Below, in pieces: positions 1-64,000 of a stretch of 64,000 nucleotides of DNA (position 1 is its first letter; each line of letters starts with the position of its first letter). Source of the stretch: Alphaproteobacteria bacterium (GTDB lineage Bacteria; Pseudomonadota; Alphaproteobacteria; Micropepsales; Micropepsaceae); contig JANXXU010000028.1 of the NCBI GenBank assembly GCA_025350465.1, positions 1 through 64,000 of the forward strand. The letters run 5' to 3'. Made by a program: the position numbers and the translations under genes. The notes beneath the pieces were generated by a model, which saw only the letters and a list, made by a program, of their open reading frames with translations, ran no database searches and was not told the origin of the DNA.

Positions 1-383
1 CCGCCCTGGTGGCGGCCCTTCTGCTCGGCGAGGCGCTCACGCAAGGTCTCCATCAGCTTTTCCCAGCCGCCGAGCGCCTTGATCTCTTCCATTTCCTCCT
101 TGGTGAGCAGCTTCTCCGCCATCAGCTTGAGCCATTCCTCCGGCAGCTCGCGCGGCTCCTCGCCCTCCGGTGCCTCAAGCCCCTTGAAGACCTCGCCGAA
201 CACCCGGTCGAACCGATCCAGATGGCGCTCATCCTTCACCAAAGCGGCGCGGCTGAGGAAGTAGAAATCCTCGATATTATACTCCGCCACCCCCGCTTTC
301 ATCGCGCCGAGCAGGGAAAGATACTCGGTGATCGACGCCGGAACCCCGCCCTGGCGCAGCGCGATGATGAAGGTGGCGAGCAT
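1..383 (-). CDS. CoxE-like VWA-domain protein, N-terminal part only
   Basis: The gene runs off the left edge of the window, so only about 127 N-terminal residues are visible. They begin MLATFIIALRQGG and are rich in acidic, helical sequence. The opening and the position 3 nt after a MoxR ATPase gene (387-1232) match the CoxE/YeaD-like proteins that carry a C-terminal von Willebrand A domain. That domain would lie outside the window and is not seen. In this family the MoxR ATPase and the VWA protein act together as a cytosolic chaperone or metal-insertion pair. Family assignment rests on context plus the N-terminus. Confidence 0.7.
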   Translation of the reverse strand, partial: MLATFIIALRQGGVPASITEYLSLLGAMKAGVAEYNIEDFYFLSRAALVKDERHLDRFDRVFGEVFKGLEAPEGEEPRELPEEWLKLMAEKLLTKEEMEEIKALGGWEKLMETLRERLAEQKGRHQG

Positions 384-386
384 GGT

Positions 387-1232
387 TCAGCCCCCGCGCC
401 GGTTGAGGAAGGCGATGCGCTCGAACAAATGGACGTCCTGTTCGTTCTTCAGCAGCGCGCCATGCAAGGGCGGGATCAGCTTGGTCGGGTCGCGCTCGCG
501 CAAGGTCTCGGCGGTGATGTCGTCGGCCATCAGGAGCTTCAGCCAGTCGAGCAGCTCCGACGTCGACGGCTTTTTCTTCAGGCCCGGCACTTCGCGGATT
601 TGGTAGAAGATGTTCAGCGCTTCGTGCACCAGTCTGTCCATGATCTTGGGATAGTGCACGTCGATGATCTTGATCATCGTGTCGCGATCGGGAAATTTGA
701 TGTAGTGGAAGAAGCAGCGGCGCAGGAAGGCGTCGGGCAATTCCTTTTCGTTGTTCGAGGTGATCATCACGATCGGGCGTTGCTTGGCCTTGATCGTCTC
801 GCCGGTCTCGTAGACGAAGAATTCCATGCGATCGAGTTCAAGCAGCAAATCGTTGGGGAATTCGATGTCGGCCTTGTCGATCTCGTCGATCAGGAGCACG
901 GGGCGCGTGTCCATGGTGAAGGCGTCCCACAGCTTGCCCTTCGAAATGTAATTCTTGATGTCCTTGACGCGCTCGTCGCCAAGCTGCGAGTCGCGCAGAC
1001 GGCTGACCGCGTCGTATTCATAGAGGCCTTGCTGGGCCTTGGTCGTCGATTTGATGTGCCATTGGATGATGGGCACGCCGATGGCTTGCGCGACCTCAAA
1101 CGCCAGGACAGTTTTGCCGGTGCCCGGCTCGCCCTTGATCAGCAGCGGACGCTCAAGCGTGATCGAGGCGTTCACAGCGATTCTGAGGTCTTCCGTCGCG
1201 ACATATGTCTTGGTGCCTTCGAACTTCTTCAT
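387..1232 (-). CDS. MoxR family AAA+ ATPase
   Basis: This 281-aa protein has a Walker A motif GEPGTGKT at residues 34-41 and a Walker B segment LLIDEIDKAD. It also has the sensor-like ITSNNEKELPDAFLRRC stretch typical of MoxR ATPases. These enzymes use ATP to remodel or mature partner proteins and usually work with a VWA protein, here the next gene downstream (1-383). The start at 1232 gives MKKFEGTKTY and is preceded by an AGGGAAAG ribosome site. The reading frame stays open further upstream to 1415, but that extension is low-complexity and is not supported. The specific client is unknown. Confidence 0.9.
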   Translation of the reverse strand: MKKFEGTKTYVATEDLRIAVNASITLERPLLIKGEPGTGKTVLAFEVAQAIGVPIIQWHIKSTTKAQQGLYEYDAVSRLRDSQLGDERVKDIKNYISKGKLWDAFTMDTRPVLLIDEIDKADIEFPNDLLLELDRMEFFVYETGETIKAKQRPIVMITSNNEKELPDAFLRRCFFHYIKFPDRDTMIKIIDVHYPKIMDRLVHEALNIFYQIREVPGLKKKPSTSELLDWLKLLMADDITAETLRERDPTKLIPPLHGALLKNEQDVHLFERIAFLNRRGG

Positions 1233-1378
1233 GACTTTCCCTGCGCGGTTGTCGAGTAGCGATGGCTCAAACCCTAGGGGGTGGCTTTGCCGCGTGCAAG
1301 ACAAGGCCTCACTCAATCGTGAGGGGGCGGCCGCTGTTGTTTCGCCGCGCGGGACGGGATACTCGGGGCTAATGTTTT

Positions 1379-1401
1379 GCGGCCTTTGCGGGCCGCTTTT
1401 T
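1379..1401 (+). terminator. Hairpin plus T-run just ahead of the M13 peptidase gene
   Basis: GCGGCC (1379-1384), a 6-nt loop and GGCCGC (1391-1396) are followed by TTTTT. The structure points along the + strand and ends 17 nt before the ATG at 1418. It lies in the divergent gap between moxR and the peptidase, so it cannot end an upstream gene of the window on that strand. It could be an attenuator in the peptidase leader or a chance hairpin. Confidence 0.35.
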
Positions 1402-1417
1402 CGATGCAGGAACACCC

Positions 1418-3457
1418 ATGCAATTCAAGACGATGACGGCCGTCGCGCTGACCTTGGCGATCGGTGCAGGTAATTTCGTTCAGGCCGACACGGCGAAGCC
1501 CGCTTATGGAAGCTGGGGCCTCGACACGGCCACGATGGATAAGAAGGTCAAGCCGGGCGACGACTTCTTCCGCTACATGGAAGGGCGCTGGCTCGACACG
1601 GCGACGATCGCCGACGACCGGACATTCAACGGCGTCGACATCACGATCGACGATACGCTGAAGGCGCGGCTGCGCACGATCGTCGATTCGGCGGCGCAAC
1701 CGAGGGCAGACCGCACCCCAGCCGAACAGAAGATCGGCGATTTCTACGCAAGCTTCATGGACGAGGCGGGCGTTCAAGCCAAGGGCATCGAACCGGTCAA
1801 GGCCGACCTCGGCGCGATCGACGGTCTCAAGTCGAATGCCGATCTGCCGGCGTTGCTCGGCCGCCTCGCCGTCGACGGCGTCACGACGCCGATCGAGGGC
1901 TATGTCGATATCGACGCCAAGAATCCCGACCGCTATCTCTTCCGCTTCTATCAGAGCGGCTTGAGTTTCAACGACCGCGAATATTATTTGAAGGACACTC
2001 CCGAGTTCAAAGCGCTGCGCGCGACGTTCAAGGCGCATGTCGAGAAGATCTTGAAGCTCGCCGGCTTTGCCGATGCGGCGGTGGAAGCCGATCGCGTACT
2101 GAAATTCGAGACCCAGATCGCGCAATCGCACTGGCCGCTCGAGAAGGCGCGCGATGACGAGCTGACGTATAATTTGTGGCGCCGCTCCGATCTCGATGCG
2201 AAGGCGCCGGGCTTTGCTTGGGCGGCTGTTCTTGCGGCGGCCAAACTCGACAAGGAAAAGGAATTCCTCGTCAGTCAGCCCGACACGCTGACGGCGACGG
2301 CGAAAATGGTCGCGACCGGTTCCCTTGACGATTGGAAGGCGTACCTGCGCTATCACGCGATCATCGCCTATGCGGCCTATATGTCGAAACCGTTCGAGGA
2401 CGAGGAATTCGCGTTCTACAACACCGTCGTGCGCGGCCAGAAGAAACAGCAGGATCGCTGGAAACGCGGCATCGACCTGGTCGACGGCACGATCGGCGAG
2501 GCGCTTGGCCAAGTTTACGTCGCCAAGTTCTTTCCGGCCTCGGCCAAGACCGACATGCAGCATTTGGTGGCCAACTTCAAAGCGGCGCTTAGCGCGTTGG
2601 TTGACAAGGCGGCGTGGATGAGCGCTTCGACGAAGAAAGAAGCGCAGGCGAAGCTGAATGCGTTCGGCGCCAAGCTCGGCTATCCGGACAAATGGAAGGA
2701 CTATTCGGCGCTGACGGTGGTGCGCAACGATCTTGCCGGCAATGTGCGCCGGGCGACCGAGTGGACCTGGAACTACGAGGTGCACAAGCTCGGTGGGCCG
2801 ATCGACAAGACCGAGTGGGGCATGACGCCGCAAACCAACAACGCGTACTACTCGTCGCAGCGCAACGAGATCTGCTTCCCGGCGGGCATCTTGCTGCCGC
2901 CGTACTACGATCCGCCGGCGGATTTGGCGTCCAACTATGGCGAGATCGGCGCTACGATCGGGCACGAGATGAGCCATGGTTTCGACGATCAGGGGCGCAA
3001 GTCCGATTCGCGCGGCATGATGCGCGATTGGTGGACGAAGGAAGACGCGGCGCGCTACACGACCGAAGCGAAGAAGCTCGTGGCGCAATACTCGACCTAC
3101 TCGCCGGTGCCCGGATTGAACCTCAACGGGCAGCAAACGCTAGGCGAGAACATCGCGGACCTTGCGGGTCTCGTCATAGCGTATGAGGCCTACCATCGCG
3201 CGCTGGGCGGCAAGGACGCGCCGGTGATCGACGGTATGACCGGCGATCAACGCTTCTTCTTGTCCTATGCGCAATCGTGGAAGACGAAGTATCGGCCCGA
3301 GCGCTTGCGCGACTTGGCTGTGAGCAATGTGCACAGCCCGGCCGAATTTCGCGTCAACGGCGTCGTGCGCAATGTCGACGCCTGGTACACGGCGTTCAAC
3401 GTGAAGCCCGGCGACAAGCTCTATCTGCCGCCCGAGCAACGCGCGCGCCCGTGGTGA
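1418..3457 (+). CDS. M13 (neprilysin/PepO-like) zinc metallopeptidase, secreted
   Basis: This 679-aa protein has the M13 zinc signature GHEMSH, with His516, Glu517 and His520, and the third-ligand motif ENIAD with Glu577. An N-terminal hydrophobic stretch (MQFKTMTAVALTLAIGAGN) looks like a signal peptide, so the enzyme probably acts in the periplasm. Family members cleave oligopeptides on the amino side of hydrophobic residues. The length matches bacterial PepO-type enzymes (about 680 aa). The ATG at 1418 follows GCAGGA at a good distance. The C-terminus ends in RARPW, as in full-length members, so the gene appears intact. It is monocistronic and divergent from moxR. Confidence 0.93.
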   Translation: MQFKTMTAVALTLAIGAGNFVQADTAKPAYGSWGLDTATMDKKVKPGDDFFRYMEGRWLDTATIADDRTFNGVDITIDDTLKARLRTIVDSAAQPRADRTPAEQKIGDFYASFMDEAGVQAKGIEPVKADLGAIDGLKSNADLPALLGRLAVDGVTTPIEGYVDIDAKNPDRYLFRFYQSGLSFNDREYYLKDTPEFKALRATFKAHVEKILKLAGFADAAVEADRVLKFETQIAQSHWPLEKARDDELTYNLWRRSDLDAKAPGFAWAAVLAAAKLDKEKEFLVSQPDTLTATAKMVATGSLDDWKAYLRYHAIIAYAAYMSKPFEDEEFAFYNTVVRGQKKQQDRWKRGIDLVDGTIGEALGQVYVAKFFPASAKTDMQHLVANFKAALSALVDKAAWMSASTKKEAQAKLNAFGAKLGYPDKWKDYSALTVVRNDLAGNVRRATEWTWNYEVHKLGGPIDKTEWGMTPQTNNAYYSSQRNEICFPAGILLPPYYDPPADLASNYGEIGATIGHEMSHGFDDQGRKSDSRGMMRDWWTKEDAARYTTEAKKLVAQYSTYSPVPGLNLNGQQTLGENIADLAGLVIAYEAYHRALGGKDAPVIDGMTGDQRFFLSYAQSWKTKYRPERLRDLAVSNVHSPAEFRVNGVVRNVDAWYTAFNVKPGDKLYLPPEQRARPW

Positions 3458-3477
3458 GTTGAGCCGCCGGCCTCTTT

Positions 3478-3657
3478 CCTCCCTCCGCGTGTTCGCGGGG
3501 GAGGTGGATCGCCGCGAAGCGGCGAGACGGAGGGGGCGCGTCGCAGGCTCAGAGCTGCTCGGCGAGTCAGCAGGCCCCCTTCGTCTCGCCGCAATCGCCC
3601 GAGCGATTGTGGCAACGCAGTGCCGGCTCGACACTTCCCCCGCGAACTCGCGGGGGA
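3478..3657. repeat. Pair of inverted, imperfect repeat arms between convergent genes
   Basis: A left arm (about 3478-3536) reads TCCGCGTGTTCGCGGGGGAG, then a segment containing CGGCGAGACGGAGGGGG. Its reverse complement recurs, with a longer insert, as the right arm (about 3574-3657). The two arms face each other between the M13 peptidase and the minus-strand YjbR-like gene. Shape and length resemble the short GC-rich dispersed repeats seen in intergenic DNA of many alphaproteobacteria. No coding capacity is seen here. Confidence 0.55.
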
Positions 3658-3677
3658 AGAAAGAGATCGGCGGCTCC

Positions 3678-4034
3678 CTAGACGGTGAGCCCCAATTCCC
3701 TCTGCTTTTTCTTGGGCAAAGACGCGGTGACGAGCGCGTGGGCGCGAATTAAATAAGCTTTCAATTCCTTCACCGGCAGACGTTGCGGCTTGTCGAGTTG
3801 GATCCATTTGGCGCGCGCGAGGTAGGGGGCGGGGATGATGCCGTCGAGGTGGGTGAGAATCTCAAAGCTTTCATCGGCCGCCTTGAAGGAGAGGGACCGC
3901 GACTTGCCGTCGGGCGGACCCATAACCGCAAACATCTTGCCGCCGATTTTGTAGACGTAGTCGCTGCCCCACTGAATCGAAAGCGTGGCGCTTGGCAGCG
4001 CGGCAATGAATGCGTGGAGGTCTTTGTAAATCAT
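3678..4034 (-). CDS. MmcQ/YjbR family protein (DUF419)
   Basis: This 118-aa protein carries the family landmarks: an N-terminal helical start (MIYKDLHAFIAALPSA), a central VYKIGGKMFAVMG strand pair, and a C-terminal block with KWIQLD and a YLIRAHALV helix. YjbR-type proteins have a CyaY-like fold and are annotated as possible DNA-binding proteins. No enzymatic role is established. The gene stands alone, convergent with the M13 peptidase and divergent from the ATP-grasp gene at 4152. Length agrees with the family (about 115-125 aa). Confidence 0.85.
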   Translation of the reverse strand: MIYKDLHAFIAALPSATLSIQWGSDYVYKIGGKMFAVMGPPDGKSRSLSFKAADESFEILTHLDGIIPAPYLARAKWIQLDKPQRLPVKELKAYLIRAHALVTASLPKKKQRELGLTV

Positions 4035-4061
4035 CCAACCGTGCCCGTTCTAAGTGCAAAC

Positions 4062-4080
4062 CTGCCCAACATTAGGGCAG
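4062..4080. promoter_or_regulatory. Inverted repeat in the divergent promoter region
   Basis: CTGCCC (4062-4067), a 7-nt spacer and GGGCAG (4075-4080) lie between the YjbR-like gene and the ATP-grasp gene. The size and place fit an operator or a short hairpin. No regulator can be named. Confidence 0.3.
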
Positions 4081-4151
4081 ATGTTGCCAATGCCGGATAT
4101 TTCGTCAATTCGTCTTGACGAGGTCGGGTAGCGTGCCTTCCACTCGCCGAT

Positions 4152-5651
4152 ATGGAACTTGGCAAATCAGCAGTGCGCTTGACGGTTGTCAGCAACCGCG
4201 CCCGGCCGGGCCAGGATGCGCCCTTCGCAACCTACGAACTCGACCGTGCGTACGACGAAATGTTTCAGTCGGACGGCGGGCCGCGTCCGCATGCCAAGGA
4301 TCTTTACGACACGCTGTGCACGTTGCCGATCGCCGAGTTGGAGCGCCGACAGCAGACATGCGAACAATCGTTTCTGCACCAAGGCATCACCTTTACGGTT
4401 TATGGCCATGAGGAGGCGACCGAGAAGATCATTCCGACCGATCTCTTGCCGCGCATCGTGCCGGGTGCTGAATGGGATCGGTTGGAGCGCGGATTGAAGC
4501 AGCGCATCGTCGCGCTCAATCACTTTCTCAAGGACGTCTACAACGACGGCAAGATCTTGAACGACGGCATCGTGCCGCGCGATCTCGTCTTCGGCTCGAA
4601 ACACTATTTGCGCCAGATGCGCGGCGTCGCCGTGCCGCTCGACGCCTACGTCAATGTTTGCGGTACCGACATCATCCGGCGCGAGGACGGTTCGTTCGTC
4701 GTGCTCGAAGACAATTTGCGCGTGCCCTCCGGCGTATCTTACATGCTGGCCAACCGCGAAGTGGCCAAGCGGGCGTTCGGCGACCTCTATCGCGCGTACG
4801 GCGTGCGACCGATCGAGCATTACGGGCAGGAATTGCTGGCGACGTTGAAGGCGCTCGCGGCCGGGTTTCGCGACGAGCCGCGAATTTGCCTGTTGACGCC
4901 CGGCATCTTCAACTCGGCTTACTACGAGCACGCATTTCTGGCGCGCCAGATGGGCGTCGAACTCGTCGAGGGGCGCGACCTCTTGGTGCACGACAACGTC
5001 GTCTATATGCGCACGACGGCGGGCGTGAAGCGGGTCGACGTCATCTATCGGCGCATCGACGACGATTTCATCGATCCCTTGGCGTTCCGTCACGACTCCG
5101 CGCTCGGCGTGCCGGGCCTGATGAACGCCTATCGCGCCGGCAACGTCGTGATCGCGAACGCGCTCGGCACCGGTGTTGCCGACGACAAGGCGGTCTATTC
5201 CTATGTGCCGGCGATCATTCGCTATTACCTCAGCGAGGAGCCGCTGCTCGATGTCGTGGAGACTTATCGTTGCCGCGAGCCGCAGCAGCTGTCCCACACG
5301 CTTGAAAATCTGGACAAGTTCGTCGTCAAGGCTGTGGGCGAAAGCGGCGGCTACGGCATGCTGGTCGGGCCGCATGCGAGCTTGGCTGAACGCGAGGCGT
5401 TTCGCGCCAAACTCAAATCCGACCCCGACAACTATATCGCGCAGCCGACGATCCAGCTTTCGACCGCGCCGTGCTTCGTGCATGGCGGCGTCGAAGCGCG
5501 TCATGTCGATCTTCGCCCCTATATTCTACACGCGACGGACACGCGCCTCGTGCCTGGTGCGTTGACGCGCGTGGCGTTGAAGCGCGGCAGCCTTGTCGTC
5601 AATTCAAGTCAAGGCGGCGGCTCGAAAGACACGTGGGTGCTCCCGACATGA
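4152..5651 (+). CDS. Circularly permuted type-2 ATP-grasp protein
   Basis: This 499-aa protein is recognisable by [14 protein letters not shown] near residue 36, the [11 protein letters not shown] segment, [20 protein letters not shown] and a C-terminal [12 protein letters not shown] block. These are hallmarks of the permuted ATP-grasp family (DUF404/DUF407). Such enzymes are predicted amide or peptide ligases. They nearly always sit beside an alpha-E protein and a transglutaminase-like protein, exactly as here (5665 and 6630). The substrate is unknown. The ATG at 4152 has only a weak ribosome site, but the encoded N-terminal extension is plausible. First gene of a three-gene operon. Confidence 0.9.
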
Positions 5652-5664
5652 GGCAGGATTGACC

Positions 5665-6627
5665 ATGCTGTCGCGGGTTGCCGACAGTCTCTACTGGATG
5701 GCGCGCTATTTGGAGCGCGCCGAGCACAGCGCGCGCGTGCTCGCGGTCAAACTCGAGGCGATGTTGGAGCAAACGCCGGACGATGCGGCCGAAGCTTGGG
5801 TGCGCGTGGTCGCGGCGCTCGCTTGGCCGCTGAAGGAGCCGGTCGCCGGAACGCCCGACATTCTGGCACGGCGGTTGACGCTCGACAAAACGGAGCCCTC
5901 AAGCGTTTTGAATTCCATTCGCGTGGCGCGTGACAACGCACGCCAGGTGCGCGAGTTGATCTCGACCGAGATGTGGGAGCAGCTCAACCGCCAGTATCTT
6001 GCGATTCATTCTGCGGAAGTCGAGCAGGAATGGAGCGCGCAACCTGTGCCCTTCCTCCGCGAGGTGGTAAGCGAGTTGAATTTGTTCGCGGGTCTCACCG
6101 ACTCGACCATGCGCCACGGCGAGGGTTGGCATTTCATTCAGCTCGGCCGTTACACCGAACGGGCGCAGGCGGTGAGTCGCTTGCTGGACCTGCATTTCGG
6201 CGATCTGCCTGCCGACGTAAAGCAGCCGTTGCGTGCGCCGCGCTATTTCGACTGGCTGTCGTTGCTCAAGCAGTGCACGGCGTTCGAGGCTTACTGCAAG
6301 GTCTACACCGCCGATGTCGTGCCGGCTAAGGTCGCCGAGTTCTTGATCTTCGATCCGGAGTTTCCACACTCGATCCGTTTTGCCACGGACCACATTCAAG
6401 AAGAGCTGTCCTATGTGGCGCCCGGCGCCGGCGGCGCGCGACGCCTTCAGGCCGAACGCCTGGCCGGGCGTTTGAAGGCGACACTCGACTATGGTCAAGT
6501 CGAGGAGCTGCTGGCAGGCGATATCGACGGTTTCCTGCGCGGCATTCAGGCGTCGTGCAAGCAGATCCATCAATCCATGTACGACGCGTTCATCGGCTAT
6601 AGCGTCGATGAATTGCTGACGGTCTAG
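5665..6627 (+). CDS. Alpha-E domain protein (DUF403)
   Basis: This 320-aa protein begins MLSRVADSLYWMARYLERAE, the diagnostic opening of the alpha-E family, and is almost entirely alpha-helical. It contains the conserved LSTEMWEQLN-like and MRHGEGWHFIQLGRYTERA segments. The biochemical role is not established. The family is a fixed partner of permuted ATP-grasp proteins. The ATG at 5665 is preceded by AGGCAGGA. The gene starts 13 nt after the ATP-grasp stop, so the two are probably cotranscribed. Confidence 0.9.
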   Translation: MLSRVADSLYWMARYLERAEHSARVLAVKLEAMLEQTPDDAAEAWVRVVAALAWPLKEPVAGTPDILARRLTLDKTEPSSVLNSIRVARDNARQVRELISTEMWEQLNRQYLAIHSAEVEQEWSAQPVPFLREVVSELNLFAGLTDSTMRHGEGWHFIQLGRYTERAQAVSRLLDLHFGDLPADVKQPLRAPRYFDWLSLLKQCTAFEAYCKVYTADVVPAKVAEFLIFDPEFPHSIRFATDHIQEELSYVAPGAGGARRLQAERLAGRLKATLDYGQVEELLAGDIDGFLRGIQASCKQIHQSMYDAFIGYSVDELLTV

Positions 6628-6629
6628 CG

Positions 6630-7589
6630 ATGTTCTATTCGATCCGCCACGTCACGCGATACCGGTATGATGCGCCGGTGCGCGAGTGCGTGATGCAGCT
6701 CTATATGCAGCCGAAATCGGAGGGCGGGCAACGGCTACAGTCGTTTCAGGTAACGACGCAGCCGCGGGCAACGTTGCAAGCTTATACCGATCATTTCGGC
6801 AACGCGGTCTATCACTTCGACGTGCCCGGCGTGCATCAGGACTTGCAAACGGAGGCAGAGGCAGCCGTTGAAGTCCAAGCGCAACCCGCGCCGCCCGAGT
6901 GGGTCGATGCGTCCGCTTGGCAGGCGCTCGGCGCCGGTGAAATCCGCGCCGAACATTTCGACATGCTGCATCCCCACGGTTTGACGCTGCCGACGGCGGC
7001 GTTGGACGCGTTCTTGAACGAGCGTGGATTGCTCAAAGGCGAAGATCCGATGTCGACACTTCGCCGGCTCAATCGGGGGATTTTCGAGGCCTTCGCCTAT
7101 GCGCAGGACGAGACGGAGGTCGATTCACCCATCGACGTCGCGCTGAAGAAGCGCAAAGGCGTGTGCCAGGACTTCAGCCACATCATGATCGTCGCGGCGC
7201 GCGGTTGGGGAATTCCGACGCGCTACGTGTCGGGCTATCTCTACACCAAGCGCGATGCCGGCGACCGCTCGGCGGCCGATGCGACGCATGCTTGGGTCGA
7301 AGCGTTGTTGCCAGGCGCGGGGTGGGTCGGCTTCGATCCGACGAACAATGTGCTTGCCGGAGAACGCCACATTCGCGTGGCGATCGGGCGCGACTACAAC
7401 GACGTGCCGCCGGCACGCGGTGTGTTTAAAGGACCGGCAAATAGCGAACTCGCGGTTGCGGTGACCGTAGCGCCGGCACAGGCGCCACGACGGCGCGACG
7501 ATTTCCTGCGCGTGGTGCGCCCGATGGTGCAGCGGGCCGACAGACCGGCACCGGCAACTGCCGACGCGCAGCAACAACAGCAGCAATAA
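6630..7589 (+). CDS. Transglutaminase-like cysteine protease family protein
   Basis: This 319-aa protein has an N-terminal beta domain (FYSIRHVTRYRYDAPV) and a transglutaminase core. The catalytic triad is visible: Cys179 in GVCQDFSH, His220 in ATHAW and Asp236 in GFDPTNN. Family members hydrolyse or form peptide amide bonds. Here the protein completes the ATP-grasp / alpha-E / transglutaminase set, starting 2 nt after the alpha-E stop. No signal peptide is seen. The extreme C-terminus is a run of six glutamines, which is unusual. Convergent with the TPR gene at 7600. Confidence 0.9.
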   Translation: MFYSIRHVTRYRYDAPVRECVMQLYMQPKSEGGQRLQSFQVTTQPRATLQAYTDHFGNAVYHFDVPGVHQDLQTEAEAAVEVQAQPAPPEWVDASAWQALGAGEIRAEHFDMLHPHGLTLPTAALDAFLNERGLLKGEDPMSTLRRLNRGIFEAFAYAQDETEVDSPIDVALKKRKGVCQDFSHIMIVAARGWGIPTRYVSGYLYTKRDAGDRSAADATHAWVEALLPGAGWVGFDPTNNVLAGERHIRVAIGRDYNDVPPARGVFKGPANSELAVAVTVAPAQAPRRRDDFLRVVRPMVQRADRPAPATADAQQQQQQ

Positions 7590-7599
7590 CGAGACGCGG

Positions 7600-9312
7600 T
7601 TAGTGCGTCGCGAAGTTTCTCAACTCGGCCGTGAGGGTCTGCATCAGCGCCGGCCAATCGCCGAAGGCTTGCGGCGTCAGCACGCGCGTCTTGGCGTACC
7701 AAGGGTAGGTTTCTGTGCCGAGTTGGGGCCAGACGCGGCCGGCGGTGAGGAACCAAGTCTCGGTGCCGGTGCCGGCGGCTAGCGCGGCTGCTGCCGTCGG
7801 CGCGGCGACGACGAGATCGAGCGCGGCGCAAAGCGCTGCGTTGTCGTCGAGGTTGTTCTTTAGATCGAGATCTTCGAAGTTCGTGATGGTGGCACCCATC
7901 TTGTCTCGGGCAAAGGCGAGGTCGGCGGCGCAGTCGCCGTATTGGAGATTGATGATCTTAACGCCGGGCAAGGTCAGGGGATCTTGCCACACTTCAAGCG
8001 GGCTGAAGAATTTTCGGCGCTGCGTTGTCAGCAACATAGAGCGCCAGCAGATTCCGACGTAGGGGCCAGGCCCCAATGCCGAGAGCCGCGCGCGCCAAAA
8101 ATCGATACGAGCGGGGTCTGGCTTGAGGAACGCTTGCCGAGGAAACTCTTCGATGCGCTTGCGTATCTGGGGAAGAGGCTGGCCTAGGGGCGCGTAATAG
8201 TCGGGCTTGAATTCGCCCTTCGCCCAGGGCGCGATGCGAATGTTTTTTGCGTTGTGTTTGATGTGCGCCTCGAGGCCGAATTTCACTCCTGGGAATGATC
8301 GCTGAAGCAGCGGAACCAAGCGATAGTCGCTTGCGACCATCAAGCGTCCCGCGGACCCCACTTTCTCAAGCATGTCGGGAATCATGCCGGCGAACATGAT
8401 TTCGTCGCCCAAACCTTGCTCGCCGATCAGCAGAAGAGTCTTGCCGGTCAGGTCTTCTCCCTCCCAGCGTTCCGCGTGAGCGGCAAAGAGATGCGACTGC
8501 CCGAAGCGCGGATTGTGGCGTTGCTCGTACTCGAGCCACCCTTCTTCCAGCTGGCCGAGCGCGACTTTGCAAAGCCCACGGGCGTGGACCATCTCGATGC
8601 GGTCGGCTTCATTGGTGCAAAGTTCAAGTGCGCGATCGTAACAGCGTAGCGCCTCGTCGAGGGGGCCGGTGTGATTGATCGTGTAGGCGAGATTATGCCA
8701 GGCGCGCGCCGATTTCGGGTCGAGCCTGAGCGCCTCGCGATAGAAGGTTTGAGCCGTCTCGAATTCGCTCAACTCGCCCGTTACCGTGCCGAGCATGATC
8801 CAGAGTTCGGACGATCCCGGTATGCGGTAGATTGCATTGCGCAACACTTCTATGGCGCCGTCTGTGTCACCCTTGTCGCGCAGGCAACCGCCGAGGTTGT
8901 TGTAGCCTTTCGGGCAATCGGGGCGCAGCTCGATATACGCGCGAAATGCTTTTTCGGCACCGTCGTATAGGTGCAGCTCGGTCGCGGCCGTTCCGATGTT
9001 GAGATAAAGATCGGCGTCAGTCGGATCCAGCGCCAATGCGCGCTCGTACATCTCGAAGGCTTTGTGACGCTCGCCCAAATTGTCGAGCGAGAGGGCAAGC
9101 AGATGAAAAGCCGAAGACGATTTCGCATCGGCCTCGGCCGCTTCGGCGGCCGAGAGAGCCGCAGCTTTGAAGTCGCCGCGTTTGAAGGCAGGGACAGCCT
9201 TGCGCAATGCGGCCGCCGCACGCGGATTTCCCAACCGTTTGGCCGCCTCAACTTTGGCGATCTGCTCTAGGAGATGTTCCTTGACGTTTTGCGGGCGGGC
9301 GAGAGACATCAT
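7600..9312 (-). CDS. TPR protein with GT-B-like C-terminal domain, FlmG-like candidate flagellin glycosyltransferase
   Basis: This 570-aa protein has about six tetratricopeptide repeats over residues 30-270, for example the segments ending ALALDPTDADLY and ALRLDPKSARAW. They are followed by a domain opening TGKTLLLIGEQGLGDEIMFA, typical of GT9-like glycosyltransferase modules fused to TPRs. The architecture and the position next to flbT, flaF, two flagellins and pseudaminic-acid genes match Caulobacter FlmG. In FlmG the TPRs bind flagellin and the C-terminal domain transfers the sugar. The function is inferred from architecture and context. Divergent from flbT. The next Met, one codon in, is an equally possible start. 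Confidence 0.75.
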   Translation of the reverse strand: MMSLARPQNVKEHLLEQIAKVEAAKRLGNPRAAAALRKAVPAFKRGDFKAAALSAAEAAEADAKSSSAFHLLALSLDNLGERHKAFEMYERALALDPTDADLYLNIGTAATELHLYDGAEKAFRAYIELRPDCPKGYNNLGGCLRDKGDTDGAIEVLRNAIYRIPGSSELWIMLGTVTGELSEFETAQTFYREALRLDPKSARAWHNLAYTINHTGPLDEALRCYDRALELCTNEADRIEMVHARGLCKVALGQLEEGWLEYEQRHNPRFGQSHLFAAHAERWEGEDLTGKTLLLIGEQGLGDEIMFAGMIPDMLEKVGSAGRLMVASDYRLVPLLQRSFPGVKFGLEAHIKHNAKNIRIAPWAKGEFKPDYYAPLGQPLPQIRKRIEEFPRQAFLKPDPARIDFWRARLSALGPGPYVGICWRSMLLTTQRRKFFSPLEVWQDPLTLPGVKIINLQYGDCAADLAFARDKMGATITNFEDLDLKNNLDDNAALCAALDLVVAAPTAAAALAAGTGTETWFLTAGRVWPQLGTETYPWYAKTRVLTPQAFGDWPALMQTLTAELRNFATH

Positions 9313-9392
9313 TGCTCCGGAGACGGATCATCGGTAGGCAGACGATATCTTTGCGGCCGTTAATGCAGCGCTAAGCTTGTTATTTTGTGAGA

Positions 9393-9427
9393 GCATTTGC
9401 TCAAATGCGAGGAAATTCAGGATTTCC
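9393..9427. promoter_or_regulatory. Two adjacent inverted repeats in the flbT upstream region
   Basis: GCATTTG-CT-CAAATGC (9393-9408) is followed at once by GGAAAT-N5-ATTTCC (9411-9427). Both lie between the divergent TPR glycosyltransferase gene and flbT (start 9482). They could be operators for either gene or leader hairpins. No T-run follows, so neither looks like a terminator. Confidence 0.35.
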
Positions 9428-9481
9428 TTAAGGCATCGCCGGTTAGATTGCACATTCGATACCAGGATCGAGAGGCGCGCG

Positions 9482-9907
9482 ATGCCGCTCAAGCTTACTC
9501 TAAAGCCACGCGAAAGATTCGTGCTCAACGGCGCAGTGTTAGTAAATGGTGAACGTCGGGCGAACATCGTCGTGGAGAACAACGCGTCGATATTGCGCGA
9601 AAAGGACATCATGCAGCCGGAAGAGGCAAGAACGCCGGCCAAACGCGTCTATTTTCCGATCATGATGATGTACATCGACGCCGACGAGTCGGAGACATAT
9701 CACGAAGAATTTGTCGCGCGCATGAGCGAGTTCATGAGTGCGGTCACCAACCGAGAGGCGCTGACATTGTGCGTCGATCTCTCGCGCGATGTGTTGATGG
9801 GCGAGTACTATCGAGCCTTGACGAAGTGCCGGAAACTGTTCGATTTCGAAGACCTGAGGTTGAAATATGTCCCTTCAAGCATACGAGAAGACGCAGCTTC
9901 AGTCTGA
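9482..9907 (+). CDS. flbT: FlbT, flagellin mRNA/translation regulator
   Basis: This 141-aa protein begins MPLKLTLKPRERFVLNGAV and contains the ENNASILREKDIM block, both diagnostic of FlbT. In alphaproteobacteria FlbT acts after transcription on flagellin mRNA, limiting flagellin synthesis until the hook is complete, and FlaF is its counterpart. The frame is open further upstream to 9377, but ATG 9482 gives the family N-terminus and has GAGAGG upstream. The 3' end overlaps flaF by 41 nt. Confidence 0.95.
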   Translation: MPLKLTLKPRERFVLNGAVLVNGERRANIVVENNASILREKDIMQPEEARTPAKRVYFPIMMMYIDADESETYHEEFVARMSEFMSAVTNREALTLCVDLSRDVLMGEYYRALTKCRKLFDFEDLRLKYVPSSIREDAASV

Positions 9908-10226
9908 ATCGCCGCGCGACACCGAGTATCGCCTCTTCGGTCAGGTGACGCACGCTTTGATCGAAGCGGACAAAGCGAACCACGCGGACCTTCAGCAGAT
10001 GATCAAAGCGCTGAGTTGGAACCGGCGGCTGTGGTCGACGCTCGCAGTCGATTGTTCGACCGACGCCAATCAACTGCCGGCAAGCACACGCGCGCAAATT
10101 ATTTCGCTCTCATTATGGGTGTCGCGCTTTTCAAGCGAAGTGATGCGGTCACGCGCGTCGCTTCAGCCTTTGATCGAGGTCAACCGCGCCATCATGCAGG
10201 GACTGTCGCAACGTCCGGCAGCCTGA
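9867..10226 (+). CDS. flaF: FlaF, flagellin synthesis regulator
   Basis: This 119-aa protein begins MSLQAYEKTQLQSESPRDTEY, with the conserved NRRLWSTLAVDC and LWVSRFSSEV motifs of FlaF. FlaF is a flagellin chaperone and regulator that works with FlbT and is needed for flagellin production and secretion in alphaproteobacteria. It starts inside flbT (41-nt overlap in another frame), implying translational coupling. A GCCCGG-N9-CCGGGC hairpin (10246-10266) follows the gene but lacks a T-run. Confidence 0.95.
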   Translation: MSLQAYEKTQLQSESPRDTEYRLFGQVTHALIEADKANHADLQQMIKALSWNRRLWSTLAVDCSTDANQLPASTRAQIISLSLWVSRFSSEVMRSRASLQPLIEVNRAIMQGLSQRPAA

Positions 10227-10229
10227 CGT

Positions 10230-10244
10230 CGGCAAACGATGCCG
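10230..10244. promoter_or_regulatory. CGGCA-N5-TGCCG palindrome, candidate enhancer-binding (FlbD/ftr-like) site
   Basis: CGGCA (10230-10234), 5 nt, TGCCG (10240-10244). It lies about 100 bp upstream of the sigma54-type promoter of the first flagellin gene, the usual distance for an NtrC-family activator. The same motif with the same spacing recurs between fliO and flgB (30103-30117). Assignment to FlbD is inference. Confidence 0.5.
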
Positions 10245-10339
10245 CGCCCGGCCCGCGGTGCCGGGCAGAATCTTCTCCCGCTCTCACCTACGTCTCTGGA
10301 TTAGGCCTGTTTTTCCGCAGATTACCGCCTTTTTTCGCC

Positions 10340-10356
10340 TTGGCACACACGTTGCG
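10340..10356 (+). promoter_or_regulatory. Sigma54 (-24/-12) promoter of first flagellin gene
   Basis: TGGCAC at 10341-10346, 5 nt, then TTGC at 10352-10355. Element sequence and spacing match the sigma54 consensus TGGCACG-N4-TTGC closely. It lies 80 nt ahead of the flagellin ATG. Late flagellar genes of this class are commonly RpoN-dependent. Confidence 0.85.
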
Positions 10357-10435
10357 TTCTTCCTCCTGACGCCCACAGAGCTTTGAGCACAATGCTCTTC
10401 AGGGGACCGTTCCAGAACGGAGGGAGAGAACGCTC

Positions 10436-11260
10436 ATGCTTACTGTAAATACCAACTACGGCGCGATGATCGCGCTGCAGAATCTGAACGTGACGCAAGG
10501 TCAGCTCACGCAGACCGAGGGCCGGATCAGCACGGGCCTCAACGTGGGCGGCCCGAAGGACAATGGCGCCGTGTGGGCGGTCGCGCAAGGGATGCGCGCG
10601 GACGTCATGTCGCTTTCCGCGGTGACCTCCAGTCTCAACAACGCCACTAGCGCGACCGACGTTGCGGTGTCGGCCGGTCAGGCGATCTCGGATCTCTTGA
10701 CGCAGATGAAGGCAAAGGCGCTGGCTGCTTCGGACGGCTCGCTCAGCCAAAATTCGCGCGAGGCCTATAACGCCGACTTTGTGGCGCTGCGCGATCAGAT
10801 CACGAACATCGTGAACAACGCGAGCTTCAACGGCATCAACCTGATCAACGGCTCGACAGCGAAGCTGGACGCGCTGGCGAACGCGGCAGGCACCGCCTTC
10901 ATCACGGTGACGGCGCGCGACTTGGCGCTTGGCGGCGGCACTGTTTCCATTAATGCCACGGACACGATCTCGATCGCAGCCAACGCGAGCGCAATGATCA
11001 CGACCGTCGACACCTCGATCAACGCAGTGAACTTGGCATTGGCCGAGCTCGGCACGGATTCCAAGAAAGTCGGCGTGCAGCTGACCTTCGTGTCTAACCT
11101 TTCCGATTCGTTGACGCAGGGCATCGGAAATTTGGTGAACGCCGACATGGCAAAGGAGAGTGCCAATCTAACTGCCTTGCAGACGAAGCAGCAGCTTGGC
11201 ATTCAGGCTTTGTCGATCGCCAACCAGGCGCCGGCTGCAATTCTGTCACTCTTCCGATAA
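10436..11260 (+). CDS. Flagellin (copy 1)
   Basis: This 274-aa protein begins MLTVNTNYGAMIALQNLNVT and ends in SIANQAPAAILSLFR. These are the conserved D0/D1 helices of flagellin N- and C-termini, with a short central region (about 150-200) in place of large D2/D3 domains. It is the filament subunit exported by the flagellar apparatus. The start follows a GGAGGGAGAG ribosome site. A second copy of identical length lies downstream (11606). Sigma54 promoter at 10340 and terminator at 11314. Ser/Thr residues in the central part (GGGTVSINATDTISIA) are possible glycosylation sites by analogy. Confidence 0.96.
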   Translation: MLTVNTNYGAMIALQNLNVTQGQLTQTEGRISTGLNVGGPKDNGAVWAVAQGMRADVMSLSAVTSSLNNATSATDVAVSAGQAISDLLTQMKAKALAASDGSLSQNSREAYNADFVALRDQITNIVNNASFNGINLINGSTAKLDALANAAGTAFITVTARDLALGGGTVSINATDTISIAANASAMITTVDTSINAVNLALAELGTDSKKVGVQLTFVSNLSDSLTQGIGNLVNADMAKESANLTALQTKQQLGIQALSIANQAPAAILSLFR

Positions 11261-11313
11261 CCGTCGGCAGGCGAAAGCGGTCCCACGACCTTTACACTTT
11301 CGCAACTACCTTG

Positions 11314-11342
11314 AGGCGGCTCCGCGTGGGCCGCCTTTTTTC
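11314..11342 (+). terminator. Rho-independent terminator of flagellin copy 1
   Basis: AGGCGGC (11314-11320), a 9-nt loop and GCCGCCT (11330-11336), then a run of T. It begins 53 nt after the flagellin stop codon. Confidence 0.85.
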
Positions 11343-11359
11343 TTGCCGACCAGGCAAGA

Positions 11360-11462
11360 ATTGCCGTCACTAGCGGCAATTTGCCGGGCAATCTTTGCCG
11401 CGGCGCTTCTCATTTCCGACATTATCGTCCGGTCGGCAGAAGCAGCCGGGGCAATTTTGCCG
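11360..11462. promoter_or_regulatory. Cluster of CGGCA/TGCCG palindromes upstream of flagellin copy 2
   Basis: Within about 100 bp there is TTGCCG-N7-CGGCAA (11361-11379), CGGCA-N3-TGCCG (11374-11386), GGCA-N5-TGCC (11387-11399) and GGCAATTTTGCC (11450-11461). The half-site is the one found as CGGCA-N5-TGCCG ahead of flagellin copy 1 and flgB. The array sits 60-160 bp before the sigma54-like site at 11518, where enhancer-bound activators act. The rest of the 345-nt gap between the two flagellins holds only the copy 1 terminator and this promoter region. Confidence 0.5.
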
Positions 11463-11517
11463 GTATCCAAGCCATAGCGATGGTTACGCAACATTCAACG
11501 GAATAAGCGGGTTTGTC

Positions 11518-11532
11518 GGGTACGCCCCTTGC
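11518..11532 (+). promoter_or_regulatory. Sigma54-like promoter of second flagellin gene
   Basis: GGGTACG-CCCC-TTGC (11518-11532) matches TGGCACG-N4-TTGC with two mismatches in the -24 element, a perfect -12 element and correct spacing. It lies 74 nt before the ATG at 11606, almost the same distance as in copy 1. It is weaker than the copy 1 promoter by consensus. Confidence 0.6.
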
Positions 11533-11605
11533 GAATGAGGCTCCGGGTGCAGCACGCGCTCATGGCGAGAAAAACGCCAGACCGACAACCAGAATGGAGA
11601 ATCAT

Positions 11606-12430
11606 ATGCTTTCCGTGAATACCAACTACGGCGCGATGGTTGCGCTGCAGAACTTGAATTCGACCCAAGCGATGCTCGCGCAGACCGACAATCGGATCAG
11701 CACGGGTTTGGCGGTTTCGGGTCCGAAGGATAACGGCGCCGTTTGGGCTGTTGCTCAGAACATGCGTGCGGATGTTGCTTCACTGGCGTCGGTCACCACC
11801 AGCCTTAACAACGCCACCAGCGCAGCCGACGTCGCCGTGTCCGCCGGACAGGCGATTTCAGACCTGTTGACGCAAATGAAGGCGAAAGCGTTGGCCGCTT
11901 CCGACAGTTCGCTCGACGCGAATTCGCGCGCTGCTTACAACGCCGACTTCGTCGCTCTGCGCGATCAGATTTCATCGATCGTGAGCAACGCGAGCTTCAA
12001 CGGCGTGAACCTGATCGACGGTTCGACCCTCAAAGTCGAAGCGCTTGCGAATGCCAAGGGCGACGCCTTCATCACGGTGACGGCGCGCGACTTGTCGCTC
12101 GGCAGCGCCAATGTGACGGTTGCGGCCACGAGTACCGTTTCGACCGCGGCGAAAGCGAGCTCGATGATCTCGACTGTCGAGACCTCGATCAACGCGCTCA
12201 ACTTGGCTCTTGCTCAGCTCGGCACCGACTCCAAGAAGCTCGGCATCCAACAGACGTTCGTGTCGAACCTGTCGGACTCCTTGACGCAAGGTATCGGCAA
12301 TCTGGTCAACGCCGACATGGCCAAAGAAAGTGCCAATTTGACGGCTCTGCAGACGAAGCAGCAGCTTGGCATTCAGGCGTTGTCGATCGCCAATCAGGCG
12401 CCGGCAGCGATCTTGGCGCTCTTTCGGTAA
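11606..12430 (+). CDS. Flagellin (copy 2)
   Basis: This 274-aa paralogue of copy 1 is of exactly the same length. It begins MLSVNTNYGAMVALQNLNST and ends SIANQAPAAILALFR. The two proteins differ mainly in the central 130-200 region and at scattered conservative positions. The ATG at 11606 is preceded by GGAGA. The open frame extends 31 codons upstream, but that part does not resemble flagellin. It is a filament subunit, probably made from its own sigma54-type promoter (11518). The tandem arrangement points to recent duplication or gene conversion. Confidence 0.96.
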   Translation: MLSVNTNYGAMVALQNLNSTQAMLAQTDNRISTGLAVSGPKDNGAVWAVAQNMRADVASLASVTTSLNNATSAADVAVSAGQAISDLLTQMKAKALAASDSSLDANSRAAYNADFVALRDQISSIVSNASFNGVNLIDGSTLKVEALANAKGDAFITVTARDLSLGSANVTVAATSTVSTAAKASSMISTVETSINALNLALAQLGTDSKKLGIQQTFVSNLSDSLTQGIGNLVNADMAKESANLTALQTKQQLGIQALSIANQAPAAILALFR

Positions 12431-12454
12431 TAGCCGGTAGGGACGAGTGAAGGT

Positions 12455-12479
12455 GGGGCCGCTGCGTAATAGCGGCCCC
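12455..12479 (+). terminator. Strong hairpin after flagellin copy 2
   Basis: GGGGCCGCT (12455-12463), a 7-nt loop and AGCGGCCCC (12471-12479) form a perfect 9-bp stem 24 nt after the stop codon. A clear T-run is missing, so this may stabilise the 3' end or terminate imperfectly. Confidence 0.55.
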
Positions 12480-12588
12480 GCACTTCAATTTCATTTCAAC
12501 CGGCGTCGCGAACAGGAACGACGGCGAGCTCGTGAGCAAACGGGCGATGGACTAGGGAGGTCCGGCGAGAAGGTCGGATACTCGGACG

Positions 12589-12942
12589 ATGAATGACTCG
12601 ATCCAGTTGCCTCCAATTTCGCCGGTAGGGCCGCGGCCAACCGCAAAGCGTATCAACGCGACGGCTTCCGCTTCAGTTTCCGCTGTACCGGCAAGCGATT
12701 CGAAACCCAGTCACGCACACGTCGAGACGGCGCAGCCGGTCGAGCCGATTGTCGCGATCGAACCTAGCACCCAGCTGATGATCACGCGCGACGAGGCCGC
12801 GAACACGTTCGTGTATCGTTCGATCGACCGGAAATCCGGCGAGGTCGTTTGGCAGTACCCGGTCGAACAGGTCTTGCGCATGGCGCATCGTCTGCGCGAG
12901 CTCGAAGGTATAGACCAGCATAAAATCGACGCCAAAATTTAG
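12589..12942 (+). CDS. flaG: FlaG-family flagellar protein
   Basis: This 117-aa protein has a disordered N-terminal half rich in Pro, Ser and Ala. The C-terminal half contains FVYRSIDRKSGEVVWQYP and EQVLRMAHRLREL, the signature of FlaG-like proteins found beside flagellins. FlaG influences filament length in other bacteria, but its mechanism is not settled. The position directly after two flagellin genes supports the call. Its stop overlaps the stop of convergent pseC by 4 nt (12939-12942). Confidence 0.75.
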   Translation: MNDSIQLPPISPVGPRPTAKRINATASASVSAVPASDSKPSHAHVETAQPVEPIVAIEPSTQLMITRDEAANTFVYRSIDRKSGEVVWQYPVEQVLRMAHRLRELEGIDQHKIDAKI

Positions 12943-14156
12943 CGTTTGATCGCGCGCTTCAGCGCGCAGACGACGCGGGTGACGTCATCCGTGCTCATCG
13001 CCGGATAAAGCGGCAAGCTCAGGCAGCGGCGATAATATTCGTCCGCACCGGGCAAACGGAGTTTCGGGTTCGCGGCCTGGTAGTATGGTTGGCGATAAAC
13101 CGGAAAATAATGCACCTGCGTGCCGATACCTTGCGCGGCCAACCGCCGCATCAGCGCCGCGCGCTCGATGCCAAGGGCGGCGAAATCGATCAGGGCGACA
13201 TAGAGATGCCACGCGGGCATGACGGCGGGTGTGCGCTTCAGCGGCGCAATATGGGGCGCCAATTGATGCAACATTGCGTCATACGTGGCGGCGAGCACAC
13301 GCCGGCGCGTTACGAAACGATTGAGCTTTGCAAGCTGACTTAGGCCGAGTGCGCAAAGAATATCCGGCACCCGATAATTCAACCCGGGAGCGTCCATCTC
13401 GTAGTACCAAGGATTGGCTTGGCCGGACGCATCGATTGCGTCTTCGGTCTGCGCGAAATCATCGAGGTGACGCGACATGCCGTGATTGCGATCGCGCGCG
13501 ATGAATTTGGCGAGCTTGGTATCGTTTGTAGTGACCGCGCCGCCTTCGCCCATCGCGATCGTCTTCACCGGATGGAAGGAAAAGCACGTCAGGTCGGCAA
13601 AGCGGTTGTCGCCGACGCGATGCAGGGCGTTCTCGACGCTGTATGTCGTGCCGAGCGCGTGGCAAGCGTCGTCGACGATGCGAAGGCTCCGCTTCCGGGC
13701 GAGGTGATGAATTCCGGCGACGTCGCCGCATTGACCGGCCAAGTGGACGTTGATGACGGCGTTGGCCTTGCCGCCCGGACATCGACTGAGTGCTTCAGAG
13801 AGATGCTCAGGCCGCATTAGCCCTGTGTCGGGATCAACGTCGGCGAATACGACGTCGCCCCCGTGCAGGCGAACAGCGTTCGCCGTCGCAAGGAATGTTA
13901 TCGCCGGTACGATGGTGGTTGTGCCAGGGCCGAGATCGAGCGCGCGCGCCGCAAGGTGCAGAGCGGCGGTGCCGTTGGAGCAAGCGACCGCGTGTGCCGC
14001 GCCAGTGACTTCGGCGAGTGCTCCTTCGAATTCGCCGACGCGCGGGCCGGTCGTCAAATAGTCGCTTTGCAGTGCTGCGACGACGGCGGCGATGTCGTCA
14101 TCCTCGATGACTTGACGCCCGTAAGGCAGATATGGCGGTTTGACGCCGGCGTTCAT
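12939..14156 (-). CDS. pseC: PseC-type UDP-4-amino-sugar aminotransferase (PLP)
   Basis: This 405-aa protein belongs to the DegT/DnrJ/EryC1 aminotransferases, with the PLP lysine in CFSFHPVKTIAMGEGG (Lys198) and the NGTAALHLA cofactor loop. PseC aminates the 4-keto sugar made by PseB, producing UDP-4-amino-4,6-dideoxy-N-acetyl-altrosamine in the pseudaminic acid pathway. Its start (14156) overlaps the pseB stop by 4 nt (ATGA), so the two are coupled. Length matches PseC (about 385-405 aa). It is the last gene of a long minus-strand run of sugar genes that begins at 25806. Confidence 0.9.
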   Translation of the reverse strand: MNAGVKPPYLPYGRQVIEDDDIAAVVAALQSDYLTTGPRVGEFEGALAEVTGAAHAVACSNGTAALHLAARALDLGPGTTTIVPAITFLATANAVRLHGGDVVFADVDPDTGLMRPEHLSEALSRCPGGKANAVINVHLAGQCGDVAGIHHLARKRSLRIVDDACHALGTTYSVENALHRVGDNRFADLTCFSFHPVKTIAMGEGGAVTTNDTKLAKFIARDRNHGMSRHLDDFAQTEDAIDASGQANPWYYEMDAPGLNYRVPDILCALGLSQLAKLNRFVTRRRVLAATYDAMLHQLAPHIAPLKRTPAVMPAWHLYVALIDFAALGIERAALMRRLAAQGIGTQVHYFPVYRQPYYQAANPKLRLPGADEYYRRCLSLPLYPAMSTDDVTRVVCALKRAIKR

Positions 14157-15259
14157 GCGAAGGTTTCGGCGAGCATTGTCTGTAGGGCGCGCGCATCGAG
14201 ACGTTCGGGGTTGGCGTCGCTCGAATAGGCAAAGCCCTCCTTGACAGGCTTCGCCGAGCCATTCGCCAAGTATTGTTCACGTTGAACGGGGAAAAAGCTC
14301 GGCAGAATGACGTAGCGATCCTCGAGTTCGAGGGTTTGGCGGGCGTCGTCGGCCGGAATCATGATTTCGTGCAGTTTTTCACCGGGGCGGATGCCGATGG
14401 TTTCTTGGCGCATTTGCGGCGCCATCGATCGTGCCAGCTCGGTGGTGCTCATCGACGGAATCTTGGGAACAAAGATCTCGCCGCCTTGCATCAACTGCAT
14501 CGAGGAGAGCACCAGGTTCACGCCTTGCGTCAGCGTGATCCAAAAGCGCGTCATCCGCGGGTCGGTGATGGGCAAAGCGTCGGCATGCTCGGCGATAAGC
14601 TTTTGGAAAAACGGCATGACACTGCCGCGCGAGCCGACGACGTTGCCATAGCGAACGACACCAAAACGGCAGCCGTCGGCGCCTGATAGATTATTGGCGG
14701 CGACAAAGATCTTATCGGCCGCAAGTTTCGACGCGCCGTAGAGATTGACCGGGTTCGCCGCTTTGTCGGTGGAGAGCGCGATGACGCGCTTGATGCCGCG
14801 CGCAATGGCGGCCTGCACGACGTTTTCGGCCCCGATAACGTTCGTTGCGATGCATTCGAAGGGATTGTATTCGGCGATGGGAACTTGCTTCATCGCTGCG
14901 GCATGCACGACGAAGTCGACGTCGCGCATTGCCATCTCGAGCCGGTCGCGGTTGCGGACGTCGCCGATGAAGTAGCGCATGAACGGAAGCTTCTCTTGCG
15001 GGAAGGTTTGCGCCATCTCGTATTGCTTGAGTTCGTCGCGCGAGAAGATGATCAAGCGCTTGGGCTTGTAGCGGGCGATGACGGTCTTGACGAAATGCTT
15101 TCCGAACGAACCGGTGCCACCGGTGACGAGCACCGTGCGATCGTTCAAATCGATCGCAGGATGAAGGAAGTCGCGCGCCTTTTGAAACGTGCCGTAGGCG
15201 GCAGGCAGCGCTTCGTCATCGTCGGTCGCAAATGGTTGCGGGGCGAGGGCAGGGGTCAT
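14153..15259 (-). CDS. pseB: PseB-type UDP-GlcNAc 4,6-dehydratase (5-inverting)
   Basis: This 368-aa protein is an extended SDR with an NAD-binding TGGTGSFG motif (46-53), a STDKA active-site segment (163-167) and YGASK (174-178). These are typical of inverting dehydratases of the PseB/FlaA1 type. It converts UDP-GlcNAc to the UDP-4-keto-6-deoxy-altrose form, the first step to pseudaminic acid. About 35 extra N-terminal residues precede the usual start of the fold. The start chosen at 15259 has AGGATTCC upstream. An ATG at 15304 would add 15 residues without support. Confidence 0.92.
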   Translation of the reverse strand: MTPALAPQPFATDDDEALPAAYGTFQKARDFLHPAIDLNDRTVLVTGGTGSFGKHFVKTVIARYKPKRLIIFSRDELKQYEMAQTFPQEKLPFMRYFIGDVRNRDRLEMAMRDVDFVVHAAAMKQVPIAEYNPFECIATNVIGAENVVQAAIARGIKRVIALSTDKAANPVNLYGASKLAADKIFVAANNLSGADGCRFGVVRYGNVVGSRGSVMPFFQKLIAEHADALPITDPRMTRFWITLTQGVNLVLSSMQLMQGGEIFVPKIPSMSTTELARSMAPQMRQETIGIRPGEKLHEIMIPADDARQTLELEDRYVILPSFFPVQREQYLANGSAKPVKEGFAYSSDANPERLDARALQTMLAETFA

Positions 15260-15350
15260 TGGAATCCTGGATCGGAGGTACCTGGAATTAAGGTTACCGG
15301 CCAACCGCTAACAATCCGTGCAACTCAGTCCGTATACGGACGAGTCATTT

Positions 15351-17297
15351 CTATTGATGAAGTGCTAAGCGGAAGCGGAAGCGGCGCTCACCTGATGGTG
15401 CGGCCTCGGGTTTGCGCGTGTCGTCCATCTCGAGTGCTGACAGCATCAACCGGCAAAAGAGGCTTGCGCCCGAGCGTTCACTTTGGATTAACCCGATCAG
15501 CGGCGCGACGGTTTGATCGACCTCTACGGAAAAGCGGCGTTCGTTGTCGCCGAGATCGATGATGCCTTCGGTAAGGCCGAGGCCCGTCTTCGCCGATACG
15601 AGGAACGAGACTGGAGCGCCATGGTCGATTGCGTGGCCGTTGATGGAGAAGGTTTCGATGTCGCTTCCGCCGTTGTGAGTGCGAAATGACAAGGCTTCGC
15701 AGTCGAAGGCTTCGGGATTGAGCAAGAAATGCCCCAGGCGCAACGAACCGCGGCCCCATTCCTTCCAAGCGAAGGCAAGGTCGAAGTCGACTGTCGGGGA
15801 CGCGGCGCCGAAGCGCATGTTCTTCGCAATCGGGCCGAGAGGCGTCGAGACCCGGCATGCGACGATGACATCGCCGGTTGCCTCCTCGCGCGTGACCGAG
15901 GTGGCCGCCCAATCGAGGTCAGCGATCTTTGGCAACCCAGGCGCCTCGAAGACGCAGTTGCCCGTGTACCAATCGTATTGCAGCTCGATCTTGTCGAAAT
16001 GGCCATGGAGTAGTGAGCCAAGCATCGGCGGGCGATTGTCGCCCGCGATTTTAATTTCGTGAATCGCACAACCGCGCCGGCGATTGAGCACGGCGGTGAG
16101 GGCGGGGGTTTCGATCTCGATCCAACGCTGATCGGTTCGAGCATCCGTGAGGAGCGTCGGCGTGGCGTAGGACGGCTTCGTCGGAACATATTGCGCTTCA
16201 ATTCCGCTTAGCCGCTCGCGATAGGTCTTCCATCTTTTGTCGGTGATGTGGGTGCGGAAGTCGCTCGACCAAAGGTAGCAAAGTTCACGCCACGCTTCGG
16301 GCGTTTCCACATTGTCTTCGACGAGCGCGTTGTAGATGCGGTGGCATGCGGCATTGACGGCAAGGTCGTCGCGACCCGACACCGCCCAACGCGTGACGTT
16401 GTATTTCGGCTGTTTCTTGACGGGAATCGGATAGTCGGGTGTTTCAAGCGTCAACAATGTGTTTGCGTGCGGACCGCCGTTGGCGGCGAGTGCTTGCGAG
16501 GGCGAGACGAAATTGAGTCCCGGTACATGTGTCAACGTGCGCCAGGCGGCAGCGATGCGTGCCCATTCGTTGCCGGTGAGCGCTTCCTCCGTGTTGAAGC
16601 GGCCAGGCCGGAAATCGAAGGTCTCTGCGTCGTTACTGTAGAGAGGCAGGATGCGCGGCATCAACCCGCGTTGGCCGGCGACAAAATTCAGATAGTCGCG
16701 AAGCTCGATATCGCCGTGCGCGAAACGCTGAAGCTTCTGAAACGCCATCGTGTGCGTCCAAAGCAACCCTATTTCGCTGCCGCCCGAACCGCGTGCGCGC
16801 TGCGGATGATAGCGCAGCTCTCCGTCCCACTCGGGATGACAGCTCGCGACATTGTCCCAATCCATGAGCACGCCGTCATATCCGGCCTCGCGGTAAAGCG
16901 GGACGAGGCCGCCGGAATAGGCTTGCTCGTTGATCAATGCGACCTTCGGCGTGACGCCGACAAGGCGCCGGTAGACGTCGTGCCCAAGACGGAGATTCGC
17001 TTTGTTCACGCGCGCCGGCACAAGGGGTCCGATGATCTGGGCGTAGCCGGAGCCGACGAATTCGACTTTACCGCTTGCCGTCAGTCGCCTCAGCTCGGCA
17101 ATCCATGCGGGGTCGAGTTGGTCGACGACCTCAAGCGTGTAGCCCGTCGCTTCAATTGCGATGGGCGCACCGATGACGTCGGGCAGGCGCAGCATCGGCC
17201 AATAGCAACGCTCGATCACCTGCGGGCGCTGCTCTTCCTCGATCGAGGAGAAAGCGAGGTTCAAGTGAAAAAGCGCGAAGAGGTCGAGCACGCTCAC
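15351..17297 (-). CDS. Glycoside hydrolase family 57-like protein in glycan operon
   Basis: This 648-aa protein shows the conserved GH57 regions in order: FHLNLAF (His11); GKVEFVGSGYAQIIGPLVP (76-94), like region 2; INEQAYSGG with Glu124 at the nucleophile position; and YSNDAETFDF with Asp223 at the acid/base position. The C-terminal half (about 400-640) looks like a beta-sandwich domain. GH57 enzymes act on alpha-glucans and other alpha-linked glycans. The substrate here is unknown. There is no signal peptide, so action is probably cytosolic. Its start overlaps the formyltransferase stop by 4 nt. It is the last gene of the coupled core. Confidence 0.75.
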   Translation of the reverse strand: MSVLDLFALFHLNLAFSSIEEEQRPQVIERCYWPMLRLPDVIGAPIAIEATGYTLEVVDQLDPAWIAELRRLTASGKVEFVGSGYAQIIGPLVPARVNKANLRLGHDVYRRLVGVTPKVALINEQAYSGGLVPLYREAGYDGVLMDWDNVASCHPEWDGELRYHPQRARGSGGSEIGLLWTHTMAFQKLQRFAHGDIELRDYLNFVAGQRGLMPRILPLYSNDAETFDFRPGRFNTEEALTGNEWARIAAAWRTLTHVPGLNFVSPSQALAANGGPHANTLLTLETPDYPIPVKKQPKYNVTRWAVSGRDDLAVNAACHRIYNALVEDNVETPEAWRELCYLWSSDFRTHITDKRWKTYRERLSGIEAQYVPTKPSYATPTLLTDARTDQRWIEIETPALTAVLNRRRGCAIHEIKIAGDNRPPMLGSLLHGHFDKIELQYDWYTGNCVFEAPGLPKIADLDWAATSVTREEATGDVIVACRVSTPLGPIAKNMRFGAASPTVDFDLAFAWKEWGRGSLRLGHFLLNPEAFDCEALSFRTHNGGSDIETFSINGHAIDHGAPVSFLVSAKTGLGLTEGIIDLGDNERRFSVEVDQTVAPLIGLIQSERSGASLFCRLMLSALEMDDTRKPEAAPSGERRFRFRLALHQ

Positions 17298-18253
17298 GCG
17301 CTCACCAATTGGCCGAAGCGCATGCGCGGCTTTATCCCGGCATCAAGCGGCGAGCCTTCGGCTTTGTCGTTCCACTGTACGCGCGTGAGATTGAGGAGAC
17401 CCTTGCCCGTCGCGACGATGGCGCCGTGGTCGTCGACTGCCAGGACTTCGCCCGGCGCGCCTGCGAGCGGCAGGGTGGCGCGCTCGGCCGACCATATGAA
17501 TAGTTTGCGATCTTGCTGAAACGTAAAGGCGCCGGGATAGGGATGCGTCAATGCGCGAATCCAGTTGTAGAGCCCGCGAGCATCACGAGTCCAATCGATG
17601 ACGCCGTCTTCCGGGCGGCGACGCGGCCATGTGGTCACATCCGTTTCGCCCTGCTTGATGCGATGGGCCCTGCTGGCGGCGAGAAGCGGTAGCGATTTGC
17701 AGAGAAGCTGTGCGGCGATTTCGTCGGTGCGGGCGCCGAGCGTCGAGGCCGTGTCGGAATCAAGGATGGGCACATGCTGTTGCGCCAGGATGTCGCCGGT
17801 GTCGACGCCCGGATCGGCATAGAACCACGTTACGCCCGTCCCCTCGAGGTCGAGGATAATCGCCCATGGGATTGGAGCACGGCCTCGACCTTGCGGCAGC
17901 AATGTCGGATGCATGCCGATGAAGCCGAGCGCGGGAAGTGTGAGGAGTTCAGACGGAATGAGTTCGGAGACGCCGCAAACGATGCCGAGGCGCGGCGCGG
18001 TATGCTTAGCCCACTCAAAATGCATTCGGCCCTCTTCGCCCTTGAGCGAGGAGAAGGAGCGGGCATCTAGATTGTAACGCGAAATGATGTCGTCGAATTG
18101 CGTGTGTGCGACGGTCGTCTGGGCCTTGCAATCGTCAAGGTAGAGAAGGCCGGCGATCGAAGCGCCGCTCTCGAGCGCGGCCGTCAAGCATTGTTTGCCG
18201 ACGATACGCGCGGCGACGAACAGGATCGGCATGTCGCGCAAGGTGTTGGTCAT
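17294..18253 (-). CDS. Formyltransferase family protein (Fmt/ArnA-N-like), probable sugar N-formyltransferase
   Basis: This 319-aa protein has the formyl-tetrahydrofolate-dependent fold, visible as GMHPTLLPQGRGRAPIPWA (113-131) and FYADPGVDTGDI (144-155). His115 and Asp151 occupy catalytic positions. The Asn of the usual N-x-H triad is Gly113, which is odd. A C-terminal OB-like domain follows from about 210. It starts at 18253, where ATGA overlaps the deacetylase stop. A tRNA formylation role is less likely because of the sugar-gene context. N-formylation of a nucleotide amino-sugar is the inferred role. Confidence 0.8.
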   Translation of the reverse strand: MTNTLRDMPILFVAARIVGKQCLTAALESGASIAGLLYLDDCKAQTTVAHTQFDDIISRYNLDARSFSSLKGEEGRMHFEWAKHTAPRLGIVCGVSELIPSELLTLPALGFIGMHPTLLPQGRGRAPIPWAIILDLEGTGVTWFYADPGVDTGDILAQQHVPILDSDTASTLGARTDEIAAQLLCKSLPLLAASRAHRIKQGETDVTTWPRRRPEDGVIDWTRDARGLYNWIRALTHPYPGAFTFQQDRKLFIWSAERATLPLAGAPGEVLAVDDHGAIVATGKGLLNLTRVQWNDKAEGSPLDAGIKPRMRFGQLVSA

Positions 18254-18915
18254 CGAACGATCTCGCGCAGCAATTCGAAGGGCTCTGCGGAAGACAGACC
18301 TACATGAGTGCCCCATGCAACCGCACGGGCGCGGATCGCGTCCAGCGAGCGGGCGTGTGGGAAGGGACGTAGTTCACCCTCGTAACATGCCATCGCTTTC
18401 AATTTTGTTTCGAGCGTGGCGCTTGCATCGATGAACACGGTCGGCGCGAACGGCGCGGCGGATGGATTCCAATCGGTTGCCGAAGGAACATCGAAGGCGA
18501 GGATGCGCTTGGCGGGCGCGCCGGGTGTCGGGCGAAACGCGGTGGCGACGGCGCGTGCCGTTACCTCATGGTCGATATTCAGATCGCGCGCGTGATGGGT
18601 GTAGATGACTTCAGGTGCGACCCGGGCTGCAATGTCTTCGATCGTTTTCACGACATCGAGGAGCGCGACCGTATCCATGCGATTGTCCGCGAAGCCGGCA
18701 AAGCGCAGATCGGCGACGCCGAGAATGGCGCCGGCTTTCTCGGCTTGATGGCGTAGTGCGCGATGAGCGTCGGTCGTGACAGGCCCGCGCGAGTCGAGGC
18801 CCGTCGCTAAGATCAAGACGGTGACCTTGTCGCCGGCCTTGGCATGGCGCGCGATCGCGACGCCGGCGCCCAGCACTTCGTCATCGGGATGCGCGGCGAC
18901 GACGAGAACGTTCAT
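18250..18915 (-). CDS. PIG-L family N-deacetylase
   Basis: This 221-aa protein opens MNVLVVAAHPDDEVLGAG, carrying the zinc motif AHPDDE (His9, Asp12) with the third histidine in THHARDLNIDH. PIG-L (LmbE-like) enzymes remove acetyl groups from GlcNAc-type sugars. Here it would expose an amine on a sugar intermediate, which the neighbouring formyltransferase or ATP-grasp enzyme could then modify. That link is inference from gene order. Both ends overlap neighbours by 4 nt (ATGA), so translation is coupled with the ATP-grasp gene and the formyltransferase gene. Confidence 0.9.
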   Translation of the reverse strand: MNVLVVAAHPDDEVLGAGVAIARHAKAGDKVTVLILATGLDSRGPVTTDAHRALRHQAEKAGAILGVADLRFAGFADNRMDTVALLDVVKTIEDIAARVAPEVIYTHHARDLNIDHEVTARAVATAFRPTPGAPAKRILAFDVPSATDWNPSAAPFAPTVFIDASATLETKLKAMACYEGELRPFPHARSLDAIRARAVAWGTHVGLSSAEPFELLREIVR

Positions 18916-20132
18916 GCCGCCACCGTTTCGATCTTGAGGGCTGCCAGAGCACGTGCAGCGTTCGTGCGTGCCGCGGCGAGGCTTGCACCCGTGGCCAGAA
19001 CCATCGCAGCCGTGCAGTTGGAATCTGTCGGTGTGCGGATCGTGTCGCCTGGCTTTACCGTGACGAGCAATTCCTCGATGCCGGGAAGGGCGCGGGCTTC
19101 GTCCGTGCCGGCAACGCGCGTCACGCGGCCTGGTGCCGGAAACGCGTAACGCTGCACGACTGGCGTGAATGTCTTGGGGGTCAAATCGGCCGCCGATACA
19201 GGCATACCGAGGGCCAGCTTGATCACGGCGCCGATGAAATCGATGCCGGTGTTGAGCGGAATTTCACGCGTGCAGAAGTATCCGCCGGAGGCGCGTGCCG
19301 CGAGTTCGATCACGTGCGGCTTGCCGTCGACGACGACCATATCGCCTTTGATATTGCCGGTGGTGATGCCGAGAGCCCGGCCCGCGGCTTCGGCGGTGCG
19401 CTTTACGGCTTCCTGAATTTTAAGCGGCAGATGGCTGGGCAGGTCGCCGCCATTCTCGATGAAATAGGGCGCGTAGCGCTCGAGATGTTCGTAGTTGCGA
19501 TCCGAAAAACCCGGTGTGAAGCCCAGTCCATCGATGAGGATCGATTCCGTCGATACCTGCGGACCAGCGAGGAATTCCTCGATCATCACGCGGCGCGTCG
19601 GGGACTGCGCCGCGGCACGCTCCCATACTTCGCCGAGATTCAAACCTGGCCGTAACCTTTGCACGCCGCGGCCGCCGCGGCTGTCGACTGGCTTGACGAC
19701 GAGAGCGTCGCCCCGTTCGGCGACGATGCGCTCCAACGTTGTCGGGGAAGGCAGTGGCGCGAACCACGGAACAGGAATGCCGGCGGCGACGAAGCGCTGC
19801 TTCATCGCCAGCTTGTCCTGGGCAAGACACGCCGCTTCGAGTGGAATGCCGGGAATGCGCAAGCGATGCGCGACGGTTGCAACCGTCAGCGGTACATCGG
19901 CGCCGATAGTGATCACGCCATCGATCGGGCGCACGGTGCGGTGATAGTGCTCGGCAGCTGCGGCCGTCGCGTCGGCATCGTAAGTCGAGGCGATCAAGCG
20001 ATCATCGGCCAGGGCAAAGCCGGGCGCTTCCGGGTTCATATCGCTCACCACGACATGACAGCCGAGTTCTTTGGCACGGCGAACGCCATGTGTTGCTTCA
20101 ATGCCGCCGGAAACGATCAACAAGGTCTTCAA
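18912..20132 (-). CDS. ATP-grasp ligase in glycan operon, TTG start
   Basis: This 406-aa protein has a Rossmann-like N-terminal domain (KTLLIVSGGIEATHGVRRAK), an ATP-grasp core with KPVDSRGGRGVQ and EEFLAGPQVSTESI, and a metal-binding end VIELAARASGGYF. It resembles biotin-carboxylase-like or amino-acid ligases that make amide bonds with ATP. The substrate is unknown. The proposed start is TTG at 20132, which forms a TTGA overlap with the SDR stop and has GGGGGA 8 nt upstream. The open frame continues far upstream inside the SDR gene, but that part is a shadow frame. Confidence 0.82.
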   Translation of the reverse strand: MKTLLIVSGGIEATHGVRRAKELGCHVVVSDMNPEAPGFALADDRLIASTYDADATAAAAEHYHRTVRPIDGVITIGADVPLTVATVAHRLRIPGIPLEAACLAQDKLAMKQRFVAAGIPVPWFAPLPSPTTLERIVAERGDALVVKPVDSRGGRGVQRLRPGLNLGEVWERAAAQSPTRRVMIEEFLAGPQVSTESILIDGLGFTPGFSDRNYEHLERYAPYFIENGGDLPSHLPLKIQEAVKRTAEAAGRALGITTGNIKGDMVVVDGKPHVIELAARASGGYFCTREIPLNTGIDFIGAVIKLALGMPVSAADLTPKTFTPVVQRYAFPAPGRVTRVAGTDEARALPGIEELLVTVKPGDTIRTPTDSNCTAAMVLATGASLAAARTNAARALAALKIETVAA

Positions 20133-20863
20133 AAATAGAGTCCCCCGTTGACGTTGATCGTTTGGGCGGTGATGTAGCGCGCCGCGTCGCTTGCGAGGAA
20201 CGCGACGGCGTCGGCGACTTCGTCCGCGGTGCCCAAGCGGCCGAGCACAATATTCTCCGCAGCCTTGGCGACGGCCGGCGCGGCCATGCCGGCGGCCGCC
20301 ATTTCCGATTGGATAAGCCCCGCTGCGACGACATTCGAGCGGATGTTCCATTTGGCGCCAAAGCGCGCGATCACTTGGGAAAGAGAGATCAAGCCCGCTT
20401 TCGACGCCGCGTAGTGGGCCGTGCGCGGGCCACCGTATTGGCCGCTGACCGAACCGATGTGAACGATCGATCCGCCGCCGGCGCGGCGTAAGTGCGGCAA
20501 CGCAAGCTGCGAGCAGATAAACGGGCCCTTCAGATTGACGCCGAGGATTTCGTCCCAATCGTCGTCTACGATTTGGTCGAAATCCGTCGGCTTGTTGATA
20601 CCGGCATTGTTTACAAGGATCGAGAGTGACCCAAGCTTTGCCAATGCGGTTTCGATCGCGCCCTGCACGCTGTTGCGGTTGGTGACTTCCATTTCGATTG
20701 CGACGGCGCCGGTTTCGCGTGCGACGACGTCCGCTTGCGTCCGCGTGGCCCGGTAGGTGAAGGCGACGCGGGCACCTGCGTCCGCCAGTTTCTTGACGAT
20801 CGCCTTGCCGATGCCGCGGCTGCCGCCGGTGACGAAGGCGGTACGCCCTTGGAGCAAGCTCAT
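20129..20863 (-). CDS. Short-chain dehydrogenase/reductase (FabG-like)
   Basis: This 244-aa classical SDR has the cofactor motif TGGSRGIG (12-19), NNAG (85-88) and the catalytic YAASK (Tyr151, Lys155). It ends with the typical ITAQTINVNGGLYF. It reduces or oxidises a keto or hydroxyl group with NAD(P). In this operon it probably acts on the product of the adjacent transketolase pair or another sugar intermediate (inference). It overlaps the transketolase C-subunit gene by 4 nt upstream and the ATP-grasp gene by 4 nt downstream. A fatty-acid role is unlikely from context. Confidence 0.88.
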   Translation of the reverse strand: MSLLQGRTAFVTGGSRGIGKAIVKKLADAGARVAFTYRATRTQADVVARETGAVAIEMEVTNRNSVQGAIETALAKLGSLSILVNNAGINKPTDFDQIVDDDWDEILGVNLKGPFICSQLALPHLRRAGGGSIVHIGSVSGQYGGPRTAHYAASKAGLISLSQVIARFGAKWNIRSNVVAAGLIQSEMAAAGMAAPAVAKAAENIVLGRLGTADEVADAVAFLASDAARYITAQTINVNGGLYF

Positions 20864-21846
20864 CGGCGCAGGCTTTCCTTGCGTGCAATTGCCCGGCGCG
20901 CGGCAGCGGCGATGTGTGGCGCTGTCAAGCCGTAGAACTCCGCAAGCTCTTGCGGTTCGCCCGATTGGCCGAATTGATCGCGGACGCCGACGAATTCGAT
21001 CGGGCAGGGCTGTGTCTGTGCAATCGCTTCGGCGACGGCGCCGCCGAGACCGCCAAAGATGTTGTGGTCTTCGGCCGTGACAATGCAGCCCGTGTCGACC
21101 GACGCCTCGGCGAGGATGGCGCTGTCGATCGGTTTGATAGTCGGCATATTGATGACACGTGCGGAGATCTTTGCGGCCGCGAGAAGATCGGCGGCTTCGA
21201 GAGCACGCGAAACTTCAACGCCGCAGGCGACAAGCGAAACATCGCGCCCGTCGCGTAGCATCTGTCCAACTCCGATTTCGAATTTGTGCGCCGGTCCGAA
21301 GAGGCGGGTAGAGGCGCTGCGGCCGGTGCGCATATAGACGGGGCCCTCGAAGTCGAGAATTGCGCGCGTCGCCTGGCGCATTTCTTCGGGGTCGGCGGGC
21401 GAGATCACCGTCATCCCAGGTATGGCACGGAACGCGGCAAGGTCTTCGAGCGCCTGCGCCGAGCCGCCGTCCGGTCCGACGTCGATACCGGGATGGCTTG
21501 CGACGATCTTGACGTTGCGCTTGGCGTAGGCGATCGAGAGGCGCGCTTGTTCGATGGCGCGCAAGCAGAAAACGGCAAACGTCGTGACGACGGGGACGAG
21601 GCCGGTCGCCGCCATGCCGCCGGCGGCGGCCATCATGTTCTGCTCGGCGATGCCGAACTGAAAGAAACGATGCGGCAGCGCCTTGCGAAAATGGTGGACG
21701 CCCGTGCCGCCGGCGATATCGGCGTCGAGCACAACAACCCGAGGCCGTTCGCGCGACCATTCCACGAGCGCTTTGCCGAACGCCTCGCGCAGCGAATCGC
21801 CGCTGGTGCCGATGAGTTGCGGCGCCGCTCTTTCAACCACGGCCAT
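20860..21846 (-). CDS. Transketolase, C-terminal subunit (split form)
   Basis: This 328-aa protein corresponds to the pyrimidine-binding and C-terminal domains of transketolase. It has FQFGIAEQNMMAAAGGMAATG (Glu of the TPP-activating site), SHPGIDVGPDGGSAQALEDLA and a C-terminal VRDQFGQSGEPQEL. The partner N-terminal subunit lies immediately upstream (21833-22741) and overlaps it by 14 nt. Together they would form an alpha2beta2 TPP enzyme that moves two-carbon ketol units. Split transketolases occur in sugar-biosynthesis clusters as well as in central metabolism. Here the former is more likely. Confidence 0.9.
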   Translation of the reverse strand: MAVVERAAPQLIGTSGDSLREAFGKALVEWSRERPRVVVLDADIAGGTGVHHFRKALPHRFFQFGIAEQNMMAAAGGMAATGLVPVVTTFAVFCLRAIEQARLSIAYAKRNVKIVASHPGIDVGPDGGSAQALEDLAAFRAIPGMTVISPADPEEMRQATRAILDFEGPVYMRTGRSASTRLFGPAHKFEIGVGQMLRDGRDVSLVACGVEVSRALEAADLLAAAKISARVINMPTIKPIDSAILAEASVDTGCIVTAEDHNIFGGLGGAVAEAIAQTQPCPIEFVGVRDQFGQSGEPQELAEFYGLTAPHIAAAARRAIARKESLRR

Positions 21847-22741
21847 TGAGCAATCCCTCGGCTTTGGCCGGATCGGTGTCGAGTGAGGTGAGCGCGGATG
21901 TGATCTGCTCCGGCGTCAGCTTTACGCTGCCGTGCCATTGCGGATGATCTTCCATATACGGCACGCCCTTACCCTTGGTCGTGTGCGCGATAATGATCGT
22001 CGGTAAGGTGCGCTCGTTGCGCGCCGCCTCGAAGGCCGCCAAGAGCCCGGCGACGTCGTGGCCGTTGATCTCAAGTGTGTTCCAGCCGAACGCCCGCCAT
22101 TTTTGCGCAAGCGGTTCAAGCCCCATGATCGCGGCGTTGCGGTCGTCGGACTGCAGTTTGTTGTAGTCGATGACGGCGCAGAGATTGGCGAGGCCATAAT
22201 GCGCGGCGCACATCGCGCCCTCCCAGACTTCGCCTTCCTGCATCTCGCCATCGCCGAGAAGCGCATAGACGCGCGGCGCGCGACCTTGCTGGCGGAGACC
22301 CATCGCCATGCCGATCGAAACCGAGAAACCCTGACCGAGCGAGCCGGTGCTGGATTCCGCCAAGGGACAATCCAGAACGTGCGGATGTCCCTGAGCGCGG
22401 CTGCCGAGCTTGCGCAGCGTCAATGCTTCGGCACGCGACATCAGTCCGAAGGCGGCCCAGGTCGCGTAAAGCGCCGGCGCCGCGTGACCCTTCGACAGCA
22501 CGAAGAGATCGCGGTCGATATCGGGATGATCGGCATGCGGCAGGTTCAGGACGGTGCCGTAGAGAACGGCGAGAATATCGGCGCATGACAATGAGCCGCC
22601 CGGGTGTCCCGAACCGGCATGATAGATCGCGGCAACCGACAGGCGACGAATTTCGCGGGCAATGGCTTCGAGCTGGGTGACACGGCGATCGCGCGGACCG
22701 GCCGCTTCGTGCAGCTCGGCGACTTGAAGCGTGGCGTTCAT
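21833..22741 (-). CDS. Transketolase, N-terminal (TPP-binding) subunit
   Basis: This 302-aa protein has HAGSGHPGGSLS near residue 41, the substrate and TPP histidine segment SKGHAAPALYA, and the TPP-metal motif GDGEMQEGEVWEGA (163-176) ending in Asn194. It is about half the length of a full transketolase, and the remainder is encoded by the overlapping next gene. The start at 22741 is the first that gives a family-like N-terminus. The open frame reaches 22855 but overlaps the methyltransferase gene. The probable role is two-carbon transfer to a sugar intermediate in the glycan pathway. Confidence 0.9.
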   Translation of the reverse strand: MNATLQVAELHEAAGPRDRRVTQLEAIAREIRRLSVAAIYHAGSGHPGGSLSCADILAVLYGTVLNLPHADHPDIDRDLFVLSKGHAAPALYATWAAFGLMSRAEALTLRKLGSRAQGHPHVLDCPLAESSTGSLGQGFSVSIGMAMGLRQQGRAPRVYALLGDGEMQEGEVWEGAMCAAHYGLANLCAVIDYNKLQSDDRNAAIMGLEPLAQKWRAFGWNTLEINGHDVAGLLAAFEAARNERTLPTIIIAHTTKGKGVPYMEDHPQWHGSVKLTPEQITSALTSLDTDPAKAEGLLNGRG

Positions 22742-22751
22742 TGTTCTCGCC

Positions 22752-23924
22752 TCACGCCGCAATGTGGGTTTTGGCGCGGGCCAAGAGATCGGCGTAGGCG
22801 ATGACCTCGCAACCAGGCACGCGAACCTGGGCCTCTTGGCGAATCTCGCTCGCAAAACTGCGTGACATGACGACCACGACGTCGGGCTTGAGATTTGCCA
22901 AATCCGTCGGCGCGGTCAGCCTGATGCCATGTGCGTCTTGCGCGTAGCGGATGAGATGCTTGTCGACGACGGCGGTCAGGGAGGCGGGCTTCAGGCCGCC
23001 GTTTTGAATGAGGCTGTTGAGCAGGCGACCGGCGCCCCACACGGCAACTTTGCGCGGCGCCATCGCGTCGATCATCCGAGCAACGGACGTGAGCGCGGCA
23101 AGGTTCTGAAGGCGTACAGCGTGATAGGAGGAGATCAACGCTGTCGCCGATTCAACCTCGCGAATATCGGATTCGATCGGCGCGGCCCCGGCGTCCGTTT
23201 TTACGGCGACAATCGTAATGTTCACCGAATCGCGCGGATCGGCGACGGCGACGGCACGAAAACCGCTCGCTGCGAGCAGACGCGCCAGTACGCGCGCGGA
23301 GAAATGATAAAGGTGCTTGTCGATGAAGAACTCCTCGACGATATCGTTCAGGCCGATCATCGCCAGGTTGGGAACCTCGAGCAGCAAGTGGCCGTGGGGC
23401 TTGAGCGTTTCCCAATGATGGCGCAGTGCGTCGCGTGCGCTCTTCACATGCTCGAGGGTGTGGCAGGAATAGACGAGATCGAAAGCGTCGGCTTCCAGCC
23501 GCGTGTCTTCGAGCCGCGCGTGCAGCCAAGTGAAGCCCGGCTTGCCCGCCCAAGCGCCCACAACTCGTTCATCGGGCTCGATGCCGATGATCTCGGCATT
23601 GGGGTAAGCGGTGCTCAATTCCAGCGCGAAGGCGCCGCGGCTGGCGCCGACGTCGAGTACGCGAAGCGGCCGGCGCTTCGGCAAGAAGGGCTTGAGCGTC
23701 GATAGATTCGCTTCGGCGCGAAAGCCTTTGCCGTAACGGACATTGCCCCAGTCGGCATCGGCCGACACGGAGGCCTTGGCGCGGGGAGCATGATCGATAC
23801 GCGGCAGGCTTTGGACGAGACCGCAATGCGTGCAGAGCCAGACGGTCAGCTTCCGCGTGGAGCCCTGCGGCGCGTAGACTCGTTCGAGCGCCGCGTTGCC
23901 GCACAGGTCGCACGTTTCGGACAT
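22752..23924 (-). CDS. SAM-dependent C-methyltransferase-like protein with zinc-binding N-terminus
   Basis: This 390-aa protein has an N-terminal four-cysteine zinc site (Cys5, Cys8, Cys31, Cys34) and a SAM-binding core LRVLDVGASRGAFALEL. Its C-terminal Rossmann-like domain has VAVWGAGRLLNSLI. This three-part layout matches the sugar C-methyltransferase family (Methyltransf_13/14 type, for example NovU or TylC3). Those enzymes methylate keto-sugars, so a role in building a branched deoxysugar fits the operon. It ends 10 nt before the transketolase N-subunit start. Confidence 0.85.
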   Translation of the reverse strand: MSETCDLCGNAALERVYAPQGSTRKLTVWLCTHCGLVQSLPRIDHAPRAKASVSADADWGNVRYGKGFRAEANLSTLKPFLPKRRPLRVLDVGASRGAFALELSTAYPNAEIIGIEPDERVVGAWAGKPGFTWLHARLEDTRLEADAFDLVYSCHTLEHVKSARDALRHHWETLKPHGHLLLEVPNLAMIGLNDIVEEFFIDKHLYHFSARVLARLLAASGFRAVAVADPRDSVNITIVAVKTDAGAAPIESDIREVESATALISSYHAVRLQNLAALTSVARMIDAMAPRKVAVWGAGRLLNSLIQNGGLKPASLTAVVDKHLIRYAQDAHGIRLTAPTDLANLKPDVVVVMSRSFASEIRQEAQVRVPGCEVIAYADLLARAKTHIAA

Positions 23925-24004
23925 GAAGAACCTACGATTTCAAAGCGGTCTCCCGCTCATGGTTTGCGTAGGCTTAAAGGTGTGCTTGCGCGGTTAATTT
24001 GGTT

Positions 24005-24850
24005 CTAAGAGCCGCGATAGGCGACGCGGTACTCGGGCCTTTCGTGATACCCGAATGTGCGCATCATGCCGCCGGCGAGGTGCCAGAACTGATCTGTCTG
24101 CTTGGGCTTCAGCGGATAGTCTTCCGGGCGGTTCACGTTGTGCGGGCGCGCCAGGAGGCCCGCGACGCGATCGTCCCAAGGCAGTCCCAAAAAGTTAAGA
24201 AGACATTGACGCTCGGTCGCGCGGCCGACGATGTCTTCCAGGCGAACGAGATGTTTGCGCGCCGCGGGCACCGCCTCAAGATCGCGCATGATGACGCGAT
24301 TGATCTCGCACCAGTGATAGACAATGCGCTCGAATTGATCGAAGCGGCGGAATTCTGCCGCGCGAGGATCGTCGCGACGGGGCAACGGCCACCAGTATTT
24401 CTTTTCAGGCGGCGGCGCCGGCAGCGCACCATCGGCATCGTAGAACGCCTGCAGCGCCGTTGTTGAACTATCGTCGTAGCACTCGGCGCCAAGCTTGTGA
24501 AAATACGAGCTCGCGACCTTGCGGCCGTCGCGTACCAGATGCACAAAGCGCGCCGTCGGAAACAGGCGGTTGAGCAGGGGTATCAGCCACGACAGTTTGT
24601 TCGAAGCGTCGCCCCAGAAGGGAGCGTCGGAATAGAGCACGCCCGCTTTGTGCGTTGCGCGCAAAATTTCGGTCGCTTGCTGCGCATTGATGAGACCCAT
24701 TTGAAAACGGACCGCGGCCGGTTGGACGTGTTGCACCATGTATTCGTGGTGCATGTCGACCTGCGGGAAGACGCCGAAGAGACGCTCCATCATGGCGGTG
24801 CCTGAGCGCCCGGAGGACACAATAAAGAAGGGCTGTGTCGCCTCTGTCAT
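24005..24850 (-). CDS. Sulfotransferase family protein
   Basis: This 281-aa protein has the 5'-phosphosulfate-binding loop SSGRSGT (12-18) and the 3'-phosphate-binding segment VRDGRKVASSYFHK (about 109-122), the two signatures of PAPS-dependent sulfotransferases. It would transfer sulfate to a hydroxyl or amine of a sugar or other acceptor. The acceptor is unknown. The start overlaps the stop of the upstream methyltransferase (TGATG at 24848-24852), so the two are coupled. An 80-nt gap separates it from the next gene, which may contain a further promoter. Confidence 0.85.
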   Translation of the reverse strand: MTEATQPFFIVSSGRSGTAMMERLFGVFPQVDMHHEYMVQHVQPAAVRFQMGLINAQQATEILRATHKAGVLYSDAPFWGDASNKLSWLIPLLNRLFPTARFVHLVRDGRKVASSYFHKLGAECYDDSSTTALQAFYDADGALPAPPPEKKYWWPLPRRDDPRAAEFRRFDQFERIVYHWCEINRVIMRDLEAVPAARKHLVRLEDIVGRATERQCLLNFLGLPWDDRVAGLLARPHNVNRPEDYPLKPKQTDQFWHLAGGMMRTFGYHERPEYRVAYRGS

Positions 24851-25806
24851 CAGCGGGCGAATTTCGGTTTGCGGGCAATGACGATGGCCTCACGGCCAAG
24901 GCCTGCGTTCGCCAGGGCACGATAGAACTTGCGGCGCGTGTCGCCCATCCCGGCCTTTTCGAGCGAAAGGTCGAAGCGTTTTCGCCTCGCGTGGCAATCC
25001 TTACCGACCGTGTCGTTGCCGACATAGTTCTCGCCCATGAGCAAGAACAGCTCCATAGGGAAGCTCGTCATCGTGTCGACGATCTCCAGGTCGAGACGGC
25101 CGAGCAGATCTTCGAGCGAGGTGAAGTTCAGGTAGTTCAAGTGATGCGGCGGCACGAGCCACCACGGCTCCTCGCCGTTCCTGCGCACAGCTTGCTGGAA
25201 GCCGTTGTAATCGTTGGGGACGCCGACGCAGACGATGCCGCCTGGTCTCGTCGCGCCGATGGCGAGCTGGAGCAGCGCGATCGGATCGGCCACGTGTTCC
25301 AACATGTTGTTGAGGTGCACGACGTGGGCCGGCTGAACGCAGGCGGCCGTCGTTTCGTCGAACATGACGTTGGCGACGTTAAGACCTAGGCTCTGCGCGT
25401 GCGCCGCGGCTTGTTCGGATGGCTCTATGCCGCGCGCCTGCCAGCCTCGGGCAACCGCCGCGCTCAAGAACCAACCGGGGCCACAGCCGATGTCGAGCAC
25501 GTGCAAGGGCTTGCGTTCGCCAGCCAGCAACTCCTCGAACAGCGTCAGCCTGTCGTTCCACGCCAGTTTCGACCAGTCGGCATCGTCACGCGCGCGGGCC
25601 AAATAATTCGGCTTTTCGTCGCGATAATAGGCCTGACTATAGGCGGCCTTGAGCGCGTCGGGCTTCGGCAGCGGCAAGACGTGGCGGAAGCCGCACGGCT
25701 CGCAGTCGATGATCTTGTAGCCCTTGACCTCGTCCAGCAGGGGGCCGTGATGCTCCCCGTCGCGGACAATTGGCTCCCTCGTCCGAGCCGCCGTCGCTGC
25801 ACGCAT
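24850..25806 (-). CDS. Class I SAM-dependent methyltransferase
   Basis: This 318-aa protein has the SAM motif I sequence VLDIGCGPG (103-111), an acidic motif II area (ARGIEPSEQ) and NMLEHVADP typical of class I methyltransferases found in glycan clusters. A CxxC pair near the N-terminus (Cys35, Cys38) suggests a remnant of a zinc-binding segment. The substrate is unknown, probably a sugar or a lipid-linked glycan. It is the first gene of the long minus-strand glycan run and is divergent from the sialic-acid-synthase-like gene, sharing an 84-nt promoter region. Confidence 0.82.
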   Translation of the reverse strand: MRAATAARTREPIVRDGEHHGPLLDEVKGYKIIDCEPCGFRHVLPLPKPDALKAAYSQAYYRDEKPNYLARARDDADWSKLAWNDRLTLFEELLAGERKPLHVLDIGCGPGWFLSAAVARGWQARGIEPSEQAAAHAQSLGLNVANVMFDETTAACVQPAHVVHLNNMLEHVADPIALLQLAIGATRPGGIVCVGVPNDYNGFQQAVRRNGEEPWWLVPPHHLNYLNFTSLEDLLGRLDLEIVDTMTSFPMELFLLMGENYVGNDTVGKDCHARRKRFDLSLEKAGMGDTRRKFYRALANAGLGREAIVIARKPKFAR

Positions 25807-25852
25807 CGAATCACCCGCTTTCCCCGTTGAGGAATTGGTAAGGGTTTCGGGC

Positions 25853-25867
25853 TTTATATTTGGTTAA
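25853..25867. promoter_or_regulatory. CtrA-like box (TTTA-N7-TTAA) in divergent glycan promoter
   Basis: TTTA (25853-25856), 7 nt, TTAA (25864-25867, inside GGTTAACC). One mismatch from the TTAA-N7-TTAA CtrA consensus. It lies between the divergent methyltransferase gene and the pseI-like gene, 24 nt before the latter's ATG. This AT-rich patch stands out from its GC-rich surroundings. Confidence 0.4.
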
Positions 25868-25890
25868 CCGTTGCGTTGGGGTCGGCGTTC

Positions 25891-26757
25891 ATGGCGTGCT
25901 TGTTCATTGCCGAGGTGTCGAGCAATCACGACCGCGACCTCGACCGGGCGTTCGCGTTCATCGACCGGGCGGCGGAAATCGGCTGCGGCGCGGTCAAATT
26001 CCAGCTGTTCAAGATCGACGAGATGTTCGCGCCTGAGATTTTGGCGCAAAGCGCCAAGCACCGGGCGCGGCGCGAATGGGAACTGCCCGTCTCGTTCCTG
26101 GCGCCGATTGCCGAACAGTGTAAAGCGCGCGGCGTTCAGTTCATCTGCACACCGTTCTATCTCAAGGCGGTCGAAGAGCTTCTACCGCATGTCGCGGCCT
26201 ATAAGATCGCATCTTACGAGTTGATGTGGGACGCGTTGCTCAAAGTCTGCGCCGAGACAGGCAAGCCCATCATCCTGTCCTGCGGCATGGCGACACTCGA
26301 TGAGGTTCGCCACGCAAGCGACGTCTTGCGCCGGCATGGCGCGCGCGATGTCACGTTACTGCATACGATTTCCGCTTATCCGACGCCGGTGGGCGAGGCC
26401 AATCTCGCCGCAATGAAGACCATCGCCGAGGCCACGGGTTATCCGTGCGGCTGGTCGGATCACACGGTTTCGCCGGGCGTGATCCTGCGCGCGGTCGATC
26501 GCTGGCGCGCGCCGATGGTCGAATTCCATCTCGATCTCGATCGCGCAGGTGCCGAATACGCCGCCGGGCATTGCTGGCTGCCGGAAGAAATGGCGCCGGT
26601 GATCGCGATGGTGCGCGACGGCGAGCGTGCCGATGGTGATGGCATTAAACGCGCAAGCCCAAGCGAGCTTCCCGATCGCGATTGGCGCGCCGATCCTGCG
26701 GACGGATTGCGTCCGCTCAAACATATTCGCCGCAATTGGCGGCCCGAGGCGGCGTGA
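25891..26757 (+). CDS. pseI: PseI/NeuB-family nonulosonic acid synthase lacking the SAF domain
   Basis: This 288-aa protein is a NeuB-type TIM barrel: MACLFIAEVSSNHDRDLDRA, GAVKFQLFK, the ICTPFYLKAVE segment, LSCGMATLDE and GWSDHT. These enzymes condense phosphoenolpyruvate with a six-carbon amino-sugar to make sialic, legionaminic or pseudaminic acid. With pseB, pseC, pseF and pseG present, pseudaminic acid is the best guess. Typical members have about 345 residues with a C-terminal SAF (antifreeze-like) domain, which is absent here. ATG 25891 is preferred over an upstream in-frame TTG at 25876. It is followed 4 nt later by the pseF-pseG fusion. Confidence 0.82.
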   Translation: MACLFIAEVSSNHDRDLDRAFAFIDRAAEIGCGAVKFQLFKIDEMFAPEILAQSAKHRARREWELPVSFLAPIAEQCKARGVQFICTPFYLKAVEELLPHVAAYKIASYELMWDALLKVCAETGKPIILSCGMATLDEVRHASDVLRRHGARDVTLLHTISAYPTPVGEANLAAMKTIAEATGYPCGWSDHTVSPGVILRAVDRWRAPMVEFHLDLDRAGAEYAAGHCWLPEEMAPVIAMVRDGERADGDGIKRASPSELPDRDWRADPADGLRPLKHIRRNWRPEAA

Positions 26758-26761
26758 AGCC

Positions 26762-28567
26762 ATGAGCAAGAAACCGCACATCGCCGCCGTCGTTCAGGCG
26801 CGCATGCGCTCGACGCGTCTGCCGGGCAAAGTGCTCAAGGAGATCGTCGGCCGGCCGCTGCTCTGGCATATCCTGCATCGCTTGCAGAAGTCGGAATTGA
26901 TCCAGACGATTTGCGTCGCGACGACGACCGATACCGCCGACGATCCGATCGCGGCGTACGCACAGGCGCAGGGCGCCAAGGTCGTGCGGGGGCCGGAAGA
27001 CGATGTACTGGCGCGCTTCGCGCTCGCCGCGCATTTGCTCGATCCCGATATCATCGTGCGCGTCAACGCCGACGCTCCACTCGTCGATGCGTCGTTCATC
27101 GATCATCTGATCCGCGAGATGATGCGGTCGCAAGCCGATTTTGTGATGCTGAAACCGGGCTTGTCGGCGATTCACGACGGCGCCGACCCGATGTCGCGTT
27201 GGGCGCTCGATAAGCTTGTGCTCATGGCGCACAAAGACCCGGTCGCGCGCGAACATGTCTCGGCGTATTTCAAGCTGCATCCGGATTTCGTGAAAATCGT
27301 GCATATCGACTTGCCGCTGAAATGGCAATTCACCGGCGCGCGTCTTTCGGTCGATACGCCGGCCGACGTCACCTTTATCGAGACGGTCTACGAGCGCCTA
27401 CACGCGCAAGCCGGCGAGGCGACGCTGACCGATCTTGTCGCTCTGTTGAATCGCGAGCCGGCATTGCTCGAGCTCAACGGTCATGTCCATCAGAAGCCGG
27501 TGACGGCGCAAAGCGGCGCAATTGTCGTGCGTTGCGACGGGGGCGGTGTGATCGGGTTGGGTCACGTCAAACGCTGCTTGAGCTTGGCGCGACGTCTGCG
27601 CGACTCTCACGGCTTCGGCGTGCGCTTTGCGATGAGCGCGGACAAGATTGCCACCGCGCCGGTGATGGCCGAAGGCTTTGCCGTAGACTTGAAGCCGCAT
27701 GGCGTCGACGAGTGCGATTGGCTGCTTGGCCTTATCGACAAGCATCACGCGCTTGCCGCCGTGCTCGATGTGCGAACGAATTTATCGGCGACCTCCGTCA
27801 TGCGCTTGCGGGGCGCCGGCGCGATCGTAGGCGTCGTCGATGACGCCACGCCAAGGCGGCTTGCCGCGGACTTCAGTGTTTATCCGCCGGTGCCACAAGT
27901 TTTCGCGCTCAATTGGGAGGGTGCGGAGAGCGAGCCGTTGGTCGGATGGGAATGGGTGATCTTGGGCCAGGATCTCGGCTTTCCGATGCGGCCGGGCACG
28001 GCGCGGCCGCGCGTTCTGGTATCGATGGGCGGCACCGATCCGCTTGGTCTGACACTGCCGGCGGTCGAAGCGATTGCCAGGTTGCCGGCGACTTTCGACG
28101 CGACGGTCGTGCTCGGACCTGGCGCGGCGCCGCATCTGGAAAGCGAAATTGGCAAAGTCGCGCCGCGTTTCGAGATCATACGCGCACCGAACGACTTGCC
28201 GCGATTGATGGCGGAGGCCGATCTGGGCGTCATCAGCTTCGGCGTGACGGCCTATGAACTCGCCGCGCTCGGCGTGCCCGCGCTTTACCTGTGCCTGACG
28301 CCGGATCACGCGTTGTCGGCCGGCGCGTTCGAACGGGCCGGCATGGGCGTATCGCTCGGCGTTGCCGGCGAGGTCAACGACATGATGATCGCCGGCGCCG
28401 TGCAGAGTTTGCTTGGCGATGCCGAACGCCGGCGCGCAATGAGTGCGGCGGGCCGCATGAATCTCGACGGCCGCGGCGCGCAACGCGTGGCCGAGCGCAT
28501 CGCGCGCTTGATCGAAGAGAAGCGCGCGATGCCGGAGAGCGTGCCGCTGCTGCAGGCGGCAAGTTAG
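26762..28567 (+). CDS. pseG: PseF-PseG fusion: CMP-pseudaminate cytidylyltransferase plus UDP-sugar hydrolase
   Basis: This 601-aa two-domain protein joins consecutive steps. Residues 1 to about 245 form an SpsF/PseF-type cytidylyltransferase with the nucleotide signature QARMRSTRLPGK. Residues about 256-590 form a PseG-type GT-B hydrolase with RCDGGGVIGLGHVKRC, VSMGGTDPLG and GVTAYELAALG. PseG releases the diacetamido-altrose from UDP, and PseF activates the finished nonulosonic acid with CMP. The fusion therefore brackets the PseI step encoded just upstream. In most bacteria these are separate proteins. A start upstream at 26627 lies within pseI and is rejected. ATG 26762 has GAGGCGG upstream. 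Confidence 0.88.
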   Translation: MSKKPHIAAVVQARMRSTRLPGKVLKEIVGRPLLWHILHRLQKSELIQTICVATTTDTADDPIAAYAQAQGAKVVRGPEDDVLARFALAAHLLDPDIIVRVNADAPLVDASFIDHLIREMMRSQADFVMLKPGLSAIHDGADPMSRWALDKLVLMAHKDPVAREHVSAYFKLHPDFVKIVHIDLPLKWQFTGARLSVDTPADVTFIETVYERLHAQAGEATLTDLVALLNREPALLELNGHVHQKPVTAQSGAIVVRCDGGGVIGLGHVKRCLSLARRLRDSHGFGVRFAMSADKIATAPVMAEGFAVDLKPHGVDECDWLLGLIDKHHALAAVLDVRTNLSATSVMRLRGAGAIVGVVDDATPRRLAADFSVYPPVPQVFALNWEGAESEPLVGWEWVILGQDLGFPMRPGTARPRVLVSMGGTDPLGLTLPAVEAIARLPATFDATVVLGPGAAPHLESEIGKVAPRFEIIRAPNDLPRLMAEADLGVISFGVTAYELAALGVPALYLCLTPDHALSAGAFERAGMGVSLGVAGEVNDMMIAGAVQSLLGDAERRRAMSAAGRMNLDGRGAQRVAERIARLIEEKRAMPESVPLLQAAS

Positions 28568-28699
28568 CGCCACGGTACCGGCCTCCGGGGCGCAAAGCCA
28601 ACGAGCCGGTCGCAGCGACAGAGGCTGCTGCAATTGCTATGCTGTCCCCGTATTCTCCGTATTCTTGCCGGAACGTGGCTTAGTAACGCCTTGCACCGT

Positions 28700-28921
28700 T
28701 ACCGTCCCCGCCGTGGGGCGGTCGATACGGTCGCAGGCGATAGCCGGAGAACGGATCGGGTGGGGGGAAAGCCGAGAGGATTGAACCACAAAGGGCAGCA
28801 CGCCGCTCTGCCTCTTCGTGATCTTCGTGGTTTAGTCTTTTTTGCGCAGGCCCCCCCACCCGAACCGATTTCGCGCGTTCCGCTCGAAATACAGTTCGAC
28901 CGCCCCACAGCGGGGGCGGTA
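28700..28921. repeat. Nested, near-palindromic 222-bp intergenic element (MITE/REP-like)
   Basis: Outer arms 28700-28725 and 28896-28921 are inverted copies of TACCG-Y-CCCCGC-Y-GTGGGGCGGTCGA, with 24 of 26 matching. Inside them, GGATCGGGTGGGGGG (28753-28767) is inverted as CCCCCCCACCCGAACC (28851-28866). Innermost, TGAACCACAAAG is inverted as CTTCGTGGTTTA. The 395-nt gap between the pseF-pseG fusion and fliP contains no convincing gene, only this element. It could fold into a long hairpin and may also act as a transcriptional barrier. Confidence 0.6.
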
Positions 28922-28962
28922 CCAAATCGAGATGTTGAGGACCGCTTGGGAGCAAACGATGT

Positions 28963-29709
28963 TTAAGTGACGCCGTAGCTCTGCACCAGGCTGCCGGCGA
29001 CGAGGGCCCAGCCGTCGACGAGCACGAAGAAGATCAGCTTGAACGGGAGCGAGATCGTCACGGGCGGCAGCATCATCATGCCCATGGCCATCAGCAGCGA
29101 AGCCACGACCATGTCGATGATCAGGAAGGGGATGAACAGCAGGAAACCAATTTCGAAGGCGCGGCGAAGCTCGCTGATCAAGAAGGCCGGGATCAGAATG
29201 CGCAGCGGCGTCGCCATGGCAATTGCGGGCGGGGCTTGTTTGGCGAGACCGAAAAATAGCGTCAAATCCTTCTCGCGCACTTGCTTCAGCATGAACGTCT
29301 TCAGCGGATCGGTCGTTTTGGTGAAAGCCTCATCCGCTTTGATCTGCTGCGCCATCAACGGCGCGATGCCGTCCGCATAGGATTTTTCGAGCGTCGGCGC
29401 CATGATGAAGGCTGTCAGGAACAGCGCGAGAGAAACGAGCACGCTGTTCGGCGGGCTCTGCTGAATACCGATCGCCGTGCGCAGCAGCGAGAGCACGACG
29501 ACGATGCGCACGAAACTCGTCACCATAATCAGGATCGACGGCGCGACGCTCAAGACCGTGATCAACGCCACGATCTGAACGAGGCGATCGGTCAAGGCGC
29601 CGCCCTGACCCAGATCGATATTCATTTGCTGCGCGGCCGCCGGCTCGGCGGCGGCAACCAACGCCACTAAGGCAAAACCGAGGGACGCAACCAAACGTTT
29701 CGTTGTCAC
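28963..29709 (-). CDS. fliP: FliP, flagellar type III export gate protein
   Basis: This 248-aa protein has a cleavable signal peptide (MTTKRLVASLGFALVALVAA...) and four transmembrane segments. The conserved SFVRIVVVLSLLRTAIG and LLIFIPFLIIDMVVAS-like regions are characteristic of FliP. FliP forms the pentameric core of the export gate with FliQ and FliR, both encoded divergently nearby. Its start overlaps the fliO stop by 4 nt. Length is normal for the family (about 245 aa). Confidence 0.96.
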   Translation of the reverse strand: MTTKRLVASLGFALVALVAAAEPAAAQQMNIDLGQGGALTDRLVQIVALITVLSVAPSILIMVTSFVRIVVVLSLLRTAIGIQQSPPNSVLVSLALFLTAFIMAPTLEKSYADGIAPLMAQQIKADEAFTKTTDPLKTFMLKQVREKDLTLFFGLAKQAPPAIAMATPLRILIPAFLISELRRAFEIGFLLFIPFLIIDMVVASLLMAMGMMMLPPVTISLPFKLIFFVLVDGWALVAGSLVQSYGVT

Positions 29710-30035
29710 AGTCGCGGCTCCGGTCGGATTGTCAGAAAGGTCGTGCCGGGAATCGGGTCGGTCGAGATGTCGGGCACTTTGACGGCGCGCTCGATCACCG
29801 TTTCGCCTTGCACGCCCAACAGCAACAAATGTTCGACATTGTCGCGGCGAACGATCATGACGCGACGGCGCGGATCGAGCGTCAAAACTTCAACGATCGT
29901 CAAGCGACGCTCCGCCCTGTTGCGGTTGCCCGGCGTCATGAAGCCGAACGCACGCAAAGCAAATGCCGCCGCACCGATCAGTGCGAGCACGAAAATCAAC
30001 GCTGCTGCGAAACGCAAATACTCAGTGGGATCCAT
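29706..30035 (-). CDS. fliO: FliO, flagellar export assembly protein
   Basis: This 109-aa protein has one N-terminal transmembrane helix (FAAALIFVLALIGAAAFALRA) and a small basic cytoplasmic domain with RRLTIVEVLTLDPRRRVMIVRRD. This arrangement is standard for FliO, which helps FliP assemble into the export gate. It overlaps fliP by 4 nt. The gene is divergent from flgB across a 299-nt region carrying CtrA-like boxes and a palindrome. Confidence 0.9.
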   Translation of the reverse strand: MDPTEYLRFAAALIFVLALIGAAAFALRAFGFMTPGNRNRAERRLTIVEVLTLDPRRRVMIVRRDNVEHLLLLGVQGETVIERAVKVPDISTDPIPGTTFLTIRPEPRL

Positions 30036-30082
30036 CGCATCCTCGCGAACGGGCGATAAACGGGAACATGGGGCAGGTAACC

Positions 30083-30097
30083 TTAAGTCCAGCTAAA
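30083..30097. promoter_or_regulatory. CtrA-like box near fliO
   Basis: TTAA (30083-30086), 7 nt, TAAA (30094-30097), one mismatch from TTAA-N7-TTAA. It lies 48 nt upstream of the fliO start. Confidence 0.45.
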
Positions 30098-30101
30098 TGG
30101 C

Positions 30102-30118
30102 GCGGCAAATTCTGCCGC
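30102..30118. promoter_or_regulatory. GCGGCA-N5-TGCCGC palindrome, FlbD/ftr-like candidate
   Basis: A 6-bp perfect inverted repeat with a 5-nt spacer in the fliO/flgB divergent region. It has the same core and spacing as the site upstream of flagellin copy 1 (10230-10244). In Caulobacter, FlbD represses early promoters from such positions. That parallel is inference. Confidence 0.45.
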
Positions 30119-30250
30119 CCCAACGGCTTCCGGAAGTGAACGAGGCGTATACGGAGAATGAACGCAAAGTTACGGCAGGCGGAATTGCTGCATTGGCGCG
30201 GCCGACGTTTGAACAAAACCTTACGCCGCTGCGAAAAATTTGTCGCGTTT

Positions 30251-30265
30251 TTAAAGCGATTTTAA
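30251..30265. promoter_or_regulatory. Perfect CtrA-type box (TTAA-N7-TTAA) upstream of flgB
   Basis: TTAA (30251-30254), 7 nt, TTAA (30262-30265), 70 nt before the flgB ATG. A further TTAAC half-site is at 30318-30322. CtrA activates early flagellar operons through such boxes in alphaproteobacteria, and its controlling kinase CckA is encoded at the end of this same gene run. Confidence 0.65.
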
Positions 30266-30334
30266 GCGTCCCGGGAAAAAACTGCCGTGTGATCAAGCGC
30301 AACTTCGCGCGCTGACCTTAACACGGCAACGCAG

Positions 30335-30742
30335 ATGATCTTCGACGGCATCGACATTCTCTCCTCGCTCAAGACCAAACTCAGCTGGCTCAGCGATCGC
30401 CAAACGATCCTGTCCCGTAACATCGCGAACGCATCGACGCCGGGGTACGTGCCGCAGGATCTGACGACGCCGAATTTCTCGGCGGCGCTGGCCGAAGCGT
30501 CGCGCGGCGGATTCTTTGCAACGACCAATCCAAGGCACATGCGCGCGCGCACGGTCGCGGACGGGGCGGCGCGCGTCGTCGACAAACCGGATTCGCAATC
30601 CTCGCCCGACGGCAACCGCGTCGCTGTCGAGGAGCAAATGATGAAGGTCGCCGAAACGCAGATGGAATATGCGGAGGCGACCGGTCTCTACAAAAAAGTT
30701 TTCTCGCTGTGGCGCACCGCTCTCGGCGTGTCGCAAGCCTGA
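30335..30742 (+). CDS. flgB: FlgB, proximal rod protein
   Basis: This 135-aa protein has the rod-protein N-terminal motif RQTILSRNIANASTPGYVPQD and a C-terminal helix VEEQMMKVAETQMEYAEATGLY. FlgB forms the proximal rod of the flagellar basal body in the periplasm and is exported by the type III apparatus. It is the first gene of the operon flgB-flgC-fliE-fliQ-fliR-flhB. Promoter elements are the CtrA-like box at 30251 and neighbouring half-sites. Confidence 0.95.
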   Translation: MIFDGIDILSSLKTKLSWLSDRQTILSRNIANASTPGYVPQDLTTPNFSAALAEASRGGFFATTNPRHMRARTVADGAARVVDKPDSQSSPDGNRVAVEEQMMKVAETQMEYAEATGLYKKVFSLWRTALGVSQA

Positions 30743-30763
30743 ATCAAACAAGGGGTAAAGCTC

Positions 30764-31174
30764 ATGGAAATGTTGAAGTCGATGTTGGTGGCGGCGTCCG
30801 GCATGCGGGCGCAAGCCGAGCGCATGCGCGTCATCGCTGAAAACCTGGCGAACGCATCGTCGACAGCCGAGACCAAAGACCAAGATCCCTATCGCCGGCA
30901 GGTGCCGGTGTTTTCGACGGAGCTCGATCGTGCGTCGGGCGTCGAGACGGTGAAAGTCTCCGGCATCGTCTCCGACACGACGCCGTTCCACGAGGAATTC
31001 ATGCCGGGCCATCCGGCCGCGGACGCACGCGGTTATGTCAGAATGCCGAACGTCAATTCGCTCGTCGAAATGATGGACATGCGCGAGGCGCAGCGCGCCT
31101 ATGAAGCGAATTTAAGCGTGATCGACAATTCGCGCGCAATGATGGCGCGCACGATCGACCTTCTGAAACGTTGA
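30764..31174 (+). CDS. flgC: FlgC, proximal rod protein
   Basis: This 136-aa protein has MLVAASGMRAQAERMRVIAENLANASS at the N-terminus (the rod/hook motif) and VNSLVEMMDMREAQRAYEANL at the C-terminus, both hallmarks of FlgC. It assembles in the rod next to FlgB. The gene lies 21 nt after flgB and 21 nt before fliE, with an AAGGGG ribosome site. Confidence 0.96.
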   Translation: MEMLKSMLVAASGMRAQAERMRVIAENLANASSTAETKDQDPYRRQVPVFSTELDRASGVETVKVSGIVSDTTPFHEEFMPGHPAADARGYVRMPNVNSLVEMMDMREAQRAYEANLSVIDNSRAMMARTIDLLKR

Positions 31175-31195
31175 TCGTCGCCAAGGATCTAAACG

Positions 31196-31516
31196 ATGGC
31201 CATGCCTGTACCGTCCGCCGCGATCAGCGCCTATATGCAAGCCGCGAAAATGGGCGCGACGTCTGAAGCGGCGGGCGCGAATGCGGTTGCGATCCCCGGA
31301 TCGAGTTTCGGCGACATGCTGTCCGGCGTGCTGAGCGACGCATCGAATGCGGGGCGCGCGGCGGAACTGAAGGCGAGCGGCGCCATTCAAGGCAAGGGCG
31401 ATCTCGTCGACGTGGTCACGGCCGTGCAGGCGGCGGAAGTCTCGCTCGAAACCGTGGTCGCCATCCGGGATAAAGTGATCGCCGCCTATCAAGACATCAT
31501 GCGTATGCCGATCTGA
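31196..31516 (+). CDS. fliE: FliE, MS ring-rod junction protein
   Basis: This 106-aa protein has a variable Ala/Gly-rich N-terminus and a C-terminal region GDLVDVVTAVQAAEVSLETVVAIRDKVIAAYQDIMRM, which is diagnostic of FliE. The protein links the MS ring to the rod. ATG 31196 follows AAGGA. A second Met two codons later is also possible. Confidence 0.93.
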   Translation: MAMPVPSAAISAYMQAAKMGATSEAAGANAVAIPGSSFGDMLSGVLSDASNAGRAAELKASGAIQGKGDLVDVVTAVQAAEVSLETVVAIRDKVIAAYQDIMRMPI

Positions 31517-31555
31517 GCGCATTTGCGCTCGCCAATCCAATCGAGGTTGAAAAGT

Positions 31556-31819
31556 ATGAACGGCGGGGAAGCACTGGATCTCGCGCGCGAGGCGATGTGG
31601 GTTCTGGTCACGATGGCGGCACCGGCAATGCTCGTCGGCCTGACGGTCGGCGTCGTCATCGGCATCCTGCAAGCGCTGACGCAAATTCAGGAAACGACTC
31701 TCGTTTTCGTGCCGAAGATCCTCGCCGTGTTCGCCGCACTGATCTTGTTCATGCCCTTTATGGCCGCTTCGATGTCCGGATTGATGACCATCATCGTGCA
31801 GAAGATCATTTCTCAGTAA
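31556..31819 (+). CDS. fliQ: FliQ, flagellar export gate protein
   Basis: This 87-aa protein has two transmembrane helices and contains AAPAMLVGLTVGVVIGILQALTQIQE, the family core. FliQ is part of the FliP/FliQ/FliR export gate in the inner membrane. ATG 31556 gives the standard N-terminus MNGGEALDLAREAMWV. The slightly longer open frame from 31523 is not supported. Confidence 0.95.
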   Translation: MNGGEALDLAREAMWVLVTMAAPAMLVGLTVGVVIGILQALTQIQETTLVFVPKILAVFAALILFMPFMAASMSGLMTIIVQKIISQ

Positions 31820-31837
31820 ACCGGACCGGGGCGTATC

Positions 31838-32611
31838 GTGCTGCCTGCGCTGAACCAGATCCTGCCCGCCGATATTCTGATTTATGCGCTGGTCTTCGCA
31901 CGTGTCGGCGCGATGGTCATGACGCTGCCGGCGCTGGGCGAAGCGATCATTCCGCCGCGCGTGCGGCTGATGCTGGCGTTGGCGCTGGTCATCCTGCTTG
32001 TGCCGATCGTCGGCGACACCTATCCGGTCGGCGCCACGCAAAAACCGGTCATGCTTGTGGGCCTGATCGGCCTTGAGACGTTGACGGGCCTCGCGATCGG
32101 GTTGTTGTTGCGCACTGTGCTAACGGCCGTGAATACCGCGGGCAACGTCATCGCCATGCAAAGCGGGCTCGCGTTTGCGCAAACGTTCGATCCAAGCCAG
32201 CAAACGCAAAGCGCGTTGGTCTCGACATTCATTTCGTTGCTGGCGATCGTCTTGATCTTTGCGGCCGATCTGCATCACTTGCTGATTGCCGGCATCAGAC
32301 AATCCTATGTGTTGTTTCCGCCCGGCAAAATCCTGCCGACGGGCGATTTCGCGAAGCTTGCGATCGAGACGGTCTCGGAGGCGTTCACGCTCGGCGTGCA
32401 AATGGCGTCGCCGTTTCTGGTCTTCGGTCTCATTCTTTATGGCGCATCGGGCGTGGTTTCCCGTTTGATGCCGCAAGTGCAGATCTTCTTTCTCGCCATG
32501 CCTCTCAACATCCTGGCGGGGTTTATCCTGCTCGCGCTGACGCTCTCTGGGATGATGCTCTGGTTTCTCGATGCCTTCGCCGCGAAGGTTCATCTGTTCG
32601 CGCCGCTTTAG
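31838..32611 (+). CDS. fliR: FliR, flagellar export gate protein
   Basis: This 257-aa integral membrane protein has about six hydrophobic segments and the family motifs LVFARVGAMVMTLPALGE and QSGLAFAQTFDPSQQTQS. It starts with GTG at 31838, 18 nt after fliQ. It completes the FliP/FliQ/FliR gate, with fliP encoded divergently at 28963. Length is normal. Confidence 0.94.
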   Translation: MLPALNQILPADILIYALVFARVGAMVMTLPALGEAIIPPRVRLMLALALVILLVPIVGDTYPVGATQKPVMLVGLIGLETLTGLAIGLLLRTVLTAVNTAGNVIAMQSGLAFAQTFDPSQQTQSALVSTFISLLAIVLIFAADLHHLLIAGIRQSYVLFPPGKILPTGDFAKLAIETVSEAFTLGVQMASPFLVFGLILYGASGVVSRLMPQVQIFFLAMPLNILAGFILLALTLSGMMLWFLDAFAAKVHLFAPL

Positions 32612-32623
32612 GGTCTGCGCGGC

Positions 32624-33715
32624 ATGGCTGAAGAACAAGACGACAGTCAAAAAACCGAACAACCTACCCAAAGGCGGTTGCGCGATGCCGAGGAGAAGGG
32701 CGACGTCGCGCAGTCGCCGGAAATCGCGACCTTGGCCGTCCTCGCCGCGGCGACCGCCTACATTGCAATGTGGGGCGGATCGACGGCGAGCCAGATCAAG
32801 GGACTGATGACGTCGTTCTTGGCTGAACCGCATCGCCTTCAGGTCAGCAGCGGGGCCATGAGCGCGCTCTTCAGTTCGCTCGGGATACAGGTCGTCGGCA
32901 TTTTGGCCGTTCCGCTCGGAATTCTGGCGGCGGCGTCGGTGGCGGCCCACTGGGTCCAGCACCCGCCCGGCTTCAGCGGCGAGAAGCTCAAACCGGATAT
33001 TTCGCGGCTCAGCCCGCTGAAGGGCTTTGGGCGAATCTTCGGCCGAGCGGCGCTGATCAATTTTTTGAAGGGACTCGTGAAAGTTGCAGCCGCAGGCTTC
33101 GCAATTTTCACGATCATTTGGCCGGTGCGCAACGAGGTGATCGCACTTGCGACCTTGCCTGTCGCAGAAATTTTGCCGTTTGTTCAATCTGTTACCGTTC
33201 GTTTCTTGTGTGCTGCCTTAGCTGTCCTCGCGTTTTTTGCGATCGCCGACTACGGCTGGCAATATTTCGAGCGGATGAAGCGCCTCAAGATGACGCGCCA
33301 GGAGTTGCGCGACGAGTTCAAACAATCGGAAGGCGACCCAACCGTTAAGGCGCGCCTCAAACAAGTTCGCTCAGAACGTGCGCGCAGGCGGATGATGGCG
33401 GCCGTGCCGAAGGCTTCCGTCATTATCACCAACCCAACGCACTTCGCGGTCGCGTTGGCCTACGAATCTGGCAAGATGGCGGCACCTATCTGCGTCGCCA
33501 AAGGTGCCGATCTGATTGCGCTCAAGATTCGCGAGATTGCGGAGGCCCACAACGTGCCTATCGTGGAAAACCCGCCGCTCGCACGAACGCTCTACGCCTC
33601 TGTCGATGTGGATGAGACGATTAAGCCGGAGCACTTCAAGGCGGTGGCGCAAGTCATCGGCTATGTGATGCGGCTTAAGAACAAAGTCACCGCACGGACA
33701 GAGCGTCGTAGATGA
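32624..33715 (+). CDS. flhB: FlhB, export substrate-specificity switch protein
   Basis: This 363-aa protein has four transmembrane helices in residues about 30-210, a basic linker, and the autocleavage motif NPTH at 270-273 in VIITNPTHFAVALAY. Cleavage there switches export from rod/hook to filament substrates. The N-terminus (EDDSQKTEQPTQRRLRDAEEKGDV) is typical. The stop overlaps the cckA start by 4 nt, tying a cell-cycle kinase to the flagellar operon. Confidence 0.97.
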   Translation: MAEEQDDSQKTEQPTQRRLRDAEEKGDVAQSPEIATLAVLAAATAYIAMWGGSTASQIKGLMTSFLAEPHRLQVSSGAMSALFSSLGIQVVGILAVPLGILAAASVAAHWVQHPPGFSGEKLKPDISRLSPLKGFGRIFGRAALINFLKGLVKVAAAGFAIFTIIWPVRNEVIALATLPVAEILPFVQSVTVRFLCAALAVLAFFAIADYGWQYFERMKRLKMTRQELRDEFKQSEGDPTVKARLKQVRSERARRRMMAAVPKASVIITNPTHFAVALAYESGKMAAPICVAKGADLIALKIREIAEAHNVPIVENPPLARTLYASVDVDETIKPEHFKAVAQVIGYVMRLKNKVTARTERRR

Positions 33716-35922
33716 ACCAAGCCGCCAAGCCCGAAACCTTTCCCACACCTGAAGTTTCCGAGCCGCCGCCGAAGCGGCCGTTCAAGTTGAACCCGGCGCT
33801 GTGCGCGCTCGCGCTGTTCGGCTTGGCGTGCCTGGCCGGTACGGCGGTCGTGCTATGGCCGCAAGCGGCTGGGCCGGGTGGTCTCGCGCTCCTCATCAGT
33901 ATTACGATCATTGGGGCGATCCTGTTGCTATCGTTGACGTCCGGGCGGCTCACGCCTGCCGAGGCGCCGGCGCGATTGTTCGGCGCGGCGCTCGATGCCG
34001 ATCCGATACCCTGCTGCATCACGGCTGCCGACGGCTCGGTCGCCTATGTCAACCCAGGCTGGCGGCGGATGTTCGGACACAGTCCGGCGGGCGGCGATGT
34101 TCTGCCCGTCGCCGGGTTCGCGGGTGATGCGGAGACGGCGCAACGGCTCTACCGATTGGTGCGCGCCGCGGGCCTCAAGGAGGCGCGGGAAGAAGAGCTC
34201 AAGCTTAGGGGCGTCGCAGGCAAATGGGTGCACGTCGCGGCGACGCCCATCAGTCCGCAGGGGCACACGAGCTGGCGGGTGACGGATGCCTCGCCGCGGC
34301 GGCCGCTGATGCCAGGCGTGGAGGGCCAGAGACATTCGGTTGTCGTCCAATTCCGGCCCATGGAAGCGGCGCGCCAGGCGTTGTTGCCGCTGATCGAGGG
34401 CGGTCCGCGTATCCCGCGTTTCTTTCAGGATGCGCCGGTCGGCGTCGCGCTGATCGACGGCAGCGGCAAAATTTTCGAGGCAAACACGGCGTTCGCCTCC
34501 ATCACGGGCGCCGATCCGAAGCGTGCGTGGGAGAAATCGCTGTTCGAACTGTTGCGCGACCAGTCCGCACAAGAGACGCGGGCGAGGTTGACCTCGTTGC
34601 GCATCGGCGAAGTGTCGCGCGCACCCGTCGACGTGCGCTTCCGGCCCGGGAACGAGCGGACCGCCCAACTTTTTGCGGGGCGTCTCAACCCGTCGGAAGC
34701 GGGCGGCGCGGTTCATGCGATCTATTTGATCGACACGACAGGACAAACCGCGCTTGAGACTCAATTCGCGCAGTCGCAAAAGATGCAAGCCGTTGGGCAG
34801 CTCGCCGGCGGTATCGCGCACGACTTCAACAATCTGCTGACTGTTATCAACGGGTACGCGGAATTGCTGCTGCAGCGCACGCCGGCGACAGATCCGTCAT
34901 TTCGAGATCTCAACGATATCCGATCGACGGGTTTGCGGGCAGCTTCGCTGGTGCGCCAGCTTCTTGCGTTCTCGCGCCAGCAAACGCTCGAGCCGCAGAT
35001 GTTGTCGGTCACCGATCTCGTCGCCGATTGGTCGGTGACGTTGCGCCGCTTGATCGGTGATCGCGTCAAACTGAGGGTCGAGCACGGGCGCGATTTGTGG
35101 CCGGTGATGGCCGACCCCACTCAGCTTGGCAACGTGCTCATCAATCTCGCGGTCAACGCACGCGATGCGATGCCGAACGGCGGCACGCTCACGCTGCGGT
35201 CCTCCAACATTTCGGTCGAGGAAACCAAGGCGCAGGGCCACGTCCTAATGCCGACCGGCGATTACTGCATGATCGAAGTGGAAGACACAGGCATCGGTAT
35301 CCCGAAGGAAAACCTCGGCAAGATCTTCGAGCCGTTCTTCACGACGAAGGACAAGGGGCACGGAACGGGTTTGGGCCTAGCGTCGGTGTATGGGATCGTG
35401 AAGCAGACCGGCGGCTATATCTTCCCGGAGTCGGAAGTCGGGCGCGGGACGGTTTTCCGCATCTATCTGCCGAGATACGTGGCGTCTGCAACCAGCGAGC
35501 CGGCAAAGATGAGCGAACCGGAGAGGCCGCAAGCGCCGCGCGATCTGACGGGCGTCGGTACGATCTTGTTGGTCGAGGACGAGGACGCCGTGCGTGATTT
35601 CGCCGTGCGGGCGCTGACGATGCGCGGCTATCGCGTGCTGTCGGCATCAGGCGGCGAAGAGGCGTTGGATCTCGTGCATTCGCATGAGGGCGAAATCGAT
35701 CTTTTGATCTCCGACGTAGTGATGCCGTCGATGGACGGGCCGGCGCTGGTGAAGGCAGTGCGCGAGATCAAGCCGAACCTGCGCATCATCTTCATCTCGG
35801 GCTACGCCGAAGAAGCGTTCCGCAATTCGCCCGACCGGCCGGAGGATTTCCACTTTCTGCCCAAGCCGTTCAGCCTGAAGCAGCTGACGACCAAAGTGAA
35901 GGACGTGCTCGAGGCGGGATAG
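33712..35922 (+). CDS. cckA: CckA-like hybrid histidine kinase
   Basis: This 736-aa protein has two N-terminal transmembrane segments (about 28-47 and 52-74), two PAS-like regions (about 95-200 and 240-350), and an HisKA domain with the phospho-acceptor His370 in GGIAHDFNNLLTVINGYAEL. An HATPase domain (NLAVNARDAMPNGG; GTGLGLASVYG) and a C-terminal receiver with Asp668 in LLISDVVMPSMDG follow. Architecture and motifs match CckA, the kinase that phosphorylates CtrA and CpdR through ChpT. The start overlaps flhB by 4 nt, so CckA is probably produced with the flagellar operon. Confidence 0.92.
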   Translation: MNQAAKPETFPTPEVSEPPPKRPFKLNPALCALALFGLACLAGTAVVLWPQAAGPGGLALLISITIIGAILLLSLTSGRLTPAEAPARLFGAALDADPIPCCITAADGSVAYVNPGWRRMFGHSPAGGDVLPVAGFAGDAETAQRLYRLVRAAGLKEAREEELKLRGVAGKWVHVAATPISPQGHTSWRVTDASPRRPLMPGVEGQRHSVVVQFRPMEAARQALLPLIEGGPRIPRFFQDAPVGVALIDGSGKIFEANTAFASITGADPKRAWEKSLFELLRDQSAQETRARLTSLRIGEVSRAPVDVRFRPGNERTAQLFAGRLNPSEAGGAVHAIYLIDTTGQTALETQFAQSQKMQAVGQLAGGIAHDFNNLLTVINGYAELLLQRTPATDPSFRDLNDIRSTGLRAASLVRQLLAFSRQQTLEPQMLSVTDLVADWSVTLRRLIGDRVKLRVEHGRDLWPVMADPTQLGNVLINLAVNARDAMPNGGTLTLRSSNISVEETKAQGHVLMPTGDYCMIEVEDTGIGIPKENLGKIFEPFFTTKDKGHGTGLGLASVYGIVKQTGGYIFPESEVGRGTVFRIYLPRYVASATSEPAKMSEPERPQAPRDLTGVGTILLVEDEDAVRDFAVRALTMRGYRVLSASGGEEALDLVHSHEGEIDLLISDVVMPSMDGPALVKAVREIKPNLRIIFISGYAEEAFRNSPDRPEDFHFLPKPFSLKQLTTKVKDVLEAG

Positions 35923-35926
35923 ACGC

Positions 35927-35941
35927 CGCGCGCGCGCGCGC
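35927..35941. repeat. (CG)n run after cckA
   Basis: Fifteen alternating C and G bases follow the cckA stop. Alternating CG runs can adopt Z-DNA or self-pair in RNA. No other function is visible. Confidence 0.5.
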
Positions 35942-35955
35942 CCCACGTCGAGGCC

Positions 35956-36153
35956 ATGAAAAAACGTCAGCGCGGTAAAGCCAAGAACATTGCGGAGTCG
36001 GCCAGGCAGGACCTTTTTGCAAAGGTCAGCGAAGAAGACGTGATGCAACGGTTCAATCGCCTGATCGAAGCGATGGCTAAGGCACCGGCGTTACCCAAGA
36101 AGAAGAAACGAACCGTAGCGCGCCAGACGCCAGACGATGTTTTCGATGACTAA
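35956..36153 (+). CDS. Small basic hypothetical protein (65 aa)
   Basis: This 65-residue protein, rich in Lys and Arg with an acidic tail (TPDDVFDD), begins MKKRQRGKAKNIAESARQDL. GAGGCC upstream of the ATG could serve as a weak ribosome site. It contains a short amphipathic helix (EEDVMQRFNRLIEAMAK). No family is recognised. It is convergent with the zinc-ribbon gene, with overlapping stops. Coding status is likely but not certain. Confidence 0.45.
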   Translation: MKKRQRGKAKNIAESARQDLFAKVSEEDVMQRFNRLIEAMAKAPALPKKKKRTVARQTPDDVFDD

Positions 36154-36605
36154 ATTTTCGTAATTCGTGATCGCGACTCACGCGCGCGTGGCGAACGCGC
36201 ATCAGACAAACCGATATCCACAGAGTGGCGCACGATTTCGCGTTTCATGCGCCATGCTGTCTTATAGGTCACGCCAATTTCTCGTTGAATTTCTTTCGCG
36301 CTGTATGGTTTCGTCCGTGTACAGATCAAGAACATCAAAAAGTACCAAATTTGCAGACTCACGCGAGTACCCGCAAAAGCTGTACCGGCCATCGGGTGGA
36401 TGTGATGACCGCACCACTGACAAACGTAAGCGGGCTCCTTCGACAACCGGTGAAAGCGTCCGCGGCGCTCGCATTTCGGGCACTGACCCGGATTGCCGAA
36501 TCGGAGAGCGAGCAAGTGGTCCAAACAGATGTCGTCTGTCGGGAATCGCCGGGCGAATTGCTTGAAAGGCGCTGTTTGCACGGGTTGGTTTGCTCCCGGG
36601 TTCAA
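36150..36605 (-). CDS. IS1595-type transposase N-terminal (zinc-ribbon/HTH) protein without catalytic domain
   Basis: This 151-aa protein has the IS1595-type N-terminal block. It contains a zinc ribbon with Cys42, Cys45, Cys62 and Cys65 and the phrase GHHIHPMAGTAF, then an HTH region (YSAKEIQREIGVTYKTAWRMKREI). The DDE catalytic domain that should follow is absent, so the protein cannot transpose by itself. It may be a truncated insertion-sequence remnant or a domesticated DNA-binding protein. No flanking inverted repeats were found. It is divergent from recA, and a LexA-type box lies only 45 nt from its start. Confidence 0.75.
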   Translation of the reverse strand: MNPGANQPVQTAPFKQFARRFPTDDICLDHLLALRFGNPGQCPKCERRGRFHRLSKEPAYVCQWCGHHIHPMAGTAFAGTRVSLQIWYFLMFLICTRTKPYSAKEIQREIGVTYKTAWRMKREIVRHSVDIGLSDARSPRARESRSRITKI

Positions 36606-36649
36606 ACTAAACAGCGCTATACATAGGTCAAGGGGATATATTTTCTATA

Positions 36650-36664
36650 GAACAAATTTGGAAC
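36650..36664. promoter_or_regulatory. LexA box 1 (GAAC-N7-GAAC)
   Basis: GAAC (36650-36653), AAATTTG, GAAC (36661-36664): an exact match to the alphaproteobacterial LexA box. It is 45 nt upstream of the divergent zinc-ribbon gene and 119 nt upstream of recA. Confidence 0.8.
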
Positions 36665-36717
36665 AGTTGTCTAATTATCGTTTTATTTCAGTAGGTTAAG
36701 TCGTGTTTGCAAATATA

Positions 36718-36732
36718 GAACAAATCGGGTAC
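36718..36732. promoter_or_regulatory. LexA box 2 (GAAC-N7-GTAC) upstream of recA
   Basis: GAAC (36718-36721), 7 nt, GTAC (36729-36732), 51 nt before the recA ATG. One mismatch from the strict repeat. It shares AAAT in the spacer with box 1. The intergenic DNA here is AT-rich, as expected for a strong promoter. Confidence 0.7.
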
Positions 36733-36782
36733 ATTCACCATCATTGCAGCGTCAACACCCGATGGAATAAGGAGAGACCGAA

Positions 36783-37862
36783 ATGAGTGCCCAACTTCGC
36801 GTTGTCGAACCGCAGGACGAAATGGACCGCAAAAAAGCCCTGGAAGCCGCCCTCAGCCAGATCGACCGCGCGTTCGGCAAGGGTTCCGTCATGAAACTCG
36901 GAACCCAAACCAAGATCGCCGAGATCGAATCAATCTCGACGGGATCATTGGGTCTCGACATCGCGCTCGGCATCGGCGGGCTGCCGAAGGGGCGCGTGAT
37001 CGAGATCTATGGGCCGGAATCATCGGGCAAGACGACTTTGGCACTGCAAGTTGTAGCCGAGGCGCAAAAGCAAAAGGGAGGTGGGGTTGCCGCCTTCATC
37101 GACGCGGAACACGCACTCGACATCGGCTACGCAAAGAAGCTCGGCGTCGATGTCGCCGAACTGCTTGTCTCGCAGCCCGACACGGGCGAGCAGGCGCTGG
37201 AGATCGCGGACACGCTCATACGCTCGGGCGCGGTCGATGTGATCGTCATCGATTCGGTTGCCGCGCTGACGCCCAAGGCCGAGATCGAAGGCGAGATGGG
37301 CGATTCCTTGCCCGGCCTTCAAGCGCGGCTCATGAGCCAAGCCATGCGCAAGCTCACGGCGTCGATTTCGCGTTCGAACTGCATGGTCATCTTCATCAAT
37401 CAAATCCGCATGAAGATCGGCGTCATGTTCGGCAATCCGGAGACGACGACCGGCGGTAACGCACTCAAATTCTATGCCTCGGTGCGGCTCGACATCCGCC
37501 GCATCGGCGCCATCAAGGAACGCGAGGATGTGATCGGCAACCAGACGCGCGTCAAAGTCGTGAAGAACAAGGTCGCGCCGCCGTTCCGCCAGGTCGAGTT
37601 CGACATCATGTATGGCGCCGGGATCTCGAAGACCGGCGAACTTGTCGATCTAGGGTCCAAGGCCGGGATAATCGAGAAATCCGGCTCCTGGTTTTCCTAT
37701 GACAGTCAGCGCATCGGCCAGGGCCGCGAGAACGCCAAGGCCTTCCTCGCCGAGAACCCGGATATGGCGGCCAAGATCGAAGCGGCAATTCGCGCAAATG
37801 CCGGCCTCCTTAGCGCGGCTTTGGTGACGGCATCTGAAAAAGATGAAGCCAACGACGACTGA
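36783..37862 (+). CDS. recA: RecA recombinase
   Basis: This 359-aa protein has the Walker A motif GPESSGKT (77-84), [22 protein letters not shown] with Walker B, and the [24 protein letters not shown] and [14 protein letters not shown] blocks. It forms filaments on single-stranded DNA, pairs homologous strands and triggers LexA self-cleavage. The ATG follows AAGGAGAG. SOS control is indicated by two LexA-type boxes upstream. A strong terminator follows. Confidence 0.99.
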
Positions 37863-37900
37863 TTTCTTTCCCGCAGAACGCACCCCGCATGTGGCAAAGA

Positions 37901-37934
37901 AAGGCCCGGGACATCCGCCCGGGCCTTCGTCTTT
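37901..37934 (+). terminator. Rho-independent terminator after recA
   Basis: AAGGCCCGGG (37901-37910), a 7-nt loop and CCCGGGCCTT (37918-37927) form a perfect 10-bp stem, followed by CGTCTTT. Flanking AAAGA and TCTTT could extend it. The remaining DNA up to alaS (38156) shows no gene. Confidence 0.85.
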
Positions 37935-38156
37935 GAAGACTTGAGTTCGGCGACGTCGAGGCTCGGGTCAGGGGATAAAACTGCCTGTTTCGGCCGATCT
38001 CGAGGGTCGGCGCGGCATGCGGGCCCTTTCCCTCGGATTTGGTCCCCGACAGATGCCGGCCGCGACTGCACTTCGCTGGACACCCGCAGAGGTCGCCGAT
38101 TACATCCTTACGCAACGTGCGTGCGAGACTCGCGGGCGAGCACGGCAGGACCAGAT

Positions 38157-40811
38157 ATGGCATCGCTGAACGACATTCGATCGACGTTTTTGGACTACTT
38201 CGCAAAGGCGGGGCACGAGATCGTGCCGTCGTCTCCCCTCGTGCCGCGCAACGACCCGACGCTGATGTTCACCAACGCCGGCATGGTGCAGTTCAAGAAC
38301 GTGTTCACGGGACAGGAGAAGCGGGCGCAGTCGCGGGCGACCTCCTCGCAGAAATGCGTTCGCGCCGGCGGCAAGCACAACGACCTCGACAATGTCGGCT
38401 ACACCGCACGCCATCACACGTTCTTCGAAATGCTCGGCAATTTTTCGTTCGGCGACTATTTCAAGGACGTTGCGATCGAACTCGCTTGGACCCTCATCAC
38501 CAAGGAATTCGCACTGAACAAGGACCGCCTGCTTGTCACCGTCTATTCGGAAGACAATGAAGCGGCGGCGTTGTGGAAGAAAATCGCGGGCTTTCCGGAC
38601 TCCAAGATCATCCGCATTCCGACGTCGGATAATTTTTGGTCGATGGGCGAAACGGGCCCCTGCGGGCCGTGTTCCGAGATCTTCTACGACTACGGCGACA
38701 AGGTGCAGGGCGGGCCGCCCGGATCGCCCGACCAAGACGGCGATCGTTTCGTCGAATTCTGGAACTTGGTCTTCATGCAATTCGACCAGGTCTCCAAAGA
38801 CAAGCGCGTGGCGTTGCCGAAACCGTCGATTGACACGGGCATGGGGCTCGAGCGCCTCTCGTCGATCCTGCAAGGCCATACCGACAATTACGACACCGAC
38901 CTCTTCCGTCACTTGATCGAAGCGTCGGCACATTTTAGCGGCCAGCGCCCGGACGGACCGCATGCGGCGAGCCATCGCGTCATCGCCGACCATTTGCGCG
39001 CCACGTCGTTTCTGATCGCCGACGGCGTGCTGCCGTCGAACGAGGGGCGTGGCTACGTGCTGCGCCGGATCATGCGGCGCGCGATGCGCCATGCGCACAT
39101 CATCGGCTCGAAGGATCCCTTGATGTGGCGGCTCGTGCCGGCGTTGGTGAGCGAGATGGGCACGGCATATCCGGAACTGGTGCGCGCGCAGCCGCTTGTC
39201 ACGGAAACGCTGAAGCTCGAGGAGACAAAGTTTCGCCAGACGCTTGAGCGCGGATTGAAACTGCTGGAGGAAGCCGTCGAAAAGATCGGCGCATCGAAGA
39301 CGCTGCCCGGCGACGTCGCGTTTCGGCTCTACGACACGTTCGGTTTTCCCCTCGATCTGACGGAAGACGCGCTACGGCCACGCGGCATTGCGGTCGACAG
39401 GACCGGCTTCGATGCGGCGATGGCAAAGCAAAAGTCGGACGCGCGCGCGGCTTGGATGGGCTCGGGCGAGGCCGCAACGGAAGCTGTGTGGTTCGAGTTG
39501 CGCGAAAAAGTCGGCGCGACCGAGTTCCTGGGCTACGACACCGAAAGCGCGGAAGGCATTGTGACGGCTCTCTTGAAGGGCGGGAAGCCTGTCGATGCAC
39601 TGCAGACCGGCGACGAGGGCCAGGTGCTCGTCAATCAGACGCCGTTCTATGGCGAGTCCGGCGGCCAGGTCGGCGATGAAGGCGCGATGTTCACGAAGAA
39701 CGGTGCCGAGTTCGCCGTCAGCGACACACAAAAGAAGCTTGGCGATGTGCATGTGCATTTCGGCAAGGTCGAGCGCGGAACGCTCAAGGTCGGCGACGTC
39801 GTCGATTTGCGCGTCGATACCGTGCGGCGCACGGCGACGCGTGCGAACCACTCGGCGACGCATTTGCTGCACGAGGCGCTGCGGCGCGTCTTGGGGCCGC
39901 ATGTGACGCAAAAGGGATCGCTCGTTGCGCCCGACAGGCTGCGCTTCGATTTCTCGCACCCGAAAGCACTGAGCGAAGCGGAAATCGCCGAGATCGAAGC
40001 GCAAGTCAATGCATTGATCTTGCGCAACGAAGAGGTGGCGACGCGGCTGATGACGCCGGATAAAGCGATCGAAGCCGGGGCCATGGCCTTGTTTGGCGAG
40101 AAATACGGCGACGAGGTGCGCGTGCTCAGCATGGGCACCAAGGACGGCCGCGTCTTCTCGACCGAGCTGTGCGGCGGTACGCATGTGCGCCGGCTTGGCG
40201 ATATCGGGCTGTTCAAGATCACCGGCGAGAGCGCGGTGGCGGCGGGCGTCCGGCGCATCGAAGGGTTGAGCGGTGCGGGCGCGCTTGCCTACCTTAACGG
40301 TTACTATCGTTATGCCCGCGAGGCGGCGGCGGCGCTGCGTGCGGCGCCTGCGGAGTTGACCGAGCGTGTGGCGCAACTCGTCGAAGAGCGCAAACGGCTG
40401 GAACGCGACCTCGGCGAGGCGCGACGCCAGCTGGCGATGGGCGGCGGCAGCGGGCCGGCGACATCGGACGTCACCGATATCGGCGGCGTCAAAGTCATCG
40501 CGCGGATCGTCGAAGGCATCGATCCGAAAGACCTTCGCAGCATCATCGACGGTGCAAAGAAGCAAATCGGCTCCGGCGTCGTGGCGCTTGCCATGTCGAC
40601 AGAGGGAAAGGCGGCGCTTGCGGTCGGCGTGACGGATGATTTGGTTGCCCGCTTCAATGCGGTCGAGCTGTTGCGCAAAGGCGTCGAGGCGGTAGGCGGC
40701 AAAGGCGGTGGTGGACGGCCAGACATGGCGCAAGGCGGCGGCCCTGACGGCGCGCGGGCGCAAGCGGCTCTCGACGCAATCACATCCGGCATTCGCGAGC
40801 GCGCCGCTTGA
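38157..40811 (+). CDS. alaS: Alanyl-tRNA synthetase
   Basis: This 884-aa protein begins [20 protein letters not shown]. It has the class II aminoacylation core ([17 protein letters not shown]), the editing-domain zinc motifs HSATHLLH and CGGTH, and the C-terminal C-Ala region ending in [12 protein letters not shown]. It charges tRNA-Ala and deacylates mischarged Ser/Gly-tRNA. The frame is open from 37941 but the true start is ATG 38157, with GCAGGA upstream. The stop overlaps the TTG start of the channel gene. Confidence 0.98.
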
Positions 40812-42064
40812 GGGAGCTGCGCCGAGACACTGCAATCGGCCGCTTACGGCATCGGCTTTATATTGTGCTCGAGGCGGGCGGCTCGACGCCCGCCGCCTAC
40901 GCCTTCGACCAATTCATGGTCTTGTTGATCATCTTCAACGTGCTCGCGGTCATTCTGGAAAGCGTGCCGTCGTATCACGAGGCCTTCGCGCCCGAATTCT
41001 TTGTCTTTGATGTGGTCTCGATTGCGATATTCACTGTGGAATATCTTTTGCGCCTGTGGGTGTCGATCGAGATCCCGGCAATCCGACATCGCGGCGCGCT
41101 GGCCGGGCGGATAACGTTCGCCTCGCGCTTTTCGATGATCATCGACTTTCTGGCGATCGGGCCGACCTATTTCGCGATCTTCTTGATGCCCGGCGCGGAT
41201 TTGAGGATTCTGCGTGTCTTCCGCCTGATGCGTTTCCTCAAGCTTGTGCGCTACTCGCCGGCGATGGTGACGCTTGGCCGGGCGCTTTATGAGGAGCGCC
41301 GTGCGCTCATTGGAGCCTTCATTCTTATGATGGGTATGGCGGTATTCGCCGGCGCTATCATGTACGAGATCGAGGGCGTTGTTCAGCCTGCGACCTTCGG
41401 CACCATCCCCAGTGCCATTTGGTGGGCGATCGAAACACTCACAACAGTGGGTTATGGCGACGCCATCCCATCGACGGCGCTCGGCAAAGTGTTCGGCGGC
41501 GTCATCATGATTTGCGGCTTGGGCCTTTTCGCACTGCCGATCGGCATTGTCGCAACCGCGTTCGTCAATGAGATCCATCGGCGTGATTTTGTGGTGACCT
41601 GGGGGATGGTCGCGCGCGTGCCGCTGTTCTCGACGCTCGACGCCGCCTCGATCGCCGAAGTCATGAAGATCATGCGCACGCGCATGTTGTCGGCCGGCAC
41701 GGTGTTGGCGGCGCGCGGCGACGACGCGGAAGGCATGTACTTCATCGCCGACGGCGAGTTGCTGATCGACCTGCCGCGGCGCCAATTGAAACTTGGCGCC
41801 GGCGAGTTCTTCGGCGAAGTCGCTTTGCTCAAGCGGGTTCGGCGCATCGGCACGGTGACGGCACTGACGCGCTGCCATGTGATGATTATCGATGCCGCCG
41901 ATTTTGAAAGCTTGATCCGGCGCGACGAAAATTTGCGTGCGCAGATCACCGCGATCGCGGAAGAGCGGCTCGCCGGCGATTGGGCGGAAGTCACGGGCGA
42001 CGTCGTGCAAGACGAGATGGAGCAACAGCCGTCTGTGCGGCCGGAAGGCGACCCGGTGCTTTGA
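40808..42064 (+). CDS. Voltage-gated-type potassium channel with cyclic-nucleotide-binding domain, TTG start
   Basis: This 418-aa protein has six transmembrane helices. They include an S4-like helix [19 protein letters not shown] with regularly spaced Arg/Lys. The K+ selectivity filter TVGYGD is at 213-218. A C-terminal CNBD (about 285-395) contains [15 protein letters not shown]. The layout resembles MlotiK1-type bacterial CNG channels. It sits in the inner membrane and would be gated by cAMP or cGMP. The start is TTG at 40808, overlapping the alaS stop as TTGA. The next ATG would remove part of S1. Confidence 0.88.
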
Positions 42065-43590
42065 GTATTGCGTGCTACACCGATCGCTTGAGCGTGCGCC
42101 CGGGCGAGACGTTTACGCTCTATGCGTCGGCCGGCGGTCCGTGCCGGCTGGAAATCGCGCGCGCCGGTGCTCAGCGACAAATTGTTTTGCAGCGCGAAGG
42201 CGTCGCGGTGAGCGCACATGCGACTCCACAGCATGCCGACCGCGACGGTTGTAACTGGCCGCCCGCCCTCGAGATCAAAGTCGGCGTGGACTGGCCGCCC
42301 GGTTACTACGATATCGTGCTCGAAGACGCGGCAGGCGAGCGCGCGCATCATTTCGTCTGCGTGCGCGCCGGTACGATTGCGCCGAAGGCAAAGGCCGTAC
42401 TGGTGCTCGCGACCAACACCTATCACGCTTACAATTGGTGGGGCGGAGCAAATGCCTATTGCGACGTCACGAACCTGATGAATGCACGGATGCCGCTGGC
42501 GCAAGCAATGGAGGGCGCGATCGGCGTATTGTCGACGCAGCGGCCGTTTTCGCCGCTGCTGGTCGCCGCCCCCGACGATGTTCCTCGCCTCGTCAATATG
42601 CGCAAGCGCGACTTTGAAGAGCCGCCATGGGCGAGCGACACCGAATGGGCGCGCAAGCATCGTTCATCGCCTTACGATCGCTCGGCCGGCTTCCTCAACA
42701 AATGGGAGCATGCGTTCGTGCGTTGGGCTGAGGGCGAAGGTCTGAACCTCGACTATTTGACGGACTATGACCTCGATGCCGAACCCGATGCTCTCGATCC
42801 TTATGCCGTCGTCATTCTTGTCGGGCACAGCGAGTACTGGTCGGGACACGAGCGCGACACGATTGAGCGCTTTGTCGATCGCGGCGGGCGGCTGGCGATC
42901 TTCTCGGGCAACACGGCGTTCTGGAAAGTGCGGCACGACAACAACGGCAAGACCTTCGTCTGCCACAAATGGCGCGGGCTGGAATCGGAACCAAATGCCG
43001 GCGGCGAGGCCACGCACTTGTGGTCGCATCCGGCGTTCGGCCGCCCCGAGGCCGCGATCACGGGCTTGAGCTTCCTGTTCGCAGGGTATCACCGCCTCGG
43101 CTTATGCGCTGCGCGCGGGCAGGGCGGCTATACGATCTATCGCGACAAGCACTGGGCGCTTGAGGGTTGCGACCTATTTTATGGCGATGTCGTCGGAGAC
43201 GATCTTCCGCTGGTTGGCTATGAGAATGACGGCTGCCGGTTCACATTTGGCGACGATGGACTGCCGCAAGCGATTGCGCAGCTTGGGGTGCCGAAAAACT
43301 TGGAGATCATTGCGCTGGCGCCTTGTGCGTTCGGCGAGGCGCCCAGCGGCTATCGTCCCCTGATTCCGCCGGAGCGTCTCGATACGGTAGCGGAGATCAT
43401 GTTCGGCGATGTGAGCGCCGCTTCGCAGGCGCGTGTCTTACGCGGTCACGCCGCGATGGCCACTTTCGCGCGCGGCAAGGGCGAGGTCTTCAACGGCGGC
43501 ACGACCGAGTGGGCGCACGCCCTGGCGGCGCACGATCCCTACATCGAGCGGATCACCCGCAACGTGCTGCGCAGGTTCGGTGCACTGTGA
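42061..43590 (+). CDS. N,N-dimethylformamidase large-subunit-like protein
   Basis: This 509-aa protein matches the conserved core of the dimethylformamidase beta-subunit family, including LATNTYHAYNWWGGANAY, VGHSEYWSGHERDTIERFVDRGG and LAIFSGNTAFWKVR. DMFase hydrolyses dimethylformamide, but relatives have unknown substrates, so only the fold is claimed. No small subunit is encoded nearby, and the protein is shorter than DMFase large subunits (about 760 aa). The start TTG 42061 overlaps the channel stop as TTGA, with GGAAGG upstream. A longer upstream frame (41980) overlaps the channel and is rejected. Confidence 0.78.
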   Translation: MSIACYTDRLSVRPGETFTLYASAGGPCRLEIARAGAQRQIVLQREGVAVSAHATPQHADRDGCNWPPALEIKVGVDWPPGYYDIVLEDAAGERAHHFVCVRAGTIAPKAKAVLVLATNTYHAYNWWGGANAYCDVTNLMNARMPLAQAMEGAIGVLSTQRPFSPLLVAAPDDVPRLVNMRKRDFEEPPWASDTEWARKHRSSPYDRSAGFLNKWEHAFVRWAEGEGLNLDYLTDYDLDAEPDALDPYAVVILVGHSEYWSGHERDTIERFVDRGGRLAIFSGNTAFWKVRHDNNGKTFVCHKWRGLESEPNAGGEATHLWSHPAFGRPEAAITGLSFLFAGYHRLGLCAARGQGGYTIYRDKHWALEGCDLFYGDVVGDDLPLVGYENDGCRFTFGDDGLPQAIAQLGVPKNLEIIALAPCAFGEAPSGYRPLIPPERLDTVAEIMFGDVSAASQARVLRGHAAMATFARGKGEVFNGGTTEWAHALAAHDPYIERITRNVLRRFGAL

Positions 43591-43596
43591 CCGAAC

Positions 43597-44811
43597 CTAA
43601 ATCTTCATCGCTTTGCGCAGGTTCTGGTCGACCTTGTCGAGGAAGCCTTCGGTCGTCAGCCATTTCTGATCGGGGCCAACGAGCAGCGCCAAATCCTTCG
43701 TCATGTCGCCCGCTTCGACGGTCGCGACGCAAACATGTTCGAGGGTCTCGGCAAAATGCTTGAGGTCGGGCGTCGCATCGAGTTTGGCACGATGACCGAG
43801 GCCGCGCGTCCACGCGAAGATGGAGGCGATCGAATTGGTCGACGTCGCTTCGCCGCGCTGCCATTGGCGGAAGTGACGCGTGACGGTGCCGTGCGCGGCC
43901 TCGGCCTCCATGGTCTTGCCGTCAGGCGTCAGGAGCACGCTGGTCATGAGGCCCAGCGAGCCGAAGCCTTGGGCGACCGTGTCCGATTGAACGTCGCCGT
44001 CGTAGTTCTTGCAGGCCCAAACGTACTTGCCGCTCCACTTCAAGGCGGAGGCCACCATGTCGTCGATCAAGCGATGCTCGTACGTGATCTTCTTGGCGTC
44101 GAACTGGGATTTGAATTCCGCGTTGAAGACCTCTTCGAACAAATCCTTGAAGCGCCCGTCATAGGCCTTGAGGATCGTGTTCTTGGTCGAGAGATAGACC
44201 GGCCAGCCGCGCTGCAGCCCGAAATTGAACGAGGCCCTGGCGAAATTGCGGATCGACTCGTCGACGTTGTACATCGCCATGGCGACGCCGCCGCCGGGAA
44301 ACTTGTAGACCTCATGCACTTGCGGCGCGCCGCCGTCGGGCGTGAAGGTGAGCGTCAGCGTTCCCTTGCCGGGCACGACAAAATCGGTCGCGCGATATTG
44401 GTCACCGAAGGCGTGGCGGCCGATGACGATCGGATCGGTCCAGCCGGGTATCAGCCGCGGCACGTTCTTGCAGATGATAGGCTCGCGAAAGACGGTGCCG
44501 TCCAAGATGTTACGGATCGTGCCGTTGGGCGACTTCCACATCTTCTTGAGTTTGAATTCCTTCACGCGCGCTTCGTCGGGCGTGATGGTCGCGCATTTGA
44601 TGCCGACGCCGTAACGTTTGATGGCGAGCGCGGCCTCTTCGGTGATCTTATCCTCGGTCTTGTCCCGGCTTTCGATGCCGAGATCGTAATATTTGATGTC
44701 GAGGTCGAGGTAGGGGAGGATCAGCTTTTCCTTGATGAGGGCCCAGATGATGCGGGTCATCTCGTCGCCGTCGAGATCGACGACGGGATTCTTCACCTTG
44801 ATCTTCGCCAT
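43597..44811 (-). CDS. icd: NADP-dependent isocitrate dehydrogenase
   Basis: This 404-aa protein begins [23 protein letters not shown] and contains [20 protein letters not shown] and [19 protein letters not shown]. It is the eukaryote-like homodimeric IDH of subfamily II common in alphaproteobacteria. It oxidises isocitrate to 2-oxoglutarate with NADP in the TCA cycle. Its stop is 6 nt from the convergent dimethylformamidase-like gene. The promoter lies in the 86-nt gap divergent from trmJ. Confidence 0.98.
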
Positions 44812-44897
44812 GGGAGCTTTCTCTCAAATACCGGATGGAGCGGGCTCGCCCGCGGGCGTTGTTTAACTTCCGCCTTCGCGCGGTGCAAGGCGGCGGC

Positions 44898-45650
44898 ATG
44901 AAGGGCCCAACATTCATTCTGTCGCATCCGCAGCTTGGCGAAAATATCGGCGCGGCGGCGCGGGTCATGCTCAATTTCGGGCTGACGGATTTGCGCCTCG
45001 TGGCGCCGCGCGACGGGTGGCCGAACCGCAAGGCCGAGGCGATGGCGGCCGGCGCCGATGAAGTCCTCAAAGGCGCGCGCGTGTTTGAGACGATCGAGGA
45101 GGCAGTCGGCGATCTTGGTCTGATTTTCGCGACAACCGGGCGCGACCGGTTGATGTCGAAGCGTATCGCAACACCGGGCGAAGCGGTTGTGGAATTGGCA
45201 AGCGAGGTCGGCGAGCGGCGGAAATGCGGTGTGCTGTTCGGCGCGGAGCGTACCGGGCTGACCAATGAAGAGGTCATTTTGAGCGACGCGATCCTTTCGA
45301 TCCCGTCGAACGAGGATTTCTCCTCGCTTAATCTGGCCCAATCGGTCGCCGTCGTCGCCTATGAATGGTGGCGGGGTACGAAGGAAAAGCCGAACTTCAA
45401 AGTGCCGGCCAAATTCCGGCGCGCGAACCCGGCGTCGAAAGAGGATCTGATCGGTTTCTTCGAGCATATCGAGCGCGAGCTCGACCGCAGCGAATTCTTG
45501 TTTCCGCCTGCCAAGCGAGCGGCCATGGTACAGAATATGCGCAACATGTGGCAACGCGCCGGGCTGACGTACCAAGAGGTGCAGACGCTGCGCGGCATGG
45601 TTCGCTCGCTCACGGGCGGCAAGAAGCGGCGCAAAAAGGACCAAGGATGA
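44898..45650 (+). CDS. trmJ: TrmJ-like RNA 2'-O-methyltransferase (SPOUT)
   Basis: This 250-aa protein begins MKGPTFILSHPQLGENIGAAARVMLNFGL. It has the SPOUT-fold signature GVLFGAERTGLTNEEV and LNLAQSVAVVAYEW, typical of TrmJ-type enzymes that methylate the ribose at position 32 of tRNAs. The start ATG 44898 has AAGG upstream. A frame start at 44835 adds unrelated residues. The C-terminal helices and basic tail (GGKKRRKKDQG) fit RNA binding. It is translationally coupled (ATGA) to the lipoprotein gene. Confidence 0.85.
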   Translation: MKGPTFILSHPQLGENIGAAARVMLNFGLTDLRLVAPRDGWPNRKAEAMAAGADEVLKGARVFETIEEAVGDLGLIFATTGRDRLMSKRIATPGEAVVELASEVGERRKCGVLFGAERTGLTNEEVILSDAILSIPSNEDFSSLNLAQSVAVVAYEWWRGTKEKPNFKVPAKFRRANPASKEDLIGFFEHIERELDRSEFLFPPAKRAAMVQNMRNMWQRAGLTYQEVQTLRGMVRSLTGGKKRRKKDQG

Positions 45651-46081
45651 TATGGCTCGAATCCTCGGAGCCGACCTACACAATCAGATGTCGCAACCGC
45701 CTGAGACTGGTAATCGCTGGTTTGTTCGCTTCAGTCCTAGCGGGTTGCGGCTTTGCACATGACGAACGCATTGATGGCCCCTATCGCCTTCTAGCGGTTG
45801 ATACCGATGAGGAGATGTCGGTTTGCTACGATTTGGCAGGCCACAACTGCATCGGAAGGGTCTCGGAGACCGTTTTTGCCGTCGGCTGGAATCCCGACTA
45901 CATCGTTGTCGCAAGACACCCAAAAAGCGACAAGGCAAAGTCAGAGTATTTCTATATCGTTCGGGGTCTCGATGGGCCGAACGTTGATCCTACGATCTGT
46001 GTCCATGGGCCATTTCAAGCCGCCGAATTCGAGGGTGAGCGGCGACGGCTGTTTCTTCCATCGCTAGCGAAACAGCTCTGA
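45647..46081 (+). CDS. Small putative lipoprotein, unknown function
   Basis: This 144-aa protein overlaps the trmJ stop as ATGA (45647-45650). It has a long, positively charged n-region, then a hydrophobic stretch and a lipobox VLAGC with Cys34, suggesting a lipid-anchored periplasmic protein. The mature part has two further cysteines (VCYDLAGHNC) that could pair. No family is recognised. The tandem position after trmJ appears incidental. Confidence 0.6.
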   Translation: MIWLESSEPTYTIRCRNRLRLVIAGLFASVLAGCGFAHDERIDGPYRLLAVDTDEEMSVCYDLAGHNCIGRVSETVFAVGWNPDYIVVARHPKSDKAKSEYFYIVRGLDGPNVDPTICVHGPFQAAEFEGERRRLFLPSLAKQL

Positions 46082-46095
46082 CAAAGGAACACGCC

Positions 46096-46986
46096 TTGAT
46101 CCGGCACGGCTATGCCAGCGCGAATGAACTTCAGCTGCACTACGCGGCAAGCGGGGATCGCGATGCGCCGTTGCTGCTGTTCCTGCACGGCTTTCCCGAA
46201 TTCTGGTACGCGTGGCGGCATCAGCTCGCCGATCTGAGCGACGCATATTATTGCGTCGCGCCCGATCTGCCTGGTTACAATTTGTCGTCGAAACCGGTTG
46301 AGGTGGCACGCTATCGCACCAAGCGTCTGATCGACGATGTGGCAGCGTTCGCCAAAACGTTTGCGCACAAGCGCAAGTTCACGCTGATTGCACATGATTG
46401 GGGTGGGGCGCTCGCCTGGGCGTTTGCAATCAAGCGCCCCGAACTGATCGACCGCTTGATCATCATCAACGCCGTGCACCCAGGCGCGTTTCAACGAGAG
46501 CTGGCGAAGAGCCCGGCGCAAGGGGCGGCGTCGCAATACATTCACGAGCTCCGCGCTGAAGGTGCCGAGGCGAAATATGCCGCGAACGACTATGCGTTGT
46601 TATGGCGCTCGCTGGAGAAGACTGCAGCGGCCGGTCATCTCGGCGCTGAGGATCGCAAGGCGTTCGTTAAAGCCTGGTCGGAGCCGGGGGCGCTGACCGG
46701 CATGTTCAATTGGTATCGTGCGATGCGCTTCGATCCGCCGAAGCCGGGCGCAGCGGCTGGCGCGGAACTCTACAACGACGAGGCGCTGACGGTGCGGGTG
46801 CCGACCTTGGTGATTTGGGGCATGCAGGACACCTCTCTCTTACCCGGTTGCGTCGAAGGTCTGGAGCGATGGGTGCCTGAGGTCGAGGTCCAGCGGGTGC
46901 CCGATGGTAGCCATTGGATCGTTTACGAGAAGCCGCGCTTCATCAGCGACACGATCCGCGGCTGGCTGGCATCCGGTCAGGCATAA
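46096..46986 (+). CDS. Alpha/beta hydrolase, epoxide-hydrolase-like, TTG start
   Basis: This 296-aa protein has the epoxide-hydrolase-type oxyanion motif HGFPEFWYAWRHQ, the nucleophile Asp in IAHDWGGALAW, cap-domain residues in the middle, and the catalytic His in PDGSHWIVYE. Such enzymes open epoxides or dehalogenate via an aspartyl ester. The substrate is unknown. The likely start is TTG 46096, which follows AAAGGAA. The gene overlaps the convergent NTF2-like gene by 10 nt. Confidence 0.85.
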   Translation: MIRHGYASANELQLHYAASGDRDAPLLLFLHGFPEFWYAWRHQLADLSDAYYCVAPDLPGYNLSSKPVEVARYRTKRLIDDVAAFAKTFAHKRKFTLIAHDWGGALAWAFAIKRPELIDRLIIINAVHPGAFQRELAKSPAQGAASQYIHELRAEGAEAKYAANDYALLWRSLEKTAAAGHLGAEDRKAFVKAWSEPGALTGMFNWYRAMRFDPPKPGAAAGAELYNDEALTVRVPTLVIWGMQDTSLLPGCVEGLERWVPEVEVQRVPDGSHWIVYEKPRFISDTIRGWLASGQA

Positions 46987-47333
46987 GTCGCCGTGCTCTC
47001 GGCGACCAAGCCTTGTGCGTTGAAGACGAAGGTTTCGACCACATGTTGGCCGCGATGATTGCGGTAGGAAATCGATAGACCGTCGCTGCCGACGTAGACG
47101 CGTTCGAGGTGAAAACGCAGGTCCTTGCCCTGAGACAGGGCTTTGCTCCAGTACCGCGCCAGAGCGGCCTTACCCGAGACGGAGTCAATCGGCTCGCCCA
47201 TCACCACGGCAATGCGCGGCGAATGAAAGACCACGTCCTCAGCGTAGTGGCTGAGGATGGCGTTCAGGTCGTAGCTGTTCCAGGCGGCGATCCAGTCAGC
47301 GGCGAAGTGCTCAGCCCAGGGTCGGTCGATCAT
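46977..47333 (-). CDS. NTF2-like (SnoaL-type) protein
   Basis: This 118-aa protein has a cone-shaped alpha+beta pattern: WAEHFAADWIAAWNSYDLNAILSHYAEDVVFHSPRI, with the typical DLNAILSHYAEDV helix-strand, and a C-terminal FVFNAQGLVAESTATY. Members are small ligand-binding proteins or isomerases, and the specific role is unknown. Its 3' end overlaps the hydrolase by 10 nt. The start lies just upstream of the rpsD leader region. Confidence 0.75.
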   Translation of the reverse strand: MIDRPWAEHFAADWIAAWNSYDLNAILSHYAEDVVFHSPRIAVVMGEPIDSVSGKAALARYWSKALSQGKDLRFHLERVYVGSDGLSISYRNHRGQHVVETFVFNAQGLVAESTATYA

Positions 47334-47388
47334 CTAGCTCTCCACCGCAGGCACTTTAGCCGCGGCGGGCCGGTTTGACAGGGCAGGC

Positions 47389-47503
47389 GGCGCCCCCTAA
47401 AACCCGCGCCTCGTTGGGGAATTCCCCGGCGATCCATAGGAAGCACCCGCGGCGGGGAAGCCCCCGTCTGTCGGCCCAGGGAGACCTGAGCAAAGGAGGG
47501 CGC
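47389..47503 (+). ncRNA. Structured RNA candidate in the rpsD leader (possibly 6S-like)
   Basis: The 201-nt gap between the NTF2-like gene and rpsD can fold into a closed unit. GCGCCCCCT (47390-47398) pairs with AGGAGGGCGC (47494-47503) with one bulge. Inside are hairpins GGGG-AATT-CCCC (47416-47427), GGGG-AAG-CCCC (about 47455-47465) and CAGG-GAGA-CCTG (47477-47488). It could be an autogenous leader for S4 synthesis or an independent RNA. A TAAAAC...GCGGCGG arrangement recalls the 3' half of 6S RNA, but I could not find a convincing 5' half. Confidence 0.35.
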
Positions 47504-47534
47504 GTTTCCATCACTTTGCGATAGGAAAACCGCG

Positions 47535-48152
47535 ATGACGAAGCGCCTTGAATCCAAGTACAAAATCGATCGCCGCATCGGCGACAATCTCTGGGGCCGT
47601 CCGAAGAGCCCGCAGAACACCCGCGAATACGGCCCCGGCCAGCACGGCCAGCGGCGCAAATCCAAGATCTCCGACTATGGCGTTCAGCTGAAGGCCAAGC
47701 AGACGCTCAAGGGCTATTACGGCAATATTACCGAGCGTCAGTTCCGCAAGATTTACGCCGAAGCTCAGCGCCGTCGCGGCGATACCGGCGAGAACATGAT
47801 CGGCCTGCTCGAGCGGCGCCTCGACGCGGTCGTCTATCGCGCGAAATTCGTGCCGACGGTTTTCGCGGCGCGCCAATTCGTCAATCACGGTCACGTGTCG
47901 GTCAACGGCCGCCGCGTGAATATCCCGAGCTATACCGTCAAAGAGAACGACGTCATCGAAGTGCGCGGCAAGGCGCGCGAGATGGTGCTGGTCCTGGCGG
48001 CGATGGAGTCGCCCGAGCGCGACACGCCCGATTACGTCGAGGTCGATCGCACCAAGATGCAGGCCAAGTTCCTGCGCACGCCGAAGCTCGGCGACGTGCC
48101 CTATGCCGTGCGCATGGAGCCGAACCTGGTCGTCGAGTTCTATTCGCGCTAA
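47535..48152 (+). CDS. rpsD: 30S ribosomal protein S4
   Basis: This 205-aa protein begins [22 protein letters not shown]. The S4 RNA-binding region [33 protein letters not shown] is present. It binds 16S rRNA early in 30S assembly and in other bacteria represses its own operon. It stands alone here, outside the alpha operon. ATG 47535 has AGGA upstream, and a foldable leader precedes it. Confidence 0.99.
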
Positions 48153-48157
48153 GCGCG

Positions 48158-48649
48158 TTGCGCGCTCTCTCTACGGTCCTATTGTTCACGGCGCTGCTCT
48201 CCGGCAGCGCCGTTGCTCGTGATGTGCGCTCGCTATGCGAGATCGTCACGAAGGCGGAGTTGCGAGCCGCGTTGGGCGGGAAGCCGGCCGCTCCCGATCC
48301 GACAACAATTGGGGAAGAAACGGCGCCCACTTGCATTTGGACGACCGCCTCCGGCGCGCGCATCAAGATCGAGATTTGGTCGGGCGACGAACTCAAGGTC
48401 GTGGGCGAGAAGACAGCAGGGAACTATTTCGCCTCGCGGCGCAAAGAGGCGTTGAAGTTCGGCGGCGCCGGGCTCGTCGCCACCGGCGAGGCAGCGTTTC
48501 GCACAGCTTTTGAACGCGATTGGAATGGTGAAATCGGCGTCTTGAAGAACCGCTGCTTTCTCGTTTTCGCGTTCGAACATGTTCTATTCGCGCGCGCGCT
48601 CAAATTTACGAAGGCGATCGCGCACCGACCTTGCGTTCCCTTGCTCTAG
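48158..48649 (+). CDS. Small secreted protein, unknown function, TTG start
   Basis: This 163-aa protein starts from TTG 48158, 5 nt after rpsD. The N-terminus RALSTVLLFTALLSGSAVA is a clear signal peptide with an A-x-A-type cut site. The mature part has an SLCEIVTKAELRAALGGKP segment resembling DUF3558-like secreted proteins and three cysteines (positions about 27, 59 and 132). No function can be assigned. Likely periplasmic. Confidence 0.6.
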   Translation: MRALSTVLLFTALLSGSAVARDVRSLCEIVTKAELRAALGGKPAAPDPTTIGEETAPTCIWTTASGARIKIEIWSGDELKVVGEKTAGNYFASRRKEALKFGGAGLVATGEAAFRTAFERDWNGEIGVLKNRCFLVFAFEHVLFARALKFTKAIAHRPCVPLL

Positions 48650-48662
48650 GGAGACTATTCAA

Positions 48663-49439
48663 ATGGACCTGCACCTGCGCGGCAAGCGCGTCTTGATCAC
48701 CGGCGCCTCGAAAGGCATCGGCGCAGCAACGGCGGAAGCGTTTGCGGAGGAGGGGTGCCATCTGCATTTGGCGGCGCGCAACGAGCAGGCGTTGAACGAC
48801 GTGGCCGCACGTTTGCGCTCGGCGCATCAGATCGACTGCAAGGTGCATGCGGTCGATCTTCGCAAGGCGGACGACATCGCGCGGTTGGCGAAGGCCGCGG
48901 CCGACGCGGATATTCTTGTCAACAATGCCGGCGATATACCCGGCGGTTCGCTTGCGAAGGTCGACGAGGCGACTTGGCGCCACGCTTGGCAGCTCAAGGT
49001 GTTCGGCTACATCGATTTGACGCGGCTCGTCTATGCGCAGATGAAAGCGCGGGGCGGCGGCGTGATCATCAACGACATCGGCGCTGCAGGCGAGCGGTTC
49101 GATGCCGACTACATCGCCGGATCGGCCGGCAATGCCGCGCTGATGGCGTTCACCCGCGCGCTCGGCGGCAAGAGCCTCGACGACAAGATTCGCGTCGTGG
49201 GCGTCAACCCTGGCCCGGTCGAGACGGATCGGATCGTCAGTTTGATGAAAACGGGCGCCAAGAATCGCTTTGGCGATGAGAGCCGGTATCGCGAATTGAT
49301 GGCGCGCTTTCCCCTGGGGCGCGCAGCGAAGCCGCGAGAAATCGCCGATATGATCGTGTTCTTGGCATCAGAGCGGTCGGCTTACACGAGCGGTGTGATC
49401 GTCACGATCGACGGCGGGATTTGCGCGCGTCCCTCTTAG
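48663..49439 (+). CDS. SDR-family protein with altered active site
   Basis: This 258-aa protein keeps the SDR cofactor motif TGASKGIG (13-20), NNAG (87-90) and the C-terminal SGVIVTIDGG. At the catalytic motif it reads DYIAGS, with Tyr150 and Ser154 where classical SDRs have Y-x-x-x-K. The usual serine region is replaced by NDIGAAG. The protein may bind NAD(P) but catalyse poorly or differently. ATG 48663 has AGGGAGA upstream. An upstream frame start at 48579 is not supported. Confidence 0.8.
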   Translation: MDLHLRGKRVLITGASKGIGAATAEAFAEEGCHLHLAARNEQALNDVAARLRSAHQIDCKVHAVDLRKADDIARLAKAAADADILVNNAGDIPGGSLAKVDEATWRHAWQLKVFGYIDLTRLVYAQMKARGGGVIINDIGAAGERFDADYIAGSAGNAALMAFTRALGGKSLDDKIRVVGVNPGPVETDRIVSLMKTGAKNRFGDESRYRELMARFPLGRAAKPREIADMIVFLASERSAYTSGVIVTIDGGICARPS

Positions 49440-49449
49440 GCGAGCGGCG

Positions 49450-50424
49450 TTATCTCGTGGACAGCGCTCGGGAAAAAATGTCTGCGTCCACATTCCCGCC
49501 GGAGAGAACAATCGAGACGGCCTTGCCTTTGGCGTCGATTTTCTTGGATAGCAATGCGGCAAGACCGACAGCGCCGCCCGGTTCGACCACGAGTTTGAGT
49601 TCTTTGAAGGCGACCGCCATGGCGGAAAGAGCCTGATCGTCGCTGACGGTCAGCACGCCTGCCAAAAGTTTTTTGTTGATCGGAAACGTCAGCTCACCGG
49701 GCGTCTGCACCTGCAGCGCGTCGCAAATCGACTTGGCGCCGGATGCGTTCGCCATGCGCTCGCCGGCGGCGATCGATCGCGCCGTGTCGTCGAAGGCTTC
49801 GGGCTCGACGCCGAAAACCTTCGTGCGCGGCGACAGGGCCGCGATTGCCGTGGAAATTCCCGCCGCCAAACCGCCGCCGCCGCACGGCGTCAGTAGGATG
49901 TCGAATGCGACGTCCAGCGCGGATGCGTCCTCCGCAATCTCCAACCCGATCGTGCCTTGGCCCGCCATGACGTTGTGGTCGTCGTAAGGCGGTACGAGAA
50001 CCAGGCCGCGCTCGGCCGCAAGCCGGCGGCCGATTTCGGCGCGGTCTTCCGTATCCCGATCATAGAGCACGACTTCGCCGCCCAACGCGCGCGTGTTGTC
50101 GAGCTTGAGGCGCGGCGCATCGGTCGGCATGACGATCACGGCCGACGTGCCGAGATCGCGCGCTGCCGCGGCGACGCCCTGGGCGTGATTACCGGAGGAA
50201 AAGGCGATGACACCACGCCGGCGCTCATCGGCCGTCAGTAGCATCATGCGGCTCATGGCGCCGCGGTACTTGAATGATCCCGTGCGCTGGAGGACTTCCG
50301 GTTTGACGAAAACGCGCGCGCCGGTCAGCGCGCTGAGGGCGCGCGATTCCAGTAAGGGTGTGCGAACGGCACGGCCGCGAATTCGCTCCGCGGCCGCACG
50401 AATGGCTTCGAGGGAAAGGCTCAC
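49450..50424 (-). CDS. PLP-dependent threonine/serine dehydratase-like enzyme
   Basis: This 324-aa fold-type II PLP enzyme has the Schiff-base Lys52 in [19 protein letters not shown] (substrate loop) and the phosphate-binding CGGGGLAAG. There is no C-terminal ACT-type regulatory domain, so it resembles catabolic threonine dehydratase, serine racemase or hydroxyaspartate dehydratase rather than biosynthetic IlvA. It is the last gene of the purine operon. Its start overlaps the grxD stop by 4 nt. Confidence 0.85.
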
Positions 50425-50753
50425 GCCGCTTCGAGTGCGATGCCTTGTTCGGCCAAGAAGGGCTTGAGCTCGCCGTTCTCGAACATCTCGCGGATGATGT
50501 CGCAGCCGCCGACGAATTCACCCTTCACGTCAAGCTGAGGGATCGTCGGCCAATTGGAAAACTGCTTGATGCCGTCGCGGATTTCAGCGTCGGCCAAGAC
50601 GTTGACACCCTTGTACTTCACGCCGAGAACATCGAGCACTTTTACGACGGTCGCAGAGAAGCCGCATTGGGGCATGCCGGGCGTGCCCTTCATGAAGAGC
50701 ACGACGTCGTTGGAGTCGACTTCCGCCTTGATCCGATTGTGCACGTTGGACAT
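50421..50753 (-). CDS. grxD: Monothiol glutaredoxin (Grx4/GrxD family)
   Basis: This 110-aa protein has the CGFS active site (Cys30) in [14 protein letters not shown], and [21 protein letters not shown] for glutathione and cluster binding. CGFS glutaredoxins bind and deliver [2Fe-2S] clusters, usually with a BolA partner, which is encoded directly upstream here (50838-51074). Confidence 0.96.
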
Positions 50754-50837
50754 GTGGTTTCCGGCGGCCGCCGCCTCAAATTGTTAGATTGGTCAGAGAT
50801 ATGCTTGCAGGACAAACGCGTCAAGGACCGGAGCGTT

Positions 50838-51074
50838 TCAGTTCGCCGGGGCCGAGGTTTGCAGCGACAACGCATGCAATTCGCCGCCCATTCGGCCCTT
50901 GAGCGCGTCATAAACCATTTTGTGCTGCTGAATGCGTGTCTTGCCCTTGAAAGCGGCTGAGATCACTTCGGCGGCATAATGGTCGCCGTCGCCGGCAAGG
51001 TCGCGAATCGTGATCTCGGCGTCGGGCAACGCCTCCTTGATCAAGCGCTCGATATCGGCGGCAGGCATGGGCAT
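50838..51074 (-). CDS. BolA family protein
   Basis: This 78-aa protein has the BolA core AAEVISAAFKGKTRIQQHKMVYDALKGRMG with the conserved His after QQ. It forms [2Fe-2S]-bridged heterodimers with CGFS glutaredoxins and here sits next to grxD. Its start lies 9 nt after the purL stop. A bolA-grxD pair behind purL is a widespread alphaproteobacterial arrangement. Confidence 0.92.
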   Translation of the reverse strand: MPMPAADIERLIKEALPDAEITIRDLAGDGDHYAAEVISAAFKGKTRIQQHKMVYDALKGRMGGELHALSLQTSAPAN

Positions 51075-51083
51075 TGGATGAAT

Positions 51084-53267
<2,184 letters not shown>

Positions 53268-53282
53268 TGGGACTCTGAGGGT

Positions 53283-54410
53283 TCAAGCGCGCCTTGTATT
53301 GCCGACGAACGTAGGCGTTGCAATGTCCATTTCCACGGTCTTGGCGATCGTGATGTCGAAACCGGCAATGCCGACATAGGAGACAGAACTGTTGGTCAAA
53401 AGCTCGATTGTCGAGACCCCCAGATCCCGCAGGATTTGGGCGCCGACGCCGACATCGCGCCATTGGTTCTGGCGGGCGCGCTCGGAGGTCGTCGCGTTTT
53501 CCACAGGCGGGTCGAGCGCCGGAACGCCGGCGGCGCCGTCGCGCAAGTAGACCAGCACACCCTTGCCGGCTTGCGCGAAGTAGCGCAGCGCCCAGGCGAT
53601 GTCCGGCGCACCGCCGAAAACGTCGGAGACGATGTTGGCGCGATGCAAGCGAACCGGCGTCGGCGAGGTCTTGTCGATGGTGCCGAACACCGTCGCGACA
53701 TGGAACACGGTGTCGAACGGCGTTCGATAAGCGTAGCCAGTGAGCTCGCCGACTGCAGACGCGACCGGAAACTCGGCGATACGTTCGATCAGCGTTTCGC
53801 GCATCTGCCGGAAGGCGATCAACTCGGCGACCGAGATGATGTGCAGATCGTGTTGAGCGGCAAAGGCTTGAACCTGCGGGCCGCGCTGTACCGTGCCGTC
53901 GTCGTTGACGAGCTCGGCGAGGACGCCGACGGACGGCAGATTGGCTAGGCGACAAAGATCGACGCAGGCCTCGGTATGGCCCGAACGCACGAGCACGCCG
54001 CCCTCCTTGGCGATCAATGGGAACACGTGACCCGGACGAACGAAGTCGGCGGCGCCGACGTTGCCGTTGGCGAGCGCGCGAACCGCATTGACGCGCTCCT
54101 CGGCCGAGATGCCGGTGCGCAAGCCGTGGCGAAAGTCGACGGAAACAGTGAACGCCGTGCCTAGGGGAGCGTCGTTGACGGAGACCATGGGGTCGAGGCG
54201 CAAGCGGCGGGCCTCAGCGACCGTCATTGGCGCGCAAACGATGCCGCTGGTGTGCCGGACAATGAAAGCCATTTTTTCCGGCGTGCAGAGCGCGGCGGCG
54301 ACGAACAAATCGCCCTCGTTCTCGCGATCGTCGTCATCGGTGACGACGACGATCTCGCCACTACGGAAGGCTTCGATCGCGGCGGAGACGCGATCAACGA
54401 TTAGTTTCAT
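53283..54410 (-). CDS. ribB: DHBP synthase (RibB) with degenerate GTP cyclohydrolase II-like C-terminus
   Basis: This 375-aa protein has an N-terminal 3,4-dihydroxy-2-butanone-4-phosphate synthase domain: DDDDRENEGDL (25-35), GLRTGISAEER, and the RPGHVFPL and GHTEACVDL catalytic blocks. Residues about 205-370 resemble GTP cyclohydrolase II (VRLHRANIVSDVFG). The zinc-binding cysteines of that domain are missing and no Cys occurs after residue 153, so only the RibB activity is expected. It makes a riboflavin precursor from ribulose-5-phosphate. It lies inside a purine operon. Confidence 0.92.
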   Translation of the reverse strand: MKLIVDRVSAAIEAFRSGEIVVVTDDDDRENEGDLFVAAALCTPEKMAFIVRHTSGIVCAPMTVAEARRLRLDPMVSVNDAPLGTAFTVSVDFRHGLRTGISAEERVNAVRALANGNVGAADFVRPGHVFPLIAKEGGVLVRSGHTEACVDLCRLANLPSVGVLAELVNDDGTVQRGPQVQAFAAQHDLHIISVAELIAFRQMRETLIERIAEFPVASAVGELTGYAYRTPFDTVFHVATVFGTIDKTSPTPVRLHRANIVSDVFGGAPDIAWALRYFAQAGKGVLVYLRDGAAGVPALDPPVENATTSERARQNQWRDVGVGAQILRDLGVSTIELLTNSSVSYVGIAGFDITIAKTVEMDIATPTFVGNTRRA

Positions 54411-54425
54411 TGTGGTCAGTCCCAG

Positions 54426-55097
54426 TTATGAAAGAGCGCTGACCAAACTGTCGAACAGGGGCTTGCCGTCTGTCGAGCCCAAAAGCGGGTCGGTCGCATT
54501 TTCGGGGTGCGGCATCAGGCCCAGGACGTTGCGCTTGGCGTTGAAGATTCCGGCAATGTCGCGAGAGGCGCCGTTCGGATTGTCGTTGGCGACGTAGCGG
54601 AAAGCGACCCGGCCTTCGCCCTCGAGCTCATCAAGGGTCGCATCGTCGGCGAAGTAGTTCCCGTCGCCGTGGGCGACCGGGACCACAAGTTCCTGGCCCG
54701 GCTTATAGCGCGAGGTGAACATGGTGTTCGCCGCTTCGACTCGCATGCGGACGTAGCGGGAAGCAAACTTCAAGCTCGCGTTGCGCATGAGCGCGCCGGG
54801 CAACAATCCGGTTTCGGTCAAAATCTGAAAACCGTTGCAGATGCCGAGCACCGGCGTGCCGTTATTGGCCTTGTGAATGATTTCGCGCGTGATGGGCGAG
54901 TGCGCCGCCATGGCGCCGCAACGCAAATAGTCGCCATAGGAAAAACCGCCGGGCAGGACGATCAGGTCGTAGTCGTCGTCGAGGCTCGCCTCGCCGTGCC
55001 AAACCAATTTCGGCGCCTGTCCGCTTGCGCGTTCCAACGCCGCCGCGACGTCGTGCTCGCGGTTCGATCCGGGAAAGACAACGACGGCCGCTTTCAT
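54426..55097 (-). CDS. purQ: FGAM synthase glutaminase subunit PurQ
   Basis: This 223-aa class I glutamine amidotransferase has the nucleophile Cys in [18 protein letters not shown] and the His/Glu pair near GLMPHPENA. It supplies ammonia from glutamine to PurL through PurS. Start at 55097 with a GGAGAC ribosome site. It is followed 15 nt later by ribB. Confidence 0.97.
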
Positions 55098-55107
55098 TCG
55101 GTCTCCT

Positions 55108-55635
55108 TCAGCTTGTCAATGGCGGCGGCTTGTTCATCTGTTCTTGCAGACGCTCGCCGACACGCTTGGCGATCTCCTCGCCCCATTTGGCCGAGATTTC
55201 GCGCAGCTCGCGCTGCAGATCGTCAGATTGTTCGCGCAATTTGCGCCCGGCATCGGAGCGATTGAAGTGCGCCATGGAGCGCATCTCGTCGGTCGTGAAG
55301 CGGTGCGCGTAGGTCCCGGCGATACGGCCCAGCAGCATATCCACGCCGTTCATAAATTCCTCGCGCAGCGAGTTTTCGATGATTCGGTGAGACTCTACCG
55401 TCATGGTAGGGAATTGCTTTTGCAGAGCAAGCATCTGTAGCGGAATGACGCGGTTGATCTGCTCGACGATCGACTCGCGCCCGCCCATCGCATCGACGAG
55501 ATCCGTGGCCGCGGTCATGCGCGCATCCATGTCGCGCTTCGACAGCGTCTCGGCAAATGCGCTACTTATCAGTATTGGCACGAGCAGCATCGCAACGACT
55601 GCGGTCCGAATGCTGTGTCCGCTCGGAAGCCCCAT
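55108..55635 (-). CDS. DUF2059 domain protein, secreted
   Basis: This 175-aa protein has a signal peptide ([19 protein letters not shown]) and a helical DUF2059 domain with [28 protein letters not shown] and [10 protein letters not shown]. It is likely periplasmic, and its function is unknown in the family. Its position between purS and purQ, in a tight operon (19 and 10 nt gaps), is unexpected, because purS and purQ are normally adjacent. Confidence 0.85.
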
Positions 55636-55653
55636 GATCCCCCCAAAACTCGA

Positions 55654-55899
55654 CTAACTGGATTTTATTTCGATAGCGTAGTTTTCAATAACCGTATTGG
55701 CGAGAAGCTTTTCACACATTTCCGCAAGTTGTGAGCGCGCTTGTGTTTGATCGGTCTCCGCAAACTCGATCTCGATTATTTTCCCCTGCCGCACGTCAGC
55801 GACGCCGGAAAACCCCAACCGGTTGAGCGCTTGCCCAATCGCCTTGCCTTGCGGGTCAAGGACACCGGATTTCAGCATCACCGTCACGCGTGCCTTCAT
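55654..55899 (-). CDS. purS: FGAM synthase subunit PurS
   Basis: This 81-aa protein begins [30 protein letters not shown], the PurS signature. PurS bridges PurQ and PurL and is required with the small PurL. Its start overlaps the purC stop by 4 nt. Confidence 0.96.
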
Positions 55900-56660
55900 T
55901 TAACGAGCACCGGCCCTTTGCGTTCCGTGTTGGCGAGTTCGGTCAAGATTCCGAGACGCTTGGCGACTTCGCTATACGCCTCGGTTACGCCGCCCAGATC
56001 GCGGCGAAAGCGGTCCTTGTCCATTTTTTCGTTCGTGCGCAGGTCCCACAGTCGCATGGAATCGGGACTGATCTCGTCAGCGAGGATGATGCGCATCAAC
56101 TCGCCCTCCCACAGACGCCCAAACTCGACTTTGAAGTCGATCAGGCGAATGCCGACACCCAAAAACAACCCTGAGAGGAAGTCGTTGATCCGGATCGCGA
56201 GTGCCGTCATGTCGTCGAGTTCTTGCGGGCCGGCCCAACCGAACGCGGTTATGTGCTCCTCGGTGACCATCGGGTCCTTGAGCTTGTCGTCCTTGAGATA
56301 GAATTCGATGATGGAGCGCGGCAACGCCGTTCCTTCTTCGAGGCCGAGCCGCGTCGACAATGAGCCGGCGGCAACATTGCGCACGACGACTTCGAGCGGA
56401 ATGATTTCGACTTCGCGGATGAGCTGCTCACGCATGTTCAAGCGGCGCAGAAAATGATTGGGCACGCCGATCTGCGTCAGTTGCGTCATCAAATATTCTG
56501 AAATGCGGTTGTTGAGGACGCCTTTGCCTTCCAGAATGGCTTTCTTCTTGCCGTCGAAGGCAGTGGCGTCGTCCTTGAAATATTGCACGAGCGTGCCCGG
56601 CTCCGGTCCCTCATAGAGAACCTTTGCCTTGCCCTCATAGACGAGCTTGCGACTTTTCAT
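55896..56660 (-). CDS. purC: SAICAR synthetase PurC
   Basis: This 254-aa protein begins [22 protein letters not shown] and has [26 protein letters not shown] and FDLKVEFG-like ([15 protein letters not shown]) ATP and substrate motifs. It joins CAIR with aspartate in purine synthesis. Start 56660 is the family start. An ATG at 56702 would add 14 unrelated residues. It is the first gene of the operon. The 226-nt gap to the divergent zeta-inhibitor gene holds the promoters and shows no other gene. Confidence 0.97.
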
Positions 56661-56886
56661 CTGTTTTGATCCAGGTCCAAGAACAGGGTGCGGGTGCTGC
56701 ACGTGCTCCGGCCAAAAAAGGCAGAGCGCCCGAGGGGGAGTTGAACGTGGACCCGCGAGCGCTATGTGACCCTAGCGCAAGCATGCGCTCTCGCACAACG
56801 TGTCCGAATTCATGTTCCACAACACCATACCCTAGTGTAGATGGGTGCATCCGCCCACATTCCCAGGGGCTTAGGAGGTTTGGCTG

Positions 56887-57210
56887 ATGTCCGGCTTCGA
56901 TAAGCGTCGCGAAGGCTTCGAAAGCAAATTTGCCCACGACGAGGAACTGCGATTCCGGGCGACCGCACGGCGCGACAAACTGCTCGGTTTATGGGCAGCG
57001 GAGAGACTTGGCTTGAGCGGCAGCGCCGCAGACGACTATGCCAAGGAGGTCGTCAAAGCCGAATTCGAGGAGCCGGGCGACCACGATATTTTCCGTAAAA
57101 TTCGCCGGGACTTCGATGCCAAAAGCATTGCCGTTTCCGACCATCAGATTCGCCGCGAGATGGACGACCTCATGAAGGTCGCCATGGAGCAGATCGCCGG
57201 GAAGGGCTGA
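56887..57210 (+). CDS. DUF1476 protein, ATP synthase zeta-type inhibitor
   Basis: This 107-aa helical protein begins MSGFDKRREGFESKFAHDEELRFRA, the DUF1476 signature. In Paracoccus this family is the zeta subunit, which inhibits ATP hydrolysis by the F1F0-ATP synthase through its N-terminus. It is restricted to alphaproteobacteria, which supports the taxonomic placement. The ATG has GGAGG upstream. It is divergent from purC. Confidence 0.93.
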   Translation: MSGFDKRREGFESKFAHDEELRFRATARRDKLLGLWAAERLGLSGSAADDYAKEVVKAEFEEPGDHDIFRKIRRDFDAKSIAVSDHQIRREMDDLMKVAMEQIAGKG

Positions 57211-57229
57211 AGCAGGCAGGCCCTAGACG

Positions 57230-57261
57230 AACCAGACGAATATTGTATAATTCGTCTGGTT
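57230..57261. promoter_or_regulatory. 12-bp palindrome operator with nested -10 box upstream of tetR gene
   Basis: AACCAGACGAAT (57230-57241), an 8-nt spacer and ATTCGTCTGGTT (57250-57261) form a perfect inverted repeat. A consensus-like -10 element TATAAT (57246-57251) is within the spacer, 29 nt from the TetR start codon at 57280. A repressor bound here would block the promoter, as in TetR autoregulation. A transcription-terminating role for the upstream gene is less likely because no T-run follows. Confidence 0.75.
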
Positions 57262-57279
57262 GAAGCGGCCGGTGCGCCC

Positions 57280-57918
57280 ATGCTGATCGAGTCCCGACGT
57301 CGTATCCAACTTCTCGAGGCAGCCGGACGGCTTTTTCGCGCGAGCGGCTTTCGGGCCGTCACGATGGAGGCGATCGCCGCCGAAGCCGGTGTCGCCAAGG
57401 CCACTCTTTACAATCACTTCGCCGAAAAGAGCACCGTGTTTGCAGCGGTCGCAGACCATGTCACGCGGATGATCGCCGACGCGATGCAAAGCGAGCTTGG
57501 CGCCCAAGGCCACGTTGACGAGCGTCTCGCGCGCGGCCTGATCGCCCGCCATAAGCTCATCTTCGAGCTTGTGGACGGGTCGCCTCATGCGCGCGAATTG
57601 ATGACAGCCAGAGACAGCTTTGCGCGCGCGCCGGTCGAAAAGATCGACCAGCAGATGATCGCTGCGCTTGCGGCGGTTGTGCACGAGGACGCGAGACTGG
57701 CGAAGTCGGCACAAGAGATCGCGAACACGCTGTTCTTCGGTGCGATCGGCGTTTGTGCAAAGGCGCGCAGCGGTGAAGATGTCGAGGCCGCGGTCGGTCG
57801 TTTCGTGCGGCCGTATTTGCTTGGCGTGCGCGCATTGGCTTCGCGTGGCGCTACCGCGGAGGCAAGCGGAGGGAGTGAGGCGCCGGGACGCCGCGCTGCT
57901 CGCTCGGGGAGGATTTAG
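57280..57918 (+). CDS. TetR family transcriptional regulator
   Basis: This 212-aa protein has an N-terminal HTH, residues about 28-47, with VTMEAIAAEAGVAKATLYNHFAEKSTVF, and a helical ligand-binding domain. It probably binds the palindrome at 57230-57261 and controls itself and the PQQ dehydrogenase gene that follows 3 nt after its stop. The ligand is unknown. The C-terminal tail is rich in Gly, Ser and Arg. Confidence 0.9.
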   Translation: MLIESRRRIQLLEAAGRLFRASGFRAVTMEAIAAEAGVAKATLYNHFAEKSTVFAAVADHVTRMIADAMQSELGAQGHVDERLARGLIARHKLIFELVDGSPHARELMTARDSFARAPVEKIDQQMIAALAAVVHEDARLAKSAQEIANTLFFGAIGVCAKARSGEDVEAAVGRFVRPYLLGVRALASRGATAEASGGSEAPGRRAARSGRI

Positions 57919-57921
57919 GCA

Positions 57922-60000
57922 ATGCAACGATTGTTGTGGGCGCTCGTGCTTCTCGTCTTGTTTAGCGGGAGTGCGCTTGCGGATGCGAGCTGGCCCTATT
58001 ACGGCGGCGACGAAGGCGGCATGCGCTATAGCGCTGCCAAACAAATCACGCCCGAGAACGTCGACGATCTTGTTCGCGTGTGGACGTTTCGCACCGGCGA
58101 TCTCGATCGTCGTTCAAGCGATCTCATGCACGAAACGAAGCTCGAGGTGACGCCGATTCTCGTCGGCGGACATTTGATCATGTGCACGCCGTTCAACGAG
58201 GTGATTGCGCTTGATCCCGCCACCGGCGAACAAAAGTGGCGCTTCGATCCAAAGATCGAAACCGAAGACGTCGACCCAGCAAACAATTTCAATTGCCGCG
58301 GTGTCGCGGCTTGGACCGACCCGCAAGGGGCTACGGACGCTATTTGCGCGCAGCGTATCTTCACGGGCACCAACGACGCACGCGTAATCGCGCTTGACGC
58401 AAAGACCGGAACTCTTTGCACCGCCTTTGGCGATAAGGGCCAAGTGAAGATCGACCCGGGAATGCCGCTTAGATGGCCGGGCGAATTTCAAATCACCTCC
58501 GCGCCCGTCGTCATCGGCTCCGTCGTCGTCGTTGGCTCGGCGATCGGTGACAACGCGCGCGTGGCCGCACCGCACGGAACGGTGCGCGCTTACGATGCGC
58601 GCACCGGCGCGGAAAAATGGACGTGGGATCCGGTGCCGCGCGATCCGAAGGATCCGGCCATCGCGAGCTGGGGCGAGGGTTGGAAGACGGCAGGCCATGC
58701 GAATGTGTGGGCGCCGATGTCGGTCGATACGGCGCGCGGTTTGATCTTCTTGCCGACCACGAGCCCCAGCCCCGATTTCTTCGGTGGCCTGCGCCCAGGT
58801 GATGATCACTATGCCAACAGCGTCGTCGCGCTCAAAGGTGCCACGGGGGAGATGGTGTGGGCTTACCAAATCGTGCACCACGACGTGTGGGACTACGACA
58901 CACCGGCGCAACCGACGCTGGCGACGCTCGATTTGCCGGACGGCAAGCGCGATGTCGTGATCCAAGGAACGAAGCAAGGTTTTATCTTCGTGCTCGATCG
59001 CGATACCGGCAAACCGGTCTTCGCGGTTGAAGAACGCCCGGTGCCGCAAGGCGGCGCGCCCGGCGAAGCGCTGTCTCCGACACAACCGATCCCGACGCAT
59101 GTGCCGGCGCTGGTGCCGCAATCGATTTCGGCGAGCGACGCGTTCGGCCTAACGCCGTGGGGCCGCGGTGCGTGTCGCGACTGGATCGCCAAAGCGCGCA
59201 ACGAAGGCCTCTACACGCCGCCGTCCGAGCAGGGAACGATCATGTTTCCCATGACTGGCGGCGGGATAAATTGGGGCGGCGTCGCGTTCGACCCGGTCAA
59301 GCAGGTCGTCTACGCGAATACGTCGCGCGCGATTCATTTGATCACGCTCTTCCCTGCCGCGAAATACGACGAACTCAAGAAGCAGTTTCCGCACAAGGAG
59401 GTGTCGCCACAACGTGGCGCGCCGTTCGGCATGATGCGCGAGGTTATGCTCGGGAGACTCGGCGTGCCGTGCAATCCGCCGCCTTGGGGGACGATTGCCG
59501 CCGTCGATCTTAAGGCCGGAAAAATTCTTTGGCAGTCGACGCTCGGGACGACAGAGGGCGTCGCCCCGCTTGGGCTTGCCCTGAACACGGGGATGCCGAC
59601 ACTGGGCGCGCCGTTGGCGACGGCGGGTGGACTCGTCTTCATCGGCGCTGCCGCGGATCGCTATCTGCGCGCCTTCGACGAGGCGAGCGGCGCAGAACTT
59701 TGGCAGGGGCGGTTGCCGGCCACTGCGCAGGCGACGCCGATGACCTATGAATGGAAAGGCCGCCAATATGTCGTGATTGCGGCAGGCGGTCACGCCCAAA
59801 TGGGCATCGCGCCGCCAGGCGACAGCGTCGTGGCGTTCGCTTTGCCGGCGCCCGGTGAATCCGGGCCGAGCTTGTGGTCGCGCACGATCGATCGCCCGGG
59901 CGGGCACTTCATTCTCAATTTGGTTTTGCTTGGCGTCGGCTTGAGCCTCGCCATCTGGCTCGGCGTCCGCGGATGGCGAGCGGTTCGGTTAAAGACCTGA
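57922..60000 (+). CDS. PQQ-dependent membrane-anchored dehydrogenase (Gcd-like quinoprotein)
   Basis: This 692-aa protein has a signal peptide (LLWALVLLVLFSGSALA), beta-propeller W-motifs such as ATGEQKWRFDP and ATGEMVWAYQ, and the HHDVWDYDTPAQPTL and GGGINWGGVAFD segments of quinoprotein dehydrogenases. The C-terminus holds a transmembrane helix (FILNLVLLGVGLSLAIWLGV), so the enzyme is probably anchored facing the periplasm and donates electrons to ubiquinone. The substrate may be glucose or another aldose or alcohol. Unlike E. coli Gcd it lacks N-terminal membrane helices. It follows GGAGGA and the TetR gene. Confidence 0.87.
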   Translation: MQRLLWALVLLVLFSGSALADASWPYYGGDEGGMRYSAAKQITPENVDDLVRVWTFRTGDLDRRSSDLMHETKLEVTPILVGGHLIMCTPFNEVIALDPATGEQKWRFDPKIETEDVDPANNFNCRGVAAWTDPQGATDAICAQRIFTGTNDARVIALDAKTGTLCTAFGDKGQVKIDPGMPLRWPGEFQITSAPVVIGSVVVVGSAIGDNARVAAPHGTVRAYDARTGAEKWTWDPVPRDPKDPAIASWGEGWKTAGHANVWAPMSVDTARGLIFLPTTSPSPDFFGGLRPGDDHYANSVVALKGATGEMVWAYQIVHHDVWDYDTPAQPTLATLDLPDGKRDVVIQGTKQGFIFVLDRDTGKPVFAVEERPVPQGGAPGEALSPTQPIPTHVPALVPQSISASDAFGLTPWGRGACRDWIAKARNEGLYTPPSEQGTIMFPMTGGGINWGGVAFDPVKQVVYANTSRAIHLITLFPAAKYDELKKQFPHKEVSPQRGAPFGMMREVMLGRLGVPCNPPPWGTIAAVDLKAGKILWQSTLGTTEGVAPLGLALNTGMPTLGAPLATAGGLVFIGAAADRYLRAFDEASGAELWQGRLPATAQATPMTYEWKGRQYVVIAAGGHAQMGIAPPGDSVVAFALPAPGESGPSLWSRTIDRPGGHFILNLVLLGVGLSLAIWLGVRGWRAVRLKT

Positions 60001-60059
60001 AAGCTTGGCCGTGCGCCCGAACAACGTGCAGTACGCGTCAACCATGCGTGCCGCGCAGA

Positions 60060-60755
60060 TCACCATGGGCCCATGGATTGGCGCGCTGCGATCGATTCCA
60101 TCGAGGCGATGTAAATCAAGAGGAGGCCCAGAATAATCGTCATTGTGCTGTTCGGAAATCCGTACGCGGCCAAGCCGAAGCCGACAGCAATTCCGATATA
60201 GGCGACGATCAACCGCGCCTGAGAGCGCGGCAACCACACCGACAAAACCGCGCGCGTCACTGAGCCGCCGTCGAGGGGAAAGCCCGGCAATAAATTGAAT
60301 ATGCCGAGAATAAGATTGGCGTAGCGCAAATTGTCGACGAGGTCTCGATAGGGTTCGAACGTCGCGGCGCGGCCTTCATTGGCATCGACAAATTGAAGCA
60401 AGAGATAGAGCGCGAGAGCAATCCCAAGGTTGACCAAGGGACCGGCAAGCGCGATCGCGCCTTCTTCGAGCGGGCGGCGCGGTGCTTGCGACAAGCGCGC
60501 GTAGCCGCCGAAGAAATGCAAGGTGACGTCCAGGGTCTGGATGCCGAAGAGGCTTGCCGCGACGGCGTGACCGTACTCGTGCAGAAAGATGCTCGAGAAC
60601 AGGAAGACGAGAAAGGTCAGCTGATCGACCGCGCCTTCGATACCGCCGCCGCCCGAAAAGCCGCGCCAAGCGAAGAGCGCGAACAAGAGCAGCATCGTCG
60701 TGTCGATGCGGACATTGAGCCCGAGAATATTTCCCAGCGGAAGCGGCGAACCCAT
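60060..60755 (-). CDS. Site-2 protease family (M50) membrane metalloprotease
   Basis: This 231-aa protein has several transmembrane helices, the zinc motif HEYGH (His59, Glu60, His63) and the second metal motif FPLDGG (Asp162). This is the S2P/M50 arrangement. Members cleave transmembrane substrates, often in signalling. The substrate is unknown, and no PDZ or CBS domain is present. It is immediately downstream of purB on the same strand, 21 nt away. Confidence 0.9.
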   Translation of the reverse strand: MGSPLPLGNILGLNVRIDTTMLLLFALFAWRGFSGGGGIEGAVDQLTFLVFLFSSIFLHEYGHAVAASLFGIQTLDVTLHFFGGYARLSQAPRRPLEEGAIALAGPLVNLGIALALYLLLQFVDANEGRAATFEPYRDLVDNLRYANLILGIFNLLPGFPLDGGSVTRAVLSVWLPRSQARLIVAYIGIAVGFGLAAYGFPNSTMTIILGLLLIYIASMESIAARQSMGPW

Positions 60756-60776
60756 CTGCTTACCACCGCCGCTTTA

Positions 60777-62102
60777 TCATTGTGCGCCGAAAACGCGCGC
60801 GAAGATCGTATCGACATTGCGAAAATGCGGTGTCAGATCGAATAAGCCCTCGAGCTTCTTCGCCGGCAATCGTTTCGTCACTTCGCCATCGGCTTTCAGA
60901 TTGTCGAGGAACGATGGTCCTGTCTTTCCCGCTTGCATGTTCGCCCACACCGGCATGGCGTTGCGTTGAACGGCGCGGTAGGCGTCTTCGCGGGCGAGGC
61001 CCGCTTGCGTGAGTTCGAGCATCACGCGTTGGCTGTGCACGAGGCCGCCGAGAAGATCGAGGTTGCGTTGCATGCGCTCGGGGTAGACAACGAGTTTGTC
61101 GATCACATCGGCAAGACGGGTCAGCGCGAAGTCGAGCGTGACCGTCGCATCCGGTGCGATCATGCGCTCCACGGATGAATGCGATATGTCGCGCTCGTGC
61201 CAGAGAGCGACGTTCTCCATCGCCGGCGCTACGTAAGCGCGAACCATGCGGGCGAGGCCGGTGAGGTTTTCCGTCAGCACCGGATTGCGTTTGTGCGGCA
61301 TCGCCGAGGAGCCCTTTTGGCCTTCGGAAAAATATTCCTCGGCCTCGAGCACTTCGGTGCGCTGCAGGTGGCGGATCTCGGTCGCGACGCGCTCGACGGA
61401 GCTGGCGACAACGCCGAGTGTGGCGAAGAACGCGGCGTGGCGATCGCGCGGAATGACTTGGGTCGAGACCGGCTCGGGCTTCAGTCCCAGCGCCTTGGCG
61501 ACATGCTCCTCAACGCGGGGGTCGATTTGACCGAAGGTACCGACGGCGCCGGAAATGGCGCAGGTCGCGATCTCCTCGCGCGCCGTGACGAGGCGGGCCC
61601 GGGCGCGCTGAAACTCGGCGTGGAAGCCGGCGAGCTTCACGCCGAACGTGGTCGGCTCGGCATGAATGCCGTGACTGCGCCCGATGGTCGGCGTAAGCTT
61701 GAACTCGAAAGCGCGTTTCTTGAGAGCGGCCAATACCTTGTCGCAATCGGCGATGAGCAGGTCGGCGGCGCGCTTCAATTGGACGGCGAGGCAGGTGTCG
61801 AGGACGTCGGACGAGGTCATGCCCTGATGGACGAAACGCGCATCCGGCCCGACGAATTCGGCTAGATGGGTCAGAAACGCGATGACGTCATGCTTGACGT
61901 CGCGTTCGATCGCGTCGATGCGCGCGGCGTCGAATTTTGCGGCGCCGCCTTTTTCCCAAATGGTCTTCGCCGCCGATTTCGGGATGACGCCAAGCTCGGC
62001 CAGCGCGTCCGCCGCGTGGGCCTCGATCTCGAACCAGATGCGGAACTTGGTTTCGGCCGACCAGATCGCCGTCATGTCAGGGCGCGAATAACGCGGAATC
62101 AT
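60777..62102 (-). CDS. purB: Adenylosuccinate lyase
   Basis: This 441-aa protein has the fumarase/ASL superfamily signature GSSAMPHKRNP, MTSSDVLDTCLAVQ and GIHAEPTTFGVKLAG. It splits SAICAR and adenylosuccinate, so it serves both IMP and AMP synthesis. Its start overlaps the gabT stop by 4 nt, an unusual coupling. It is about 4 kb from the rest of the purine operon. Confidence 0.97.
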   Translation of the reverse strand: MIPRYSRPDMTAIWSAETKFRIWFEIEAHAADALAELGVIPKSAAKTIWEKGGAAKFDAARIDAIERDVKHDVIAFLTHLAEFVGPDARFVHQGMTSSDVLDTCLAVQLKRAADLLIADCDKVLAALKKRAFEFKLTPTIGRSHGIHAEPTTFGVKLAGFHAEFQRARARLVTAREEIATCAISGAVGTFGQIDPRVEEHVAKALGLKPEPVSTQVIPRDRHAAFFATLGVVASSVERVATEIRHLQRTEVLEAEEYFSEGQKGSSAMPHKRNPVLTENLTGLARMVRAYVAPAMENVALWHERDISHSSVERMIAPDATVTLDFALTRLADVIDKLVVYPERMQRNLDLLGGLVHSQRVMLELTQAGLAREDAYRAVQRNAMPVWANMQAGKTGPSFLDNLKADGEVTKRLPAKKLEGLFDLTPHFRNVDTIFARVFGAQ

Positions 62103-63382
62103 GCCACCGCCTTGAGCGAATCTTCCAGGATGTTCAATCCTTCCTCCAGCACGCGCGGCTCGACTGTAATGGGCACGAGGATGCGCACGCCATTGCCATA
62201 AAGGCCGCAGGTCAACAGGATCAAGCCGCGATTCAGCGCTTCCGTCGTCAAGCGTTTGGTGCGGTCGGCATCCGGTTCGTGACGGCCGCGCGTCTTAACG
62301 ATGTCGAAGGCGATCATCGCACCAAGACCGCGAATGTCGTCCATCGGCGGCAGGTCGTTGCGCAGCGCCATCTCGCGCAAGCGCTTTTTCAGCGCCTCGC
62401 CAAGCTCGATGCTTTTGTCGAGTATGCGCTCTTCCTTAATGACTTCGAGCACCGCGATTGCCGCCGCGCAGGCAACCGGGTTGCCGGAATAGGTGCCACC
62501 AAGGCCGCCGGGTTCCGGCGCATCCATGATCGTTGCGCGACCGATGACGCCCGAAAGCGGCATGCCGCCGGCGAGGCTCTTGGCGGTCGCGATCAGATCG
62601 GGCTTCACGCCGGAATGTTCGATGGCGAATAGTTTGCCAGTGCGCGCAAAGCCGGATTGGATTTCGTCGGCGATCAGCAAAACGCCGTGCTCATCGCAGA
62701 CCCCGCGCAACCGGCGCAGGAAATCGAACGGCGCGACGTTGAAACCGCCTTCGCCTTGGACGGGTTCGATGATGATGGCGGCGACGCGCGCCGGCTCGAT
62801 CTCGGTCTTGAACAACCATTCAAGTGCTTCGATCGCATGGCCGCCGGTGACGCCGTGGCTTTCGATGGGAAAGGGCAGGCGATAAATTTCGCCGGGCATC
62901 GTCCCGAAGCCCGCTTTGTACGGCACGACCTTGCCGGTCAGCGCCATACCCATGAACGTGCGGCCGTGGAAGGCGCCCGAAAATGAGATGACGGCGCTGC
63001 GCTTGGTTGCGTAGCGCGCGATCTTCACGGCGTTCTCGACTGCCTCGGCTCCGGTGGTGAACAGAATCGTCTTCGCCGGGCCCTCGATCGGCGCCAGCGC
63101 GTTCAGCTTCTCGGCGAGGACAATGTAGCTTTCATACGCGTTGACTTGATAGGCGGTGTGCAGCACGTTCGCGGCTTGCGCGGCGATCGCTTTCATCACT
63201 TTCGGGTGGCGGTGGCCGGTGTTCTGGACGCCGATGCCGCCGACGAAGTCGATGTAGCGCTTGCCTTCGACGTCCCAGATCTCCGCGTTCTCGGCGCGCG
63301 CGGCAAAGACCGGGTGCGCGGTGTTGACACCGCGCGCAACGGCGTTCTTGCGGCGTTCCCAAAGCTCGGCGTTGGTCGGCAT
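62099..63382 (-). CDS. gabT: 4-aminobutyrate aminotransferase (class III PLP aminotransferase)
   Basis: This 427-aa class III aminotransferase has FTTGAEAVENAVKIARYAT, ADEIQSGFARTGK (PLP Asp) and the Schiff-base lysine in TAKSLAGGMPLSG. The N-terminus ELWERRKNAVARGVNTAHPVFA matches GabT. It converts GABA and 2-oxoglutarate to succinate semialdehyde and glutamate. Related substrates are possible. It overlaps purB by 4 nt downstream. Confidence 0.92.
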   Translation of the reverse strand: MPTNAELWERRKNAVARGVNTAHPVFAARAENAEIWDVEGKRYIDFVGGIGVQNTGHRHPKVMKAIAAQAANVLHTAYQVNAYESYIVLAEKLNALAPIEGPAKTILFTTGAEAVENAVKIARYATKRSAVISFSGAFHGRTFMGMALTGKVVPYKAGFGTMPGEIYRLPFPIESHGVTGGHAIEALEWLFKTEIEPARVAAIIIEPVQGEGGFNVAPFDFLRRLRGVCDEHGVLLIADEIQSGFARTGKLFAIEHSGVKPDLIATAKSLAGGMPLSGVIGRATIMDAPEPGGLGGTYSGNPVACAAAIAVLEVIKEERILDKSIELGEALKKRLREMALRNDLPPMDDIRGLGAMIAFDIVKTRGRHEPDADRTKRLTTEALNRGLILLTCGLYGNGVRILVPITVEPRVLEEGLNILEDSLKAVA

Positions 63383-63437
63383 GCTCAGGCAACCTCTCTG
63401 CGGCGCACAGAGATATAGGAACTCGCGCGCAGACGCA

Positions 63438-64000
63438 TCACTTCTTCGCCACCTCGCGCGCTTCGATTTCCGTCGCTCGTTTGAAGGATGGCCTGGCGCT
63501 GGCGCGCTCGGCGAACTCCACGAACGCCGGGCGCTTGTCGACCATGCCGAAGCGCATGCCGAAGCCGAGCGAGGAGCCGAGATAAAGGTCGGCGGCGGTA
63601 AACTGATTGCCGAAGAGCCACGGTCCCGGCTTCAGAGCGTTCTCGAGCGCCGCCATCGCACGATCATAATCGCCCCAGCCTGCTTGGAAGCTGTTCGGCG
63701 CGGCGCCCGTGCGTTTTTCCACCATCACCGGCTCGATCGTCGTGGCCGAGAACATCAGCCACTGCAGGAAGCGGCCGCGATTGGCGTCGGTCGGCGCGGG
63801 CGCGAGCTTGGTCTGCGGAAACTTGTCCGCGACGTAAAGAAGGATCGCCGCGGTCTCGCCCATGGCGTTGCCGCCGTCGGTGAAGCCGGGAACTTTTCCC
63901 ATCGGATTGATCTTCTTATAGGCCTCGCTCGGATGACCGGGCGCGCGAATGTCGACGCGCTCGAGTTCGTAAGGTTGGCCGGTTTCTTCCATCATCCAAA
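63438..64000 (-). CDS. Glutathione S-transferase family protein, start outside window
   Basis: At least 185 C-terminal residues are visible and the gene continues past the right edge. The thioredoxin-like half has NPMGKVPGFTDGGNAMGETAAILLYVAD with the Glu-Thr glutathione contact. The helical half has FGNQFTAADLYLGSSLGFGM, the N-capping motif region of GSTs. The first visible Met residues (near 63995) are probably internal, because the first beta-strand and catalytic loop of the fold are missing. The substrate is unknown. Confidence 0.88.
   Translation of the reverse strand, partial: WMMEETGQPYELERVDIRAPGHPSEAYKKINPMGKVPGFTDGGNAMGETAAILLYVADKFPQTKLAPAPTDANRGRFLQWLMFSATTIEPVMVEKRTGAAPNSFQAGWGDYDRAMAALENALKPGPWLFGNQFTAADLYLGSSLGFGMRFGMVDKRPAFVEFAERASARPSFKRATEIEAREVAKK

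Follow-up and report, generated by a model that had tools for sequence, protein, structure and literature searches.

The window, by which we mean the whole stretch of 64,000 nucleotides analysed here, contains an operon that, with a probability of roughly one half, makes an N-acyl-modified pseudaminic-acid-type flagellin sugar, in which a carboligase and a reductase would build a polyhydroxy acid that an ATP-grasp enzyme would link as an amide. The conserved unit of this operon consists of a carboligase, a reductase, an ATP-grasp protein and a GH57 protein, located beside NeuB/PseF-G and pseB/C. The operon and its surroundings are composed as follows (window coordinates).

7600..9312, minus strand: FlmG-type flagellin glycosyltransferase candidate (predicted N-terminal TPR superhelix, residues 30-266, and C-terminal GT-B-like domain, residues 274-570)
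9467..9907, plus strand: flbT, flagellin regulator (Pfam PF07378, 5e-44)
10436..11260, plus strand: flagellin 1 (Pfam flagellin N and C domains)
11606..12430, plus strand: flagellin 2 (Pfam flagellin N and C domains)
12589..12942, plus strand: flaG (Pfam PF03646, 2.2e-6)
12939..14156, minus strand: pseC aminotransferase (TIGR03588, 459.6 bits, cut-off 423.5)
14153..15259, minus strand: pseB dehydratase (TIGR03589, 518.4 bits, cut-off 407.75)
15351..17297, minus strand: GH57-type glycoside hydrolase fold enzyme (PF03065, 2.5e-14; C-terminal beta-sandwich)
17294..18253, minus strand: formyltransferase, accessory (PF00551, PF02911)
18250..18915, minus strand: PIG-L / BshB-like N-deacetylase, accessory (PF02585, 5.5e-24; AHPDDE zinc motif intact)
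18912..20132, minus strand: ATP-grasp carboxylate-amine ligase of the L-amino-acid-ligase type (PF18603 (LAL_C2), 5.4e-22, and PF02655)
20129..20863, minus strand: FabG-like SDR reductase (PF13561, 6.5e-58; Ser-Tyr-Lys motif intact)
20860..21846, minus strand: TkC, split transketolase C-terminal chain with pyrimidine-binding and C domains (PF02779, PF02780)
21833..22741, minus strand: TkN, split transketolase N-terminal chain with the ThDP-binding domain (PF00456, 6.3e-48)
22752..23924, minus strand: MT1, SAM methyltransferase with a C-terminal Methyltransf_14-like part (PF13489, PF08484)
24005..24850, minus strand: sulfotransferase (PF13469, 2.2e-17)
24850..25806, minus strand: MT2, SAM methyltransferase (PF13489, 9.8e-23)
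25876..26757, plus strand: NeuB-family nonulosonate synthase, 293 aa (PF03102, 3.1e-55; SAF domain not found)
26750..28567, plus strand: fusion of a cytidylyltransferase (PseF role) and a PseG-like hydrolase (PF02348; TIGR03590, 94.1 bits over residues 258-516, below cut-off)

The seven minus-strand genes from TkN to GH57, which an earlier note on this DNA had described as a coupled core, do overlap one another (by 14, 4, 4, 4, 4 and 4 nt in this order), and every family passes its Pfam gathering score; the ATP-grasp gene has a TTG start and overlaps the stop of the SDR gene. The position of the island between the flagellin genes and the pse/neuB genes had also been recognized correctly. The run does not, however, end with these seven genes, as co-directional genes continue on both sides, with MT2, the sulfotransferase and MT1 upstream (25806-22752) and pseB and pseC downstream (15259-12939). 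Likewise, the overlaps invoked for a single stoichiometric unit are real, but a defined stoichiometry exceeds what overlaps show.

Among 80 related loci gathered with an ATP-grasp profile, 60 contain transketolase genes and 59 of these 60 also contain the SDR. PIG-L and the formyltransferase are found in 3 loci and are absent from the remaining 77; a seven-gene core was rejected in favour of five genes and a two-gene cassette. Dozens of loci repeat the order MT2-ST-MT1-TkN-TkC-SDR-ATPg-GH57-pseB-pseC, with NeuB/PseF-G and flagellin genes adjacent. One carrier of the transketolase version is Alphaproteobacteria bacterium SO-S41 (AP024629, locus L051). In addition, the overlaps are conserved in relatives, with exactly -4 for TkC/SDR in 27 of 43 pairs, -1 or -4 for SDR/ATP-grasp in 44 of 47 and -4 for ATP-grasp/GH57 in 31 of 49 (a set that counts six contigs twice), which is far above the background of 12/336 taken from unrelated neighbouring genes on one strand within these loci. 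GH57 is present in 10 and the ATP-grasp protein in 11 of 385 alphaproteobacterial genomes, and all 10 GH57 genomes, in 7 families, also have the ATP-grasp protein (6e-19, assuming that genomes are independent). In the gammaproteobacterial order of G671 the ATP-grasp protein occurs in only 2 of 198 genomes searched. Linkage to flagellin and nonulosonate genes, the loss of which had been set beforehand as refuting the earlier note, is kept across many families, and in most loci with sufficient flank the module is adjoined by flbT, a flagellin gene or the gene of an FlmG-type or Maf flagellin transferase. Outside NulO loci, a few TK-(SDR)-ATP-grasp operons stand alone (L105, L112), and these have no flagellar genes. 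Two further loci (L095, L096) contain ATP-grasp and GH57 without a neighbouring carboligase and are adjoined by general glycosyltransferases.

The closest solved structures to TkN and TkC are the two chains of the Carboxydothermus split transketolase (6yak, 9.8e-80, and 6yaj, 4.8e-93, respectively). The GDGE ThDP motif is present in 42 of 43 TkN members, and the equivalents of E366, H416 and D424 (catalytic Glu and donor-binding Asp/His) are found in all 53 TkC members. The two-chain architecture is the same as in Carboxydothermus, but the window family differs in having Gly at the position of the phosphate-contact Ser (52 of 53), leaving the phosphate-binding set Arg/Ser/His/Arg incomplete with both Arg and the His kept. 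A housekeeping role of this transketolase was rejected, as a canonical transketolase is encoded on another contig of the same genome, and for the same reason we count the dedicated second enzyme in favour of our model.

At least five types of enzyme occupy the carboligase slot, namely the split transketolase, an ALS-like ThDP enzyme (L013, L020, L087, L097-L099, L103, L119), a DXS-like enzyme (TIGR00204 above cut-off), an FSA-type aldolase (TIGR00875 above cut-off) which is accompanied by Zn-ADHs, and a second NeuB paired with a sulfopyruvate-decarboxylase-like ThDP enzyme, in L135 together with an Fe-ADH. The variants provide a C-C bond enzyme every time and a reductase nearly every time, and in nearly every locus the carboligase is followed by an SDR. 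With its ThDP and catalytic residues intact, the split transketolase is still best read as adding a two-carbon unit that is then reduced, and to this extent the chemistry proposed earlier is supported by the retained residues and the adjacent SDR. Its placement as a branch on a sugar did not hold up in the same way: the FSA-type aldolase and the DXS-like enzyme found in the same slot both act on aldehydes, so that extension of an acyl group appears likelier. A literature search of limited coverage returned nothing linking flagellin with transketolase or transaldolase.

The ATP-grasp protein combines the ATP-grasp fold domain PF02655 with LAL_C2 (PF18603), both above their cut-offs, which points to the L-amino acid ligase type; its nearest solved relative is the L-amino acid ligase BL00235 (3vot, 1e-28), and BacD is also near. 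The predicted barrel, PF03065 and the conserved Glu/Asp pair assign the window GH57 protein to family GH57. In detail, Glu124 and Asp223 align to E123/D214 of the T. litoralis glucanotransferase and are invariant in 39 relatives, and the AlphaFold model (pLDDT 93) matches a GH57 amylopullulanase with a Z of 33.6.

PseB and PseC equivalogs are present (TIGR03589 and TIGR03588, both above cut-offs as listed), and the candidates for the PseI, PseG and PseF roles belong to the same superfamilies but stay below the equivalog cut-offs, with 153.9, 94.1 and 26.6 bits against 340, 153.6 and 205.7. PseH exceeds its cut-off in none of 10 module genomes, with a model that detects weakly, as only 1 of 240 class members passes. 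Detection is weak throughout the class: among PseB-positive genomes, PseH was picked up in 9 of about 57 lacking the module versus 0 of 8 having it, a difference that is not significant, and PseH loss was rejected as proof of a replaced acetyltransferase. Of 9 genomes tested, 8 have a UDP-sugar dehydrogenase. The remaining one, G004, which has the module, shows none, and a source of glucuronate is therefore not guaranteed; PseB was not found there either, so that an assembly gap is possible.

FlmG has been described as a TPR and GT-B transferase (PMC7591256). The candidate in the window (AlphaFold pLDDT 90) combines a predicted TPR part with a C-terminal GT-B part, and its gene lies near flbT and the flagellins, as in this class; SPINDLY and OGT are full-length structural matches, and the C-terminal part matches the GT9 transferase 3tov with a Z of 18.2. 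The FlmA-B-H-D-NeuB-FlmC / FlmG system of Caulobacter crescentus likewise makes a Pse-type precursor via PseB/PseC/NeuB and has a TPR and GT-B transferase near flagellar genes including flbT, but its published pathway uses the acetyltransferase FlmH and is without the carboligase/ATP-grasp/GH57 module (PMC7591256).

The closest experimental parallel is Shewanella oneidensis, where sfmABCDE (NeuB-like, ThDP enzyme, SDR, methyltransferase, ATP-grasp) are required for flagellin modification, which sfm deletions abolish (PMC3765264). This organism has pseB/pseC but no clear PseH. In its glycan, a mono-N-acetyl Pse bearing a basic amine is accompanied by a nitrogen-free outer residue of C9H16O7, C10H18O7 or C11H20O7 (236-264 Da) reported as unsolved in 2013 (PMC3765264). 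ALS-like loci share their gene composition with sfmABCDE. The window likewise combines, within a single operon of flagellar context, a FabG-like SDR, an ATP-grasp protein and a SAM methyltransferase, and it has a short NeuB (293 aa without a SAF match, compared with 290 aa for SfmA). Unlike Sfm, it has a split transketolase in place of the ilvB/ALS-like ThDP enzyme, a candidate FlmG-type transferase instead of Maf, and additionally GH57, a sulfotransferase, a second methyltransferase and PIG-L with the formyltransferase; the Shewanella paper does not mention a GH57 gene next to sfm (PMC3765264). With the correspondence to SfmA-E judged from published descriptions rather than from sequence, the window operon appears to be a variant working like Sfm. 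The outer-residue formulae equal a C6H10O7 acid plus C2H4O plus H2 with one to three methyls, a solution which is not unique, as C9H18O8 or C7H14O8 would do as well given different numbers of methyls. We retain a hexuronic acid as the acceptor solely as one arithmetic solution; in G004 no UDP-sugar dehydrogenase was found.

What we observe is the gene content with its conserved order and motifs, the folds, and the exchange of one carboligase for another; the model that we infer supplies all of the reactions as well as the acceptor and the amide bond. PseB and PseC would provide a 4-amino sugar, and NeuB and the PseF-PseG fusion an activated nonulosonate. The PseC-derived amine, normally acetylated by PseH, would receive a polyhydroxylated acid instead: the split transketolase would lengthen an aldehyde acceptor by a two-carbon ketol unit, the SDR would reduce the ketone left by this step, and the ATP-grasp enzyme would activate the carboxylate for amide formation with this amine. 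We also count in favour of this step the ATP-grasp gene in the C. difficile type B cluster for an amide-capped amino sugar (PMC5207245, PMC5207246). The methyltransferases and the sulfotransferase may decorate the product, which the FlmG-type transferase would move onto flagellin. GH57 might act on some glycosidic intermediate shared by every version, with release of the sugar-acid acceptor as one possibility; this is the least certain step.

A different assignment of the same genes, which we consider unlikely, is that carboligase and SDR produce a sugar, either two-carbon-branched or chain-extended, which is bound glycosidically to Pse, with the ATP-grasp enzyme acting separately, e.g. by placing an amino acid on the amine. 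It matches the idea of the earlier note and resembles YerE-type branching, in which a ThDP enzyme and a reductase add a two-carbon unit in sugar biosynthesis. YerE uses a 4-ketosugar nucleotide and is not homologous to transketolase at the family level, and to our knowledge its system has no ATP-grasp partner. C9H18O8 could also be a keto-heptose plus hydroxyethyl. However, the operon lacks an extra conserved glycosyltransferase, FSA and DXS take aldehyde acceptors, and the ATP-grasp gene accompanies carboligase and reductase even in the free-standing operons L105 and L112. Like glycosidic sugars, the outer residue of S. oneidensis comes off readily in the source, but it yields no oxonium ion and leaves an inner part with its basic amine (PMC3765264), which fits lactone loss from an amide.

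Attachment of an amino acid by the ATP-grasp enzyme, with carboligase and reductase making a side chain or an unrelated decoration, would agree with BL00235 and BacD as nearest solved relatives and with C. difficile type B, where an ATP-grasp gene likewise lies in a flagellin glycan cluster making an amide-capped amino sugar (PMC5207245, PMC5207246). There, however, the cap is a taurine-containing peptide on Fuc3N, and neither a transketolase nor a NeuB or GH57 module is described (PMC5207245, PMC5207246); the outer residue of S. oneidensis is free of nitrogen (PMC3765264) and transketolase loci have no conserved aminotransferase beside the carboligase, making this improbable. We regard it as least probable of all that the glycan decorates LPS, capsule or another surface structure with an incidental flagellar neighbourhood, as general glycosyltransferases at L095 and L096 and the lack of flagellar genes at L105 and L112 might suggest, in view of the flagellar genes beside most modules and the effect of the sfm deletions on flagellin (PMC3765264).

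Returning to the amide-linked acid, it is possible, at somewhat less than even odds, that the operons form a widespread modular platform, with non-homologous enzymes for C-C bonds exchanged in front of one conserved ATP-grasp and GH57 pair and different polyhydroxy-acid tails, each amide-linked to flagellin pseudaminic acid, as the outcome. Nonulosonic acid biosynthesis would thereby gain a branch for acyl synthesis, with a combinatorial acyl chemistry not described for these sugars. Orphan paralogues of transketolase, DXS and aldolase in flagellar islands would acquire a function, and sugar-acid synthesis could draw on a natural set of carboligases that replace one another. The same type of pathway with different bond-forming enzymes appears to occur in many flagellated bacteria. 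The comparison yields a mass-testable proposal for the S. oneidensis outer residue, and under the model the product of the transketolase version should be one oxygen heavier than that of the ALS-like version. With a C6H10O7 acid as acceptor, the transketolase version would add 512.185 Da before methylation, or 498.170 where N-formyl replaces N-acetyl, each methyl contributing a further 14.016 and a sulfate 79.957.

PIG-L had been proposed to expose the acceptor amine, a role that we rejected for the core pathway given its absence, with the formyltransferase, from 77 of 80 loci; a free amine already results from PseC. The formyltransferase keeps the His and Asp of the N-H-D triad with Asn replaced by Gly (alignment to ArnA), and all four copies share a FIGMHPT motif and lack the catalytic Asn. 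Together the two genes may constitute an optional cassette by which an N-acetyl group would be swapped for N-formyl.

Seven genes that the earlier note had described as overlapping one another are indeed present in the window, with the overlaps as described:

22741-21833, minus strand, N-terminal chain of a split transketolase (TkN)
21846-20860, minus strand, C-terminal chain of the split transketolase (TkC)
20863-20129, minus strand, FabG-like reductase (SDR)
20132-18912, minus strand, ATP-grasp enzyme (ATPg)
18915-18250, minus strand, PIG-L
18253-17294, minus strand, formyltransferase
17297-15351, minus strand, GH57

They are enclosed in a longer co-directional run, with a SAM methyltransferase (MT2), a sulfotransferase (ST) and a second methyltransferase (MT1) upstream and pseB and pseC downstream. 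On the opposite strand, NeuB and a PseF-PseG fusion lie to the right of the run; to its left come flaG, the two flagellin genes and flbT, and beyond these, back on the minus strand, a gene for a TPR protein. Gene families were assigned using Pfam and NCBIfam; PseB and PseC scored above the equivalog cut-offs, and NeuB, PseG and PseF fell into the correct superfamilies with scores below them.

A search with the GH57 protein gave matches in 10 of 385 alphaproteobacterial genomes, all of which were also among the 11 matches, from seven families, of an ATP-grasp profile search. These genomes largely retain the gene order pseC-pseB-GH57-ATPg-SDR-TkC-TkN-MT1-ST-MT2, which faces NeuB-PseF/G next to flagellin genes. 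Relatives also keep the start-stop overlaps at the three junctions TkC/SDR, SDR/ATPg and ATPg/GH57, far over background. When the ATP-grasp alignment was used for a profile scan of genomes from 84,980 species, 80 loci were obtained, chiefly from Alphaproteobacteria, with others from Delta- and Gammaproteobacteria, Acidobacteriota, Nitrospinota, Verrucomicrobiota and further taxa. Some of the MAG names among the 80 may reflect binning errors. After removal of duplicate contigs, transketolase genes were counted in 60 of the 80 loci (59 of them with the SDR) and GH57 in 72.

Loci that lack the transketolase pair usually hold a different C-C bond-forming or bond-cleaving enzyme at that position. 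ALS-like ThDP enzymes stand there in L013, L020, L087, L097, L098, L099, L103 and L119, mostly with an SDR, and a DXS-family enzyme with an SDR in the gammaproteobacterial L136, where the module is flanked by a pse cluster on one side and apparent flagellar regulatory and fliE/fliF genes on the other. FSA-type aldolases occur together with zinc alcohol dehydrogenases in five loci from Deltaproteobacteria, and L085 pairs one with an SDR. L135 combines a second NeuB with SAF domain, a split sulfopyruvate/phosphonopyruvate-decarboxylase-like enzyme and an iron alcohol dehydrogenase, and L086 a decarboxylase fragment and NeuB; no carboligase was found next to the ATP-grasp gene in L059, L095, L096 and L101. 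Because of these replacements, and because TK-(SDR)-ATP-grasp operons stand on their own in L105 and L112, the functional unit consists of carboligase, reductase and ATP-grasp enzyme, very often accompanied by GH57. As far as the open-licence literature shows, such an interchangeable carboligase slot has not been described as a general rule.

Some loci carry additional genes. Next to the module, a Magnetovibrio MAG (L092:12958-21086) has extra transketolase-like, SDR and E1-like genes and one cytidylyltransferase-like gene on the opposite strand. Deltaproteobacterial loci have a B12-binding radical SAM enzyme (L107:11212-12738) inserted after the ATP-grasp gene and before GH57, which in turn is followed by a Maf transferase. 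Between these two genes, L098 (2225-3430) has a 401-aa protein without Pfam match, and L068 a 394-aa gene without clear similarity to it. Two more ATP-grasp genes stand in tandem upstream of the module in L085:4027-6410 (with LAL_C2 domains) and L068:485-2967, possibly for a second acyl addition.

Of the seven genes that the earlier note took as the core, PIG-L and the formyltransferase are not part of the conserved unit. The two stand together between ATP-grasp and GH57 genes in the window, L034 and L038, and after the ATP-grasp gene, before the contig end, in a Desulfuromonadaceae MAG (L089); they were found in no other of the 80 loci. The succession of an N-deacetylase and an N-formyltransferase suggests an exchange of N-acetyl for N-formyl, a reading weakened by the Gly that all four formyltransferase copies have at the position of the catalytic Asn of ArnA. 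In this subfamily (window:17294-18253) the usual N-x-H motif is replaced by FIGMHPT.LP.GRGRAPIPWA, kept in all four copies adjoining PIG-L.

A canonical transketolase is present elsewhere in the genome, which makes the split transketolase a dedicated copy. The family of the split enzyme retains the ThDP and catalytic residues, and the Ser which, going by the human enzyme, we take to contact the substrate phosphate has been replaced by Gly in 52 of 53 relatives, hinting at an altered substrate. GH57, predicted with confidence as a GH57 barrel with a C-terminal beta-sandwich, has invariant catalytic Glu124 and Asp223 in 39 sequences. It accompanies every carboligase type and also occurs without any, suggesting that it acts on something common to all versions of the module; our guess is that it might release a sugar-acid acceptor.

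In Shewanella oneidensis, the products of the sfmABCDE operon are a NeuB-like protein of 290 aa, a ThDP enzyme, an SDR of the 3-oxoacyl-reductase type, a SAM methyltransferase and an ATP-grasp protein, and each single deletion shifts flagellin mass (PMC3765264). Judged by its published gene descriptions, this set is the module found here in its ALS version. The flagellin carries a 274-Da mono-N-acetyl Pse-like sugar, which keeps a basic amine upon loss of a nitrogen-free, O-methyl-containing outer part of C9H16O7, C10H18O7 or C11H20O7; the authors left this residue unsolved and noted the lack of clear PseH, PseG, PseI and PseF orthologues (PMC3765264). Because the ALS-like enzyme that defines Sfm is replaced in the window by the split transketolase, and the remaining genes were compared by description only, we regard the window as a distinct variant working like the Sfm pathway, not as a member.

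From gene content, order, catalytic motifs and folds we infer the following chemistry. The carboligase would extend an aldehyde (or keto) acid by a short unit, the reductase would remove the resulting ketone, and the ATP-grasp enzyme, whose type comprises carboxylate-amine ligases and which among solved structures is closest to L-amino acid ligases, would form an amide on the amine of Pse. By mass arithmetic, adding C2H4O, H2 and one to three methyls to a C6H10O7 acid reproduces the three Shewanella formulae exactly, which is suggestive of a C6H10O7 acceptor and falls short of proof. Zero or two methyls on the lightest form would imply C7H12O7 or C5H8O7 as precursor, to our knowledge not common metabolites. 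An acyl group with free hydroxyls may leave as a lactone, which would account for the absent oxonium ion and the retained amine. A transketolase would add C2H4O2, so its product should be one oxygen heavier.

PseH was not found over cut-off in any of the 10 module genomes, which says little about a true absence because the enzyme is seldom detected in the class as a whole. In one compared genome (G004), rated 100% complete, neither a UDP-sugar dehydrogenase nor PseB was found, pointing to either an assembly gap or different precursors. As the two genes lie within ~3 kb of each other in another genome (G140), one missing stretch could explain both absences.

The TPR protein of the window is predicted to fold into a TPR superhelix and a GT-B-like domain, with structure matches to SPINDLY, OGT and a GT9 transferase. 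FlmG, the flagellin transferase of Caulobacter, has been published with this architecture. The protein, encoded next to flbT, is the window's only FlmG-like copy. A second, shorter FlmG-like TPR transferase (~510 aa, 30% identity) lies beside PseG in many relatives (L043:998-2560, L012:3106-4629, L015:14287-15816).
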